From Cylindrotheca closterium (lineage: Eukaryota; Bacillariophyta; Bacillariophyceae; Bacillariales; Bacillariaceae): a DNA stretch of 64,000 nt. The stretch covers positions 182,737 through 246,736 of the forward strand of contig CAKOGP040000446.1 in the NCBI GenBank assembly GCA_933822405.4, in the 5' to 3' direction. Below are positions 1 to 64,000 of the stretch, one piece after another. The position numbers were made by a program, and so were the translations under genes. The notes below the pieces were generated by a model. The model searched no databases. It saw only the letters and a list, made by a program, of their open reading frames with translations, and had not been told where the DNA came from. The first letter of the stretch is position 1, and every line of letters starts with the position of its first letter.

Positions 1-210
1 TATTTTGGAGTCTTCGAGTTACATCAACGGTATAGTTTAGTTGGAAGGATTTGCGTAGCGGACACAAAATGCATTGCAAAGGCTAGATTGTTCGAGGAAG
101 TCGAATCTGAGAATTCCATAGAACTCACTGACGGATCAAGTGACCTCGGAAACGAGTCAGCTCACAATTTTCAAAATCAACTCGACAACAAAAACTCTAG
201 CAAACTACAA

Positions 211-1099
211 TCCAATACGATTTTTGCAACTCCATTTCCCTATGGTTACGATAGTGAGCCACAATACTATCGACCGGCTTACCAACAGGCTTCACCCTCT
301 GTCTGCAATCAGAGAACAAAATACCTCCAACAGTTGAGAGCTGTCGAAGAGGCAAAGCGCCGCGTGGAAGCAGAACGATACCAACGCATGCAGACAGCTC
401 GACAAGACTATATCAGTCGCTTACAAGAAGAAGAGATTTCCTGTCAGACATACGAGTCCGCCAAACGACAAAGAGAAATGGAAGAAGCCAAACAAGAAGT
501 CCACCAATACTTGTATGCTGGTGATACTACTCCTGGTGGGCACGCCGAAGAATCAAAAGCGGAGGAAGAAACTGACACAGAGCCAGTCTTTCGCGTAATG
601 CAAGGCTTCGATGGAACATTTTACAAAGTCGAAGTGGGGGAAAATAGTCTTCGTCAACGCAAACCTCGACGAAGGAGCAGTCAAACCCCATCCCGACCAA
701 CACGAAAATCAGAAGATACTTACCAACTGATACGTGGTCATGATGGAAACATTTACCGAGTCAAGCTTCGACAACAACCAAAGAAGAAGGAAATGAGACC
801 AAGACTGGCCAGATCAATACCGACTCGTGAAGGCATTAAACATCGCACCAGAGCCTCCTCGTTATCATCATCCTTTGAAGAGTCATCCTCACCAATCGCT
901 GACGAGGATGTCTTTGTCAATGATAATTCCAATTCGCAAATCAATATCGAACCACCGAGATAGATCGACGACTGACAAGGACAAGATAAATAACAAAGTC
1001 GCGGTGTTGGTAGTCGAGGATGCTTCCGATAGCGAGTCGGATGATGATGACCACAAGTCCGTGTGGCGAAGACATCGTCGCCCATCTCAAGGGCAGTAA
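211..1099 (+). pseudogene. Decayed paralogue of the coiled-coil gene at 27162-28043
   Basis: The reading frame is clearly related along its length to the intact minus-strand gene at 27162-28043: a PFPYGYD..PQYYRPAYQQ start, a Glu/Arg/Gln-rich helix with YLQQLRAVEEAKRR, two copies of a 'YRVxxGxDGxxYxVK' motif and a VVEDASDSES tail. Three lesions argue against function. The two adjacent ATG codons of the paralogue align with ACG ATT at 217-222. The frame shifts between about 905 and 935, because the tail VVEDASDSES..SVWRR continues in the next frame up to 1099. The Trp codon before the terminal MEP aligns with TAA at 1097-1099. The frame is open to the left edge of the window, so an alternative upstream exon or start cannot be excluded. 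The function of the family is not known to me. Confidence 0.65.
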
Positions 1100-1125
1100 A
1101 TGGAACCAGTTCAAAGTTCGTCATA

Positions 1126-1604
1126 GAATAATTCGGACCAGGTGTAAATTAGAAGAAGGAAAAAAAATCACTGCCAATTTGTAAACTATCCCATCAAATT
1201 GTTCATATCCGGTAGGTACCGGTAGAACGAACATTACCTGAAAATTATGCATTGACATGTAATACCAGTACTGCAGAAACTGCTTTGTGTTATTTGGAGA
1301 AATGGAGAGATTCGGTCTCACAAACGCGACTGATAATAAAGAGTAGTTGGTTCCGGTACTATGGTAGTAACACGGGACGCGACTGATATATGTGAGCAGA
1401 CATGAGTTGAATGCAGTCATAGCAAGACTAGAGCAAAATTAGAGTTTTGATCACCACTTCTGTGTTGCTTGTCCATCGTTGTTGCCAAGTTTTTGCAGGA
1501 AGGAATCAACATTTCCATTGACCCAGTAACTTATAGAAAGGTGTAGGAGAAAGCGATCTAGTCCTGAAAGTCACTTGTCAAAGAAGGTCCTAACCAGTCA
1601 AAAC
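1126..1604. other. Intergenic, no gene seen
   Basis: No supported coding sequence. A 99-codon minus-strand frame is present but has no recognisable features. The last part should contain the promoter and leader of the gene starting at 1605. Confidence 0.5.
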
Positions 1605-4600
1605 ATGAAACGCCGCTCTGCTATTGCCGTTATCGCGGCTGTTGCTATTCTTGCTTTGATCATCGGACTATCCATTCATTTCTCCCAAAACGGCGATTCC
1701 GAAGATATACCATACTCCCTTTGCTATTTTGATGAGGCAAGTCGGACCTACAAAGGTGTCGATGCTGATTCCGCTTTCCACGACACAGCTAGCCCCTGTG
1801 TCGGAGATCGGTTTGTGGATACGTCGGTGTTTACGAACCTTGACGATCTTGAAGGGGTCGACGAAGAGGAGACTTACTCATCTAACTATTTCGTCAGCTT
1901 CCTGAAGGCTGGAATTGTCGGTCTTGCTGCATCAGAGGATATCATCAAGAATGTCACTTGCATCGATGACGCAATCGAAATTGTATTTTCCATGCCGGTC
2001 GATTCTGAACGCATCCAATCCATGTTCCCAGAATCCTCTGTCATGGCCGTGGATGGGATTGTATTTGGCAATTGCAGCACAGTCACTGAAGATAATTCAT
2101 TGGGGACGCCAACCATGCCAAGTGGTTTCCTATTGGTCCACAGCGCAAACCTTACAAACATTGATACAGTGAAGGTTCTCGGAGAAGGGGTATCAATCAA
2201 CTATCTCTTCCAAGAACGAAATATTGTCTATGAACCATATGGTATCACTGAAGGTGGGGAAAGAAGAAAACTGAAAAAGCAGAGCAAACTAGATAAGTTT
2301 TTGAGGAATTTTGCAGTCCTAGGAGTGACCTTCTCTCTAGAAGTTGATCCAACGGTGGTATTTGAAGCCAAAGTCTTAAAAGACTATTGGCAGCTGCTTG
2401 GGGAAAAGTGGTACGAGTACGATCCATATATCGACTTTGAGCTGCGTGTCCAGTACGAACTAGGCTTGAAGCTTCGCGCGAAGGCTAGTGTGGCTGCAGG
2501 AGTACAACTTCAAGACGGCGTAGAAATCCCCATGGTTGGATTCATACCGATTCCTTCTTTTGGTTTCAAGCTACCTCGGTTAGTAGCAAAGATTCTTAAA
2601 AAATGGCTTCCCAAGCAAGAGATTTCACGATCCCTCGGCCTTGGATTTGAAATGCCATTTTCTGCCTCCGTTGCGTACAGTGCTGAAGTCGGTGCATCTG
2701 TATCATCTGGACTAGATCTCAGTTCTGGAGAAAAGATCTACAGATGGGCATTGAAGGGCAAGCCGCCATTTATTAGTCCAACTTTTGAGACAGTATCCAA
2801 TGTTCAGGCATCTGCAACACAGATAACGCCTGTATATGAAAAACGTGACGGCAAATTTCAAATGTCGGTGAAAGTAGGAGGGAAGCCTTCTATGATACTT
2901 GACGTCTTTGGTAAGTTGAGCTTTGTACTGTTGGAAATTGTTCGCACGAAGATACATACAGTNNNNNNNNNNNNNNNNNNNNNNNNNNNNNNNNNNNNNN
3001 NNNNNNNNNNNNNNNNNNNNNNNNNNNNNNNNNNNNNNNNNNNNNNNNNNNNNNNNNNNNNNNNNNNNNNNNNNNNNNNNNNNNNNNNNNGTAATCCATT
3101 GGAAATCAAATGCGAGGAGTGCCATTCAGCTGAACTCGACATCAACTTGATCGCAATTGGGGATGCATTTATGGTTGCATTATTTTTCGGTAAATACTTC
3201 GGATTCCCAATAGTGCCTGCATTGACTCTGGAAATCCCAGCGTTCAAGATATGCGGCGATTTCGAAGAAGAACTGACGTGCGGCGACAAATGCTGTGAAT
3301 CCGAGGACGCAACGTGTACAATTGCTGATGATGGAAAAGGGAGCTGTGACGAGCAATCTTCTAGCCCAACCATTCCAGAGCTGACATCCTCCTGGCCCTC
3401 TACTTTCCCTCCAACGGCCGATCTTTTCAAGACTGCGAGGGGTACATCCGGTAGGGCAAACTCCATGAAACGTGAATTCATGAGTGCACAGCATGCTAAC
3501 AGTTATTTTCTTCCTCATAGACCCACATTTCAAAACTTGGAACGGACGTTTTAGCTACCAGGGGGCTTGTGATCTGGTCTATGTCGATACTGATCTAATG
3601 ACGGTGCATGTTCGAACAACTTTGTCAGACACTCGCCATTTCTCGTATATCTCTGCTGTGGCAGTCTCCATCGGTGGCGACCTATTTGAATTTCATGCAG
3701 ATGGCACATACTTTGTCAACAAAGAAAAGCCAATCGATTTGCCCGGGGAAGTTGGAGGCTACCCGTTAGTGGAAACCTCAGGAAAAATTGCCATTGACCT
3801 TTCGAATGGTCAATTTTTGCGACTTTCAACTTTTAGCAGCACGATTACAGTTGATATCAGAGGGAATGCTGACGACTTCTCGGACAGCAGAGGAATCATT
3901 GGCTCTTTTCAAGAGGACATGGCTGTAAGGCGAGATGGCAGCCTGTTCGATGGAAATAATGTAGAAGAAATTGCATCTGAATGGCTGGTTGATAGCTCAG
4001 TGGGAGATGAGCTACTCTTCGTTGAAGGACCTCCCCACGAAGGCTGTATGGAAGCTACACCGTTCACCAGCTCTGATGCGCAAGAAGTCGTAGCGCAACA
4101 AGCTTGCTCTAGATTTCAAGGTGGCGCTTTTGATGATTGCGTCTTTGATGTGCTTGCAAGTGATGGTGATACCGAATGGGCGCGGAATCCAGGCTTTAAT
4201 CTAGTACAGGAAACTCTCGTGGAGACTCTAGAGAACGATAGATGTGACTCGGCAACCGTTATTCCGTTTCCTTACATTGTGACTGACAGTACCATTGGAG
4301 CGTTGCCGGATGATGTTCGCTTTGTCCACTGCGGCAGGTCGTATCCTTCCACCAATGGCATCTGGTACAGCTTCACAAAGGATACCAGTGGGCTTGTCAG
4401 GGCTCAAATTGATACCGAAAGCAGTTCCTACCCTTTGCTTCGCGTTTATAGGGGCAAGTGCGATTCTTTGGTTTGCATCATTGAAGCTTCCAGGTTCAGG
4501 GAGTTGGACGTGATCTGGCCTGCAGAAGCGGGAGTGACGTACCAACTATTGGTGTCTCATTCAAGGTTTGGAAAGGAAATCGATTCATTTTCTTTGTCAA

Positions 4601-6630
4601 TTCAAGATTATGAAGTCCCAGAGAATGATACCTGTGACTTGGCAGCCCCCATGTCGCTTCCTTACAGTACGACTGCGAGTACTGTTGGCGCGCTGCCCGA
4701 TTATGAAGTTGACTCCAGCTCTTCATCGCAGTCTCGTATCCCACCCAATGGCATATGGTATAGCTTCACAGGTAATGCCAATGCAATGGTTAGAGTCCAA
4801 ATTGATGCTGAAGCCGATGTGAATCTCAGAGTCTATCGTGGCGAGTGCAACAATTCTCTGACTTTGGTCCACCACGGATATACCTCGCGTGGAATTTTCG
4901 ACGAGTTTTGGATTACAGAGGCAGGCGTGAAGTACCAGCTCTTGTTCTCTGGGAGAAGATTTGGAGTGGGCATAGAGTCATTCTCAATGTCGGTTCAACA
5001 ATATGAAGTTCCAGAGAACGACGCGTGTGACTCGGCGACCATTGTTTCATCCTTTCCATATTCCAACACGAATGCAAGTACTCTTGGCGCGCTGCCTGAT
5101 TCGCGAGATAATAACGAACGCTTCTGCGCTTTTTCGTACCCTAATGTTGCCAATGGGATTTGGTACAGCCTCACAAAGGACACCAGTGCAATTGTTAGAG
5201 TTCAAATTGATGCTGGAGTTGACGATGAACCACATCTCCGTGTATTTAGTGGCGAGTGCGATTCCCTTGGTTGTGTTAAGGATGGATTTGATAATAATTT
5301 TGGGAATGTGGACAGGGCTTGGTTTGCAGAAGCTGGCGTAAAGTACCAGCTCTTGATCTCTGAAAGATTTTACAGAGTTGGCATTGAGTCATTCTCATTG
5401 TCAATTCAAGATTACGAAGTTCCAGAGAACGACGTGTGTGACTCGGCTACCATTGTTTCCTTGCCATACAATAATGCGAATGCCAGTTCTGTTGGCGCCC
5501 TTCCTGATTCTGATGATACTGTCCGTAGCTGCGGTGCGACGTCCAATGACCCTCACACGACCAATGGCATCTGGTACAGCTTCACAGCTGAGACTAGTGC
5601 AATTGTTGGAGCTCTCGTTGATGCTGGGTCCTCTAATGATTTGCTTCTCCGGGTGTACAGTGGCGAGTGCGATTCTCTGGTTTGTGTTGGTTCACAGCTC
5701 AAATATTCCGGAAAGGCAGAGGTGGTATGGTTTGCAGAGGTAGGCGTGAAGTACCAGATCTTTGTGTCTGGATATTCGTTCCATTTGGGCATAGGACTAC
5801 AATCATTTTCGTTGTCAATTCAAGAATACGAAGTTCCAGAGAATGGAGCGTGCGACTTGGGAACCACTATTTCATTGCCTTTCACTGCGGAAACCAGTTC
5901 CATCGGCGCACTGCCTGATCACCCTGATGACCCAAACTGCCTTGATTTCAACAGCATCCCAAATGGTATCTGGTATAGCCACACAAAGGATACCGCTGCA
6001 ATTGTTAGAGCTCAAATGAATGTTGGGGTTAGCATCGATACGCGTCTACGCGTGTACACTGGCGAGTGTGGTTCTCTGGATTGTGTTGTTACCGCGGGGA
6101 GATCCGGTGTTGCAGAGGTCTTCTTTTTTGCAGAGGCAGGCGTGAAGTACCATTTCTCGTTCTCAGAGACTACGTTTGGATTGGGCATAGAATCGTTCTC
6201 ATTGACAATCGAAGATTACGAAGTTCCAGAGAATGATACATGTAACTCGGCAACACGCATTTCGTTGCCTTACAATGGTGAAGGCAGCACTCTCGGAGCC
6301 TTGCCTGATCCTGATGACACTAGCTGCGCCACGTCGTCGACTACGCCCAATGGCATCTGGTACACCTTCACAGCTAGTACCAGTGGAAATGTCAGAGCTC
6401 GAATTGATGCCGCTTCCCGCTATAACACTCTCCTCCGTGTGTATAGTGGAGACTGTGAATCTTTGGTTTGTCTTTCTGTGAGAAGGTCACCCGGTGCGAG
6501 TGTGTACCGCGGAGATGTGGATGTGACTTGGTTTGCTGAAGCTGGCGTGAAGTACCAACTCTTGGTGTCTGAGCAATGGTTTGATGAACTGGGAATCGAC
6601 ACTTTCAGCATTGCCATAGACTTCCAGTAA
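1605..6630 (+). CDS. VWFD-like domain protein with six tandem ~130-aa repeats
   Basis: Two exons are proposed, 1605-3441 and 3521-6630, joined by a 79-nt intron (gt at 3442, ctcatag at 3514-3520, with a gctaac branch-like site). Splicing gives ARDPHFKTWNGRFSY, the hallmark start of a von Willebrand factor type D domain (about 3519-4000). The first ATG of the frame is 1605; the frame runs further upstream without an ATG. The protein begins with a hydrophobic stretch after MKRRS (residues 5-24), so it is a signal-anchor or secreted protein. A Cys-rich segment (CGDKCCESEDATC) precedes the D domain. The C-terminal two thirds holds six repeats starting near 4231, 4621, 5014, 5425, 5839 and 6229. 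Each has NDxCDxA, a TxGALPD motif, NGIWYSFT, LRVYxGxC and EAGVxYQLL, and resembles bacterial pre-peptidase C-terminal-like beta-sandwich repeats. A cell-surface or adhesion role is inferred. An assembly gap interrupts exon 1, so part of the protein is unknown. Confidence 0.8.
2963..3090. other. Assembly gap (128 N)
   Basis: A run of N inside exon 1 of the VWFD-like gene. The frame is open on both sides. The true length of the missing piece is unknown, so frame continuity across it is not proven. Confidence 0.99.
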
Positions 6631-7029
6631 ACATATTGGAAATAAGACTGCATACACATACTACTTTTTTAATGTTGAAGAAGCTTCATTGCTATTCTGT
6701 GTTTGAGTGTGAAGTGTGCCACTCCTCCAAGCGCAGATTCCCGGACGGCGACATGAACTGATTGCACAAAACGAAGGAAGGACTGCGACCAACGTCATCA
6801 GCTGCTGAAACTCTTTACCCAAGCAGCTAATAAGTCGGGCATCAAGATTCCAAAAAAATTAGATGAACAATCAGTACCAATTTGTATTAGGTTGGTACCG
6901 TACTCATCAAATGGATGGCAAGAGTAAAGGTGAGGAAAGTGAAGTGGCTTCCTCTCAAGTGTAGTAGACCCATCCGACTACTTGCAGCCTGTCGTACGTA
7001 AGTGAGGAACAAGATCGCAATCAATACTG
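6631..7029. other. Intergenic, no gene seen
   Basis: About 400 nt between two plus-strand genes. No coding signal, repeat or RNA gene was recognised. It should hold the 3' end of the VWFD gene transcript and the promoter of the dehydrogenase. Confidence 0.5.
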
Positions 7030-7947
7030 ATGTACATCGTCACAAATCGAAACGGATCGATCATGATCTTTAGAACTACAGCTGTATCCACAGTATTATC
7101 TACATTATTATTGTTTGCATCACTCAGTACAAGTGTTATGGCTATGAAGACTGTTCTAGTTACCGGAGGAAACCGTGGAATTGGCTTGGCAATCTGTCAA
7201 CGAATCTTGGAGGAAACAACAGATGTGAAGGTTCTTTTGGGTTCTCGTGACTTGGGACGTGGGCAGCAAGCAGCCGATTTCCTCAGCAAGCAAATTTCCA
7301 ACTGCCAGGAGAGACTGGAAGTCATTGAAATGGATACTTCGTCAGATGAAAGTGTCAAGAAGGCTGCGTCTCAAATCGATTCCTTGTTTGGGATTATCAA
7401 CAATGCTGGTGTGATCAACACTCCCTGCATCAACACAAACTATTTTGGGCCTCGACGTGTCAATGATGCCCTTGTAGGAGTTCTTCAACGTCCAGGCGGA
7501 CGCATTGTTAACATTGCGTCAGCGTCTGGTCCAAACCACGTGTCTGGGCTGAGGGGTGAACTCAAGGAAAAACTGGCCAAGCCATGGACGATCAAGGGTG
7601 GAATCTCAGAGCTAGACGAACTTGCTCACACCTTGACCAAAACCAGTGACAACTACGGAACTAGTAAGGCCTTGGTCAATGCCTATACCCGTCTTCATGC
7701 CAAGTCAGAACCAGATCTTATCATCAACTCGGTCACTCCTGGATTTATTGCATCTGATATGGGCAAGATGTTGGGAGCTACCAAACCAACTGCCGATGGT
7801 GCCATTCCTCCAGTCAATCTTCTCTTGAATGAAGAATTTGCCAGTATTCCAACTGGAAGATACTATGGAAGTGACACCAAGCGCAGCCCTTTGGATGTAT
7901 ATCGAGGACCAGGCGACCCAGTATATGAGGGTCCAGATTGGGAGTAA
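7030..7947 (+). CDS. Short-chain dehydrogenase/reductase, probably secretory-pathway targeted
   Basis: A single-exon classical SDR of 305 residues. The Rossmann cofactor motif is TGGNRGIG (residues 45-52), followed by NNAG (about 124-127), a serine in NIASASG and the catalytic YGTSK. All expected catalytic residues (Ser, Tyr, Lys) are visible. The Arg after the glycine-rich loop and SRDLGRG suggest NADP(H) use, as in carbonyl-reductase-like SDRs. The substrate cannot be told from sequence. The region before the cofactor motif contains a hydrophobic stretch (about residues 17-38), consistent with a signal peptide or anchor. The first ATG is at 7030; an ATG at 7063 gives a cleaner signal peptide, and the ATG at 7144 would give a soluble enzyme. 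The C-terminal DVYRGPGDPVYEGPDWE tail is polar. It converges with the next gene, 98 nt away. Confidence 0.85.
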   Translation: MYIVTNRNGSIMIFRTTAVSTVLSTLLLFASLSTSVMAMKTVLVTGGNRGIGLAICQRILEETTDVKVLLGSRDLGRGQQAADFLSKQISNCQERLEVIEMDTSSDESVKKAASQIDSLFGIINNAGVINTPCINTNYFGPRRVNDALVGVLQRPGGRIVNIASASGPNHVSGLRGELKEKLAKPWTIKGGISELDELAHTLTKTSDNYGTSKALVNAYTRLHAKSEPDLIINSVTPGFIASDMGKMLGATKPTADGAIPPVNLLLNEEFASIPTGRYYGSDTKRSPLDVYRGPGDPVYEGPDWE

Positions 7948-8045
7948 GGATGAGCAAGGAAATAATCAATAGTAGCTACTTATACATACACATGGGTTCT
8001 ATATCGTAAGGTATGAAAAATGATACGGGATGGAAATGGTATTCT

Positions 8046-10430
8046 TTAACCGAGCAACATAAAGACTGTGACAGACAAGATACTTGCCATGGACCACCAT
8101 CCGTTCATCCGCCTCTTTGAGGTACTCGACGAGCTTCCGTAGCGGTACCCACCAGCGGATTCATCAGAATAGGCCCCACCATAGTCTCCACTACCAGATT
8201 CACCACTGTAGCAAACTTGCGATGTTACATTCCCTTCAATTTCTTGTTCCGCTTGTGGAAGAAGCTGCTGGCATGCCGGATTCTCGACGGTGACCAGTGC
8301 CGTCAGTCCTGGCCAAACCAACTGCGCATCAATGGCGATATTTCTTGCTTGTTCTTCAAAGGATGCAGTGGTACCCGCATTGGCTGTACTGGTAGTAAGA
8401 TCCTCTCCCAATACCCGTTCAGCATTGCGATAGTCCAAGAGTTCCTCTATCCGAGCGTGTGCAAAGGCTTGTTCACAGTCATTGACAATCAAAGGAGGAG
8501 GGTTTGTACTTGCGCTGTCATTGTTGTCTAGGTTGGGCAAGGAAAGATCATACTGGTGCGACCAGTCTTGGTTACCAATAGCGGAAAGAGCCGATATGCT
8601 AGCCTGCAAAAAGCTCGAAGAGTCGGTTGGTAGTTCGGACCGAGCCACCTTTCCTCGAATGACCAATTCCGAGCCACTGGCCAAGACTGGAAAGCGAGAA
8701 GCTGTGGCATCTACAATGGACAATGGCAGCAAAGAAGCAGCAGAAGCAGCAGAAGCAGCAACAGCATTCGCAGAAGCAACACCAACGGAACCATCCTGTT
8801 GAAAGTAGGAAATGTCAATATCCGATAAGACAATCTGTTCCAATTCTTGTTTGTAAAAGTCTTCCATTTGTTGAACGGTATCATCAAAGCCTTCGTAGAT
8901 TTGAAGGACCTTGCCTCCGTTTTGCAAGGCAATCCCAGTCAACAAATCCACATCGGCAGAACTGCCAAAGGCCAAAGAAAAGATCTTCACCTGGCCTTCC
9001 GAATTTGCCTCGCCAACATTTTTGGCAATGGAAGTACGGTCAGTGATACCCTCACTTGCCCCACCATCACTCAAAACAACCAGAATGGGTACTGAAGTAG
9101 CAGTAGAAGTGACAATATCAGTTGCCATTGATCGTGCATGTGAAATCCCATCGAGATAGGCATCATGAAGGTTGGTACTCCCGATCGTATTAAGGGATTG
9201 GACAAAGTTTGCAGCCTCTTGCTTGGTGGACGGATTGGCCACTGCTGGTCCCCATAGAGTTTCCGTTCCCAAAGTGGAAAAGGTCTGAACGGCAAAGGCA
9301 TCCTTATTGTCGACTAGTAACGAAACCATGGAAGCAAAGGCCACCTTGGCATTTTCCAACCGATCCCCACTCATGGAACCGGAAATGTCAATGACAAAGA
9401 CCATATTTTTGGCCAAGCTGCCCACCGTGGCCAAAAAGTCAGAAGGATTGAAGACATGGGTAAAGCAAAGTTCTTCCTTGTCCTCTTCTTGCAAGGGAAT
9501 GGTAAAGACTCCAGCGTCCGGAAGAGAGGCTGGTTGAAAGTATCCACGGACCAGACGAGGAAGGGACGAGTCCTCTGCCAAGTTGCTCTCTTGGAAATGG
9601 GCCATGGCACGGTTGGAATCCACTTGAGTAACATTCAATGAGAGCTGGTTGGATTGTAACAGTCCTAGTTTGCGCACATTGCCAAGATCATCCTCATTCC
9701 AAAATTTCAATTCGACAATGCCCGCAGTGTCATCCTGGACCATAAAATCCAATTCCAAGGAATCTGAGACAGCCATACCAGGAAAGAGTGGCAGTTGAAA
9801 GGATACTTGATGATTCTTTTGAACGAGCAATTCGGTATACGTCAGCTTGACCTTCGTAGTAGACGATTCGTCCATGACAGCGGTGGTAAAATTAGCTGCA
9901 TCAATAGTAGTAGTAGTAGTATTGGCATTGGACCTCCGTGGTGGCGGTGGCAGCACCACTTGCAACTTGTAGTTGGACATGTCCCATGCCGTCAAGAGAG
10001 CAGCTGGTTTGCCTTGGGATACCATGTCCTCAAAGGTATCTTGGGCTTGCTGGATTCCTTGAACTTGTGAATCCAATTTGCAGTCCTCCGAAAGATCCAT
10101 TTCCAGACTTTGGACACGGGCCAATCGGGGAAGCTGCAACGTCATGGTGTGTATGATTGGTCCACATTGTGCTGTTGTTGTGTTTGTGTTATTCATTGTA
10201 GCAGTCATCGTCATGGTGTCATCATCATCATCAAGATCGCGACGACGAAATGTCATGTCAATTGTTGTCTTCAATAGCCGAGATTGCACATTCGTAGTCA
10301 CATGATAGTGTGTCAAGTCCACCAAGTTGCTAGTATCTTCTGCTGCCGCAACCACAACTGCTGCAAAGATAACCAATTGACAGACGAGTGCCACTGCCAT
10401 GCTGGTGATTGAGGAAATCATGAATCTCAT
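8046..10430 (-). CDS. VIT and von Willebrand A domain surface protein
   Basis: A 794-residue protein with an N-terminal signal peptide (hydrophobic to about residue 30). A VIT-like domain follows (DLTHYHVTTNVQSRLLKTTIDMTFRR onward), then a VWA domain (about residues 340-530). The VWA domain has a full MIDAS metal site: DISGSMS, a Thr in NTIGSTNL and SDGGA. This order resembles inter-alpha-trypsin-inhibitor heavy-chain proteins. The region after VWA is less conserved, and the C-terminus is a Ser/Gly-rich segment followed by a short hydrophobic tail (WWSMASILSVTVFMLLG), suggesting a GPI signal or membrane anchor. It is predicted to be extracellular and to bind a ligand through the metal site; the partner is unknown. 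No intron is needed. The start ATG at 10430 opens directly into the signal peptide. Confidence 0.87.
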   Translation of the reverse strand: MRFMISSITSMAVALVCQLVIFAAVVVAAAEDTSNLVDLTHYHVTTNVQSRLLKTTIDMTFRRRDLDDDDDTMTMTATMNNTNTTTAQCGPIIHTMTLQLPRLARVQSLEMDLSEDCKLDSQVQGIQQAQDTFEDMVSQGKPAALLTAWDMSNYKLQVVLPPPPRRSNANTTTTTIDAANFTTAVMDESSTTKVKLTYTELLVQKNHQVSFQLPLFPGMAVSDSLELDFMVQDDTAGIVELKFWNEDDLGNVRKLGLLQSNQLSLNVTQVDSNRAMAHFQESNLAEDSSLPRLVRGYFQPASLPDAGVFTIPLQEEDKEELCFTHVFNPSDFLATVGSLAKNMVFVIDISGSMSGDRLENAKVAFASMVSLLVDNKDAFAVQTFSTLGTETLWGPAVANPSTKQEAANFVQSLNTIGSTNLHDAYLDGISHARSMATDIVTSTATSVPILVVLSDGGASEGITDRTSIAKNVGEANSEGQVKIFSLAFGSSADVDLLTGIALQNGGKVLQIYEGFDDTVQQMEDFYKQELEQIVLSDIDISYFQQDGSVGVASANAVAASAASAASLLPLSIVDATASRFPVLASGSELVIRGKVARSELPTDSSSFLQASISALSAIGNQDWSHQYDLSLPNLDNNDSASTNPPPLIVNDCEQAFAHARIEELLDYRNAERVLGEDLTTSTANAGTTASFEEQARNIAIDAQLVWPGLTALVTVENPACQQLLPQAEQEIEGNVTSQVCYSGESGSGDYGGAYSDESAGGYRYGSSSSTSKRRMNGWWSMASILSVTVFMLLG

Positions 10431-10865
10431 CGTCTGAATTGTTTGTTTGATGGTCGAAAGAAGCGATTGTGTTCACTTTCTTCTTTTCACTTTTTTATGT
10501 TGAAAGGGTTCGTCTTGCCTTCATATCAGTCCAGTGTGAGACGTGCAGTGTTTCCATAGAGCATTTGTGCTGCGCTACTGGTATGTGTACCACTGTATTT
10601 TTATTGTATTTCAGAATCCCGCTTCGCCCTATTGTATTATTTGACATTTGTGAATCATGGTGGGATAATGCCGTCTGATGTCTGTCCGCGCATCATCATA
10701 TTTTTTTAAAACACTCAGTTTTAGCGGTTTTAGGGGGAAATGGAACTCAAATCCGTAAACTGACCTCATTTTACGGTACTTCTTACTAAAATACCAAAAT
10801 CAACCTATTTGCCCGTCGCCACGAATATCAACATCATCATCATTTCGACACAAAAATAAAAAATA
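10431..10865. other. Divergent intergenic region
   Basis: 435 nt between divergently transcribed genes (VIT/VWA on minus, Asn-Pro protein on plus). It should contain both promoters. It includes an A/T-rich stretch near 10700-10740 but no motif I can name with confidence. Confidence 0.5.
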
Positions 10866-12398
10866 ATGCTACGACGCGGATGTATACGGGTAAAGCTTCC
10901 CGAAGAGACAGAACTCCAAGGATCCCTCACCTTCAAAAAAGGCAATCGAGATAAGACTTGTAGAGGTGGAGAGACTGCTAATTTTGTATTTCGCCCGTCC
11001 GATGGCTACCTGTCGTTGAGGACAAGAATTCAAACACTTGCAAGAGCACGGCGAGAAGGACAGCCTGCTCTTCCCCTTGGAGACAACTTTGCGATATTTT
11101 TCAAGCGCTGCAAGAATGCCATTCAATCTCAGTTGGTGGAGCTGACAGCGGTCAACTTTATGGACCTACTGAAATCCCGCTGGTGCAGGATCCCGGACTC
11201 GGACGTTACCACTGCAGTTCGAGAAACAACCTTTGAGTTTTTTGTCTACTACATACCACCACAAGTCCAGGCTGGAGATTCCGCAAATCCAAATCCAAAT
11301 CCAAATCCAAATCAAGAACTAAGGCAAAACGAACGATTTGGAGCTGCGGGAGAACTTCCCGAAGACGTGGTAGAACTCCAAGGATCAGTCACATTCAAAA
11401 AAGGGAATCGAGAAGGGAAACCTCGAGGTGGAGAGACTTCAAATTTTGTATTTCGAGCGTCAGATGGTTACCTTTTATTGAGAGCAAGAGTCGTAACACT
11501 TGCAGGGCAACGAGAAGGGCAGCCTCCTCCACTTTCCGACGACTTTACGATATTTTTCAAACACGCTAAGCATGCCACCCAAAATCAATTTGTGGAGCTC
11601 ACAGCGGCTAACTTTATGGACCAGTTGAAAACCCGCTGGTCAAGAATTACGGCATTGGATATGGCAACTTTTAACGAATCGAACACCACACCTGTGCGAG
11701 GGACAACCTTTGAGTTTTTCATCTACATACCGAGACGATCTCAGGCGCGACGGCGAATAAGAACGACCAAAAAAAATCCAAATCCAAATGGAAACCCAAA
11801 CCCAAATCCAAACCCAAATCCAAATCCAAACCCAAACCCAAATCCAAACGCAAATCCAAACCCAAACCCAAATCCAAACCCAAACCCAAATGCAAATCCA
11901 CCACATCCAAATCCAAATCCAAACCCAAATCCACCAAATCCAAATGCAATTCCACCACATCCAATTGCAACTACAAATCCACCATATCCAAATCCACATC
12001 CACCACATCCAAATGCAAATACAAATGCACAATATCCATATCCATATCCAAATACAAACCCACCACATCCACATCCATATCAAAATTCACATTATCCATA
12101 TCCGTATCCATACCCGCCCTATCCCTTTCCACGTCCACGCCCAAATCAACAAGAGACGCAAAGGCAAAACGAATCTGTAGCACCGGCAAGAAACAACAAC
12201 AATCTAGAGCTTCTTGGGGATCAGGCGGCGGCAGCTGCAGAGCGACAACCACCCAACGCCAGCTTCATTAGGCCTATTCAAATAGAGCTGAATGGAACCA
12301 TGGTGGAGATTGGTGTGGACGTTCGGTCTCTTCGTAGGGCCCTTGGGTTTCCACCAGAGGGACCTATCGTCTTGATGGGAGATCCGCGTCATGCATAA
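10866..12398 (+). CDS. Unrecognised protein: duplicated ~120-aa domain plus long Asn-Pro repeat tract
   Basis: A 510-residue open frame from an ATG. The same domain occurs twice: residues about 13-130 (ELQGSLTFKKGNRDKTCRGG .. FVFRPSDGYLSLR .. FAIFFKRCKNA .. VELTAVNFMDLLKSRW .. TTFEFFVYY) and about 172-300 with the same landmarks. A short (NP)4 tract follows the first copy. A long tract follows the second (about 11780-11960), built of Asn-Pro pairs encoded by alternating aatcca/aaccca hexamers. It grades into His/Tyr/Pro-rich repeats up to about 12150. The C-terminal ~80 residues are non-repetitive (FIRPIQIELNGTMVEIGVDV), which argues that the frame is translated. No signal peptide is evident. 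Function is unknown. The repeat DNA also opens long frames on the opposite strand, which are artefacts. Confidence 0.75.
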   Translation: MLRRGCIRVKLPEETELQGSLTFKKGNRDKTCRGGETANFVFRPSDGYLSLRTRIQTLARARREGQPALPLGDNFAIFFKRCKNAIQSQLVELTAVNFMDLLKSRWCRIPDSDVTTAVRETTFEFFVYYIPPQVQAGDSANPNPNPNPNQELRQNERFGAAGELPEDVVELQGSVTFKKGNREGKPRGGETSNFVFRASDGYLLLRARVVTLAGQREGQPPPLSDDFTIFFKHAKHATQNQFVELTAANFMDQLKTRWSRITALDMATFNESNTTPVRGTTFEFFIYIPRRSQARRRIRTTKKNPNPNGNPNPNPNPNPNPNPNPNPNANPNPNPNPNPNPNANPPHPNPNPNPNPPNPNAIPPHPIATTNPPYPNPHPPHPNANTNAQYPYPYPNTNPPHPHPYQNSHYPYPYPYPPYPFPRPRPNQQETQRQNESVAPARNNNNLELLGDQAAAAAERQPPNASFIRPIQIELNGTMVEIGVDVRSLRRALGFPPEGPIVLMGDPRHA

Positions 12399-12534
12399 TC
12401 GAAGTATTCTAATACGTTGCTTGCAAGTGCATATTTTGAATCAATCATTCGATCAGGGTTTCCTATGGCCAAAGATTGAAGGTATTGAAAATTAGATAGC
12501 AATAGGACTATTTCTTTTTAAAAAACTAGTTATC

Positions 12535-13725
12535 TCATTGAGGACTTCCTTGATGGTGTTCTTGTTGTTGCTGGTTCCGTCTCCGTTGCTCAGCAGCCGC
12601 CAAGGCTCGTTCCCGGGCCGATGCAGCTGGATTGTCGCCACTACTAGTAGTACTACTAGTAGCACCACTTGTTCCTCCGCCCAGCCGTTGTTCCTTGGAG
12701 ATTTTGGAAGCATACTCCTGATCCAATTCTCGCAACCGATCTTGAATGGGTGCCTTAATCATGATAGGATTAAGACCATGCTGTTGCATGTCCCGTGCCA
12801 ATTCGTGTACCATGACTGGAAGAATGGACTCTTTGGACGTAATCACTCCATTGAGACCCGCCAATTCGGAAGTGGTCTTGCCTTGCACCAAACCCGTACC
12901 AGTATTCACCAAATGGTGGTAAAAATATTCGGCTCGCATCTGTGCAAAGTTGGTCCAAAAGACAAGATTGTGATCTCCAACCCAATTGTGGGATAATTCG
13001 TGGATCAAGGTGGCTGCCAATTCGGGATAGGGACGAAAACCCTTCAAATCATCGGTTCGCAGTTTGATGTCAATTCGGAGTCCACGATTGGTATTATAGC
13101 CCAATACTCGTCCACCTTCCTTTTCCTTATGGGCTGCAATCCGATCATCAATAGGATCCATTTCTCCTAATGTATTCACGACTAGTTCTCGTTCTTTCAT
13201 AATGGCCACAATACCAGGATCCTTAGCCAATTGTTCCAACAAACGGATAGCCTCAAACGCATGGGGCGTCGATTCATTGGGCCGGTGACCAAAGGATTGC
13301 CACGTACAGGCTTCAAATCGAACAAATTTGTAATTCCTGTCTTGGACACCCAATGGTCCCCAAATGGAATCAAATTCTTGCTGTTTCGCCTTCTCTGCTA
13401 ATTGTGAGAAACCTCTCATTAAGGGATCTGACTTTTTGTTGGCAATCTGCGAGACGGTATCGGAGGAAGTGGCCATGACTATAATTTTGGGTACTTTCTT
13501 GCTGCTATTGGGCTTCCAAAATGCAAAGACGGCTTCGGAAGAAGAGTCTTCTTTCAATTTCTTTCCCTTGAACAAGAGCTTCAATTCCACCGTCTCGTCC
13601 CATCCGTACGCTTGTCTTGCCTGAGCATACAATTCCTTGGCAGTGGTAGCTGTGGTGACGCTATTCTCCAGTGTCACAGATTGTCCCTTGAAGGATAAGC
13701 TCACGGGGAAAAAGGGGGCCTTCAT
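12535..13725 (-). CDS. Ubiquitin-like/WLM domain metalloprotease (Wss1-like)
   Basis: A 396-residue protein. The first ATG that gives a normal N-terminus is at 13725 (MKAPFFPVSLSFKGQSV); the frame extends upstream but that part is basic low-complexity sequence. Residues 6-85 form a ubiquitin-like fold (SLSFKGQSVTLE .. ELKLLFKGKKLKED). A WLM domain follows with the zinc site HELSHNWVGDH: His242, Glu243, His246 and His252. WLM proteins of the Wss1 type cleave DNA-protein crosslinks and bind SUMO/ubiquitin pathways, usually with CDC48. A nuclear repair role is inferred from the family. The C-terminus is Ser/Thr/Gln-rich with an Ala/Arg-rich helix and no zinc finger. It converges with the Asn-Pro repeat gene, 136 nt away. 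Confidence 0.85.
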   Translation of the reverse strand: MKAPFFPVSLSFKGQSVTLENSVTTATTAKELYAQARQAYGWDETVELKLLFKGKKLKEDSSSEAVFAFWKPNSSKKVPKIIVMATSSDTVSQIANKKSDPLMRGFSQLAEKAKQQEFDSIWGPLGVQDRNYKFVRFEACTWQSFGHRPNESTPHAFEAIRLLEQLAKDPGIVAIMKERELVVNTLGEMDPIDDRIAAHKEKEGGRVLGYNTNRGLRIDIKLRTDDLKGFRPYPELAATLIHELSHNWVGDHNLVFWTNFAQMRAEYFYHHLVNTGTGLVQGKTTSELAGLNGVITSKESILPVMVHELARDMQQHGLNPIMIKAPIQDRLRELDQEYASKISKEQRLGGGTSGATSSTTSSGDNPAASARERALAAAEQRRRNQQQQEHHQGSPQ

Positions 13726-14268
13726 GTTGAGAATGACACAATATTGAATATGATGATGAATCAGTCTTTTTTTGTGTTGCTTGGTGTTGTGTCTCTTCCG
13801 TTCGAAGAATTCACGTTTGTGACGAACTTCTCTAGTGTTCTTTGAACTTCCAGACGTTTGATTCAAGTGACTAACTATTTAGTAATTGAAATTACTAATG
13901 CAACTCCATCCATTGATTGCGGCAAACTCGATGGTTTTCATCTTTGGTTGAGTTGCTCTTTTGCAGCATGCATCTTCTTTGCGTTGCTGTGGATTTTGAC
14001 ATATGCAACAATCAGATACTTGTACGTCATACAAAGCTAAAGATCTCAATTTCTAATCACGGTATCCTTAGGTGCACCGTGTTGGTGGGGTTCGCGCACA
14101 GAGGTGCTCCTTCTCTGTTCCACCACCACTGTAGACAATCCGTAGGTTGTACCAGGCATGGTGCAGCTTATAAGCGTTTCAATGGGATTTGGGGCTCTGC
14201 TTGCGTGTGCTTCGATGGTTGAGACAAAAAATGAAGAAAGTATGATGTAAGCATCTGACACTTTCATT
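13726..14268. other. Intergenic, no gene seen
   Basis: Divergent spacer between the WLM protease and the first acidic-protein gene. Two ~75-100 codon frames overlap on opposite strands, but neither has recognisable features. Confidence 0.5.
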
Positions 14269-14283
14269 CTCACAATTTCTGAT
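14269..14283 (+). promoter_or_regulatory. Shared CTCACAATTTCTGAT element
   Basis: This element lies 71 nt upstream of the first acidic-protein ATG. A CTCACAAT core recurs 45-78 nt upstream of all five genes of the cluster (14269, 15180, 16271, 17170, 18143). Its short distance to the ATG suggests an initiator or leader element. Confidence 0.5.
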
Positions 14284-14339
14284 CTTGCTCATCTTGCAAA
14301 TCTACCAAACCAACACAAAACACACAAACTACATAAACC

Positions 14340-14843
14340 ATGCGCTCTTCTACTGCGGCCGTCCTCCTTCTTGCTCTCTTGCTCAGCGCCAACGCCGAAG
14401 CCGGCCAATGGCAACATTCACAAAACCGAAAGCTATCCAAGAAGTCTTCCAAGAAGTCGGCAACCGTTGCCATGGCCTCTGCACCTGTCGCCGCACCTGT
14501 CGCCGCTCCTGTCATGGCGACTCCAGCCAGCGCGTCCAGCATATCCAGCGCCAGTAGTGACGATACCCCAGCTGCTGCACCTGTCGCCGTTGTACCAGTT
14601 GCAGTTATGCCAGTGGCTGCCACCAGTTACGGTGGTACGCCAGTCTCTCAACCTGTCGCAATGCCCGTTGCAGAAATCACCTTGGCTACTGTCCCTGTCG
14701 CTCCAGTAGTCACAGCAGGCGCTGCAGCCGCAGATGATGATGACGATCTTTGGGACGACGATGCCGATGATGATCTTTGGGATGACGATCTTTGGGATGA
14801 TGATCTTTGGGACGATGACGACTCTGATGATGATGACGCCTAA
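14340..14843 (+). CDS. Secreted acidic Asp/Trp-repeat protein, copy A
   Basis: 167 residues, one exon. The order is a signal peptide (MRSSTAAVLLLALLLSANAEA), then QNRKL (an R-x-L site), then the Lys/Ser cluster SKKSSKKS, then an Ala/Val/Pro-rich linker (APVAAPVAAP, VVPVAVMPVA), and an extremely acidic tail with DDDLWDDD units (four Trp). It is nearly identical to the gene at 16347 and close to that at 17215. No known domain applies. The layout resembles diatom cell-wall or biosilica proteins that are cut at R-x-L and carry Lys clusters, but this is inference from composition. The acidic tail could bind calcium or polyamines. The Ala/Pro linker is likely extended and unstructured. Confidence 0.85.
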   Translation: MRSSTAAVLLLALLLSANAEAGQWQHSQNRKLSKKSSKKSATVAMASAPVAAPVAAPVMATPASASSISSASSDDTPAAAPVAVVPVAVMPVAATSYGGTPVSQPVAMPVAEITLATVPVAPVVTAGAAAADDDDDLWDDDADDDLWDDDLWDDDLWDDDDSDDDDA

Positions 14844-14998
14844 ATCACCTCAGTGTGCAAGGATGTTTGGCATGGCTCGCTACATTGTCTGAAGCGAGGT
14901 TGTGCTGCAATGTGATCATTAGGGAGGTTCTCATCTCCCACCAGTGATTCTGTATAGTAGAAATAACATAAGCAGGTTCCAATTCAAATAGGATGATT

Positions 14999-15004
14999 TG
15001 ACGT
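14999..15004 (+). promoter_or_regulatory. TGACGT bZIP-type site
   Basis: TGACGT lies 253 nt upstream of the ATG at 15252. It matches the core of the CO2/cAMP-responsive elements described in diatom carbonic anhydrase promoters. A single hexamer can occur by chance; its support comes from similar sites in the neighbouring promoters. Confidence 0.35.
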
Positions 15005-15158
15005 TCTGAAATAGTTTTTCGCATTCAGTCAAATTGTTCGACAAGATAGTTCTTCAATCGCGTCGCCACTACGTCGGCTTGCGCTCAATCGCCAAAACTA
15101 CCTTTTTCACATGGCCGTTGGATCGTACCCGTAACGGTAGTCCCAAAACCAGAAAGTA

Positions 15159-15196
15159 TGACGCAAATCTTTCGCCAATCTCACAATCTTTGATTT
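15159..15196 (+). promoter_or_regulatory. Conserved promoter block TGACGCAAATCTTTCGC + CTCACAAT
   Basis: TGACGCAAATCTTTCGC is followed within a few bases by CTCACAATCTTTGAT. The same 37-nt block occurs at 17149-17185 with few changes, although the proteins downstream differ. A TGACGCAAA core also occurs at 16110. The arrangement suggests a bZIP-type site next to a start-site element. Confidence 0.55.
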
Positions 15197-15251
15197 GCAC
15201 ATCAATCACACCAGATTGATCGATTCAATACACACATACACATATATCACC

Positions 15252-15593
15252 ATGAACACCACTACATTCCTTCTCTTCGCACTCTTGCTCAGTGTGAACA
15301 CACTTCTGTCTGTTGAAGCCAAGTCTATCCAACGGAAACTCACCAAGAAGGCCACCAAGAAGGCTGCTGTTCCTACTCCTCCACCAACACCAGCCCCAAC
15401 ACCATTCCCCACACCAGCCCCAACACCTCCTCCAACTATGATGGCCACAGTGGCAGCCACTGCCGCGGCCACTGTCGCAGCAGCTGGTCTTGATGACGAT
15501 GATATGTGGGATGATGACGCGGATGATGATCTTTGGGACGATGACATGTGGGACGACGATGCTGATGACGATGATTGGTCATCGACGGACTAG
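15252..15593 (+). CDS. Secreted acidic Asp/Trp-repeat protein, divergent member
   Basis: 113 residues from the ATG at 15252, which opens directly into a signal peptide (MNTTTFLLFALLLSVN..VEA). It keeps the family order: QRKL (R-x-L), LTKKATKKAA (Lys cluster), a low-complexity linker and an acidic tail with DDDMWDDDADDDLWDDD units. The linker is Pro/Thr-rich (PPPTPAPTPFPTPAPTPPP) rather than Ala/Val, so only the layout is conserved. That is good evidence that the layout is under selection. The protein ends in DWSSTD. It lies between copies A and B. Extracellular location is predicted; the molecular role is unknown. Confidence 0.82.
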   Translation: MNTTTFLLFALLLSVNTLLSVEAKSIQRKLTKKATKKAAVPTPPPTPAPTPFPTPAPTPPPTMMATVAATAAATVAAAGLDDDDMWDDDADDDLWDDDMWDDDADDDDWSSTD

Positions 15594-16039
15594 ACTGTGT
15601 CTGATATTTGCCAACGCGCCCGAAGCAAGAACATTTTCTAGCCTCATTCATGTGGGCAGTTCGTATAAGCAAAAATGCTAGACCGGGGGGTGGGTACTCC
15701 AAGATCCAATTTGAATGTACCTGTATATTAATAATTTCGAAATAATACTGTTTTCAAGGTGATGAGTGAATGTAAGTTTTTGTTTTAGACAATAGTTCAA
15801 TTCACTGCACACCGGTGATCATACTACCACGCACAGCTTCGCCAGCTTCTCAGTCTCCCGAAGGCTAATATTCGATAGTACCTTCTTTGGTAACCGTATA
15901 GAAGAGAATGACCACGAGAAAGAATCAATCAATCACGATCAATGAATGAATCAATGAATGACATTGAATCGATCACATCAAATCAAGATCGTAAATCAGT
16001 AGGTATTGCAGTGGCGCGACCATAAATTTCTTCGTTGAC
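15594..16039. other. Intergenic, no gene seen
   Basis: Contains scattered AATC/AATG short repeats near 15920-15980. No gene was recognised. Confidence 0.5.
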
Positions 16040-16118
16040 ACGTCATGACATTTCCTTTTCCCTTCGTGCACCAATATGGTGCACCGACAACTTTTCCCGC
16101 GAGAAACCATGACGCAAA
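16040..16118 (+). promoter_or_regulatory. Promoter region with ACGTCA, a perfect hairpin and TGACGCAAA
   Basis: GACACGTCA (ACGTCA at 16040-16045) is followed by the inverted repeat GTGCACCA-ATA-TGGTGCAC at 16066-16084, then TGACGCAAA at 16110-16118. All lie 229-307 nt upstream of the ATG at 16347. The reverse complement of GACACGTCA recurs at 17055 in front of the next gene. Confidence 0.4.
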
Positions 16119-16270
16119 CGCGTCGATTCTTATGCGGAGATGCCACAAGTGCGCCTTACATGTCTCAGAAGCCATCGCATCATATGTGTCCCTGCTACGC
16201 TACGTGTGCTCCCACGTTGCACAAAAAAGTCGGAAAAGGCAAAACAATCCCTTCTGCTGAACAATTTGTG

Positions 16271-16950
16271 CTCACAATTTCTGATCTTGCCCATCTTGCA
16301 AATCTACCAAACCATATCACCACAGAACACACAAACCAAATAAGCCATGCGTTCTTCTACTGCTGCCATCCTCCTTCTTGCTGTCTTGCTCAGCGCCAAC
16401 GCCGAAGCCGGCCAATGGCAACATTCACAAAACCGAAAGCTATCCAAGAAGTCTTCCAAGAAGTCTGCAACCGTTGCCATGGCCTCTGCACCTGTCGCCG
16501 CACCTGTCGCCGCTCCTGTCATGGCGACTCCAGCCACCGCATCCAGTGTATCCAGTGCCAGTAGTGACGATGCCCCAGCTGCTGCACCTGTCGCCGTTGT
16601 ACCAGTCGCAGTCATGCCAGTGGCTGCCACCAGTTACGGTGGTACGCCAGTCTCTCAACCTGTCGCAATGCCCGTTGCAGAAATCACCTTGGCTACTGTC
16701 CCTGTCGCTCCAGTAGTCACAGCAGGCGCTGCAGCCGCAGATGATGATGACGATCTTTGGGACGACGATGCCGATGATGATCTTTGGGATGACGATCTTT
16801 GGGATGATGATCTTTGGGACGATGACGCTGACGATGATGACGCCTAAATCACCTCAAGTGTGGAAGGATGTTTGGCATGGCTCGCTAAATTGTCTGAAGC
16901 GAGGTTGTGCTGCAATGTGATCATTAGGGGGGGTTCTTATCTCCCAATCA
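16271..16950 (+). repeat. Duplicated segment, second copy (pair at 14269-14940)
   Basis: Near-identical to the segment at 14269-14940, including leader and 3' flank. The two differ at scattered positions and by three bases in the Asp tail. Confidence 0.8.
16347..16847 (+). CDS. Secreted acidic Asp/Trp-repeat protein, copy B
   Basis: 166 residues and nearly the same protein as the gene at 14340: signal peptide MRSSTAAILLLAVLLSANAEA, R-x-L in QNRKL, SKKSSKKS, Ala/Val/Pro linker, and a tail with four DDDLWDDD units. Changes are mostly conservative (Val/Ile in the signal peptide, a few linker substitutions, and SDDDD to ADDDD at the end). A CTCACAAT element lies 76 nt upstream. Copy B's more distant upstream sequence differs from copy A and carries the bZIP-like sites, so the two copies may be expressed differently. 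Confidence 0.85.
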   Translation: MRSSTAAILLLAVLLSANAEAGQWQHSQNRKLSKKSSKKSATVAMASAPVAAPVAAPVMATPATASSVSSASSDDAPAAAPVAVVPVAVMPVAATSYGGTPVSQPVAMPVAEITLATVPVAPVVTAGAAAADDDDDLWDDDADDDLWDDDLWDDDLWDDDADDDDA

Positions 16951-17054
16951 GTAAATCTGTACATAGCAAACAAAATCAAGACTCTCGCGTTCTGAAATAG
17001 CTTTTTTTAAAATTATCTTTTGACACGACTCTTCATCTGCGGTCCGGCAAAACT

Positions 17055-17060
17055 TGACGT
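17055..17060 (+). promoter_or_regulatory. TGACGT bZIP-type site
   Basis: TTGACGTGTC lies 160 nt upstream of the ATG at 17215. Its reverse complement, GACACGTCA, occurs upstream of the preceding gene. Confidence 0.4.
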
Positions 17061-17148
17061 GTCGGCTCGCGTAAACATCGCTCAAATCCTTTTTTATATA
17101 GAATGAACATTTCTATCACCACCAAAGATTCATTCCGCGAGGAAAAGG

Positions 17149-17185
17149 TGACGCAAATCTTTCGCTGATCTCACAATTTCTGATT
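17149..17185 (+). promoter_or_regulatory. Conserved promoter block TGACGCAAATCTTTCGC + CTCACAAT
   Basis: Nearly identical to 15159-15196. Here the block ends 30 nt upstream of the ATG at 17215, so transcription probably starts inside or just after it. Confidence 0.55.
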
Positions 17186-17214
17186 ATTTCAAAATCTCAC
17201 TCATTCGAATCATC

Positions 17215-17682
17215 ATGCGTTCTTCTACTGCTACCATTCTCCTAATCGCTATACTGCTCAGCTCCAACGCTGAAGCCGGCAAGTGGCAACATTCACAAAA
17301 CCGAAAGCTCTCCAAGAAGTCTTCCAAGAAGGCTGCAACCGTTGCCACAGCCTCTGCGCCCGTCGCCGCACCTGTTGCTAGCATGTCCAGTGTATCCAGT
17401 GTGAGTAGCGAGGATACCCCAGCTGCTGCACCTATCGCCGTTGTCCCAGTCGCCGTTGTCCCAGTTGCTTCCACCAGCTACGGCGGTACACCGGTCTCCC
17501 AACCTGTCGCAATGCCCGCTGCAGAAATTGCCTTGGTTAGCGTCCCCGTCGCTCCAGTGGTCACAGTTGCTGCTGCAGCCGCATATGATGATGATGATGA
17601 TGATGACGACCTTTGGGACGACGATGCTGACGATGACGACGACATGTGGGATGATGATGATTCTGACGACGATGATGCCTAA
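17215..17682 (+). CDS. Secreted acidic Asp/Trp-repeat protein, copy C
   Basis: 155 residues. It is related to copies A and B: signal peptide MRSSTATILLIAILLSSNAEA, QNRKL R-x-L site, SKKSSKKA, and an Ala/Val/Pro linker shorter by one block. The acidic tail has only two Trp (DDDLWDDD, DDMWDDDD) but longer Asp runs. Its ATG lies only 45 nt after the CTCACAAT element. Variation in number of Trp units and length of Asp runs between the copies points to slippage within an otherwise conserved design. Extracellular, function unknown. Confidence 0.85.
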   Translation: MRSSTATILLIAILLSSNAEAGKWQHSQNRKLSKKSSKKAATVATASAPVAAPVASMSSVSSVSSEDTPAAAPIAVVPVAVVPVASTSYGGTPVSQPVAMPAAEIALVSVPVAPVVTVAAAAAYDDDDDDDDLWDDDADDDDDMWDDDDSDDDDA

Positions 17683-18017
17683 ATTACTTCAAACGTCTTT
17701 GGTGGCCCTCTCCAATACCTGTGATGGCCTCGATTGTTGTCTGTATACTGGTGCTAATTTTATCTTCCTAGTGACCGAATGAAGAACCTGTTGCATGTTT
17801 CGCTGCAGTTTCTAGGAGTATTGAAAAGACGAAGAGTTGCAGGAGAGGGAGGCTTTTTGACTCTCCTACGCTACAAATTTGAACAGTGATGATAAAAAGA
17901 TAATTCATAGTCATCATGTCACATGAGTATTTAGTGTCTACTGGATTGAATACTACAAGCAGTTATTGAGCGATAGTGAGCATGAGTAGCAGAGCAGTTG
18001 TTACCGCACAGAAGGCG
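17683..18017. other. Intergenic, no gene seen
   Basis: About 335 nt of spacer between acidic-protein genes. No gene or named motif recognised. Confidence 0.5.
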
Positions 18018-18023
18018 TGACGT
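18018..18023 (+). promoter_or_regulatory. TGACGT bZIP-type site
   Basis: GTGACGTTTGCACC lies 203 nt upstream of the ATG at 18221. A CTCACAAT element follows at 18143, 78 nt before the ATG, as in the other cluster members. Confidence 0.35.
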
Positions 18024-18220
18024 TTGCACCTCCCACCTCCAACTATATCCAACGCTCGTTATTTAGGGGACAAAGTATTTTTACGGAGTATCAACGCAGG
18101 GAAAATGTCGTCGCTGAAATTTGCAAACTAACTTTCCGATCACTCACAATTTGAAATTTCACGTTGGCATCAGTAGCAACCTTTTGTCCACCGTACAATC
18201 AAGCAACAAAGTATACCATT

Positions 18221-18346
18221 ATGCATACTTCGACTTTTACTATCCCGTTGCTTCTCTGCGCCTTGTTGGTTTGTGCCATGTATCTCGCTCAAAGCACGCC
18301 CAACGGCAGCAGTGCTGCTGCTGCTGGTAGTAGTAGTGGCATAATG

Positions 18347-18384
<38 letters not shown>

Positions 18385-19390
18385 CGGTCCCAAGCAATAC
18401 TTGAAGCGAAGACTTCCGAGGAACCTCTTGAATGAAAATGTGACCACAGATGTTCTTGTTGTCGCTGAAACTGACGACGATGCTGACGATGACGATGACA
18501 TGTGGGACGATGATGCCGATGACGATGATGATATGTGGGACGACGATGCTGACGATGACGACGACATGTGGGACGATGATGCCGACGACGATGATGATGA
18601 TATGTGGGACGACGATGCTGACGATGACGATGATGATATGTGGGATGATGATGCTGATGATGACGATGACGATGCCGTCCTAGATGCTGATGGTAGTAAC
18701 TCCACCGACATCAGCAATGTGAATAATACTGCTGTTCCTGCTGAAAACATCACCGATACCAACATCACCGGCACCGACGCGACCATCACCGCGGTACCAA
18801 GCAACGCTACCCTCGTTGATAGCAATGCTACTACCGAAACCACCGATGTGACTGCTACTACAGCGGTATCACCGAGTAACGCTACAATTCTAGACACAAA
18901 CGCTATCGAAATCACCGACGCCAACATCACGACGGCAACAAGCAACGCTACCCTCCTAGAGAGCAATGCTACCGAAATCACCAATGCGACTACCACTACA
19001 GCGGTACCAAGCAACGCTACAATTCTGGATGGAAGCCTTACCGAAATCAGCAATGTGACCACCACTACTCCTCCTGTTCCTATCGTTGCTGAAAACACCA
19101 CCGACGTTCTTGATGTCCTCATTACTGAAAGTACCACCGACTCCAACATCACCGAGGCACCAGTAACGATTCCATCGAACGCGACAGAGGATGACGACGA
19201 TGATGCCATGTGGGACGACGATGCCGATGACGACGATGATGACATGTGGGACGACGACGCCGATGACGACGATGATGCCATGTGGGACGACGATGCCGAT
19301 GACGATGATGATGCCATGTGGGACGACGATGCTGACGATGACGATGACATGTGGGACGACGATGCGGATGATGATGATGACAATGCTTAA
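18221..19390 (+). CDS. Large secreted acidic protein with two Asp/Trp blocks around an N-glycan-rich centre
   Basis: 389 residues from the ATG at 18221; an upstream ATG in the same frame is less likely because it delays the signal peptide. The order is a signal peptide (STFTIPLLLCALLVCAMYLA), a Ser/Ala/Asn segment with a 13-residue Asn run encoded by (AAC)n, the basic LKRRLPRNLL with two R-x-L sites, and an acidic block of five DDDxWDDDADD units. A central ~160 residues made of degenerate repeats (PSNATLLDSNATEITDxT) is rich in N-x-T/S glycosylation sites. A second acidic block of five Trp units ends the protein. No Ala/Pro linker or Lys cluster is present. The two acidic blocks are so repetitive that the opposite strand is open for over 1 kb, which is a coding artefact. 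Confidence 0.83.
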
Positions 19391-20164
19391 ATTCATCATG
19401 GATCATCGCAGCTAGCTACTACCAGAGTGACTGACTCGTACGATGAAGACATTCTATTTAGGTTTCTTCGAGCACACTTGCTGATCGCGAGAGTCCAACA
19501 TTTGAATCACCCGGCACAACAAGGGAACAACTTACAATGCTTCCCTTACTTCTTGCACCATGGAACCTTAACCTTACCTCCAAGAACCCGATAAACGTAA
19601 AACGAAATTAATCTCCACCTTCTAGATCATTCCCAGTCTCCCGAATTCAAGGAAAACAAGATCATGATAAATAGCTAATAGTAGGTCACTCATTGACGAC
19701 ATGTCGCGCTCCTATTTGTCATCTGATGTGATGGGATGATGGCCGGAAAGGTTTCATATGCATGGAGCAAGCAACTAGTGCATTGCATTGCATCCATTTT
19801 CACATCTTGCTAGTACGACCTACTACTAGCGTGAACACGACTAGTAGTAGAGCACATTTACAATTCCTTCCATCCATCCATAGCTGTTATGTTTTCCTTT
19901 TATATATAAATTTATTGCTTCTTGGATCTTAGTACTACTATATATTCTTGGTTATAGTGATGCAGATCGCAGTATAGCTACCAATAAGTAGCATGATCGG
20001 CCATGACACTGTGTTGAACGACAAGATAAAAGAGTGATATATGTACATATATTGGTGATCTCTCGTTCCATCCATTGTTATTGTATATGATTTGTCGTTC
20101 TATTTGTTATATGTCCCCAGCCCACATCCCAAATGTTTTTTTTTAAAAAAAAGTATTTTTGTTT
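19391..20164. other. Intergenic, no gene seen
   Basis: Spacer between convergent genes. Contains short A/T-rich stretches and small tandem motifs (ctagtagtag) but no supported gene. Confidence 0.5.
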
Positions 20165-21145
20165 TCAAGCAACAGCGGCACAGACAGTATTGCGTCGAGG
20201 TGCCCTTGGTATGACTTGATTATTGTATTGATTCAATGAAATGGCATGCCGCAGATGGTTGGAAATGGAAGACCTGCTGCTCCTCCTCCTACTGTTGTTG
20301 TCGTTGTTGTTGTTGTTAGTAACAGTGGTAGCAGGGTGATTCCTTGTCTGGCCCTCTTGTTGTGGTCGTGGTTGCTGTGGAATCTGAAGACGACGACGTT
20401 GTGTTTGCCGGCGAAACTGGTGTTGTTGTTGCTGCTGCCCCATTACCATCACCATTTGTTGTTGTTGTTGTTGCTGCTGCTGTTGCTTCACTTGGTGTCC
20501 CAACTCGTTGATCGTCATGACCGCATTGAAATAGTTGAGGACGCAAAAGTAGGAAGGAATGACTCTAATGTTAGAGCGCAGTCGTCGTTCTTGTTCGCGA
20601 CAGAGTCGTTTGGTGAGATCTTGAAAGGCCAACCGACTCTTTTCGCGGACGTAAAACTTCATGTAATCGTGTTTGGAATAAAAGAGAGCCGACTTTGGGA
20701 CGACAGCTGCTGAAACATCACTGTTGTTGCTGTTGCTGTTGTTATTGCTGTTGTTGTGATTGCAGAAAGCCCTTGAAATCTCTTGAACCTTCACCATAGG
20801 GTTAAAGCGAACACGTTTCCTTCTTCCAAAAGGTGGTTCTTGTTCCAGCGGGACCTGATGAATCAAACGTTGATTCTTCTGGTGCCGATGAGAGGAGAGA
20901 TCCGGTGATACAGGTCTTGTAGGCGAGGGTGATAGCCGTAAGCGCCTGGAAGGTGGTGAGGCTGGAATATAACGACCTTGTGCTGATGCATGACAACGAG
21001 ATGGGCTGGCACCCAGTTTTTTGTGATGATGGTGCACGGCATCAACATTGACATTGACATTGACATTCACAGTCAAAGTACACGTATCGACAGAGGCTTC
21101 TGAGCATGAGCAAGCTGCACTTTGATTCTCTAACTTTCGCTTCAT
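20165..21145 (-). CDS. Low-complexity protein with RVRF motif, unknown function
   Basis: 326 residues, single exon, first ATG at 21145. It is Asn/Gln/Ser-rich with His and Gln runs. The ordered part is residues about 105-215: GRRKRVRFNPMVKVQEISRA, then ALFYSKHDYMKFYVREKSR and a basic helix (LTKRLCREQERRLRSNIRV). RVRF (111-114) fits the RVxF docking motif of protein phosphatase 1. A 'VRF..V.V..I then (W/F)YS..(D/E)' layout is, to my knowledge, frequent in uncharacterised diatom proteins. No signal peptide or membrane segment is present, so a cytosolic or nuclear place is likely. The NVNVNVNV stretch is encoded by a short tandem repeat (about 21040-21075). Confidence 0.7.
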   Translation of the reverse strand: MKRKLENQSAACSCSEASVDTCTLTVNVNVNVNVDAVHHHHKKLGASPSRCHASAQGRYIPASPPSRRLRLSPSPTRPVSPDLSSHRHQKNQRLIHQVPLEQEPPFGRRKRVRFNPMVKVQEISRAFCNHNNSNNNSNSNNSDVSAAVVPKSALFYSKHDYMKFYVREKSRLAFQDLTKRLCREQERRLRSNIRVIPSYFCVLNYFNAVMTINELGHQVKQQQQQQQQQQMVMVMGQQQQQHQFRRQTQRRRLQIPQQPRPQQEGQTRNHPATTVTNNNNNDNNSRRRSSRSSISNHLRHAISLNQYNNQVIPRAPRRNTVCAAVA

Positions 21146-21871
21146 GTTGCTAGTCTCTATTGTTGTAAATATGTATCAACTGAGTAGTTGATACAATGCG
21201 TTATGACTGCAAGCAATACTGCTGGAAAATAAAATGTGTTGATATGTACTGTATGATGATCAAAGAGCAGAAGCAGAGTAAATCTGTGTGAGGGACACGC
21301 TCTCCGACATTGTTTCGGAAATTTCATGTGCGCCATCATCCTACACCCTAAACAAATGACTGCTGCCGAACCTTCGCCTGATGCCCTTTACTTAGAGGCA
21401 AGCAATTTTTCACTGCGGTATTCGAATCCACTTCACGCAACGTCGTGACAAACCTGCACGGCGACAAAATTTCTCACGTTGCAGGAAAATTCGAAAATGA
21501 GAAACGCATCCAGCGGGACAACGCGCGTGTGACATATTCAATATGGATGATACATATGTACAGAAGTAGTGTTAGATTCAGCATGTACAGAAGTAGTCTT
21601 TCCCAGCCTTTTTGCATTTCCAAGTCTGGAACTTCTATTTTCGCATCATCGATGATCTTTGAGACCATGGCAAAATACCGGTAGGAAATAATTTGCCTCA
21701 GACTGGCGTCACCGCATCCTTCCTCGCTACCGAATCATTTTCTTATAATTTCTCTTTCTGTGTGTGATTTATACTATTAGGACTACACAAACAATCCAAA
21801 CAAACAATCCAAACAATCCAAACAAACAAACAAACAATCCAACCAAACACACTTTCCGTTTCATCGTCTGA
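21146..21871. other. Divergent intergenic region
   Basis: Spacer between divergently transcribed genes. The part next to the right-hand gene (21786-21850) is an (AAACAATCC)-type repeat that probably lies in its 5' leader. No other feature was recognised. Confidence 0.5.
21786..21850 (+). repeat. Tandem AAACAATCC/AAAC repeat in a 5' leader
   Basis: Irregular tandem repeat of AAACAATCC and AAAC units ending 21 nt before the ATG at 21872. It is likely transcribed as leader sequence. Confidence 0.7.
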
Positions 21872-22966
21872 ATGAAATTCTGGAGATCGTCATCACTCTT
21901 TCTGCCGACGATTGCCACCACCAACTCACTGTCATCAGCAGCTACCAACAATAACATCAAGAACAGCAGCAGATTTTCCACTACCAATAGCAACAAGACG
22001 AACAAAATGCCAGTCTACATTCATTCCACCTTTCGTGACGAAGACGGCCGACAAGTCTTTCCCAGAGGCCTCGAATGGGATGTCGATGGTGATTCTCATC
22101 TAAGCTTTGCCGTTCCCATTTTTGAAGATGCCACACCCGAAAACTTGGTCCAAGCCTACAATCGTTGGTGTTGTGCCAAGGATTTGCCCTACAAGACGAC
22201 CGATGACATTTTGTCCATTGACCAACAAGGTTCGGATCATGTTCATGTCAAGTGGAAAAAGGGAAATCATGTCGAACAAGTGGTTCTTGGAGATTCTATT
22301 GAAGAATTGTTGAAAGCCGACGAAGCTACTACGGACGCAACTCAAAACAAGACGGCCGAAGTGTGGATCAATGGAGAATTCCAAGGGACTCTTTCCAACG
22401 ACCCTCAAGACCTCCAAGCCATTTTGCAAAAAGTACCAAAGACGGCCAACAAACTGTGTTACAAACGTACCCCTACCAGAATCCATATTGATCGTTATTA
22501 CACCAGCTATTTGCGCAAAAATCAAGCCTGGGATCATGTCTGGGACAATCTAGTGGCCTTGGAAGATCCCAAGGTGCTCGATGACCAAACCATTATTGGG
22601 ACGGCCACACTCAGTGATTGGATCATGGGTGGTCAATTGACCAGTCGCATGTGGATCAAGGACAAGGGTACCTCCATACTCTTTCAGCGTCCATTGTACG
22701 AAGACGATTTGGATACCAGTGATCGACGATATGAAATCTCGGACCCGAAACGAATGGCCATGGTACGAGACGAATTGACCCGATTGCGTTACTTGGCCAA
22801 ATTGCGGCACCCCTTTGTCGCAAAACGCATGGCCGAACGCAAGGCAAAGAAAGAAGGCGCTATTGACAACAAGGGAGAGGAAAAGAAGGACGAGGTCAAC
22901 AACTACGACGATGAGCCAGCCGAACCTTTCGACAAGAGCAATTTTGCGAGATTTCTTGGATTCTGA
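21872..22966 (+). CDS. Hypothetical protein, possibly organelle-targeted
   Basis: 364 residues, single exon. I do not recognise the family. The first ~45 residues are rich in Ser, Thr, Asn and basic residues and lack Asp/Glu, which fits a mitochondrial-type presequence; a downstream Met (22007, MPVYIHSTFRDEDG) may mark the mature or an alternative start. The middle is well ordered (LEWDVDGDSHLSFAVPIF, ENLVQAYNRWCCAKDLPY, WINGEFQGTL, YYTSYLRKNQAWDHVW). A repeated LEWDVDGD..FAVPIFED / GTATLSDWIMGG pattern is not resolved further. The C-terminus is basic and then Lys/Glu-rich. There are no membrane segments or catalytic motifs I can name. Confidence 0.75.
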   Translation: MKFWRSSSLFLPTIATTNSLSSAATNNNIKNSSRFSTTNSNKTNKMPVYIHSTFRDEDGRQVFPRGLEWDVDGDSHLSFAVPIFEDATPENLVQAYNRWCCAKDLPYKTTDDILSIDQQGSDHVHVKWKKGNHVEQVVLGDSIEELLKADEATTDATQNKTAEVWINGEFQGTLSNDPQDLQAILQKVPKTANKLCYKRTPTRIHIDRYYTSYLRKNQAWDHVWDNLVALEDPKVLDDQTIIGTATLSDWIMGGQLTSRMWIKDKGTSILFQRPLYEDDLDTSDRRYEISDPKRMAMVRDELTRLRYLAKLRHPFVAKRMAERKAKKEGAIDNKGEEKKDEVNNYDDEPAEPFDKSNFARFLGF

Positions 22967-23200
22967 TCGTGATGAATGGATGCACAGTATGTCAACGAAT
23001 GCATGTAATCAATGAATGAATGGATGAATGAATGAATCAGTCAATGCAAGACTATAAGGCCACTAAACCCTTGTCTAGAATTTTGTTTTCTCCCAAAACA
23101 ATGGCAGCAAATTATTGTTATGTATACCACTAGGAAGACATTGTGTAGAATATTATAATATATGTTGTTGCATTACTGTTATTTCTTAAAATAGCTACAC

Positions 23201-23231
23201 GAATCAATCAATCAATCAATCAATCAATCAA
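23201..23231. repeat. (AATC)n microsatellite
   Basis: About seven copies of AATC between the convergent 3' ends of two genes; related GAATGAATGAATC sequence lies at 23005-23030. Confidence 0.85.
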
Positions 23232-23251
23232 CGAATCAACCACAATAACAA

Positions 23252-24277
23252 CTACTTGCTAGTATTCGCCGTCACTTCCATGGTAAAGTCATAATTAATG
23301 GTTGGAATCATGGAACTGACAAACTTCAGAAAGATAAACAAGTACATTTCGACGGATGGTCCATTGTTCATGGCGGCTTCTTCACCATCAACATCCCCTT
23401 CAGTAGTTTCAGCAGGAGGAGGAGTGTTCTTCATGAGGTTGCGAACAATCGCCTTCATGACCTTGCCATGTTGACAAGGATGAATGGACGCATGGGGACC
23501 GGAAACGTGTGGATGAGATTCCATGGTAACAGTCTTGTTGGCATAATCGCTAATCACATCTTCCATCATTTCTTCTCCGGTCAAGGGTTGGTCTTGAGTA
23601 TTGCGACCAATCATCCACACGCGGGGGGTTTGATAATACTTGTCATAGGTAATGCTCAAATCGTAGGTTCGGACCTTGATGGTGTGATCTTCATCATCTT
23701 TATCAGCCTGCTGTTGAGCAGGAGTGACGGCAGCCGCATCATCCTCTAGAATATTGTCGTCTTCAAAGGCATCCATGTCGGCATATTCGTCATCGTCCCC
23801 GTCCCCGTCAGCATCGGTCGTGGTGGGAGCCTCAGACTTGTCATTCTCGCCGCCTGCTGTATCCGGTGTTGGCTTTTCAATCACTTCTCCATCTTCATCC
23901 AACATATCAAATTCATCTTCTAGGTTCAAAGCCTTTTCAGTTCGTTGGATAATGGTAGAGACCAACCAATCATCGTCATCATCGCCATCTCCTCCTTCTG
24001 CCTGTTCCATCAGCATGTCGGATTCCATCGCCGAGACCCGGTTCTGACAGGGGACTTGTCGCGTCACTAGGTACTGCTTGTCGGCCGGCAGATACGATTT
24101 GCGCTTGGATTCATCGCCTGCTTCCCACGTCCACGTGGGACATTTATACACCAACTCGTCCCCGGCTTGGACGAATTCTTCGGGCGTCAAGACACCTTGT
24201 TCCAAAAAGGCAGACTTTTTCAAAGTGGGCATGGCCCATTCGCGGGCGGAGCGGAGAGAACCTAGTAGCGAGGACAT
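23252..24277 (-). CDS. ATG3: Autophagy E2-like conjugating enzyme ATG3
   Basis: 341 residues. The C-terminal half has the ATG3 signature: YDLSITYDKYYQTPRVWMIG, then TMESHPHVSGPHASIHPCQHG with the catalytic Cys268, then a C-terminal segment with a hydrophobic stretch (VEMYLFIFLKFVSSMIPTINYDFTMEV). The N-terminal EFVQAGDELVYKCPTWTWEAG is also typical. The enzyme transfers ATG8 to phosphatidylethanolamine in autophagosome formation. The N-terminal amphipathic helix (SLLGSLRSAREWAM) would sense membranes. As in other eukaryotes the central region is a long acidic, flexible insert (residues about 95-195). No intron is needed. The upstream region carries the unusual palindromic repeat array at 24735-25335. 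Confidence 0.95.
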   Translation of the reverse strand: MSSLLGSLRSAREWAMPTLKKSAFLEQGVLTPEEFVQAGDELVYKCPTWTWEAGDESKRKSYLPADKQYLVTRQVPCQNRVSAMESDMLMEQAEGGDGDDDDDWLVSTIIQRTEKALNLEDEFDMLDEDGEVIEKPTPDTAGGENDKSEAPTTTDADGDGDDDEYADMDAFEDDNILEDDAAAVTPAQQQADKDDEDHTIKVRTYDLSITYDKYYQTPRVWMIGRNTQDQPLTGEEMMEDVISDYANKTVTMESHPHVSGPHASIHPCQHGKVMKAIVRNLMKNTPPPAETTEGDVDGEEAAMNNGPSVEMYLFIFLKFVSSMIPTINYDFTMEVTANTSK

Positions 24278-24734
24278 TTTGTTGTGTTTTGCGTCTTTTT
24301 TGTCTAGTGCAGTGTAGTGTTGGATGGAGTTGTTTTTCTATACCGGTATTCCAGACAAGATTCAATCCGTTCTAGATTGTTTGTATTTTGTTTGCTGCGT
24401 CCGTTGGTACCTTTCTGGAAACTTCTTTTCTTGTGCTATCAGTAGAATCCCTTCACCTTGATCTAAAGTGCTATAAATAGGGATGAAATGCACAGTATCG
24501 CAATGAGAACGACCTTCAATGGTTGTTGACAGTTGAGGCCTGCTTCAATAATGAAATACGTTTCAATACTTTTCATTTCGAACGTTCCGTTCTCTCGTCA
24601 AAATTCGATTGGACTGACATGATTGACACGATGAAGAGTTCCGATTCCTTCGAATTCCGGATCGTTGGACACTAAGCCAGTACTATACATGTCACAATCT
24701 GGAATGCCGCTTTCCCATCCGCAGTCCAAACAGA

Positions 24735-25335
24735 AAAAATATTTTTACTCGGCTAGAAATAAAAAATATTTTTTACTTCTCTCTTGACACTACTACTTGA
24801 AGCCGTGTACCATTCTACGGCCAAGGATCGACGAGAGAAATATTTTTCTTTGGCGTCATCCTCCGAAGAAATATTTTTCGGCTGGTACTTTAGATTGCGT
24901 ACAATGCTACAGGCAAGGATCGACGAGAGAAATATATTTCTTCGTACCACATGCGAAGAAATATTTTTCAGGTGGTACAACATGTACTTTAGATTGCGTA
25001 CACGTACAATGCTACAGGCACAGGCAAGGATAGACAAGAGAAATATATTTCTTCGTGAAGAAATATTTTTCAAGTGGTACAACAGGTACTTTAGGTATCG
25101 TAAAATTCTACGGCCAAGAGAAATATTTTTCCCATCTTCAATCTCATCTCCAAGAGAATATTTTTCCCATCTTCACGAAATATTTCTTTCAGAGAAACTG
25201 GTACTTTAGTTTGTGTGTAATTCTACGGCCAAGAATCGACGAAAAATATTTTTTCTCTTCCAAGAAATTTCTTTGATCAACCTGTACTTTAGTTTGCGTT
25301 CAATTGTATGGAAGGACTTCACAGAAAATATTTCA
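24735..25335. repeat. Array of degenerate ~80-115 nt repeats with AAATATTT palindromes
   Basis: A unit of the form GGTACTTTAGATTGCGTACAA.. CTACGGCCAAGGATCGACGA.. followed by GAGAAATATTTTTC recurs about six times, near 24806, 24888, 24976, 25086, 25200 and 25281. Between units lie extra palindromic cores such as GAAATATATTTC or GAAGAAATATTTTTC (about a dozen in total; another at 25480). Short open frames here are read through the repeats and are not genes. No terminal inverted repeats or target-site duplications were seen. It lies 460-1060 nt upstream of the ATG3 start. Confidence 0.8.
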
Positions 25336-25935
25336 TGAATGAGCAGTGCATCGCAATCCCTATGTAACTGTCGACCACAAGATGTCTATGCATGCATCCA
25401 TATGGTTGGAATGGTACTATAATTGCATGCTGTGCAACTGAAAGATTCAGGAGTTTGCTAAAAAACATTTTCCACCGGAAAGAAAATATTTCTGCAGTAA
25501 AATCCAGACTATGCTTGTGACCTCATTTTATTATTCTAAAAACTGGATGCGACTATGTTTGCAATTGGTTCATCTATGCAATCACCATTGGAGAAACTAT
25601 TATTTTCCACCCTTCCGAGGCAAACCTTGATGAACGGCAAAGATTCATCTACCGTGGGTATGACTAGTCACAGACACAATTCCTCAGACAGGCATATGAT
25701 CGATCAACGCACGTAACAATCAACAAACGCAGAGGTGGCGGATTCAGGGATCATCAAGTTCATTGTGTTCTGCTTTCCAGAAATGTGGGAATACAGGGTG
25801 CTGAGGATCGATTGATTCGTTGACTGAATTAGACAATCATCTTCAGTATGAACCAATACCAATGCCTATTTCTGGGTTCCTTCGAGACATGACGATGCTC
25901 GCTCGACAATTAATCATTCGCACAATATAAAGTAT
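25336..25935. other. Intergenic, no gene seen
   Basis: Spacer between the repeat array and the 3' end of the next minus-strand gene. One more AAAATATTTC core lies near 25483. Confidence 0.5.
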
Positions 25936-26859
25936 CTAACTGGACTCTTTCTTTCTTGGATCCATCAGCTTCTGCTTCATTTCCGCCTTGATGACTTGTT
26001 TCATCAGCCATATCATTTCACTCTTCTTTTCCGTTAAAGATTCCATCTTAGCATTCGCCGCATCGATCTTTTCTTGAATGATCTCGCTCTCGAGCTTCTT
26101 CTTGGCACGCTTGGCATCGGGCTCGGCGCCTTCCTCTGAAGATGCCTCTTTCTTGTCTTTCTCGTCCTTCTCCTCCTTGGCAGCTTCTTCCTTGGCTTCC
26201 TCTTCTTCCTTGCGCTTGCGTTTGCGATCCTCCTCTTGCTTTTCAAAAGCAACTTCAAATTCTTCCACAATCTTCTTTCGCGTCTCTTCTTCCACTTGCT
26301 TCATTTTTTCATCCTTCTCCTGGCTCAATTTGTCTTCCATCTTTTGTAGTTTTTGGTCAATCTCGGCCATTTTTTGTTTCCGAATGGCCGCCAACTTGGT
26401 GTCTCTGGTGGAAATGGCCCTGGCGAGCATCTCTTTTTGTTGTTCTACCTCGTGCCTTTGAAGCTGGAGTTGACCCTTCCAATGCTTGATCTGCGCAAAC
26501 AGCTTGTGGGACTTGCGGGCCTGGCGCTTCTGTTTCAAATCACCACCATCCAAAAGAGTATGTTCCAAAGCGTCTTGGACTTCCGGAGGGACACCTGGAA
26601 TTGGAACAGAAAAGAATTTGGCAGTCGTCTTGTCGAGTAGCCATTGGGGAGCTACGTAGTTTGAATTGTGAGAAGAGGAAGAAATGGTTTGCTTGAGCGG
26701 AGTGGAAGGCGAGGACCATAATTGGGACGGTGGCGGTTGAAGCAAGTTAATGCCACTGTTTTCCCCATTGCTGCCGCCGCTGTTTTCGCCATCACTTGCC
26801 TCTTGACTACTGTTTCTAGACAGCAAATGCTTGGGAGGACGTCCAACACCTCGAGCCAT
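25936..26859 (-). CDS. AT-hook-like, coiled-coil protein
   Basis: 307 residues, single exon. The very N-terminus MARGVGRPPKH matches an AT-hook (GRPPK preceded by Arg), suggesting binding to the minor groove of AT-rich DNA. Residues about 15-75 are Ser/Asn/Pro-rich. QWLLDKTTAKFFSVPIPGVPPEVQDALEHTLLDGG is an ordered segment. From about residue 110 the protein is a long charged coiled coil (Lys/Glu/Gln-rich) that includes basic KRKRKEEEE and PDAKRAKKK segments resembling nuclear localisation signals. A nuclear, DNA-associated structural protein is inferred. I do not recognise a specific family. Confidence 0.72.
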   Translation of the reverse strand: MARGVGRPPKHLLSRNSSQEASDGENSGGSNGENSGINLLQPPPSQLWSSPSTPLKQTISSSSHNSNYVAPQWLLDKTTAKFFSVPIPGVPPEVQDALEHTLLDGGDLKQKRQARKSHKLFAQIKHWKGQLQLQRHEVEQQKEMLARAISTRDTKLAAIRKQKMAEIDQKLQKMEDKLSQEKDEKMKQVEEETRKKIVEEFEVAFEKQEEDRKRKRKEEEEAKEEAAKEEKDEKDKKEASSEEGAEPDAKRAKKKLESEIIQEKIDAANAKMESLTEKKSEMIWLMKQVIKAEMKQKLMDPRKKESS

Positions 26860-27161
26860 TATTGTGTGTTTTCTATTGCTTTTTGCTACCTACAGTGTGT
26901 ACTCGTGTATGTTACGATGGTTGATGGGATTTCTCATACATACCTATGGTACGTGTACCGGGCAAAAGGCAGGCCGAAACAGGGGAATTGATTCATTCCC
27001 CCTTTCACTTTTATTTTCAATCACATTACGATTGATCAATCTTAAATCCGACTAGTTGCTATACAGTACGACTCAATCTACCTGGTACTGTAAATACTAT
27101 TGTAAATCTAATATTTGCTTTTTATTATGTTTTTATCTCTAAAAGCATCCTACACAGGTGC
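26860..27161. other. Intergenic, no gene seen
   Basis: About 300 nt between two minus-strand genes; it should hold the promoter of the AT-hook gene. Nothing else recognised. Confidence 0.5.
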
Positions 27162-28043
27162 TCAGGCCATATTCACTGGCTCCATCCATTCTCCAGGAGA
27201 CGGACGGCGGTTTCTCCAGACAGACTTGTTGTTATCATCCTCCGATTCGCTGTCGGAGGCATCTTCCACGACAACCGTCACTTTTTGTTTCTTTTTACCA
27301 GAAGATCTCCTACGTTGACTTCCAGCGAAGGATTTGCGAATGGGAATGCGCATTGGTGCTGTAGCGTAGGATTCTTCTTCAGCATCATCATCAGTTTCTT
27401 CATCATCGTTGACACGAGGGAACCATGATGGAAGTGGCTGTTGCTGTTGTGGCTTTTCTTTTATTTCTTCTTTTTTAGGTTGTTCTTGTTCCAGCTGAAC
27501 TCGGTAGATTCGTCCATCTGGACCACGAACCAATCGGTAGCTATCCTCCGATTGTTGTGGTCGTGCTGGAGTAGTAGTAGGAGCAGACTTTTTGGTGCTG
27601 CTTCGTCGTCGTGGTCGTCGTAGAGGTTGAGATCGAGGCTTTTCACCAACCTTGACCTTGTACAATTGTCCATAGGGGCCTCGCATCACTCGATAGACTG
27701 GCTCCATTTCTACCTCTTCCTCCTCACTCTCTTCCTCATCATCAGAGTCTCCACCATATCCATTATTGCCATACAAGTATTGTTGGACTTGTCGGGCTTC
27801 TTCGATTTCCCGGCGACGTTTCGCTGCCTCATAGGCTTGACGGTAGGCCTCTTCTTCTTGCAACTGACGGAGGTATTCTTGACGAGCTTCTGCTTCTTGG
27901 CGCTGAGCTTCAGCACGACGCTTTGCTTCTTCAGCTGCTCTCATTTGTTGAAGGTATCGTCGGCGAGAGGGTTGTTGGTATGCTGGTTGATAATAGTATG
28001 GATCACAATCGTATCCATCAAAGAAAGGGCTTGAAAACATCAT
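27162..28043 (-). CDS. Coiled-coil protein with two YRVxxGxxGxxYxV motifs
   Basis: 293 residues from the first ATG (28043, MMFSSPFFDGYDCDP); the frame is open further upstream but has no ATG there. The order is a Tyr/Pro-rich start (YYYQPAYQQPS), a Glu/Arg/Gln/Ala-rich helix (about residues 28-95, AEEAKRRAEAQRQEAEARQE), an acidic stretch and the motif EPVYRVMRGPYGQLYKVKVG. A basic SR/RRPRRR region follows, then a second motif copy DSYRLVRGPDGRIYRVQLE, an acidic patch and a basic KKKQKVTVVVEDASDSESEDD tail. The twin motif may be a small beta-hairpin repeat. Function is unknown. A decayed paralogue lies at the left edge of the window. Confidence 0.78.
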   Translation of the reverse strand: MMFSSPFFDGYDCDPYYYQPAYQQPSRRRYLQQMRAAEEAKRRAEAQRQEAEARQEYLRQLQEEEAYRQAYEAAKRRREIEEARQVQQYLYGNNGYGGDSDDEEESEEEEVEMEPVYRVMRGPYGQLYKVKVGEKPRSQPLRRPRRRSSTKKSAPTTTPARPQQSEDSYRLVRGPDGRIYRVQLEQEQPKKEEIKEKPQQQQPLPSWFPRVNDDEETDDDAEEESYATAPMRIPIRKSFAGSQRRRSSGKKKQKVTVVVEDASDSESEDDNNKSVWRNRRPSPGEWMEPVNMA

Positions 28044-28529
28044 GGTGTTCTGATTTGTTGTGTTGTTGTGTTTTGTTGTTTTGGTTCTGATCGTGTGTTT
28101 AGTTTTTGCAACTTGCAGATTTGTGAGCCGAAGATGTGTTTCACATTTTCTCAAACCCGCTATGAAATGTATTTGCACCTAGAGCAAATCGAATTCGATC
28201 GAAATATCGTGCACTTCACGCCAATCGTAATCCAATCATGTCGGAGCTAAAATGTCAGTTGATTTTCTGCGTGATTTACAATGGAATTCGACAGAAAAAT
28301 GTATTTCTGCCGTGGAAATCCATTGCATTCGAAGAAGTCAAGTGCATTTTTGCAAAAGTAATACATAGGTACACTTGACTGTCATCACTACTCCAGTAAG
28401 AACGTGGACATCGGGATCATATCACACATGAAATATAAATAATTAAAGCTATTATCAAAGCGACGTTATATATCTATCCCCTAACTCATCTTTCGAAACT
28501 GGCAACAACGTTTCAGCGCATCCCGTGGC
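28044..28529. other. Intergenic, no gene seen
   Basis: Promoter side of the coiled-coil gene and 3' side of the first cyclase gene. No feature recognised. Confidence 0.5.
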
Positions 28530-31500
28530 TTACTCTTTCCCCTTACTGCTGTTGTAGTTCTCGATAAATTCCTTGACAAGCTCCTCTCCCTCTCGCACCC
28601 ACTCCGCCCGATTCGCCATTGCATAGTTCAAATACTCATGCGATGATACCCCAAACACGCCGCAGTTGTCCAGCTTCTTAGCCAAAGGGATCACATAAAA
28701 GTCAAAGAAACCGATCTCTCCTTTGTACCAGTTGATACTAGGATCGACATCTGCCCGACCCGACTTGTACGCTTTGTAGCATTCGCAAAAGAACTTTTCG
28801 TTCCAGCTCTTGTAAATGTACCAATGCTGCATTGTATGCGCTACGTCGGAGGCTTGGATCAAGTGCTCGATCACAATGGTCGCCTTGCGGTCCTGACTCT
28901 CTTCGGACTCCGATTCTTCAGAGGAGGACGATGCTGGTTCTTGAACCTTGTCGGAAAACGCAGTTTCCCAACGTTGCTTGCGAAGCGCTTGCAATTCCTT
29001 GTCCACAATGTCAGTAGCCATGACTGTGTTCACCACCAGCTGACGGAAACGCCGAAGCTCTTCTTCAGTCTGATAGATGCAGCTTCGCAAGGATTGGTAC
29101 TCGTCTTTCATTAGAATCGTCCATGCAATGTCGACGCTATTCTGCTCCGCCACTGACTTGTTCTTGTACAGCTCAGCATTTGGAGCGCCTTCCTTCACCA
29201 ATTGGGCGTTTGGTACACCTGGGTGATCCAAATCATGAATGATGGCGGAAAACACGACAGCAAACTGTGTCAGTGGATCGGAAGTAATCCCGTACGAATG
29301 ACCGGCCAAGTCGACCATGTTCACTCCGCTGTTTCCATTCTGCTGTGTGAGTCCATTGCCACTGTCGACGTTGACGATGCGTTTGAGCAATTTCTTCACG
29401 GATGCGGTGACGTGGCTAAAAGTGCAATAAAATGAGAACGAGGCAAATTATTCAGTTAGATCGACAAAAGCATCAGTCTGTGCGGAATCATCGAAGGATC
29501 GGACTTACCTAGCATGTTCAAAGTTGTGGAATGGGTTGCTGTCTGTGTACAACTCGGCAATATTGGAGAGGAAGCGTCGTAGCTCTGACTTGATATCACT
29601 CCCTATGTCAATCGAGTTGTATCCATGTCGACTGTCGTTCAAATCACTGTCAGGTCTCTTCAAGTGAATGATAGGTACGAACTCTTCCAAGATGGTTCGA
29701 CCAGATCGAATGTTGGATTCAACGACCTGTAGAGGCTTGATGCTCTTTCGAGATCCTCCTCTTGTAGCCACTATTTGCTGCAGCAGCGGGCTGAGAACTT
29801 CAACATTCCACTCGACGAGGCGCTCGATTTTGTTCATATTTTCGATGCCGTTCATGTCCAAAAGGTCGTCGCCCTTGTCTTTGATGTCTTCGGAAGAGCT
29901 GAAGGAGTCCTCTACTGTTTCTTCTTCGCTAATCGTCGAGTCGATTAGCTGAGTATTACTCTTTGTTCTAAGACGCTTCGAATCCGTTGAACGGAGCCAG
30001 TAGGTTTGCATTTCTCCCTTGCCTTTGACAAGGGTCTTCCGTCCACGAGGTATGGTCATGTTATCAAAGCCCCCTTCTTTCAGCAGATCAGCAGTGGTCT
30101 GTGAGATCTGAATGCAGCTCGCCCTTCCGGTACTCTCCATTCGAGCAGCTGTATTCATGGAGTCACCAAAAAGCTGGAAGCGACTGCGTTCGCCTCGCAA
30201 TACACCGGCCGTCACTTGACCACTGACACAAAAGCGAAAGGTTGTGTTAGTCTTGCCGTCAGTTTGTTTGTCCAATATCGTATCGTATCGTATCGTATCG
30301 CATCTTGACTCACCTGTGAATCCCAACTCTCAGTCTCAAGCCCGACGTATCAGGACCGAGCGTTACATCGAGTTTCAGAGTAATCTCTTTCATCTTCTTC
30401 AAGCAGTCTCGAGCGAATTTGCACGCCGCCACTGTTTTATCAAAGGCAACAGATACGTGAGTAAAGTGTTTACTTCCACATGTACACTCATCAAATACCA
30501 CTTACCAGCATGCTCTTTCATCGGCTCTGGCAAACCAGTTGCTGCGACGTAGGAGTCTCCAACCGTTTCAACTTTGAACACATTGTGTCGGTAAGCTACT
30601 CTATCAAAGGCTGCATAGATCATCTCCAGTAATGTGAAGACTTGTGGTGGCTCCCGAGCCGACGCCCACGCAGTAAAGCCAACAATATCAGCAAAGATAA
30701 TCGTCACATCAGGGAACAAGTCTGCCATTGGTGCTCCCTGTGAGGTTCTGTCAGTTTCGCCGTCAATATCAAGGAAATCGGAGTCGTTTTCTTTGCCAAT
30801 GCCATCATAAAGTCGATTCCGAATCGCCGTAGGAAAGACATTAGCAACAATTTGATCTTGCATTTTGATGCGATCCATAACTTTTCTCTGTTGAAGAGGT
30901 ACGCATAGGTGAGAAATCAGAAGTCCATTCAAGGCATTGCTGTGAATGAGCGGAACAATTCTTACCTGTCTCTGTCCGACAAAATAATCATACAGCAAAA
31001 ATACGAGACTTGTGAACGCAAAGATGGCAATGACCACTCCTGCATATAGGAATCGTTTGGACGTATAGAAGGCCTCCTCGAACTTTTCGGTTGGGTAGAC
31101 GTGGAGTGAAAGTTTGGGAATACACTCACCACTGACAATCTTTGACGAATCAACATCAAGATCCACAAGAGTGGACGCGACTTCGAGAGAGTCAAACTGT
31201 GGATCATGCGCATCGTATTCGCCCAGAAAAGTGGCATCCGGTCCATTGATGTCGTAGCTGACAACATTTACCTCTTCCTCAGAGACACTTTGTTCATTGT
31301 ATACATTCCACCTTGGGCAACTGTTCCGAAGAACAACAGTAATAGAATCCGTTTCCTCGTTGAACAAGTCTTCGAAGTACGTTGTCCATTCCAACGACAA
31401 CCAAGCAACTGCAACCATTTCCCTGTCCTTTGCTGCTGTATCAACAGTCTTGAAAATGGGTTGCATGATCTGGCTTGAAACCAAAGGCCGAGATTCACCA

Positions 31501-32444
31501 CCCTCCTCGATACGTGACTCCGAAAATCCGATGGTAGCATTTAAGGTAGCATTGGTGAGATGGAAGAGTTCACTGAACTGTTTGATCGTCATCAGATCAA
31601 GATTTGTGAACGACCGCTGTGAGTTTGGTTCGATCTCAAACGGATAGTTTTGCCAAATGGGCAAGGCCGTGTCTTTTGATATTGTGAAATCGTGGTTATT
31701 TTCTGCGTCATAGTAGTAGATCATTGGGGTAGTCTTGGCCATGAGTTCATCAACTGTCGAATTGTAGCCTTCTGTGTCAATAACATCTTGATAATACACT
31801 GGAGCATCTTCCATGGTATGGACTGCCCATTGCGCAAGGTCAGCCTCGTTGACCACAGGTAAGAAGAGCAAGAGCTGGTGGTACAGAGCTTCAGGCATAC
31901 CAATGAGTTTTTGCAACGAGTGCGCCTTCGCCGAGAAATCACTGATGGTGACAAAAGGCCAGGTCTGGTTTGTTGATTTTGCTTCGGACGAAACGCTGAT
32001 CGAAAACGAGTCCAAGGCACTGAAAAGTTGATCAGTCTTTTGCCCTGTCACAACAAGAAACTCTGTGGCAGAGCTATGGAACTGCAAGTAAAGATAATAT
32101 GTTCCGTGAGCAGTCTGGTCTGGTTGATGGAGCAATCGTCGAAATCGATCTCTTACCTGGTCTTCAAAATCCTTTCGCTCTTGCTGCTCAACGAAAAGGT
32201 ACGTTGCAGTAGCAGTTGCACAAGCTGCAAGAAATAAAAAAAAAGCCACGAATAGCTTCGATCGATTGACAGCCTGTTGTTCTCGCATCGCAACATCGTG
32301 GTCATGAATGGACGAATCGGTCTTTTTTCTGTCGCCATAATCGTCTGCCGTAGAAGAATTAAAACCGGACCCTGAAGCAACTGAGATGTTGCCATGGGTT
32401 TGACCGCTTGTGCTGCTTTCTTCTAATGTGTTCTGATCTTTCAT
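28530..32444 (-). CDS. Receptor-type nucleotide cyclase fused to class I phosphodiesterase, copy 1
   Basis: Six exons (transcription order): 32157-32444, 30966-32081, 30506-30887, 30314-30431, 29509-30222, 28530-29415. The introns are 74-93 nt, GT..AG, and phases close exactly to 1167 residues. The layout is a cytosolic N-terminus, a membrane segment (about 63-85), a ~350-residue ectodomain, a second membrane segment (FLYAGVVIAIFAFTSLVFLLY, about 440-465), then a class III cyclase domain with metal Asp535 (FADIVGF) and Asp579 (VETVGD), and transition-state Asn658 and Arg662 (NTAARMESTG). A phosphodiesterase follows with HNFEHA and the metal site HDLDHPGVPN (His933, Asp934). Glu575 is guanylate-cyclase-like, but the partner site is Gln651 instead of Cys, so the substrate is uncertain. 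The same protein could make and degrade a cyclic nucleotide in response to an external signal. A (TATCG)5 repeat lies in the intron at 30223-30313. Confidence 0.9.
30276..30300. repeat. (TATCG)5 microsatellite in an intron
   Basis: Five perfect TATCG units in the fourth intron of cyclase copy 1. The other two copies have only a short degenerate version at the same place. Confidence 0.9.
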
Positions 32445-34873
32445 GGTTTCTCTGTTTTATGATGAATCGAAAAAGTGGCGAAATTATTGTGCGAAATTAT
32501 CTCCTGTAGACGAGCATGAATATTTTCGGACAAATCGTGAAAATGCAACCACGAAGTAGTTTACCATAAGTGTCTACAAGGCAACATTTAACGGCAAGTT
32601 TTCGTTTTGACGGAAGATGATACCGGACACCGTCCAAAATCGATGGGGTTTGTGAAATCCTTAAATCTGTGGTAACTTTTGACACACGCGGTCATTGTCA
32701 TATCGAGGATTTGATAGCAGTTGATTCTCACATATGGCATTGATACCACAATCTTAATGCAAAATAAGTGTGCTTGTTCACATCAGAAAGATTTGATACA
32801 TGTCAAAACCGTACACTCCACCATTGCACTTCAAGAAAGGAGGGCCTCTGTCTCTGTGCGGCAGAAGCTTTTCATGATGCATCAGAAACTTTGTGGTGCA
32901 TAATATCCGGAAGAGCCTCGTCAATAAAAATAAAAGTTTGTGATCAATGCAGTTTCGTTGGGGTGGACTGTTTTCGGCTCTTTTTCCTTCGCGAAACAAG
33001 AGCCAGGAGTAATTGTGAAGACTGAGAATAGACCGACTTTTTGTTGGTCCCGCTTAGGGACAATCAATGATCGCAATGCTATGATTGGCTCGAATTACTG
33101 TACCGGTAGTGAATTTTAATCTCCGCCAGTCCACCAACAGAGAGTGAATGTGCCAGAAGAGCGTTTTGTCCCGAGTAACATGATCAAATTGAAAATGCGA
33201 AGCGGTCGTGATTGCTAACCCGGTATCGGTACATATCCACATTGAATGAGTATGAATAACTTTTTGTGGAAGTGAAAATGCATGGACTCCAGATAGCTTT
33301 TTCCTGATTGATCTATCTCTTGTCAAGGCAGCGCATCTGATTGTGTGACCCTTTTAAAACGAAGATGAGGATTGATGAAGACTTCTTCCATTGACTCACT
33401 CCACTGGCTCCTTCACGATCGTAGGCGAGAACAGCCACCCGAGGTTGCAATCTCCGACTAGTCAACAGTAGAAGCCCACCAAGGCATCCCCGTGTCTTTT
33501 GAGGTCCGCCTGGCGGTGCCCGAAATGGGTTGTTTTCAAATATGGAGGCAATGGCACTTCCGTTACTTGTCCAAGCAAGGAATGAGTCTTTTGTCGGCTT
33601 ATTTCCAAACCATACCTTGGTTGCACTGGGAAATCTGGATCAATTCCCAAATTTGATGCCAGAATTGATTAAGATTCGCCTATGCAAAGTGGCACTTGGT
33701 GCCAAAACGTCAAAGTTGCCGTCTTATTTCAATCCGAGACAAACGCTTCGACAAGCTTCAGAGCCCTTCCTCCTTCATCGACATCATGATGGTCATCGTC
33801 CGACCACAGGCGATTGACGAACCTCTTCAACACGACAAGGATCAAGCTTTTCACAAAACATTCAGCTGAGGTCTCTTGAGGCGACTGATGGATTTCTCAT
33901 CCTTATATTCAATGGCTTGTTTGATCATTGCATTTGTCCCCCACGACACTATTTTCGACGAGAAGCATGGCTTCTCTTTGCTACACCATTCCTTTCGAAT
34001 ATTAGTTCGAGTCTGCCTGGTATATTTTTGCATCATCTTATACCATTCTTAGCGTAAACTGTACGAATGATTGATTCATGGGAAGCCTTTCTTCATAGCG
34101 CCGCGATGTGGCCTATTTGGTTCATTTTGCTGTCAATCACTTAAAATGCCCGCAAAAAAATCTGAATCATTTCGTTTGGTTCCAAAGCGGCAGCTGATGA
34201 GAGTGGTATTCTTTATTGTTAGTCTCTTAGTCGATGTTGGTTTTTTATTTATGGTTTCATCTTCCAAGAGGCTCATGATAGAATAATATTCAATATGTAT
34301 CATATCAGTTTAGGGCATTGATTTCAAGAAACACAGGCGGTCCTTGACTTTCAAATAGACTGCAAATCCGCTATCCGATGCTGTCAGACTGTGTGTCATG
34401 ACTGCTGATGGCGTGGTAGGAGAAGATGAAAGAGCATAGCAAACACAATACAATAAAGGTATATACTGTGCATGTAATAAATATGGATGAATATACCAGC
34501 GGTAGGCAAACGTATAGACGGAAGAAAGAGGTCGAACCAATGGACTCAATAGTGACTCCATGAACGACGGTAGGGCGACCGTCATCTCAGTATTGCACCA
34601 GCAACCTATGTCCGATCTACACATATCGAACTTGTGTGCAAGTATACTGACAGAAAGATAGAGTTATTTCACACCACAACCCACCAGAGTCACTCCAAGA
34701 AACACCAAGCAGAAGAACCCGAAAAGAAGGCGCCAGTTGGCTATCTTCGATAGTAATCACGTTCGTTTCGAATCAGTCCTTCTAGTCGGACCTCTAGCTA
34801 GGAATTGCGAATTTGATGAAATAATACGGTATAGCACAACATCGTATATCTACACCGAAATATCTATACCCAT
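32445..34873. other. Intergenic region between cyclase copies 1 and 2
   Basis: About 2.4 kb. Only short open frames without recognisable features (the best is 95 codons at 33530-33817). No transposon ends or long repeats were seen. The part next to 32444 carries the promoter of copy 1; an AAAAGTGGC motif near 32470 is also present upstream of copies 2 and 3. Confidence 0.5.
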
Positions 34874-37800
34874 CTTATGCCTTTAGATCCTAACAACAAC
34901 GAAATTTCAGCTCCTTTAAATCAATTGCTTTAGTGTTTTCCCTCACTTTTGTTGTAGTTCTCCATAAACTGCTTCACAAGCTCTCCTCCCTCTCGCACCC
35001 ACTCCGCCCGATTCGCCATTGCATAGTTCAAATACTCATGCGAGGATACCCCAAACACGCCGCAGTTGTCCAGCTTCTTAGCCAAAGGGATCACATAAAA
35101 GTCAAAGAAACCGATCTCTCCTTTGTACCAGTTGATACTGGGATCGACATCTGCCCGACCCGACTTGTACGCTTTGTAGCATTCGCAAAAGAACTTTTCG
35201 TTCCAGCTCTTGTAAATGTACCAATGCTGCATTGTATGCGCTACGTCGGAGGCTTGGATCAAGTGCTCGATCACAATGGTCGCCTTGCGGTCCTGACTCT
35301 CTTCGGACTCCGATTCTTCAGAGGAGGACGATGCTGGTTCTTGAACCTTGTCGGAAAACGCAGTTTCCCAACGTTGCTTGCGAAGCGCTTGCAATTCCTT
35401 GTCCACAATGTCAGTAGCCATGACTGTGTTCACCACCAGCTGACGGAAACGCCGAAGCTCTTCTTCAGTCTGATAGATGCAGCTTCGCAAGGATTGGTAC
35501 TCGTCTTTCATTAGAATCGTCCATGCAATGTCGACGCTATTCTGCTCCGCCACTGACTTGTTCTTGTACAGCTCAGCATTTGGAGCGCCTTCCTTCACCA
35601 ATTGGGCGTTTGGTACACCTGGGTGATCCAAATCATGAATGATGGCGGAAAACACGACAGCAAACTGTGTCAGTGGATCGGAAGTAATCCCGTACGAATG
35701 ACCGGCCAAGTCGACCATGTTCACTCCGCTGTTTCCATTCTGCTGTGTGAGTCCATTGCCACTGTCGACGTTGACGATGCGTTTGAGCAATTTCTTCACG
35801 GATGCGGTGACGTGGCTAAAAGTGCAATAAAATGAGAACGAGGCAAATTATTCAGTTAGATCGACAAAAGCATCAGTCTGTTCGGAATCATCAAAAGATA
35901 GCACTCACCTAGCATGTTCAAAGTTGTGGAATGGGTTGCTGTCTGTGTACAACTCGGCAATATTGGAGAGGAAGCGTCGTAGCTCTGACTTGACATCATC
36001 CCCCACATCGGTCGAGCTGTATCTTTGCCGACGGTCGTTCAAATCACTGTCAGGTCTCTTCAAGTGAATGATAGGTACGAACTCTTCCAAGATGGTTTGA
36101 CCAGATCGAATGTTGCATTCAACGACCTGTAGAGGCTTGATGCTCTTTCGAGATCCTCCTCTCGTAGCCACTATTTGCTGCAGCAGCGGGCTGAGAACTT
36201 CAACATTCCACTCGACGAGGCGCTCGGTTTTGCTCATGCCTTCCACACCGCTCATGTCAAAAAGGTCACTATCCTTGTCACCGACGTCCTCAGAAGAGCT
36301 GAAGGAGTCCTCCACTGTTTCTTCTTCGCTAATCGTCGATTCCATTAGTTGGTTGCTATTCTTTCTTTGAAACCGCTTCGAATCCGTTGAACGGAGCCAG
36401 TAGGTTTGCATTTCCCCCTTGCCCTTGACAAGAGTCTTTTGCCTACGAGGTATGGTCATGTTATCAAAGCCTCCTTCCTTCAGCAGATCAGCGGTGGTCT
36501 GTGAGATCTGAATGCAGCTCGCCCTTCCGGTACTCTCCATTCGAGCAGCTGTATTCATAGAGTCACCAAAAAGCTGGAAGCGACTGCGTTCACCTCGCAA
36601 TACACCGGCCGTCACTTGACCACTAACACAACAGAGAAAGGTTGTGTTAGCCGTGCTATCAGTTTGTTCGTCCAATATCGTATCATATCGTATCTTGACT
36701 CACCTGTGAATCCCAACTCTCAGTCTCAAGCCCGACGTATCAGGACCGAGCGTTACATCGAGTTTCAGAGTAATCTCTTTCATCTTCTTCAAACAGTCTC
36801 GAGCGAATTTGCACGCCGCCACTGTTTCATCAAAGGCAACAAGATATGTGAGTCCAAACTGGTTCGAAACTTGAACATTAAGAAATGGAGCTAGTTACTC
36901 CAAGAAACTCATCAAACAGTAAACTTACCGGCATGATCTTTCATTGGCTCTGGCAAGCCGGCTGCTGCGACATAACAGTCACCAACTGTTTCAACTTTGA
37001 ACACATTGTGTCGGTAAGCTACTCTATCAAAGGCTGCATAGATCGTCTCAAGCAAGTCAAAGACTTGAGGGGGCTCACGAGCAGATGACCAAGCGGTAAA
37101 GCCAACAATGTCAGCGAAGATAATGGTCACATCGGGGAACAAGTCTGCCATTGGTGCCGCACGTGAGGATCTGTCGTTTTCGCCGTCAATGTCAAGCGGA
37201 TCGACGCGTTCCGAGGATTTGCCCATGCCATCATAAAGCCGATCCCGAATTGCCGTGGGAAAGACATTCGAAACAATGAGGTCTTGCATTTTGATACGAT
37301 CCATGACTTTTCTCTGTGTATGACATCATAGTTGTTGGTGAGGAACAGGATTGCATTCAAAATTTCATCCGAGATATTGCTGTGAATGCACGGAGACAAT
37401 TTTAAAATGCTTACCTGTCTCCTTCCAACAAAAAAGTCGTACAGCAAGAAAACAAGACTTGTAAACGCAAAGATGGCAATGACCACTCCTGCATATAGGA
37501 ATCGTTTGGACGTATAGAAGGCCTCCTCGAACTTTTCGGTCGGGTAGAGATGTAGTGAAAGCTTGGGGATACACTCACCACTGGGTATCTTTGAAGAGTC
37601 GACATTTAGGTCCACGAGAATGGACGCAACCTCAAGAGACTCATATTTGGGGTCATGGGCATCGTATTCGCCCAGCACAGTAGCTTCAGGTCCATTGATC
37701 TCATAACTGATAACGTTCACCTCTTCTTCGGAGACACTCTGTTGATCGAATAAACTGTATCTCGGGCAGCTGCTGCGGACAAGAAGTGTAATTGCATCGG

Positions 37801-38980
37801 TCTCCGCGGTAAAGAAGTTTTCGAAGTATTGCGTCCATTCCATCGTAATCCAAAGAATTGCAACCAATTCCTTTTCGTGTTCCGTTGTCTCAACATTCTT
37901 GAAAATGGGTTGCATGATCTGGTTTAAAACTAATGGTAAAATGTCGCCATTCTCCTCTTTCAGTGACTCAAAAAGTCCGATGACAGGATTCAAGGTTGCA
38001 CTAGCGAGATTGAAGAGTTCACTGGACTGTCTTGACGCAATCACATCAAGGTTGGTGAAAGTCCGCTGCGTGAATGGCTCGATCGCAAACGGATAGTATT
38101 GCCACATAGGCAAGGACGTGTCTTGTGATAGGGTGAACGCTTAACCATTTTCTTCGTCATAATAGTGGACCAATGGGGTGGTCAAGGCCATGAGTTCATC
38201 AACTGTCATATCGAAGGCCTCGGTATTAATAGCGTTCTGGAAATAGCCTCGAGCATCTTCCATCGTATGGGTCGCCCATTGTACGTGATCAGCCCCGTTG
38301 ACCACAGGCAAGAAGGCCATAGTAGCTCCAGGTACGTCAATGAGTTCTGCAAACAAGCGTACCTTCGTTGAATAGTCACTGATTGTAACAAAAGGCCAGG
38401 ATTGGTTTGTTGCTTTTGCTTCGGACGAAACGCTTACTGAGAACGAATTCAAGGCGTTGAAGAGTTGATCCGTCTTTTGCCTTGTCACAGCAACAAACTC
38501 CGTTGCATAGCTATGAAACTGCGAGTAATGATGACATGCAAAGTCAGCAACCTGATCAGACGAAAAGACAATTCATTGTCGTTCCGCCAATGAATCAATC
38601 ACTTACTTGATCTTCAAAGTCCTTTCGCTCTTGCTGTTCAACGAAAAGGTACGTTCCAGCAGCGGATGCACAAGCTGCGAGCAATAGAAATAAAGCCACG
38701 ACTAGTTTTGATCTATTGACAGCCTGTTGCTCATGCTTCGCAACATCTTGCTCTTGAATGGAAGAATTCGACTTTTTTCTGTTGTCGTAACCGTCCGCAG
38801 AAGAATTAAAACCGGATTCTGAAGCAACCGACATGTTGCCATAGGTTTGGCCGTTTGCGCTGACTTCCGTAACGCTGTTGTTGTCTTCTGTTATGTACTG
38901 CTCGTTCATTGTTGCACCTTTTATGTGGCTCCAATTCTACGAAGCACAAAAAGTGGCAGATGTGAAACTCCGCCGGACAA
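34874..38980. repeat. ~4.1 kb duplicated unit, first copy (pair at 40166-44272)
   Basis: Contains cyclase copy 2 from just downstream of the stop to its leader. It corresponds to 40166-44272 with a constant offset of 5292 nt at every landmark checked (stop, all splice sites, start codon), so no net length change has occurred. The left edge of similarity is the shared CCTTTAGATCCTAACAAC about 50 nt after the stop codon. Confidence 0.85.
34930..38909 (-). pseudogene. Receptor cyclase-phosphodiesterase copy 2 with an in-frame stop
   Basis: Exons by comparison with copies 1 and 3: 38607-38909, 37415-38518, 36929-37313, 36704-36821, 35909-36622, 34930-35815. All splice sites and phases are intact. 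Exon 2 has a TAA at 38141-38143, at the position of a Tyr codon (YDEENGYAF) in copy 3. It falls at about residue 227, in the ectodomain, before the second membrane segment and both catalytic domains. The remainder of exon 2 and the cyclase and phosphodiesterase exons are undamaged, and the last four exons are essentially the same as in copy 3, so inactivation is recent. A sequencing error, a polymorphism or readthrough cannot be ruled out. If translated, the product would be a single-pass fragment of the receptor. Confidence 0.75.
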
Positions 38981-40165
38981 TTAAAATGCGTTTTCTCTTC
39001 AAGAAGAAAAAACTCTACTGTAGGGACAAGAGTGAGAAAATCGTGAACGTTCCATTAAATATATAAATGGTTTCACGTTTACAAGTGGGAGCAAAACTCT
39101 TCTCTAGAAAGGCCGGGAACACGGGTCGCAATGGTCGGCCCCGGGTTCAAAGTCGGGCTATATTGTAGCTTGGAGAAAGGCAAATAGTGTTTTCTCGAGG
39201 ATGCTATGAACAGGAAATAACTTGCTTTAAAATTCTGTAAAATGTCTATTTGGACCAAACGGGTAATATGGGTATCGTAGCTTCATCTCGCCCGCACAAA
39301 AACCCATCGGTACCGGCACGCGCTGTGCCGGTAGGTACCACAAGGGAACATATTTTAATAATATATCTACCGCGTGGCAAAGAGGCCTCATTACACCTAG
39401 ACTGGTCAAACAGAAATCATGGGGCCTATTTCATTCATTCAAAAAAGTCTCAGTGCCAAACTCCTATTTTTGTGATTTCACAACGTTAAATGAGAAGAAT
39501 CTAGTGCCATCTAAAAGCGAAAGACAGAAATCGATTTTCGGACGGCTTCTCTCTTGAAGCAGGATAAAACGCGTGTTGCCATTCCATTCATTACGTCTAT
39601 CACTTGCACGCGGGAATGACAGTTTGCTTACTGTATTGATTCGGCAGGCCGGATAGCAACAACGAACTCCAGATAGTGTGAAATGATGTGCGATTGAAGC
39701 ATTCATTCATATTGTCGTTGTGAACTGTAGGTAGCTTTTGAAAGCAGAAAGAATATGGTGGCAATACGATTGTGAGCTCTGGAGGCGAGTGGCAATAATA
39801 TTTATGTCTTTTTCATTCATAGAGAGCAGTGACTGTACGATTGTTCACTGGCTGAGGTGCCCCTCTGTCACACTGTTACTTCCTTCTTCTTCAGGGCCGC
39901 ATCAGTCAAAGTCCTTTCTCTTGAGTGTCCGGTTGGATCTGGGAAACTGTAGGCATTATGACTCCGCTTGCAAAATCATTCTGGAAAGGTCCGCCATGCA
40001 TGATGGTCTCTGTGTAGTCAGACTCTCCAAAACGTTGTTTGCCACCCAATTCCTTTCGATGGTACTGTAGGACTTGTGTGGAATATTCATTGCCTAATAA
40101 CACAACCTAAAACCTGGGACCTACGGTAGTACATATCTAGAGCAAAATATCAATAAAACTCCCCT
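38981..40165. other. Intergenic region between cyclase copies 2 and 3
   Basis: About 1.2 kb without a supported gene. Short frames are present on both strands but have no recognisable features. It is not similar to the spacer between copies 1 and 2. Confidence 0.5.
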
Positions 40166-43100
40166 ATTATACCTTTAGATCCTAACAACAACGAAATTTC
40201 AGCTCCTTTCAATCAATTGCTTTAGTGTTTTCCCTCACTTTTGTTGTAGTTCTCCATAAACTGCTTCACAAGCTCTCCTCCCTCTCGCACCCACTCCGCC
40301 CGATTCGCCATTGCATAGTTCAAATACTCATGCGATGATACCCCAAACACGCCGCAGTTGTCCAGCTTCTTAGCCAAAGGGATCACATAAAAGTCAAAGA
40401 AACCGATCTCTCCTTTGTACCAGTTGATACTAGGATCGACATCTGCCCGACCCGACTTGTACGCTTTGTAGCATTCGCAAAAGAACTTTTCGTTCCAGCT
40501 CTTGTAAATGTACCAATGCTGCATTGTATGCGCTACGTCGGAGGCTTGGATCAAGTGCTCGATCACAATGGTCGCCTTGCGGTCCTGACTCTCTTCGGAC
40601 TCCGATTCTTCAGAGGAGGACGATGCTGGTTCTTGAACCTTGTCGGAAAACGCAGTTTCCCAACGTTGCTTGCGAAGCGCTTGCAATTCCTTGTCCACAA
40701 TGTCAGTAGCCATGACTGTGTTCACCACCAGCTGACGGAAACGCCGAAGCTCTTCTTCAGTCTGATAGATGCAGCTTCGCAAGGATTGGTACTCGTCTTT
40801 CATTAGAATCGTCCATGCAATGTCGACGCTATTCTGCTCCGCCACTGACTTGTTCTTGTACAGCTCAGCATTTGGAGCGCCTTCCTTCACCAATTGGGCG
40901 TTTGGTACACCTGGGTGATCCAAATCATGAATGATGGCGGAAAACACGACAGCAAACTGTGTCAGTGGATCGGAAGTAATCCCGTACGAATGACCGGCCA
41001 AGTCGACCATGTTCACTCCGCTGTTTCCATTCTGCTGTGTGAGTCCATTGCCACTGTCGACGTTGACGATGCGTTTGAGCAATTTCTTCACGGATGCGGT
41101 GACGTGGCTAAAAGTGCAATAAAATGAGAACGAGGCAAATTATTCAGTTAGATCGACAAAAGCATCAGTCTGTTCGGAATCATCAAAAGATAGCACTCAC
41201 CTAGCATGTTCAAAGTTGTGGAATGGGTTGCTGTCTGTGTACAACTCGGCAATATTGGAGAGGAAGCGTCGTAGCTCTGACTTGACATCATCCCCCACAT
41301 CGGTCGAGCTGTATCTTTGCCGACGGTCGTTCAAATCACTGTCAGGTCTCTTCAAGTGAATGATAGGTACGAACTCTTCCAAGATGGTTTGACCAGATCG
41401 AATGTTGCATTCAACGACCTGTAGAGGCTTGATGCTCTTTCGAGATCCTCCTCTCGTAGCCACTATTTGCTGCAGCAGCGGGCTGAGAACTTCAACATTC
41501 CACTCGACGAGGCGCTCGGTTTTGCTCATGCCTTCCACACCGCTCATGTCAAAAAGGTCACTATCCTTGTCACCGACGTCCTCAGAAGAGCTGAAGGAGT
41601 CCTCCACTGTTTCTTCTTCGCTAATCGTCGATTCCATTAGTTGGTTGCTATTCTTTCTTTGAAACCGCTTCGAATCCGTTGAACGGAGCCAGTAGGTTTG
41701 CATTTCCCCCTTGCCCTTGACAAGAGTCTTTTGCCTACGAGGTATGGTCATGTTATCAAAGCCTCCTTCCTTCAGCAGATCAGCGGTGGTCTGTGAGATC
41801 TGAATGCAGCTCGCCCTTCCGGTACTCTCCATTCGAGCAGCTGTATTCATAGAGTCACCAAAAAGCTGGAAGCGACTGCGTTCACCTCGCAATACACCGG
41901 CCGTCACTTGACCACTAACACAACAGAGAAAGGTTGTGTTAGCCGTGCTATCAGTTTGTTCGTCCAATATCGTATCATATCGTATCTTGACTCACCTGTG
42001 AATCCCAACTCTCAGTCTCAAGCCCGACGTATCAGGACCGAGCGTTACATCGAGTTTCAGAGTAATCTCTTTCATCTTCTTCAAACAGTCTCGAGCGAAT
42101 TTGCACGCCGCCACTGTTTCATCAAAGGCAACAAGATATGTGAGTCCAAACTGGTTCGAAACTTGAACATTAAGAAATGGAGCTAGTTACTCCAAGAAAC
42201 TCATCAAACAGTAAACTTACCGGCATGATCTTTCATTGGCTCTGGCAAGCCGGCTGCTGCGACATAACAGTCACCAACTGTTTCAACTTTGAACACATTG
42301 TGTCGGTAAGCTACTCTATCAAAGGCTGCATAGATCGTCTCAAGCAAGTCAAAGACTTGAGGGGGCTCACGAGCAGATGACCAAGCGGTAAAGCCAACAA
42401 TGTCAGCGAAGATAATGGTCACATCGGGGAACAAGTCTGCCATTGGTGCCGCACGTGAGGATCTGTCGTTTTCGCCGTCAATGTCAAGCGGATCGACGCG
42501 TTCCGAGGATTTGCCCATGCCATCATAAAGCCGATCCCGAATTGCCGTGGGAAAGACATTCGAAACAATGAGGTCTTGCATTTTGATACGATCCATGACT
42601 TTTCTCTGTGTATGACATCATAGTTGTTGGTGAGGAACAGGATTGCATTCAAAATTTCATCCGAGATATTGCTGTGAATGCACGGAGACAATTTTAAAAT
42701 GCTTACCTGTCTCCTTCCAACAAAAAAGTCGTACAGCAAGAAAACAAGACTTGTAAACGCAAAGATGGCAATGACCACTCCTGCATATAGGAATCGTTTG
42801 GACGTATAGAAGGCCTCCTCGAACTTTTCGGTCGGGTAGAGATGTAGTGAAAGCTTGGGGATACACTCACCACTGGGTATCTTTGAAGAGTCGACATTTA
42901 GGTCCACGAGAATGGACGCAACCTCAAGAGACTCATATTTAGGGTCATGGGCATCGTACTCGCCCAGCACAGTAGCTTCAGGTCCATTGATCTCATAACT
43001 GATAACATTCACCTCTTCTTCAGAGACACTCTGTTGATCGAATAAACTGTATCTCGGGCAGCTGCTGCGGACAAGAAGTGTAATTGCATCGGTCTCCGCG

Positions 43101-44272
43101 GTAAAGAAGTTTTCGAAGTATCGCGTCCATTCCATCGTCATCCAAAAAACTCCCACCATTTCCTTGTCTTCTTCTCTTGTCTCAACATTCTTGAAAATGG
43201 GTTGCATGATCTGACTCAAAACCAAAGGTACAGCTTCGCCATTCTCCTCTTTCAGTGACTCAAAAAGTCCGATGACAGGATTCAAGGTAGCACTAGCGAG
43301 ATTGAAGAGTTCGCTGGACTGTCTTGACGCCATCAAATCAAGATTGGTGTACGTCCGCTGTGTCAATGGCTCGATCCCAAACGGATAGTATTGCCACAGA
43401 GGCAAAGCCGTGTCTTGTGCTAAGGTGAACGCGTAGCCATTTTCTTCGTCATAATAGTGGACCAATGGGGTGGTCAAGGCCATGAGTTCATCAGCTGTCA
43501 TATCGAAGCCGTCGCTATTGACAGAGTTTTGAAAATAGCCTGGAGCATCTTCCATCGTATGGGTTGCCCATTGTACATGATTAGCACCGTTGACTATAGG
43601 ACAGAAGGATATGCCAGCTCCAGGTACGTCAATGAGTTCTCCCAACAAGCGTGCCTTTGTTGAATAGTCACTGATTGTAACAAAAGGCCAGGATTGGTTT
43701 GTTGCTTTTGCTTCGGACGAAACGCTTACTGAGAACGAGTTCAAGGCGTTGAAGAGTTGATCCGTCTTTTGCCTTGTCACAGCAACAAACTCCGTTGCAT
43801 AGCTATGAAACTGCGAGTAATGATGACATGCAAAGTCAGCAACCTGATCAGACGAAAAGACAATTCATTGTCGTTCCGCCAATGAATCAATCACTTACTT
43901 GATCTTCAAAGTCCTTTCGCTCTTGCTGTTCAACGAAAAGGTACGTTCCAGCAGCGGATGCACAAGCTGCGAGCAATAGAAATAAAGCCACGACTAGTTT
44001 TGATCTATTGACAGCCTGTTGCTCTTGCTTCGCAACATCTTGCTCTTGAATGGAAGAATTCGACTTTTTTCTGTTGTCGTAACCGTCCGCAGAAGAATTA
44101 AAACCGGATTCTGAAGCAACCGACATGTTGCCATAGGTTTGGCCGCTTGCGCTGATGTCCGTAACGCTGTTATTATCTTCTGTTGCGTACCGATCGTTCA
44201 TGGTTGCACTTTTTGTGAGGCTCCTATTTTTTGTGCGTACAAAAAGTGGCAAATGCGAAAAACAAAATAGTC
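40166..44272. repeat. ~4.1 kb duplicated unit, second copy (pair at 34874-38980)
   Basis: Pairs with 34874-38980. Differences are concentrated in the ectodomain part of exon 2 (about 42940-43680) and in the leader; the catalytic exons and their introns are almost unchanged. Confidence 0.85.
40222..44201 (-). CDS. Receptor-type nucleotide cyclase fused to class I phosphodiesterase, copy 3
   Basis: Six exons: 43899-44201, 42707-43810, 42221-42605, 41996-42113, 41201-41914, 40222-41107. Introns are 81-107 nt; phases close to 1169 residues. The start MNDRYATEDNN (44201) is chosen because copies 1 and 2 begin at the same place; the frame is open further upstream. Domain order and catalytic residues match copy 1: N-terminal membrane segment, ectodomain, second membrane segment, cyclase (FADIVGFTAW, KVETVGDCY, RFQLFGDSMNTAARM) and phosphodiesterase (HDLDHPGVPN, IQASDVAH). 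Exon 3 is three bases longer than in copy 1 (SSERVDP for ENDSDF). This copy has no internal stop and should be functional. Bifunctional guanylate cyclase/phosphodiesterases of this kind have been linked to sex-pheromone responses in pennate diatoms; that role for this copy is inference. Confidence 0.9.
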
Positions 44273-45370
44273 CCCTCCGGACAAAAGTGTTTCGTCTTCT
44301 CAGCACAAGTCGTGGAAATGATCGTGAACCGCTCCATATGTGGTGGTATTTTTTCACTTCAGTGGGAACAAAACGCCGCGTTCCCCCATTAGCGAATCCG
44401 TCCGAAAATCGTTTTTTTGGTATCGCACTGGATTCCATTTAACGTTATGAAATCACAAACATAGAAGTGTGGCTCAGACACTCGCTTCGTAAACAATGAA
44501 ATTGAAAATGCTAAGCCCCCCGAATTCTGGTAACCGAAGCTATGGGCATAAAGCCTCCATGCTGCGGCAGATTGGGGATATGACATTTTATACCTACAGT
44601 GAGTGACCGGCCCATATACAAAATATGCCTCAGATGGACCGCTCACTGTTTGAGTTTTATCGGTTGCAAACTGGCGATTGATTCGCGGGACCCCCCAGAA
44701 CTCGTCCGTCAATCGACCGGTTTCCAGAAATGAAAGAACTCGTCGATTTCTTTGACTAGAGAGGTGCCTAAAGTACGCTTGCATGTATTAATACCGGTAC
44801 GAGTATACTGTAACAATTTTCGTCCTGAACCGGTCGTATTACATGTATTGACAGCGATATATGGGTACTGTATCGATCGTCGATGTAATGAAAGCCGCAA
44901 CAGGCTTTACCATATTTCGTTTCAGGCAATGAAACTGATAATCATGGGAGTGATTTAAAATTAAAAAGATGACGGGTGTATGTAAGACAATAACACCGCT
45001 GAGCGGAATGCATCAGAAGTCTCCTCTTCTACTATATCATGATCATCATAGCCAGGCTGAAAATGCTGCTGCAGCCACTGGCCGCGACCGGATCCAGATT
45101 CGAAGCAAGAATCACATAATAATACATTATTATCCGGAGGGATAGAAAGCATTGATCCAGTCATTGAGAGCAGAACTTGCATAGAGCACGAACGCACATC
45201 ATGTATGCGGCTCTGCACTTGGGGCTGTAGCGACGACTGCCAGCGTGTTAACACTACCGGTACTCTGATACGCGGGAAAACCCGAAACTTAAAAAAAATT
45301 TGAAACGGCTATCAGAATGAAGAGTTGTAAAAGTTGCAGAAAGGACGAACGAATTGCAGTCGCACTTTGA
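44273..45370. other. Intergenic, no gene seen
   Basis: Upstream region of cyclase copy 3. Several frames of 60-130 codons overlap on both strands without recognisable features. Confidence 0.5.
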
Positions 45371-46390
45371 ATGATGGATTTTCGGATCTCCGATCGGGAG
45401 AATGAAAAATTCAACGAACAATGCAATCCAAACAAAGAGCTCGAGCAAAAACTGGTGAAAAGTCTTAAAGGAGAAAAGCTTGCTACACGAGACCAAGTTG
45501 TTGATGAAGTATGAAAATGAACAACTAAAAAAGCTACTTGTAAATAGCTCGTCACATGTCGGAACATTCTGCTGTAGTGGCAAACTACAAAGCCGAGATT
45601 GAACGACTAGACCATGAAGTTTCAAATCTTCAGAGCCGCGTGTCATTGTCGGACGAATCATCATTTACATCATGCCCAGACATAGAAGCATTGGCACGAG
45701 GCTGTTTATCGGAGTCAACTGAATGGAAGCGGTGTACAATGAAACTGCTTGAAGACCGACCAAATTTTGCTTCGAACAATTGAAGAATTGAAGCAAACAC
45801 TCAAACAAGTCTGAAGTGGAACAGCAACTCTATCTTTGTGTTTTTGCAAAATCGAACAAAGTCGAAGTGAGTCTCAGCTCGGCCTGTCAAGCGGCAAAGG
45901 CTCAGGGCGATAATATTCCACGACTGGTTGCCGAAATGGAACAACTGAAGCAGACAATTTCCAAGATGGAAGAGAATCATACTGAGGAGATGGAAGGGAT
46001 GCAGGAAGAAATGGACTAAATGAAAAGGAAGCATTTCATGGAACTGGGTTTCACACAATCAAAGCACGACAAAAAGCACCTTGAGTCCATTGCTAATTCT
46101 GAGGTTTCGGCATTATGTCATATGCTTTATTGGGCGAGAAACTTGGCGTCGCCATGAAAGCGACTTGCTAACGATAGCGTGGCAATGAAGAAACAGGTCA
46201 GTCTTAGCCTGGCCGCCAAGCGACAAATATCGTGAATCAAATACGACTGGTTGCCGAAATCGAACATCTGAAGCAGACCATTTCCAAGATGGAACAGAAT
46301 CATTCCGAGGAGATGGAAGGGATGCAGCAAAAAGTCGATCAAATGAAATTGAATCATGCCACGGGACTGGGGTTTTGCGCAATCTGATGA
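45371..46390 (+). pseudogene. Degenerate copies of the coiled-coil gene at 46719-48622
   Basis: Fragments in different frames match the right-hand coiled-coil gene in order: YKAEIERLDHEVSNLQSR .. SSFTSCPDIEALARGC .. TEWKRCTMKLLEDR (45586-45770), then EQQL .. EVSLSSACQAAKAQG .. EQLKQTISKMEENHTEEM (45816-46010). A second partial copy of the C-terminal part, AEIEHLKQTISKMEQNHSEEMEGM, lies at about 46250-46325. At least one frameshift (near 45770), an early TAA at 46017-46019 and loss of the N-terminal half show that it is not functional. A 47-codon frame starting at 45371 precedes it and is not clearly matched. Confidence 0.7.
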
Positions 46391-46718
46391 CGACAAAGAA
46401 GCTACGAAGGAGAGGAGATTTGAAGCAATACTCGTATTAAAACACTACATACAGTATTGTATAAATACCTACCCGATAGCAATCAATCTAAAGCTATTTA
46501 TTTTAGTCGAAGGGGTCGTACACTAATTCTCAGTTTCAATACAATTGAATTTTACCGTGATTTTGAGTTGTCATCTCGCCCCTTCGCATACATTTTATAT
46601 TTGCAGAATCGTTACACATACCGGTATATATCATCACAAACATAACACAAACCTCCATCTACTGTATAACATCACCTCACATATATATACGACCGCGATT
46701 TCTTCCCGATTGCTCTGA
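46391..46718. other. Intergenic, no gene seen
   Basis: 328 nt, probably the promoter and leader of the next gene; includes TATA-like ATATATATAC near 46681. Confidence 0.45.
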
Positions 46719-48622
46719 ATGGGGACTGTACCATCGACGTTACTAGACGAAGCAAACAAGGACCAAACTAGTGATCCTATTGATTGTAATTGCAATAAAA
46801 GCAATAGCATAACCGAACCCAACTCGATCACTCATCCTACGACCAACAAGCGAACGCGCGACGTTACTGATACTGCCGAATCATCCATAGCTTCTCCCAA
46901 ACGAATGGACGGTCATAGCAGTGGGGCTGCCGGTAGAAAGCGGCCTCGTCACGAGACTATACGAATCCCCCTTTCTCCAACCAAACAAGTTGAATCGTTC
47001 GCACTGATGGATGGACCAGATGGCACTACTAGTGCTTTTGAAGTCAATGAGTTGGAAGCACTGCGTCAATAAGTGAAGGAACTAACCGAGGATAAGAGAT
47101 ACCTGAAGCGAAAGTTGATAGATTCCAGAAGCGATTTGGATATTATGAAGGAAGATATTTCGAATAGTGATCGCAGGAGGAAAGAAAATGAGCTGGAAAT
47201 GCAAGCAATCAAAAGCCAACACGAGAGATGTCAAGAACAGTTAAGAGCTCGTGAGACGGAGCTTAAGCAATTGGATAATACTAGGCAAGGGACTACCACG
47301 ACGGACTGGAAGAAACAATCAGTGTTCCAGGAGGAAGGACAAAATCTGAAGCAGGTTTATTCGAAGAAGCTCCGCGTTCTACAGGGCGATGGTGATCACA
47401 TAAAACGAGTCATGCTTTTGAGTTATCGACTTGCTCAGCTGCAATCAAAGACCTGCGGAAACAATTGACTGACGTTTTAAAGGAGAATGACATGTTGAAG
47501 CGAGAGGTTGTGGAGAAGTCAACTGCTATCCAGTCTATTGAAGAGACAGCGATGAACCGCCTCATCCGAGAGAAAGAAATCACGAATGAAGTAATCGACT
47601 CACGAAATCGATTGATTAAGTCAATGGTCATGAAAATCGAAGACAGGAATGAAAATATTGAGCGACTCAAGCACGAGAACGGGAAACTCATGTCGATTGC
47701 ACTTGATGTTGAAATGAATACGGCACTGAGGAACCAGGTGGCCGCATTGAAGAGCCATGTGGTTTCTCTGAATCAGCAGTTGCAGGAAACGAAATATGTA
47801 GCAACAACATACAAAACTGAGTTTGAACGACTAAAAAATCAATTGGCAAACATCCAGAGGCTCGAATCGTCCTTCACATGTCCTGACATTGGAAGAGTGG
47901 CACGAGAGGGGTCATGGGGGTCAGCTGAATGGAAGCGGTATGCAGCGAGACTGCTTCAAGACCGAACACATTTGCTGGGAACAATTGAAGAATTGAAGCA
48001 ATCTGCCGAGACCAACAAGTCGGGTGTGGAACAGCAACTCCGCTCAATCTTGCAAGAATTCAAGGAGAACCTGGACGAAGTCGAAACAAGTCTGAGCACG
48101 GCCCGTCAAGCGGCAAAGGCTCATGCCGAAAATAATCAGCAACTGGTTGCTGAAAACGAAGACCTGAAGCACACTATTTCAAAGATGAAAGAGAATCACT
48201 ATTCGAACCAAGCCGAAACAAGTCTCAACTCGGCCCGTCAAGCGGTAAACATCGGATGCGAAACGAAGCAGATACTGGTTGGCGAAATCGAACAACTGAA
48301 GCAGAACGAAAAGTGGAATCAGGTCAAAGCAAGTTTCCAGTCGGCCATTGAAAAGAATGAGCGACTGGTTGCCGAAAATGAAGACTTGAAGCGGTTCATT
48401 TCAAATATGGAAGCGAGTCCTCACTCGACTACTCAAAGGAATGAGCGACTGATTGCCAAAATCGAAGAGCTGAAGCAGACCATGTCAAAGATGGAAGAGA
48501 ATCATTCCGAAGAGATGGAACAAATACAAGAAGAAATGAATCAAATTAAAATGGATCATGCCATGGCAGTGGGCCTAGCACAATCTGACGACGATGACGA
48601 CGACGAAGAACAAGCCATGTAG
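46719..48622 (+). pseudogene. Long coiled-coil protein gene, probably broken
   Basis: Three frames belong together: 46719-47072 (Thr/Ser/Asn-rich start with basic GRKRPRHE), 47073-47468 (KELTEDKRYLKRKLIDSR coiled coil) and about 47396-48622 (LRKQLTDVLKENDMLKREV .. C-terminal DDDDDDEEQAM). The first two are in the same frame but separated by TAA (47070-47072); the third is in another frame. I found no convincing GT..AG pair that would remove the TAA, so the gene is called broken, though an unusual intron structure remains possible. Within the last frame a ~40-residue unit, (L)VAENEDLKxTISKMEENH with SLSxARQAAK, repeats four to five times. The decayed fragments at 45.4-46.4 kb derive from a relative. 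A structural or nuclear role would be a guess. Confidence 0.5.
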
Positions 48623-48701
48623 ACAGCCTGTACAAAACATTATTATGTGGAAATGAGATTGATTGATTAAAATAATGCAGCTTCCGGTATGATTAGTCTT
48701 C

Positions 48702-49049
48702 CTACTCTTCGCTAGTTTCCTCTTTGCTAGCTGGAGCTGCAGCAGCAGGTTCCTCTTTGCTATCATCTGAAGGACCAGCAAACTCTGTCTTATCTTTGAA
48801 TCCTGATTCACCCTGAAAGCTTTCATATCTCCCCCCACTGCTCTTGAAGAGCTCGGCAAAATGAGGCTTGCAATAAATTTTCCCATTGATCGCCGCAAGT
48901 CCCTTGATGCTGACTGTTTTGCCACAGTGGGTGCATTTCATACAAGCTTTGTGATAAGTCTCCCCTTCAAAGTTGACCGATTCCATGGGATACACGCGTT
49001 TTTCACACACGGGACATATAACCTTTGCGGCTCCAAATTTGGGTGGCAT
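48702..49049 (-). CDS. Single LIM-domain protein
   Basis: 115 residues from the only ATG that precedes the domain (49049, MPPKFGAAKVICPVC). One complete LIM domain: Cys12, Cys15, His33, Cys36, Cys39, Cys42, Cys60 and His63, spaced C-x2-C-x17-H-x2-C-x2-C-x2-C-x17-C-x2-H. It closely resembles the CRIP/CSRP type (YPMESVNFEGETYHKACMKC). These zinc-binding modules mediate protein contacts, often with actin or transcription factors. The C-terminal ~50 residues are acidic and Ala/Glu-rich (DDSKEEPAAAAPASKEETSEE) and probably disordered. It converges with the coiled-coil gene 79 nt away. Confidence 0.9.
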   Translation of the reverse strand: MPPKFGAAKVICPVCEKRVYPMESVNFEGETYHKACMKCTHCGKTVSIKGLAAINGKIYCKPHFAELFKSSGGRYESFQGESGFKDKTEFAGPSDDSKEEPAAAAPASKEETSEE

Positions 49050-49559
49050 GATGGTGATATTTGATAAAGAGTCTTGGTGCTTTACTGAGAGTACGCGTAG
49101 TGTCTTTGATTTCAGTTCTGATGATTCTTCGTCGTCCAATTGACGTTGATGAGGCAGCAGCAGAGATGCGGAGAAGGTACTGTAAATTATGGGCGGTCAT
49201 TGAGTTTTGGTTTCAAAATTTCGTCTAATGTAGTCGAAGTGGTCCATTTTGGTTTTGGACGGAGGGCGGGCGCGGGGGCGACGTATGTACTGCTGAGAAA
49301 CCCCTCATATTCAATATTTTCCCCAAAATAAAACTGCACGAGCAATCCTCGAAATTTCCCAAAGACAAATGTAAGAAAAATGCACAAGCAATTTTGCAAA
49401 TCTTCTCATCGTCAATATTTTAAAATAACACAAAGATCTTATTTCTCGTACACTTTCTACCACAGAAACGCCATTTCCGTATCAGACGGATAGAAGATCC
49501 ATTACCACACTCCCACAATTCTCAATAGGAGGATACAATAACAGATTCATCGCGCTATC
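49050..49559. other. Divergent intergenic region
   Basis: About 510 nt between the LIM gene (minus) and the YHYH gene (plus); it should hold both promoters. No motif named. Confidence 0.5.
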
Positions 49560-51830
49560 ATGAGAATCTCTCTCTTTTCCTGGTTGCTTTCCTTTCTCTG
49601 CTTGGCGGCAACCGTCCAGGCAGCCTCCCACATGGGATCGGAAGCAGCCTCCCTGAAAGGCTACCTGGTGGACAACAAGTGCCTGGAACTCTGTGCCAAC
49701 ACCCCCGAGGGCACAGCCTGTGCTCCGGACGGGACCAATCCCGTTTTCGAGCCAGCGAAACATACTGGTTGGTGCCTCTTGCTCCAGGTTTGCATCGACT
49801 CTGGATACTCCCTCGTTTCGCCAACTCCAAACCCTGACACTGGGAAGCATGATGTTCTTCTTGGATTTTCGGGAGAGGAAGCTCAGGCAACAATTTTGGA
49901 GTTCATTCAGAAAGGAACTTCGGGTATGTTCCCACTGGTGGAAGTTATGTATGATAACGATAAAATGATGAACACAGACGGCGTCCCTGTCGCTTCGACC
50001 AATGTTGTCGTCCAAGATCCTTGGGCTACGGATGACACCAAATACACTGGTGATGAAACCTACCAAGTGGAATGTCTCGATTCTACCGCTCCTGACATCG
50101 CTGCCAATAATATGTGCTACCGATCGGATGTGGATGTTTCGGTAGAAGGTGATGTGATCACCATTGAGAGTAACGGATGTCCTGATCATGCCAATATGGC
50201 TGGTAGCAAGGGTACCATTGCCAACTCGCAACCCGATCCAACTCCTGGTAATAATGGCCAAGGCAGTGGTGGCTGCGGAACTTCTGGTGGCTGCGGAGCT
50301 TGTGGTGGCGGCTGTGGCGGTGGATGCGGAGCTGCATCCACTGAACCCAAGAATATCGAAATCGAATGGACCGTCACTGCTTACGAGAACATTACTGCTT
50401 ATGTTGGAGATACTCTGACCTTTACCTACACGCCCTTCCACGATGTGTCCATGCAGAAGGCATACGACTGCGACGACATGGACAGTGTCCTTTTGGCAGG
50501 CGTCGACGATTCGCCCTTTGTCTTTACTTTTACCGAAGAACACATGCCACTTACAATCTTTGCATGCCAACAACCAGGTCATTGTGCGGCCAACCAAATC
50601 ATTGCCATTGAAGTCAAGGAACACGAATGGAAGTGTGGTGCCGGATGCGGTGCAGGATGTGGAGCAGGTTGCGGGGCTGGCTGTGGTGCCGGATGTGGCG
50701 CCGGGTGCGGAGCAGGTTGTGGAGCTGGCTGTGATGCCGGATGCGGAGCTGGTTGTGGAGCTGGATGTGGTGCCACTTGTGGTGCCACTTGTGGTGCCAC
50801 TTGTGGTGCTGGATGTGGAGCCACTTGCGGTGCAATGAGGAGACTACAGACTCCCAATAATACTAGTTGCGGAGCAGACTGTGGTGCCGGGTGTGGAGCA
50901 GGCTGTGGTGCTGGATGTGGAGCAGGCTGTGGTACTGGATGTGGTACTGGATGTGGTACTGGATGTGGAGGCTGCGGTGCTTGTGGAGGCTGTGGAAGCT
51001 GTGGAAGCTCCCAGAATGATGGCAACGGCTCCGGTGATATTACCCCTCACTATCAACATTACATGATGACCATTCCTTCTGATCCAGGAATGCCCGGTGA
51101 GGCTACTTATTTCCAAGGGGACGATGTCGTCGGATTAATGTCCAATGGGGTTCTCCTTGATAGCCATCAAGCAACATGGGCCTACGATAGCTGCGTTGGG
51201 CATTCAGATCGCAAGCACCAATACCATTACCATATCCCACCTTACTGCATGCTCAAGTCTATGGGAATTCCTGTCCCAGACACACCCGATTGGTGGACCA
51301 ATGACGAAGGCACTGAAGTTCGTGCTTACGGAGACATGGCAGCTCAATTCCCAAGCTCTTCCTCGAACACCATGGTATCTCAAACAACAATCTCTTTTAT
51401 GCCAACCCCAGTCATTGGTTTCGCTCGTGATGGTTTCCCTATTTTCGGCCCCTACGATGACAAAGGAACGTTGATGACTTCTTCCGGTGGCGATCTCGAT
51501 GAATGCAACGGCAAAACGGATAGTAAGGGCAACTACGGTTACTACCTAACCGTAGATCCTCCATTTGCACCACCTTGTCTCCGTGGTGAAATGGGCGTCT
51601 TTAGTTACATCACCACCGACAAGACCTGTCCCGCCGAAGGTATCGATAACACCTTTTTGACTCAGTCTCAGATCACAGCATGCGAAAATTCTGAGTCCTT
51701 TGAAGAGGCTGCTGCCTGTGTGGGTGCAGGGGATGGAAGCCGCGGAGTGAGCGGAGCGAATGGCAAACAAACTTATTTGGTTACGGCTCTGGCCCTGGTC
51801 GTCGGTGTCCTTTCGCTTCTTGTTGCCTAA
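49560..51830 (+). CDS. Secreted phytocyanin-like / (Gly-Ala-Gly-Cys)n / YHYH-domain protein
   Basis: 756 residues, single exon, signal peptide (RISLFSWLLSFLCLAATVQA). Region 1 (about 30-125) is a Cys-containing domain (GYLVDNKCLELC .. HTGWCLLLQVC). A Gly/Cys linker (GGCGTSGGCGACGGGCGG) leads to a cupredoxin fold (about 264-357) with FHDVSM, YDCD and FACQQPGHCAANQ. The His, Cys and His ligands are there, and the axial position is Gln, as in stellacyanin. Next comes a tract of some 30 GAGC-type units (about 358-485) interrupted by MRRLQTPNNTS. Then a YHYH domain (about 500-700: HSDRKHQYHYHIPPYC, GFARDGFPIFGPYDDKG, LDECNGKTDSKGNYGYYLT) and a C-terminal hydrophobic anchor (TYLVTALALVVGVLSLLVA). 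Copper binding at the surface is inferred; YHYH function is not established. Confidence 0.9.
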   Translation: MRISLFSWLLSFLCLAATVQAASHMGSEAASLKGYLVDNKCLELCANTPEGTACAPDGTNPVFEPAKHTGWCLLLQVCIDSGYSLVSPTPNPDTGKHDVLLGFSGEEAQATILEFIQKGTSGMFPLVEVMYDNDKMMNTDGVPVASTNVVVQDPWATDDTKYTGDETYQVECLDSTAPDIAANNMCYRSDVDVSVEGDVITIESNGCPDHANMAGSKGTIANSQPDPTPGNNGQGSGGCGTSGGCGACGGGCGGGCGAASTEPKNIEIEWTVTAYENITAYVGDTLTFTYTPFHDVSMQKAYDCDDMDSVLLAGVDDSPFVFTFTEEHMPLTIFACQQPGHCAANQIIAIEVKEHEWKCGAGCGAGCGAGCGAGCGAGCGAGCGAGCGAGCDAGCGAGCGAGCGATCGATCGATCGAGCGATCGAMRRLQTPNNTSCGADCGAGCGAGCGAGCGAGCGTGCGTGCGTGCGGCGACGGCGSCGSSQNDGNGSGDITPHYQHYMMTIPSDPGMPGEATYFQGDDVVGLMSNGVLLDSHQATWAYDSCVGHSDRKHQYHYHIPPYCMLKSMGIPVPDTPDWWTNDEGTEVRAYGDMAAQFPSSSSNTMVSQTTISFMPTPVIGFARDGFPIFGPYDDKGTLMTSSGGDLDECNGKTDSKGNYGYYLTVDPPFAPPCLRGEMGVFSYITTDKTCPAEGIDNTFLTQSQITACENSESFEEAAACVGAGDGSRGVSGANGKQTYLVTALALVVGVLSLLVA

Positions 51831-52838
51831 TTTAGGATTATAATATATTTTTAATTGTTATGTAAAGTCTATATCTGTGCGTGGTTTCATTCTCAATGTA
51901 GCCTCTATAGCTGTTTATCCATCCTGCCTTGATCGATTGGAACTAAACGGGAACACGACTTGCCCTATACCTGGACACCTTGCCAAGATCCATGGCTTTT
52001 TGACTTCAGTATTCTAGCATGAATGCTGATTTTCGAATGAATATAGTCCAGCTTCAAGAGAGCGACAATGGAAGAGGCCGACGAATCAGACCAATCAATC
52101 GATATATGAATATGCTAAATCCAGATCTAACAGCACCATTTTTTTGGGTAAGAGATTGAAGCAACTTTCAATTCGGACGAGAATCCTTTCGAATCCTTTG
52201 TCAAATTACGCTTTTGCATCGCATCCGCGCAACGATCAACGATGCTTGACGGATTGATCGATTCATTCATCATACCGCCAATATCAATGAAAGCGTTCAA
52301 GTCTCGGTGTTTTTTTCATTCGTTGGTGATCTTATTGTACAAGTCTTCCATCTTCTGTCCGATTCTCAGGGTTTGTAGTTTCACTTTGCGATTGGATGTA
52401 TCTTGTCGTGGTGTGGTGTGAAATTTTGTGACGTATCTTTTGTCAGCGAAACGGAGTCTCTCTAATTAGAGAAATGGAATCAAATTCCGAAGTCTAACAC
52501 CACGTCAGAAATGTAGATGCCATTATACTTGTATCCGTATCCATAGATATCGATATGTTAAATACCTCGAAAATCTGCCTTGTTCGCATTTTGGATTGAA
52601 ATTCGTCGCGTCATTCACCGACATCTTCAGTGTCAACTAACTATCTTCTTTTGATACGATACTTCAATACCTACCTCCAAGAAAGTAGCGCTTGCAGTCG
52701 GACAGAAAAAAAAAGATTGCTTGACAACATACCGTACTGTAGCTCACAGTTCAACCCGAAGCCTCAAGTACACCGACAGCTGAATCACCACATCCATCAC
52801 CTACCTACACTAATCTGATCCTTCTCCTTAAAGATAGT
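51831..52838. other. Intergenic, no gene seen
   Basis: About 1 kb; 3' end of the YHYH gene and promoter of the first metallophosphoesterase. Only short frames without features. Confidence 0.5.
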
Positions 52839-54794
52839 ATGAAGTTTCCAAGATCCAAGATCCTGCAGCTTCCATTGGCAATCATGACGACGATGATGAT
52901 GATGCCAACGACTGTGGTTTCCTTTGCTCCTTCTCTTCAGCGAGGGGGAAAAGTGAGCCGTCATTCCACACAGGCCATTCGGTTTTCCACCCTGTTGTTT
53001 GACAAGAAACAGAACAAAGACACCAGCACAACAGATCGTTCCGAGCTCGTGGATGCCAACCAATGGCTCGAGGCGGCGGTCTCCTCTACCTTGAAGACAG
53101 GCGGCTTTGATGAGTCCTCCTTCTTGGTGGGTATCTTGGGGGATTTGCACATTGATCCTCGCAAGATGGAGGATTACGAAGAGGGTAAAAACGACTGGAA
53201 ACCCATTTTTGAAGCCGCGCAACAAGCTCATGGCAATACCTGCCTGGTCAGTTTGGGAGACTTGGGCGAATCCAAAAACTGTGATCATAACGAAGCCAAC
53301 CCAGCCGAGCTATTTGCTGGTACTACCTTGTGCCATGAAATGGCCGCCGACTTTTTGGGCAACATGGCGGAAGGAGTACCCTACGAAGTGATTGGCGGCA
53401 ATCACGATTTGGAAGGAATTGACGAGTTTGATACGGACAAGGAAAACTTGGAGGTCTTTATGAAAACTCACGGCAAGCCAACTCCACACTTTTGTCGCCA
53501 AGTGGCGGACAAGACCTTGTTGGTGGGCCTGGGATCGACCGTCTTTCGAGATGCTCCATTTACGTCGCACGAAGTCATTGTGGATCAAGCTCAAATCGAT
53601 TGGTTTGAAAATTTGCTCAAGACACATCCCGCCGACGACGACTGGAAGATCTTTGTCTTTACCCATGCTCCACCGAATGGGTCTGGACTCAGAATTATTC
53701 AAGAAAACCATGTTGTCAATGGCTGTTGCTGGCTGAACCATTCCAACGAAGGCCAGTGCCGCAAATTTATTGAACTAGTGAGAGAACATCGATCCATCAA
53801 GGCTTGGTTCTCGGGACACTTTCATTTGGGACAAGATTACCAAGATTCCATTACCTTTCCTACCATTCCCATGGAAGAAGGACCATATCCCAATCGAGGA
53901 TCCTGTGTCTTTGCCCAGACGTCAGTCATGCGCAAGGGAACTGCGCGAGATGGTCGTCAGCAATCTCGATTGCTACGAGGCAACAAGGATGGCTTTGAAA
54001 TTTGCACGGTCGACCACCAAGCAGGGGGCAAGATTCGATTGGATGCTACCATAACCTATCGTGACAACAGTCACGAAGTAGGAATCTACATGCACGACGA
54101 CAAGGCCTACGAGCACGACAATTATTTCAAGGTCTATCAACCCACCGAGGGTGATTTGCAGTTTGTCTGTGGAGCTGATACTGACGAAGTCTGTTCCATC
54201 ACTGACGACGACCCAGTCACCATGGAGACCAAAGCTTGGTGGAGACTGTCTAGCAACAGAGTGTTGGGTGTCCTGAACGGCATGTTGCTCGAGTACGACC
54301 AGTCGACTTTGGCACCTTTGGGACTGGTCTTGACGAAGGAAGAATTGTTAGGGAAGAGCATCACAGTTGTCGACTCTGGCATTGAAGAATGTATAGTTGA
54401 TGATTTTGACGATGAAAATGAGGGAATGGAAGGAGCTGAACATTGCATCAAGGAACGGGAACAAGCCGTCTTGGTGCATGACTTGGAAACGAATATTGTC
54501 ACCATTGTCCAACCGAATGAGGATGGATCGTATTGGCGAAAAATTGTCCGTAATAAGATTGCTCGCATGAAGGAAAAGCGACGAGAACAAGCAGCCATTC
54601 AATACATTCAGGAACGAGCTGGAATGGACGACAAAGAAGCTAAAAAATCGATTCAATCGACATGGGTAAGTACTTCTATTTTTATTACGAGAATGGGCGA
54701 TAGCCGGATGCTGTGTGATATCAGAATCTAACCTTTTCTACCATCTCTCTGTCAACAGGGACCTTATACAAGTACCTCTGGAAACGCACTGTAG
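52839..54794 (+). CDS. Plastid-type metallophosphoesterase, tandem copy 1
   Basis: Exons 52839-54665 and 54759-54794 (intron 93 nt, GTAAGT..CAACAG), 620 residues. The N-terminus is a signal peptide ending in VVSFAPSL with Phe29, the diatom bipartite plastid-targeting pattern, followed by a Ser/Arg-rich transit-like stretch. The calcineurin-like core has all five metal motifs: GDLH (101-104), GDLG (140-143), GGNHD (186-190), FTHAPP (His276) and SGHFHLGQ (His327, His329). The region after the core (about 380-600) is conserved among the three copies and includes MLLEYDQSTLAPLGLVLTKEELLG and a basic Arg/Lys/Glu helix near the end. The last exon adds only GPYTSTSGNAL. The substrate is unknown; a stromal or plastid-membrane phosphoesterase is inferred. 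Confidence 0.9.
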
Positions 54795-55800
54795 TATTTT
54801 TTGCTTCGTCCAAGAGGGACACGGAGTCTGCAGTCATCTTCTTCCTCTTGTCGGAACAAACTAGATTGAACAAGATAATACCGTTCACTTCACATGGCAT
54901 TTCCCGTGAATAAATCAAACATTGTAGATTTTCATTTCAGATATTGTATCCTCTGCTGTCCTATTATTAGTTCAACACTGGCGGTTCCACCCCCACACTG
55001 GTCAATGAACGGGACGATGGATTGTAGCGTCACCAACACATCATCTGCTGGTCCACTGCTGTTGACTTCTCAGAGTTCTCGGCGAGGAGGCTACAGCAGT
55101 AGATCGGCCTTCTACGCAGTCAATCCTCAACAAATCCGATTGCATGATATCATCACCGATGCTTTGTTCACTCCCCTGAACCAAGATTCAAGAAGGGACT
55201 GCAATGGCAGCTCTTGTCTCTAGAGGTAGAGGGAAAAGTGCCTCAGAAGTACATCCTATTTTAAATTCTGATTCCGAAACAAATTCTTATTGTTCTTCGT
55301 TGCTTCTATGAACCGCACAGCGAAGCAAGTGGATATAGTAGTGCTGTCTTTGTTCCAAAAAGTGTCGCATGGTGCATCGACTCTTTGCGCTTGGGATTGA
55401 AATTCGCATTCTACAGTGCTTCCAAAGAACCTCAAAGAAGATTGAACTAACGATAAGTCACGCATGTCAGATCGGAAGTTAATGCCTTTTACTTCGTATC
55501 TGAAGCAAATATATATGCAGTTGTAGAACAACTCGACGATATTTTTTGCTCACATTTGGATCCTATTTCGTCACCGTATCTGTCAAATTTGAATTGATGG
55601 GTAATCAGAAGGAGCGTTTGTACTAGGTGGTATCGAAAGGAATAGAGATTCGAAATTGTGAAGACGCAACAATAAGCTCACAATATTTCAAATCGACCTT
55701 ATTGAAAGGATCTAACCATCAGCGAAAGCGACAAGTACTAGTACGTCTATTGCTAATTCACCATCTACTACATAGCACTTCAACAAATATTATAGCCACA
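54795..55800. other. Intergenic, no gene seen
   Basis: About 1 kb between metallophosphoesterase copies 1 and 2. No supported gene; a 109-codon frame at 54894 has no recognisable features. Confidence 0.5.
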
Positions 55801-57697
55801 ATGACGATTTCAAATTCCAAGATCCAGCTTTCATTGGCCATCACCGTTATGATGCTTTCAACAACTGAGGTGTTTTCCTTTACTCCTCCCACTCTGCGAA
55901 AACGACAAGTAAGTCTTCGAACGGAGACAATGCTTTCGACTCCCTTCTTTGACAAGAGCGATGGCATGACCGATCGTTCCGAGCTCGTGGAGGCCGAACA
56001 ATGGCTCGACGCGGCTGTCTCCTCTACCTTGAAGACTGGCGGCTTTGATGAGTCCTCCTTCTTGGTGGGCATATTAGGTGATTTGCACATTGATCCCCGT
56101 AAAATGGAAGACTACGAAGACGGCAAAAAAGATTGGAAACCCATTTTTGATGCTGCCCAGCTTGCCCACGGCAATACCTGCCTGGTCAGTTTGGGAGACT
56201 TGGGGGAATCCAAGAATTGCGATCACAACAAAGACAACCCAGCCGAGCTCTATTCTGGTACGACCTTGTGTCATGAAGTCGCGGCAGACTTTTTGAGCAA
56301 CCTCGCACCGGGAATACCATATGAAGTGATTGGTGGCAACCACGATCTCGAGGGAATTGACGAATTTGCTACTGATGAAGAGAACTTGGAAGCCTTTATG
56401 AAGGCTCACGGCAAGCGACGTCCACAGTTCTGTCATCAAGTGGCTGACAAGACCTTGTTGGTCGGGTTGGGGTCCACCGTCTTTCGAGATGCCCCTTACA
56501 CTTCTCATGAAGTTATCATCGATCAAGCCCAAATCGATTGGTTTGAAGATTTACTCAAGAATCATCCAGCCGATGAAGATTGGAAGATCTTTGTGTTTAC
56601 CCATGCTCCACCGAATGGATCTGGACTCAGAATCATTCAAGAAAACCATGTTGTCAATGGCTGCTGCTGGCTGAACCATTCGGATGAAAGTCAATGCAGA
56701 AAGTTCATTGAACTTGTGAGAGAACATCGGTCCATCAAGGCTTGGTTCTCTGGTCACTTTCATCTGGGTCAAGACTATCAAGATTCGATCACATTTCCCA
56801 CCATTCCTGTGGAAGAAGGACCCTATCCCAATCGAGGATCTTGTGTCTTTGCCCAGACATCGGTAATTGGAAAGGGAACTTCGCGAGATGGTCGCCAACA
56901 ATCTCGATTGCTGAGAGGCAACAAGGACGGCTTTGAGATCTGCACTGTCGACCACAAGGAGGGAGGCAAGATTCGATTGGATGCCACCATCACCTACAGT
57001 GACAATTCGCATGCAGTCGGAATCTACATGCATGACGACGCAGCTTACGAGCATGACAATTATTTCAAGGTCTACCAACCCGTTGAAGGCGATCAGCAGT
57101 ACGTCCGTGGAGCTGATACCCAAGAAGTCTGTTCTATCACCGATAATGATCCAGTTACCATGGACACCAAGGCTTGGTGGAGGTTGTCGAACAACAGAGT
57201 CTTGGGTGTCTTGAACGGCATGCTACTTGAATACGATCAATCGACCTTGGCACCTTTGGGACTGGTCTTGACCAAAGAAGAACTGTTAGGCAAGAGTATC
57301 ACAGTCGTGGACTCAGGCATTGCTGATTCTGACGATATGGAAGGAGACGAGTGCGAACGAGAACAAGCTGTCTTGGTTCACGACCTGGAAACCAAGCAGA
57401 CTACTATTGTTCAACCGAATGAGGATGGCTCGTATTGGCGCAAAATTGTTCGCAACAAGATTGCTCGTATGCAAGAAAAGCGACGAGAACAAGCGGCCAT
57501 CCAATATATTCAAGAACGAGCTGGATTGGAGGAGAAAGAAGCCAAGAAAGCGATCCAATCGACCTGGGTAAGTTGCAAATTGGTACGACGGGCATATTCT
57601 TTCTTATCATCAGAGTCTAACTAAGTTCTACTCTTCCTCTTCGGATCATCAGGGACCATACACAACGACCTCTGGAAATGCTCTTCAAAGTGCCTAA
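55801..57697 (+). CDS. Plastid-type metallophosphoesterase, tandem copy 2
   Basis: Exons 55801-57567 and 57653-57697 (intron 85 nt, GTAAGT..ATCAG), 603 residues. The ATG at 55801 is chosen because it aligns with copy 3 (ISNSKIQLSLAIT) and opens straight into the signal peptide; the frame is open upstream. The presequence ends VFSFTPPTL with Phe27, again plastid-like. Core motifs GDLH, GDLG, GGNHD, THAPP and GHFHLGQ are intact. Compared with copies 1 and 3 the acidic loop near the C-terminus is shorter (SDDMEGDECERE). The last exon encodes GPYTTTSGNALQSA, three residues longer than in the other copies. Probably the same reaction as its neighbours; specialisation is not visible. Confidence 0.9.
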
Positions 57698-58574
57698 ATC
57701 CTTCATCCGTGGGCTCGATCTTTCATCCGCGTAGAAAGCTTCTTCCAAAACGACTATGCCGCATATTGAATATGAACTGTCAGAACAGACGAAAATGGAA
57801 GAAAGAAATACTTTTCGATCGACATGGCAGCTCGTCCTCGGCAATACATCAATTTTGTATATTTACTTTTTAGCTAGCTAGGTAGCAGCATCCTACGATC
57901 TTATATTTTTCCAATTCACACAATTTTCACGGAACTCTAGCAGGCTCGTTGCTATTACTTCGTCAGTCGTTGGTGGTGTTGCATGAAACTGAAATCTTCC
58001 TTCAGATGCCGGTATCTTTTGAAAAAAATGTTGAGAAGTCAAATCTTTTTTCTTCCCCATCACTTGTTTTTGAATTCCGATTCGGATTCTGATTCGGAAT
58101 TCTGATTCTCGATCTTCCGGAAACAAATGCGAAGCAGGATTCGACCAGACTTTTATTCAAGTCTGGATTCTCCATTCCGTAATAACCGTGTGTGAAACGC
58201 CTCAAAAAAATATCTCTATCTTCCCTAACCCCAATGATTATATTCGTATCCATATATTTCCTATTTGCACTGCCGGCTTATTCGTGCTTCTGATTGAAGG
58301 AGGAAAGGTAGAAGTGTTTTTATTCATATTGAGCAAAGTCAATATTTGAAAAATCCTCTAATTCCGAAAACGGAAAGAAGACCTCTTAATTTGATTGGCA
58401 ACTTTTCACATTTTCACAAAATCCAAAGCGACTGAACATAGGATAATCCAACCAAAGGACAAGCACCAAATACCAAGACAAGTAATCATTCTCTATCTAT
58501 CTTCCAAACCAGTAAATATACCAAAGCAATACGATCCCTTTACAAATAGAACAAATTTCGAACAGTTCTAAACC
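57698..58574. other. Intergenic, no gene seen
   Basis: About 880 nt between metallophosphoesterase copies 2 and 3; contains short repeats of GATTC/GGAATTC type near 58070-58110. No gene recognised. Confidence 0.5.
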
Positions 58575-60482
58575 ATGAAGACTTCCAATTCCAAAATTCA
58601 ACTTTCATTGGCCATCACAATGATGATTCCACCAATAGTGGTCTCCTTTACTCCTCCCACACTACGAAGCCGACAAACGAGTCTTCGAACTGAGACAAGG
58701 CTTTCTACCCCCTTCTTCGACCGGAACGATGGCATGGCGAATCGCTCCGAACTCGTGGATGCTAAAGATTGGATCGATGCTGCAGTCGCGTCTACCTTGA
58801 AATCAGGCGGATTTGACGAGTCTTCCTTCTTGGTGGGCATATTGGGTGACTTGCACATAGATCCTCGCAAAATGGAAGATTATGAAGAAGGTAAAAACGA
58901 TTGGAAACCCATTTTTGAAGCTGCCCAGCAAGCCCATGGTAATACTTGCCTTGTGTCGCTGGGAGACTTGGGGGAATCAAAAAATTGTGACCACAACAAA
59001 GACAACCCAGCCGAGCTCTTTTCCGGTACTACTTTGTGCCACGAGATCGCGGCCGATTTCTTGGGCAACGTCGCAACTGGGGTACCATATGAAGTGATTG
59101 GCGGCAACCACGATCTCGAGGGAATTGACGAATTTGCTACTGATGAAGAGAACTTGGAAGCTTTCATGAAGGCCCACAACAAGCCAACTCCTCAGTTCTG
59201 TCATCAAGTGGCTGACAAGACCTTGTTGGTCGGATTAGGATCCACCGTCTTTCGAGATGCCCCTTACACTTCTCATGAAGTGATCATCGATCAAGCCCAA
59301 ATCGATTGGTTTGAAGATTTGCTCAAGAACCATCCAGCCGACGACGACTGGAAGATCTTTGTGTTTACCCATGCTCCACCCAATGGATCTGGACTAAGAA
59401 TCATTCAAGAAAACCATGTTGTCAATGGCTGCTGCTGGCTGAACCATTCGGATGAAAGTCAATGCAGAAAGTTCATTGAACTTGTGAGAGAACATCGATG
59501 CATCAAAGCCTGGTTCTCTGGTCACTTTCACTTGGGTCAAGACTATCAAGATTCGATCACATTCCCTACGATTCCCATAGAAGAAGGTCCCTATCCTCAT
59601 CGAGGATCCTGTGTCTTTGCCCAAACCTCGGTCATGCGTAAGGGTACATCCCGAGACGGCCGTCAACAATCTCGATTGCTAAGAGGCAACAAGCATGGGT
59701 TCGAAATTTGTACTGTGGACCACCAGGAGGGAGGAAAGATTCGATTAGACGCGACCATTACATACTCCGATAACAGTAATGAAGTGGGAATCTACATGCA
59801 TGACGACGCAGCTTACGAGCATGACAATTATTTCAAGGTGTACCAACCAACAGAAGGCGATTTGCAGTACGTTCGTGGAGCTGATACCGACGAACAAAGT
59901 TCCATTACCGATGATGATCCAGTCACCATGGACACCAAGGCTTGGTGGCGGTTATCGAACAACAGAGTCTTGGGTGTCTTAAATGGCATGCTGCTGGAAT
60001 ATGATGAATCGACCTTGGCACCCTTGGGTTTGGTCTTGACCAAAGAAGAATTGTTAGGCAACAGCATTACCGTGGTGGACTCTGGCATTGAAGATTGCTT
60101 TACTGAATTTGACGATGCAAGTGAGGGAATGGAAGGAGCCGAATGCTGCAAGGAACGAGAGCAAGCTATTTTGGTGCATGACTTGAAAACTAATAATGTT
60201 ACCATTGCTCAGCCGAATGAGGATGGTTCGTATTGGCGCAAAATTGTTCGCAACAAGATTGCTCGTATGGAGGAAAAGCGACGAGAACAAGCTGCAATTC
60301 AATACATTCAAGAGCAAGCTGGACTGGACGATAAAGATGCCAAGACATCGATTCAATCGACCTGGGTAAGTGGCAATGGTTATGAAGATCAATTGTGTGC
60401 TGATGCCTTCTATCAGAGTCTAACTTTTGTATTCATGAATCAACAGGGACCATACACGTCGACCTCTGGAAACGCGCTGTAA
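58575..60482 (+). CDS. Plastid-type metallophosphoesterase, tandem copy 3
   Basis: Exons 58575-60365 and 60447-60482, 608 residues when spliced. The intron (81 nt, GTAAGTGG..CAACAG) is a multiple of three and has no in-frame stop, so an unspliced message would still encode the same C-terminus with 27 extra residues. The presequence ends VVSFTPPTL with Phe25, plastid-like. All core metal motifs are intact. It is closer to copy 2 in the presequence and to copy 1 in the acidic loop near the C-terminus (EGMEGAECCKEREQA). One Ser to Cys change lies before AWFSGHFH (REHRCIKAW). Confidence 0.9.
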   Translation: MKTSNSKIQLSLAITMMIPPIVVSFTPPTLRSRQTSLRTETRLSTPFFDRNDGMANRSELVDAKDWIDAAVASTLKSGGFDESSFLVGILGDLHIDPRKMEDYEEGKNDWKPIFEAAQQAHGNTCLVSLGDLGESKNCDHNKDNPAELFSGTTLCHEIAADFLGNVATGVPYEVIGGNHDLEGIDEFATDEENLEAFMKAHNKPTPQFCHQVADKTLLVGLGSTVFRDAPYTSHEVIIDQAQIDWFEDLLKNHPADDDWKIFVFTHAPPNGSGLRIIQENHVVNGCCWLNHSDESQCRKFIELVREHRCIKAWFSGHFHLGQDYQDSITFPTIPIEEGPYPHRGSCVFAQTSVMRKGTSRDGRQQSRLLRGNKHGFEICTVDHQEGGKIRLDATITYSDNSNEVGIYMHDDAAYEHDNYFKVYQPTEGDLQYVRGADTDEQSSITDDDPVTMDTKAWWRLSNNRVLGVLNGMLLEYDESTLAPLGLVLTKEELLGNSITVVDSGIEDCFTEFDDASEGMEGAECCKEREQAILVHDLKTNNVTIAQPNEDGSYWRKIVRNKIARMEEKRREQAAIQYIQEQAGLDDKDAKTSIQSTWVSGNGYEDQLCADAFYQSLTFVFMNQQGPYTSTSGNAL

Positions 60483-60930
60483 AAGCCCGGTCGATTGATT
60501 CAATCCTTCGTTCGAGAAGCACCCACCGTCTAGTCGCTTCATTCGAAACAGGTGCAATCGAAGCAAAGAAGACTAATGGAACAGATACGTTATTCTGGTC
60601 TTCCTGTCTGCGTTCATCATACGTCTTCACTGTGGGCCTATACATGTATGCCCGATTGATGGAAGATATGTTCATCAAAGTCGCCTTTTCAAAGGTGGAG
60701 CAGACACCAGCACTGGAATGCACGGAATATGGCAACATCTGCTTTGATCCATGGGCAATAATTTGCTAAAAAATTGAATTCACTTAGCCACTTGCCATTG
60801 CACCTCGATGACTCTTGATTTTAGCTGCAGTAAGCCATCCGATCCCTTTCTTGAAAGCTCCAAAAGGGCCAGCAAAGAAGTGATGACAGCCTCGTTCATG
60901 CACAATTTACGCGTCTTAAAGTGTGAAGGA
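60483..60930. other. Convergent intergenic region
   Basis: About 450 nt between the 3' ends of the metallophosphoesterase and the helicase-associated-repeat gene. Short frames only. Confidence 0.5.
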
Positions 60931-63081
60931 TCAGCCCTTTCCTGAATCTGAACAGAAAACCCCAATCTTCTGCAACTGCTCTAATTGGTGCTCCGACAGT
61001 TCTGTAGATCCGTTTCCTTTGTATTTCTGCCGTTGATATTCTAGCCATCTGCGAAGTTGGGGTTCCTCCAAATCGCCTACTCGAACGTGCCCATGCTCCT
61101 CGCTAAACCTTACCAGTTCATCGTATTGCATCTGCCATTCTACTTCACGGTAATCCGATGTCCAAGGAAAGTCGATTCTCTCCAAGAGATACCTTTGCGA
61201 TTTTAGAAGCACAAGCCCACGCAAATCTGTCCTGTGGTATCTCGCCCGTTGTGTTTGTCTCCATCTCCAAAGACTTTGGTTTTGCTTTTTTGACACCAAA
61301 AAGTGTCCATGTTCCTGCTGAAAATTCAGCATCTGATCATACTTCTCATACCAAGATCTCAATTGGGTTCCGCGGTGCAGCAGTGGGCAACCGATACTCT
61401 CCAGTAGTGACCTTTCCTCGAGAGAAAGTGGAACATATCCGTACGCACTCCTCACTCGGTTTCGTTGCTGTCTCATCCAACAATTCAGATCGGGATCATC
61501 TTTGTGGCTAGTGGGGAAGCGCCCATCGTTCTCCTTTTGATACTTCATAATCTTCGAGTACATTTCACTCCAAGCCAAACGAGGTAGCTTCTCGAAAAAG
61601 GGGAAGTCAATCTGCTCCAATAGTTCCAGTTCCTTTTCCGACAATGGTCTGTGTCCCTTGATTTCCTTGTACCGTTTTCCTTGCATCTCGATCCAGTTGT
61701 AAAGGCTGGGATTGTTCTTTTCGGTTACTCGAATATGACCATGCTCCTTGTAGAACTCTACTGCCTCGGTGTACTTTTCATGCCATGCCCGGTCCTTCCC
61801 GTCTAGTGACCAACAAAAGGATATCTCTTCAAGTTTCTCGATACATATATCCGTCAATGTCGGTATCATAATTCCATGATATCGCTTCCTTTGAACGTTC
61901 ATCCAGTCATAAAGGTTCTGATGATCATCTGTATCGACCCGAAGATGACCTTTATCATCATAGTACTCCGCCAGTTTCCGGTACATCTCAGACCACGCGC
62001 AAGTTTTGGATTCCCATGAAAATCCTACTTTGTCTAATAAATCGATTTGTTCCTTTGAAACTTGGCCTCGCTCACGTTTGGTGCGCTGAAATATTACCCA
62101 GTCCTGTAATTTATTGTGCGTCGATCGAGCTGGATCACTATGTCCGTGATCTTTCTGGAACCTTACTAGCCTGTTGTACTGTGCATACCACCTCTCTTCA
62201 TGTCGATTTGGAATCCAAGGGAATTCAATATCGTCCAACAGTTGTATTTGCTTATCGGATAATGAAGCACGAAGCTTCTTCTTCGCCCGTCTTTGTCGCT
62301 GATGATCAATCCAGCTATACAACTGTCCCCGTGCATCAACATGACAATTCCCATGTTTTTTTCGAAACTCGACAAGCTTCATGTAGTTGGCATTCCATAC
62401 TTCATCGGCAAACTCAGATTCCCATTCGAATCCAACATTGTTCAATAGAACAATTTGAATCTCGGAAAGCTTTCCTTTGGTGCGTTTGGCCCGCTGATCG
62501 ATCACCCATTTGCAAAGTGAAGAGTCCTCGTGGAGTCCCACACGAACATTGCCATTGCGCCTGTGATACTCTACCAGCTCGTGATACTTATTGTGCCATC
62601 CAGCTAGATTCCCATACAACTCGAAACCAATTTCCTCCAGTTTTCGGAAACGGACATTCCTATCAAATGTCGACAGGGCCATTCTACCCTGAATGGACTT
62701 CGACCGATGGTGGAATTCTGTCCGCTGATGCTGACAGAAGATCGCCAAAGTTGGGAACTCCGTAGTCAATTCTGTAGGAGCATTTTTAGGAAAGTTGCAG
62801 TGGCCATATTTTGCTTTGAACGACAGAAGTTGTTCGAATTGCTCATCCCAATCATCATACGGAGCAACATGTGTTTCTTCTGACATGGCTGTCTCATCAA
62901 CAGCAGTTGACCATCGGTATGCCGTGGGGCGTTGGAAGGGCATTTGATGCCGCGAGGATAGAGAGATGACTGGATTCTTCTGCTGCAGTGCCACGGTTCG
63001 ATCAAGTTGATAGGAAAGAAGAAACATCGTCAAAGTGGCCACCATGGAAAACGACACATATTGGTGCATGTGAGACCTCAT
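60931..63081 (-). CDS. Protein of nine helicase-associated (HA) repeats
   Basis: 716 residues, single exon. After a hydrophobic N-terminal segment (about residues 8-24, signal peptide or anchor) and a basic spacer, the protein consists of nine HA-type repeats of ~65-70 residues. Each has the pattern W-x3-Y-x2-L-x2-[FY]-x4-GH, then L-x2-W-x3-Q-R, and LLxxIxFxW, for example WHNKYHELVEYHRRNGNVRV or WYAQYNRLVRFQKDHGHSDP. Such repeats sit beside DEAD helicase domains in some bacteria and occur alone in large numbers in diatoms, where their role is not established; nucleic-acid binding has been suggested. No helicase motif is present. The ordinary charge of the repeats combined with a targeting sequence may place it in an organelle. 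Confidence 0.87.
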   Translation of the reverse strand: MRSHMHQYVSFSMVATLTMFLLSYQLDRTVALQQKNPVISLSSRHQMPFQRPTAYRWSTAVDETAMSEETHVAPYDDWDEQFEQLLSFKAKYGHCNFPKNAPTELTTEFPTLAIFCQHQRTEFHHRSKSIQGRMALSTFDRNVRFRKLEEIGFELYGNLAGWHNKYHELVEYHRRNGNVRVGLHEDSSLCKWVIDQRAKRTKGKLSEIQIVLLNNVGFEWESEFADEVWNANYMKLVEFRKKHGNCHVDARGQLYSWIDHQRQRRAKKKLRASLSDKQIQLLDDIEFPWIPNRHEERWYAQYNRLVRFQKDHGHSDPARSTHNKLQDWVIFQRTKRERGQVSKEQIDLLDKVGFSWESKTCAWSEMYRKLAEYYDDKGHLRVDTDDHQNLYDWMNVQRKRYHGIMIPTLTDICIEKLEEISFCWSLDGKDRAWHEKYTEAVEFYKEHGHIRVTEKNNPSLYNWIEMQGKRYKEIKGHRPLSEKELELLEQIDFPFFEKLPRLAWSEMYSKIMKYQKENDGRFPTSHKDDPDLNCWMRQQRNRVRSAYGYVPLSLEERSLLESIGCPLLHRGTQLRSWYEKYDQMLNFQQEHGHFLVSKKQNQSLWRWRQTQRARYHRTDLRGLVLLKSQRYLLERIDFPWTSDYREVEWQMQYDELVRFSEEHGHVRVGDLEEPQLRRWLEYQRQKYKGNGSTELSEHQLEQLQKIGVFCSDSGKG

Positions 63082-63788
63082 TTTCGTCGTTACGATTGAT
63101 AGGGGTCACTGATTCATTCAACGATCGTCATTACGATGATATTATTGGATGCGCATCGGACGGACGAGAAGATTTTAATTGATAGTCAGGGTGCGTACGT
63201 CGACCGCATGCTCAAATTCTGGTCAATGGTAGCAAGTGCAAAGTGCTAGTACGAGCCCGTTTGTGCAAGGTGAGGTCAATATCTGTTCTAGGAATCATAG
63301 CAACTGTATGGTAATTCGGCAATAAGTATTACATGTTTTAAAGTCTCACACAGATTTGATGAATTTTCGCCATTATTGATGACAATAAAAAGACTTTTGT
63401 TTTGGTTCTGAAAAAGCATTTTTCCGCATTCAAATTTGAACCGATTGATTGATTCATTCCATCAGCTCGAGATAGTCAAGAATGTCTCACCAAAAATACT
63501 CGCGTGCCCGGAAGCCGTTTCGGCCAATCGACACGTAGATTCTGGTACTTCGACAATTTTTCGTACGACCGCAAGGTTTGTTTAGAGCCAGTGATGACTC
63601 CATTTAGTCGAAAAGGAAGGAGATTTTCGTTGGATCTTGGAAACCGCGTAAAAAATGTTCAGAAACCAGGTAAAGGTCAAGACAATAAGAGGAGGTGCAA
63701 AGCAGCAGTCAACAGTTGCTCTGAGATCAGCGTACCAGCTAATCCAGCGCAAGACATCCTTACCTTTACATAGTTGTAGTAAATCACC
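63082..63788. other. Intergenic, no gene firmly supported
   Basis: Spacer upstream of the right-edge gene. An 89-codon frame at 63504-63773 could hold an upstream exon but shows no recognisable domain. Confidence 0.4.
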
Positions 63789-64000
63789 ATGACCACTTCA
63801 GCTAGTTGCATCACGAATCTGGCAGATGCCAACATTGCAATGGTTGCAGGAGCCACACTTGAACTCTGTCCCGGCACGTACGCAGTGGGTTCTCCCCTTG
63901 ATGACACACTCACAACCTTTGCCGGAGGAATCCCCTTGATTATTGATGCTGACGATGTCACTGTTAAGTGTGGAATCAGCGGAGCATCAGCCAACGGGTG
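63789..64000 (+). CDS. Start of a probable beta-helix-type secreted protein (cut by window end)
   Basis: From the ATG at 63789 the frame is open for 70 codons to the window edge. It reads CITNLADANIAMVAGATLELCPGTY .. TFAGGIPLIIDADDVTVKCGISG. The pattern 'C..L..A.......GATLELCPGTY .. PL.I.AD.VTV.CG..G' resembles the N-terminal part of right-handed beta-helix (pectin-lyase-like) proteins, where the repeated 'I.ADDVTV.CG' forms helix turns. No signal peptide precedes it here, so this may be a second exon with the true start upstream (an acceptor is possible shortly before). The identification rests on a short fragment. Confidence 0.5.
   Translation, partial: MTTSASCITNLADANIAMVAGATLELCPGTYAVGSPLDDTLTTFAGGIPLIIDADDVTVKCGISGASANG

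Follow-up and report, generated by a model that had tools for sequence, protein, structure and literature searches.

The silaffins were first described in the genus Cylindrotheca. Silaffins and SFLPs have been screened for by repeated KXXK, X being S or G, and a pentalysine cluster, defined as five non-consecutive Lys in 12-14 aa, has been reported to be important for silica targeting, while Pro/Thr repeats have been noted in Si-responsive proteins (excerpts of PMC5501833). According to the portions of PMC4557024 used here, silacidins are secreted, RXL-containing, repetitive and acidic proteins that aid polyamine-driven silica formation in vitro, and their phosphorylated forms have been proposed as the polyanion partner of polyamines in Thalassiosira; a dephosphorylated silaffin precipitates silica at acidic pH only if phosphate is supplied, and frustulins join the silica only once it has formed. 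RXL has been reported in silaffins, silacidins, cingulins, frustulins, silicanin-1 and SAPs (excerpts of PMC4557024, PMC5525289 and PMC5647440), and silaffins and silacidins are stated to be non-conserved even inside the genus Thalassiosira (PMC12533330, in part).

Here, we analysed a window of 64,000 nucleotides from Cylindrotheca closterium. The ORF listing confirmed the presence, reported in a first-pass annotation, of five neighbouring plus-strand ORFs with Asp/Trp tails. By analogy with the systems above, these look like an acidic and apparently new flavour of disordered diatom wall-building proteins. Their features are as follows (window coordinates, all on the plus strand).

14340..14843, +: gene 1, 167 aa; predicted signal peptide, then RKL, KKSSKK, a V/A/P spacer and an Asp/Trp tail (ORF, composition)
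14427..14456, +: gene 1, RKL and lysine cluster, RKLSKKSSKK (family D4 match)
14736..14840, +: gene 1, Asp/Trp tail, 4 x DDDLWDDD (pattern count)
15252..15593, +: gene 2, 113 aa; predicted signal peptide, then RKL, KKATKK, a spacer of Pro/Thr repeats and an Asp/Trp tail (ORF, composition)
15333..15362, +: gene 2, RKL and lysine cluster, RKLTKKATKK
15369..15437, +: gene 2, Pro/Thr-repeat spacer (ORF, repeat family D6)
15492..15584, +: gene 2, Asp/Trp tail with 4 Trp, DDDxWDDD in 3 (pattern count)
16347..16847, +: gene 3, 166 aa, recent copy of gene 1 (ORF, protein identity)
16434..16463, +: gene 3, RKL and lysine cluster
16743..16844, +: gene 3, Asp/Trp tail, 4 x DDDLWDDD (pattern count)
17215..17682, +: gene 4, 155 aa, older copy (ORF, identity to gene 1)
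17302..17331, +: gene 4, RKL and lysine cluster
17587..17679, +: gene 4, Asp/Trp tail, 2 x DDDxWDDD (pattern count)
18221..19390, +: gene 5, ORF of 389 aa (ORF, composition)
18407..18427, +: gene 5, RRL and RNL
18473..18673, +: gene 5, Asp/Trp block A, 5 Trp (pattern count)
18692..19186, +: gene 5, middle region; 16 NxS/T sequons out of 18 in the whole protein (sequon count)
19190..19384, +: gene 5, Asp/Trp block B, 5 Trp, strict DDDxWDDD in 2 (pattern count)

Comparison with described biosilica proteins

Genes 1-4 share one order, namely predicted signal peptide, RKL, lysine cluster, Val/Ala/Pro or Pro/Thr spacer and Asp/Trp tail. In gene 5, a hydrophobic N terminus is followed by an Asn run, RRL/RNL, and two Asp/Trp blocks that flank a sequon-rich Thr/Asn region. 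A crude hydropathy criterion, used in place of a dedicated predictor, points to a signal peptide in genes 1-4; gene 5 was assessed by eye. Downstream of the signal peptide, RXL occurs in all five proteins, as RKL at residues 30, 28, 30 and 30 of genes 1-4 and, further along, as RRL at 63 and RNL at 67 of gene 5. In genes 1-4, the nine residues that begin with the K of RKL include five Lys, and a stretch of 14 aa contains at least five, partly as consecutive pairs, while gene 5 lacks a lysine cluster.

The background of these signals counts against a wall reading, since an RXL lies within residues 23-70 in 5 of 21 other window ORFs, and 4 of the 21 have at least five Lys in 14 residues. Moreover, the N-terminal half of the cingulin CinW2 was still targeted to the frustule when its lysine-rich regions were deleted or mutated (PMC9650480, in part), and the lysine cluster is therefore no proven address. 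Cutting at the proposed RXL sites would leave a net charge of -17 to -123 across the five proteins. In genes 1-4 the predicted mature heads, SKKSSKK or TKKATKK, would have a net charge of +4 over the first 12 residues and the tails -21 to -24.

With silaffins and SFLPs (Sil1p of Cylindrotheca fusiformis, TpSil3) the cluster shares a predicted signal peptide followed by RXL, predicted disorder and, in genes 1, 3 and 4, a stretch rich in Lys that has KK pairs and a single KSSK. Sil1p comes from the same genus, and its units start with SSKKSGS after RIL, comparable to SKKSSKK after RKL in these three genes. On the other hand, silaffins carry repeated lysine clusters, whereas here there is a single short one, the charge is mostly Asp and the tails contain Trp. 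Repeated KXXK was not found in the five proteins, which have one KSSK (genes 1, 3 and 4), KATK (gene 2) or none (gene 5).

Cingulins (CinW, CinY) likewise combine a Lys-containing part with a Trp-rich or Tyr-rich part (PMC4557024, in part), and Asp/Trp and Asp/Tyr versions are both present in this genome. However, the parts are described as alternating repeatedly in cingulins, whereas genes 1-4 have a single Lys head and a single tail whose aromatic part is polyaspartate, and gene 5 is without the Lys cluster. The predicted secretion, RXL and repetitive acidic sequence are features in common with silacidins, but the charge of the latter needs phospho-Ser, and the tails of genes 1-4 contain Trp and 0-2 Ser. 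Nor did we find Ser/acid repeats freed by RXL, all RXL sites found being N-terminal to the repeats. The acidic Cys-rich domains of frustulins are absent by Cys count from the five proteins, with no Cys in genes 1-4 and two in gene 5, both inside its N-terminal hydrophobic stretch.

The Asp/Trp tails and selection on the protein

The total of 24 Trp previously given for the cluster was too low, as we counted 27, but the Asp flanking of most of them stood: 24 lie within the Asp tails, and the other three belong to the QWQ/KWQ that genes 1, 3 and 4 have directly after the signal peptide. The tails contain neither Lys nor Arg. Leu or Met precedes 23 of the 24 tail Trp, and DDDxWDDD fits 20, the exceptions being three DDAMWDDD (gene 5) and one DDDDWSS (gene 2). 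When the letters of each tail were permuted (20,000 shuffles each; block A only for gene 5), the count of D[LMA]WD seen in the real tail was reached in a fraction of 5e-5, 0.002, 0.0003, 0.0065 and 0 of shuffles for genes 1-5, respectively. Across the 47.6 Mb assembly, the pattern GAY3-NNN-TGG-GAY3 has 20 matches, every one inside the cluster; it has none on the other strand, and the reversed-pattern control also has none. The looser DDxWDD gives 36 matches assembly-wide, 20 in the cluster and 16 elsewhere. A longer and stricter pattern, DDD-[ATK/CTK codon]-W-DDD-A-DD (or DDD), had no match in a prokaryote genome collection or in viral contigs, and a text search of the literature did not find the Asp/Trp motif in print.

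At the protein level, gene 3 shares 96% identity with gene 1, and gene 4 shares 85%. Genes 1, 3 and 4 are thus tandem copies, and the five genes represent three designs. Consequently, the linkers do not differ completely, as had been stated, but fall into three types. The argument that the layout itself appears selected is weaker than earlier stated because three of the five genes copy one another.

Selection acts on the encoded protein and is purifying in genes 1, 3 and 4. Among 23 aligned repeat cores, mean entropy is 0.79 at codon position 3, and 0.14 and 0.08 at the others. This variation largely refutes the notion that the tails are functionless, expanding, low-complexity GAT/GAC-rich DNA repeats that happen to be open in frame, which we regard as very improbable. 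Such an origin would fit the tandem repeats of the tails, the recent gene copies and the opposite-strand ORFs (up to 353 aa) that remain open across the repeats; we read these ORFs as by-products, as the variation sits at position 3 of the plus frame. It is opposed by a dN of 0.076 against a dS of 0.62 between genes 1 and 4 (dN/dS 0.12), by 12 synonymous codon changes against one non-synonymous in the tails of these two genes, and by the conservation of RKL and N termini outside the repeats. On codon phase and dN/dS we rejected a DNA-repeat artefact.

Relatives in the genome and possible function

A protein search with the cluster genes at E 0.01 (7991 candidates scored) recovered no relative and not even the queries themselves, and neither did a second search at E 1 (7988 scored) that used residues 84-152 of gene 5 as the query. 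An ORF from contig C485 of the same assembly, identical to an NCBI protein of Cylindrotheca closterium, did recover itself. Therefore, the deposited protein set probably lacks the cluster genes, or holds models of other length; compositional filtering may be another cause. None of the five proteins scores above any curated Pfam cut-off, and the hits below it, GDSL lipase (0.012) for gene 2 and EED insertion (0.0023), TIR-like (0.026) and DUF2448 (0.084) for gene 5, were taken as low-complexity noise. The predicted fold of gene 1 is largely unstructured (mean pLDDT 47.5, with four sequences only in the prediction).

Lys-rich proteins of secreted type with a V/P/A spacer occur on contigs C545, C485, C224, C540, C179, C68, C246, C35 and C435 (16 distinct genes, one artefact row of 17 having been dropped). 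They resemble the cluster in their hydrophobic N terminus and V/P/A spacer, but lack the Asp/Trp tail: their tails are rich in Lys, Ser, Gly or Ala, e.g. KGKGG or SSKGSSSKSSK. R(R/K/Q)L is found near the N terminus in 8 of the 16, the remaining half having no N-terminal RXL. The C545 protein and gene 1 match weakly, through low complexity, with E of 0.0066 and 0.0014 in the two directions. The Sil1p repeat had no match in this genome in a search run without a positive control.

The single other gene found with three Asp-aromatic units in one tail lies on C485 (234,829 b); its aromatic is Tyr, and it encodes a membrane-type protein that, by eye, resembles a membrane-anchored surface protein. 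Its family counts at least 110 matches, and its fold prediction is uninformative (mean pLDDT 36.5). Its metagenome relative has one Phe as the aromatic. Genome-wide, DDDxYDD is not enriched (17 matches against 17 in the reversed control), three in one tail occurring only in this gene, and the Phe version gives five scattered single matches against none in the control.

The wall or biosilica role suggested by the first-pass annotation gained support from RXL, the lysine cluster of genes 1-4, the Pro/Thr spacer of gene 2 and the Lys-rich V/P/A proteins of the same genome, while nothing found points to chitin. Judging from sequence, we give about even chances to the five being putative secreted, intrinsically disordered matrix proteins of the diatom wall. 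Our best reading, drawn by analogy, is that they would be an acidic equivalent of silaffin-like proteins equipped with aromatic stickers, acting as polyanions that condense together with polyamines and Lys-rich proteins. The chains would enter the ER via the signal peptide and lose a pro-piece to an RXL endopeptidase, which in genes 1-4 would leave three parts: a cationic head, a V/A/P or P/T spacer without charge and a tail that is polyanionic and bears Leu-Trp or Met-Trp stickers. The head may target the chain to silica or to the silica deposition vesicle. The Asp tail could form pairs with long-chain polyamines and with the Lys-rich siblings, the aromatic stickers keeping the condensate together inside the acidic vesicle. 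The condensate might then be a scaffold that shapes the silica or its organic coat. Gene 5, with two Asp/Trp blocks, a glycosylation-prone middle and no lysine head, would be a bridging member. If Cylindrotheca uses the cluster proteins as its acidic partner, its polyanion would consist of gene-encoded Asp with aromatic stickers instead of phospho-Ser, and they would form a small, cloneable set for testing how charge pattern and stickers affect silica form.

An extension that we hold to be unlikely is that two mirror-image sets of secreted block polymers, built on a common plan of signal peptide, RXL and V/P/A spacer, one with Lys tails and one with Asp and Leu/Met-Trp tails, coacervate in the silica deposition vesicle. 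The pH and the aromatic stickers would tune how the coacervate sets, and different parts of the wall would use Trp or Tyr versions; if true, silica would be shaped by a genetically encoded two-component polyelectrolyte system.

It is possible, though doubtful, that the proteins serve gliding and adhesion of this raphid diatom at the cell surface or in extracellular mucilage, and not silica. The Asp runs would bind Ca2+ and crosslink polysaccharide, Trp would make hydrophobic contacts and the middle of gene 5 would be a mucin-like spacer. The 18 sequons and two Asp/Trp blocks of gene 5, the membrane-anchored look and large family of the C485 protein, and the RXL of frustulins, added after silica formation (PMC4557024, in part), are consistent with this. 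The RKL and lysine cluster of genes 1-4, which are like silaffin-type signals, argue against it, as do the lack of Cys beyond the gene 5 N-terminal stretch and of any Pfam family above cut-off. We consider it quite improbable that the proteins are lumenal storage or chaperone-like polyanions, partly exported, that hold Ca2+, polyamines or cationic proteins in the ER, Golgi or vacuole. The strong negative charge after the proposed RXL cut, the high Asp content and the absence of a recognised enzymatic domain would suit such a role, but the C termini (DDDDA, SSTD, DDNA) have no KDEL-like ER-retention signal and the cationic head would be given no role.

An upstream element

With at most one mismatch, CTCACAATTT lies upstream of all five cluster genes.

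14269..14278, +: CTCACAATTT, starting 71 nt 5' of the gene 1 ATG
15180..15189, +: CTCACAATCT, starting 72 nt 5' of the gene 2 ATG
16271..16280, +: CTCACAATTT, starting 76 nt 5' of the gene 3 ATG
17170..17179, +: CTCACAATTT, starting 45 nt 5' of the gene 4 ATG
18143..18152, +: CTCACAATTT, starting 78 nt 5' of the gene 5 ATG

It is also present at 8 of the 16 Lys-rich genes, against 0 of 18 other window ORFs, whose ORF starts may not be gene starts, and 3.1% of random 100-mers. However, the genome has 235 occurrences of CTCACAATTT-N30-60-ATG and 10 of its reversed form, and the matches listed include repeated elements. This general occurrence weakens the element as a signal co-regulating the cluster and the Lys-rich genes, and we retain it only as a sign of real transcription starts.

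The Asp/Trp cluster and its coding constraint

ORF reading bore out the five plus-strand genes of the first-pass annotation, each of which is a single open frame with an ATG and a stop:

14340-14843, plus strand: gene 1
15252-15593, plus strand: gene 2
16347-16847, plus strand: gene 3
17215-17682, plus strand: gene 4
18221-19390, plus strand: gene 5

Altogether, the five proteins contain 27 Trp, 24 of them inside Asp tails; the total of 24 reported earlier holds for the tails and not for the proteins as a whole. The residue preceding the tail Trp is Leu in 10 cases and Met in 13 (23/24), and 20 of the 24 fit the strict form DDDxWDDD. As a DNA pattern, this form had 20 matches in the whole 47.6 Mb assembly, all within the cluster, with none on the other strand and none for the reversed-pattern control. 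The looser DDxWDD had 36 matches in the assembly, 20 of which fall within the cluster. Outside the cluster, two DDxWDD matches lie 129 bases apart on the minus strand (G000:C176:12247-12393).

For 23 repeat cores, aligned over their first 7 codons, the mean entropy was 0.14, 0.08 and 0.79 at codon positions 1, 2 and 3, with units of one tail not being independent. We obtained dN 0.076 and dS 0.62 for genes 1 and 4, 0.016 and 0.095 for genes 1 and 3, and 0.081 and 0.50 for genes 3 and 4, dS values that gene conversion could lower. The tails of genes 1 and 4 differ by 12 synonymous codon changes and one non-synonymous change. The cluster genes encode real proteins under selection, and the order of their parts is directly readable. 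Since upstream, coding and downstream DNA are near-identical between genes 1 and 3, these represent a recent tandem copy. Gene 4 is an older one. The spacers of genes 2 and 5 differ, so the cluster holds three, not five, independent designs.

Protein anatomy and the biosilica-associated class

By crude hydropathy, genes 1-4 start with a hydrophobic N terminus; RKL follows, its last residue at position 30 or 32, and leads into SKKSSKK or TKKATKK. Cleavage after RKL would leave +4 over the first 12 residues and a tail charge of -21 to -24. Genes 1, 3 and 4 have a V/A/P-rich spacer; that of gene 2 consists of a Pro/Thr repeat. In gene 5, RRL sits at residue 63 and RNL at 67, with no lysine cluster; its two Asp/Trp blocks (5 Trp apiece) flank a Thr/Asn region with 16 of the protein's 18 NxS/T sequons. 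The fold prediction for gene 1 (4 sequences only; mean pLDDT 47.5, one N-terminal helix only) is fitting for disorder.

In the literature, RXL sites are reported repeatedly, for silaffins, silacidins, cingulins, frustulins, silicanin-1 and SAPs, as a proposed, not proven, cleavage site (PMC4557024, PMC5525289, PMC5647440). Five non-consecutive lysines in 12-14 residues are described as important for silica targeting, and Pro/Thr repeats are described in Si-responsive proteins (PMC5501833); against the lysine result, the lysine-rich regions of CinW2 can be deleted with its N-terminal half still frustule-targeted (PMC9650480). Silacidins, acidic phosphopeptides, are said to help polyamine-driven silica formation (PMC4557024). 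The cluster set carries the RXL mark, and the lysine clusters of genes 1-4 approach the pentalysine pattern, but the set lacks the repeated KXXK of silaffins, the alternation of cingulins, the Ser-rich repeats of silacidins and the Cys-rich domains of frustulins. On these features, it is best described as a new variant belonging to the broad RXL biosilica-associated class and to none of the named families tested.

The cluster products would be secreted and cleavage after RKL would follow; the lysine head would target the silica vesicle, the polyanionic tail would condense with polyamines, and Leu/Met-Trp stickers would set cohesion. We give this wall-matrix reading as a whole an even chance. 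Its strongest rival, that the genes encode calcium-binding surface or mucilage proteins, seems to us unlikely, and the bolder two-set coacervate reading more unlikely still.

The same literature (PMC4557024, PMC5501833, PMC9650480, PMC4220933, PMC5525289, PMC5647440, PMC12533330) reports Asp-based motifs enriched in unannotated differentially expressed proteins of the diatom Entomoneis vertebralis under aluminium. Among open-licence papers, none matched six literal motifs as text, and titles or abstract openings found described no Asp/Trp wall protein; a search of this scope is no proof of absence in print.

Lys-rich and Asp-aromatic proteins elsewhere in the genome

Gene 1 as query retrieved a Lys-rich secreted protein on contig C545 (E 0.0066), a weak match carried by low-complexity residues. 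The latter retrieved further Lys-rich proteins together with gene 1 (E 0.0014) and gene 3 (E 0.0029). The frames read, those with fetched loci among the 32 matches of this search, lie on C545, C485, C540, C224, C179, C68, C246, C435 and C35. Their tails include KGKGKGGSSAKGPKSAKGPK and SSKGSSSKSSK stretches, resembling the lysine-enriched regions of cingulins reported in PMC9650480. R-R/K/Q-L occurs near the N terminus in 8 of 16 distinct Lys-rich genes and is absent in the other 8.

An ORF on C485 is 100% identical over 366 aa to an NCBI protein of Cylindrotheca closterium, the species of the assembly. A protein at C485:107412-108509 (L038), by eye membrane-anchored, ends in DDDLYDDDADDD-type units, and close to the end of a metagenome relative (59% identity) stands EDDDEFDDDADDDD; from these two sequences, an aromatic embedded in Asp may be retained even as the residue itself varies. 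Genome-wide, the Asp-Tyr pattern was not enriched (17 matches vs 17 in the control). The N-terminal part of the C485 protein belongs to a family of at least 110 matches; the Asp/Tyr tail follows this shared domain. The frame of the C485 protein is 370 aa long, against about 700-1400 aa for those of many relatives. Single Asp-aromatic stretches are present in other proteins too, such as a plastid-targeted-looking one (by eye; L016 1483-2454) with DDDMFDDDDSDDFYDD.

Other features of the window and the genome

The 756-aa protein of 49560-51830 (plus strand) looks secreted and combines long Cys-Gly-Ala repeats with a YHYH domain and an internal RRLQT; it is possibly another wall or surface protein. 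The 510-aa ORF at 10866-12398 (plus strand) has an apparent duplicated domain followed by long Asn-Pro repeats, and no Pfam family at E 0.1. A minus-strand tandem array (28530-44438) contains three near-identical 262-aa ORFs (28530, 34930, 40222); of the two array ORFs scanned for domains, that at 34930 is PDEase_I (Pfam) and that at 30399-32444 carries a guanylate-cyclase domain. Three similar tandem ORFs of 607-635 aa occupy 52839-60482 (plus strand), the first being a calcineurin-like metallophosphatase (Pfam). Finally, CTCACAATTT-N30-60-ATG had 235 matches in the whole genome vs 10 for the reversed pattern, making CTCACAATTT, 40-70 nt before the ATG, a candidate for a promoter or initiator element in general use in this diatom.
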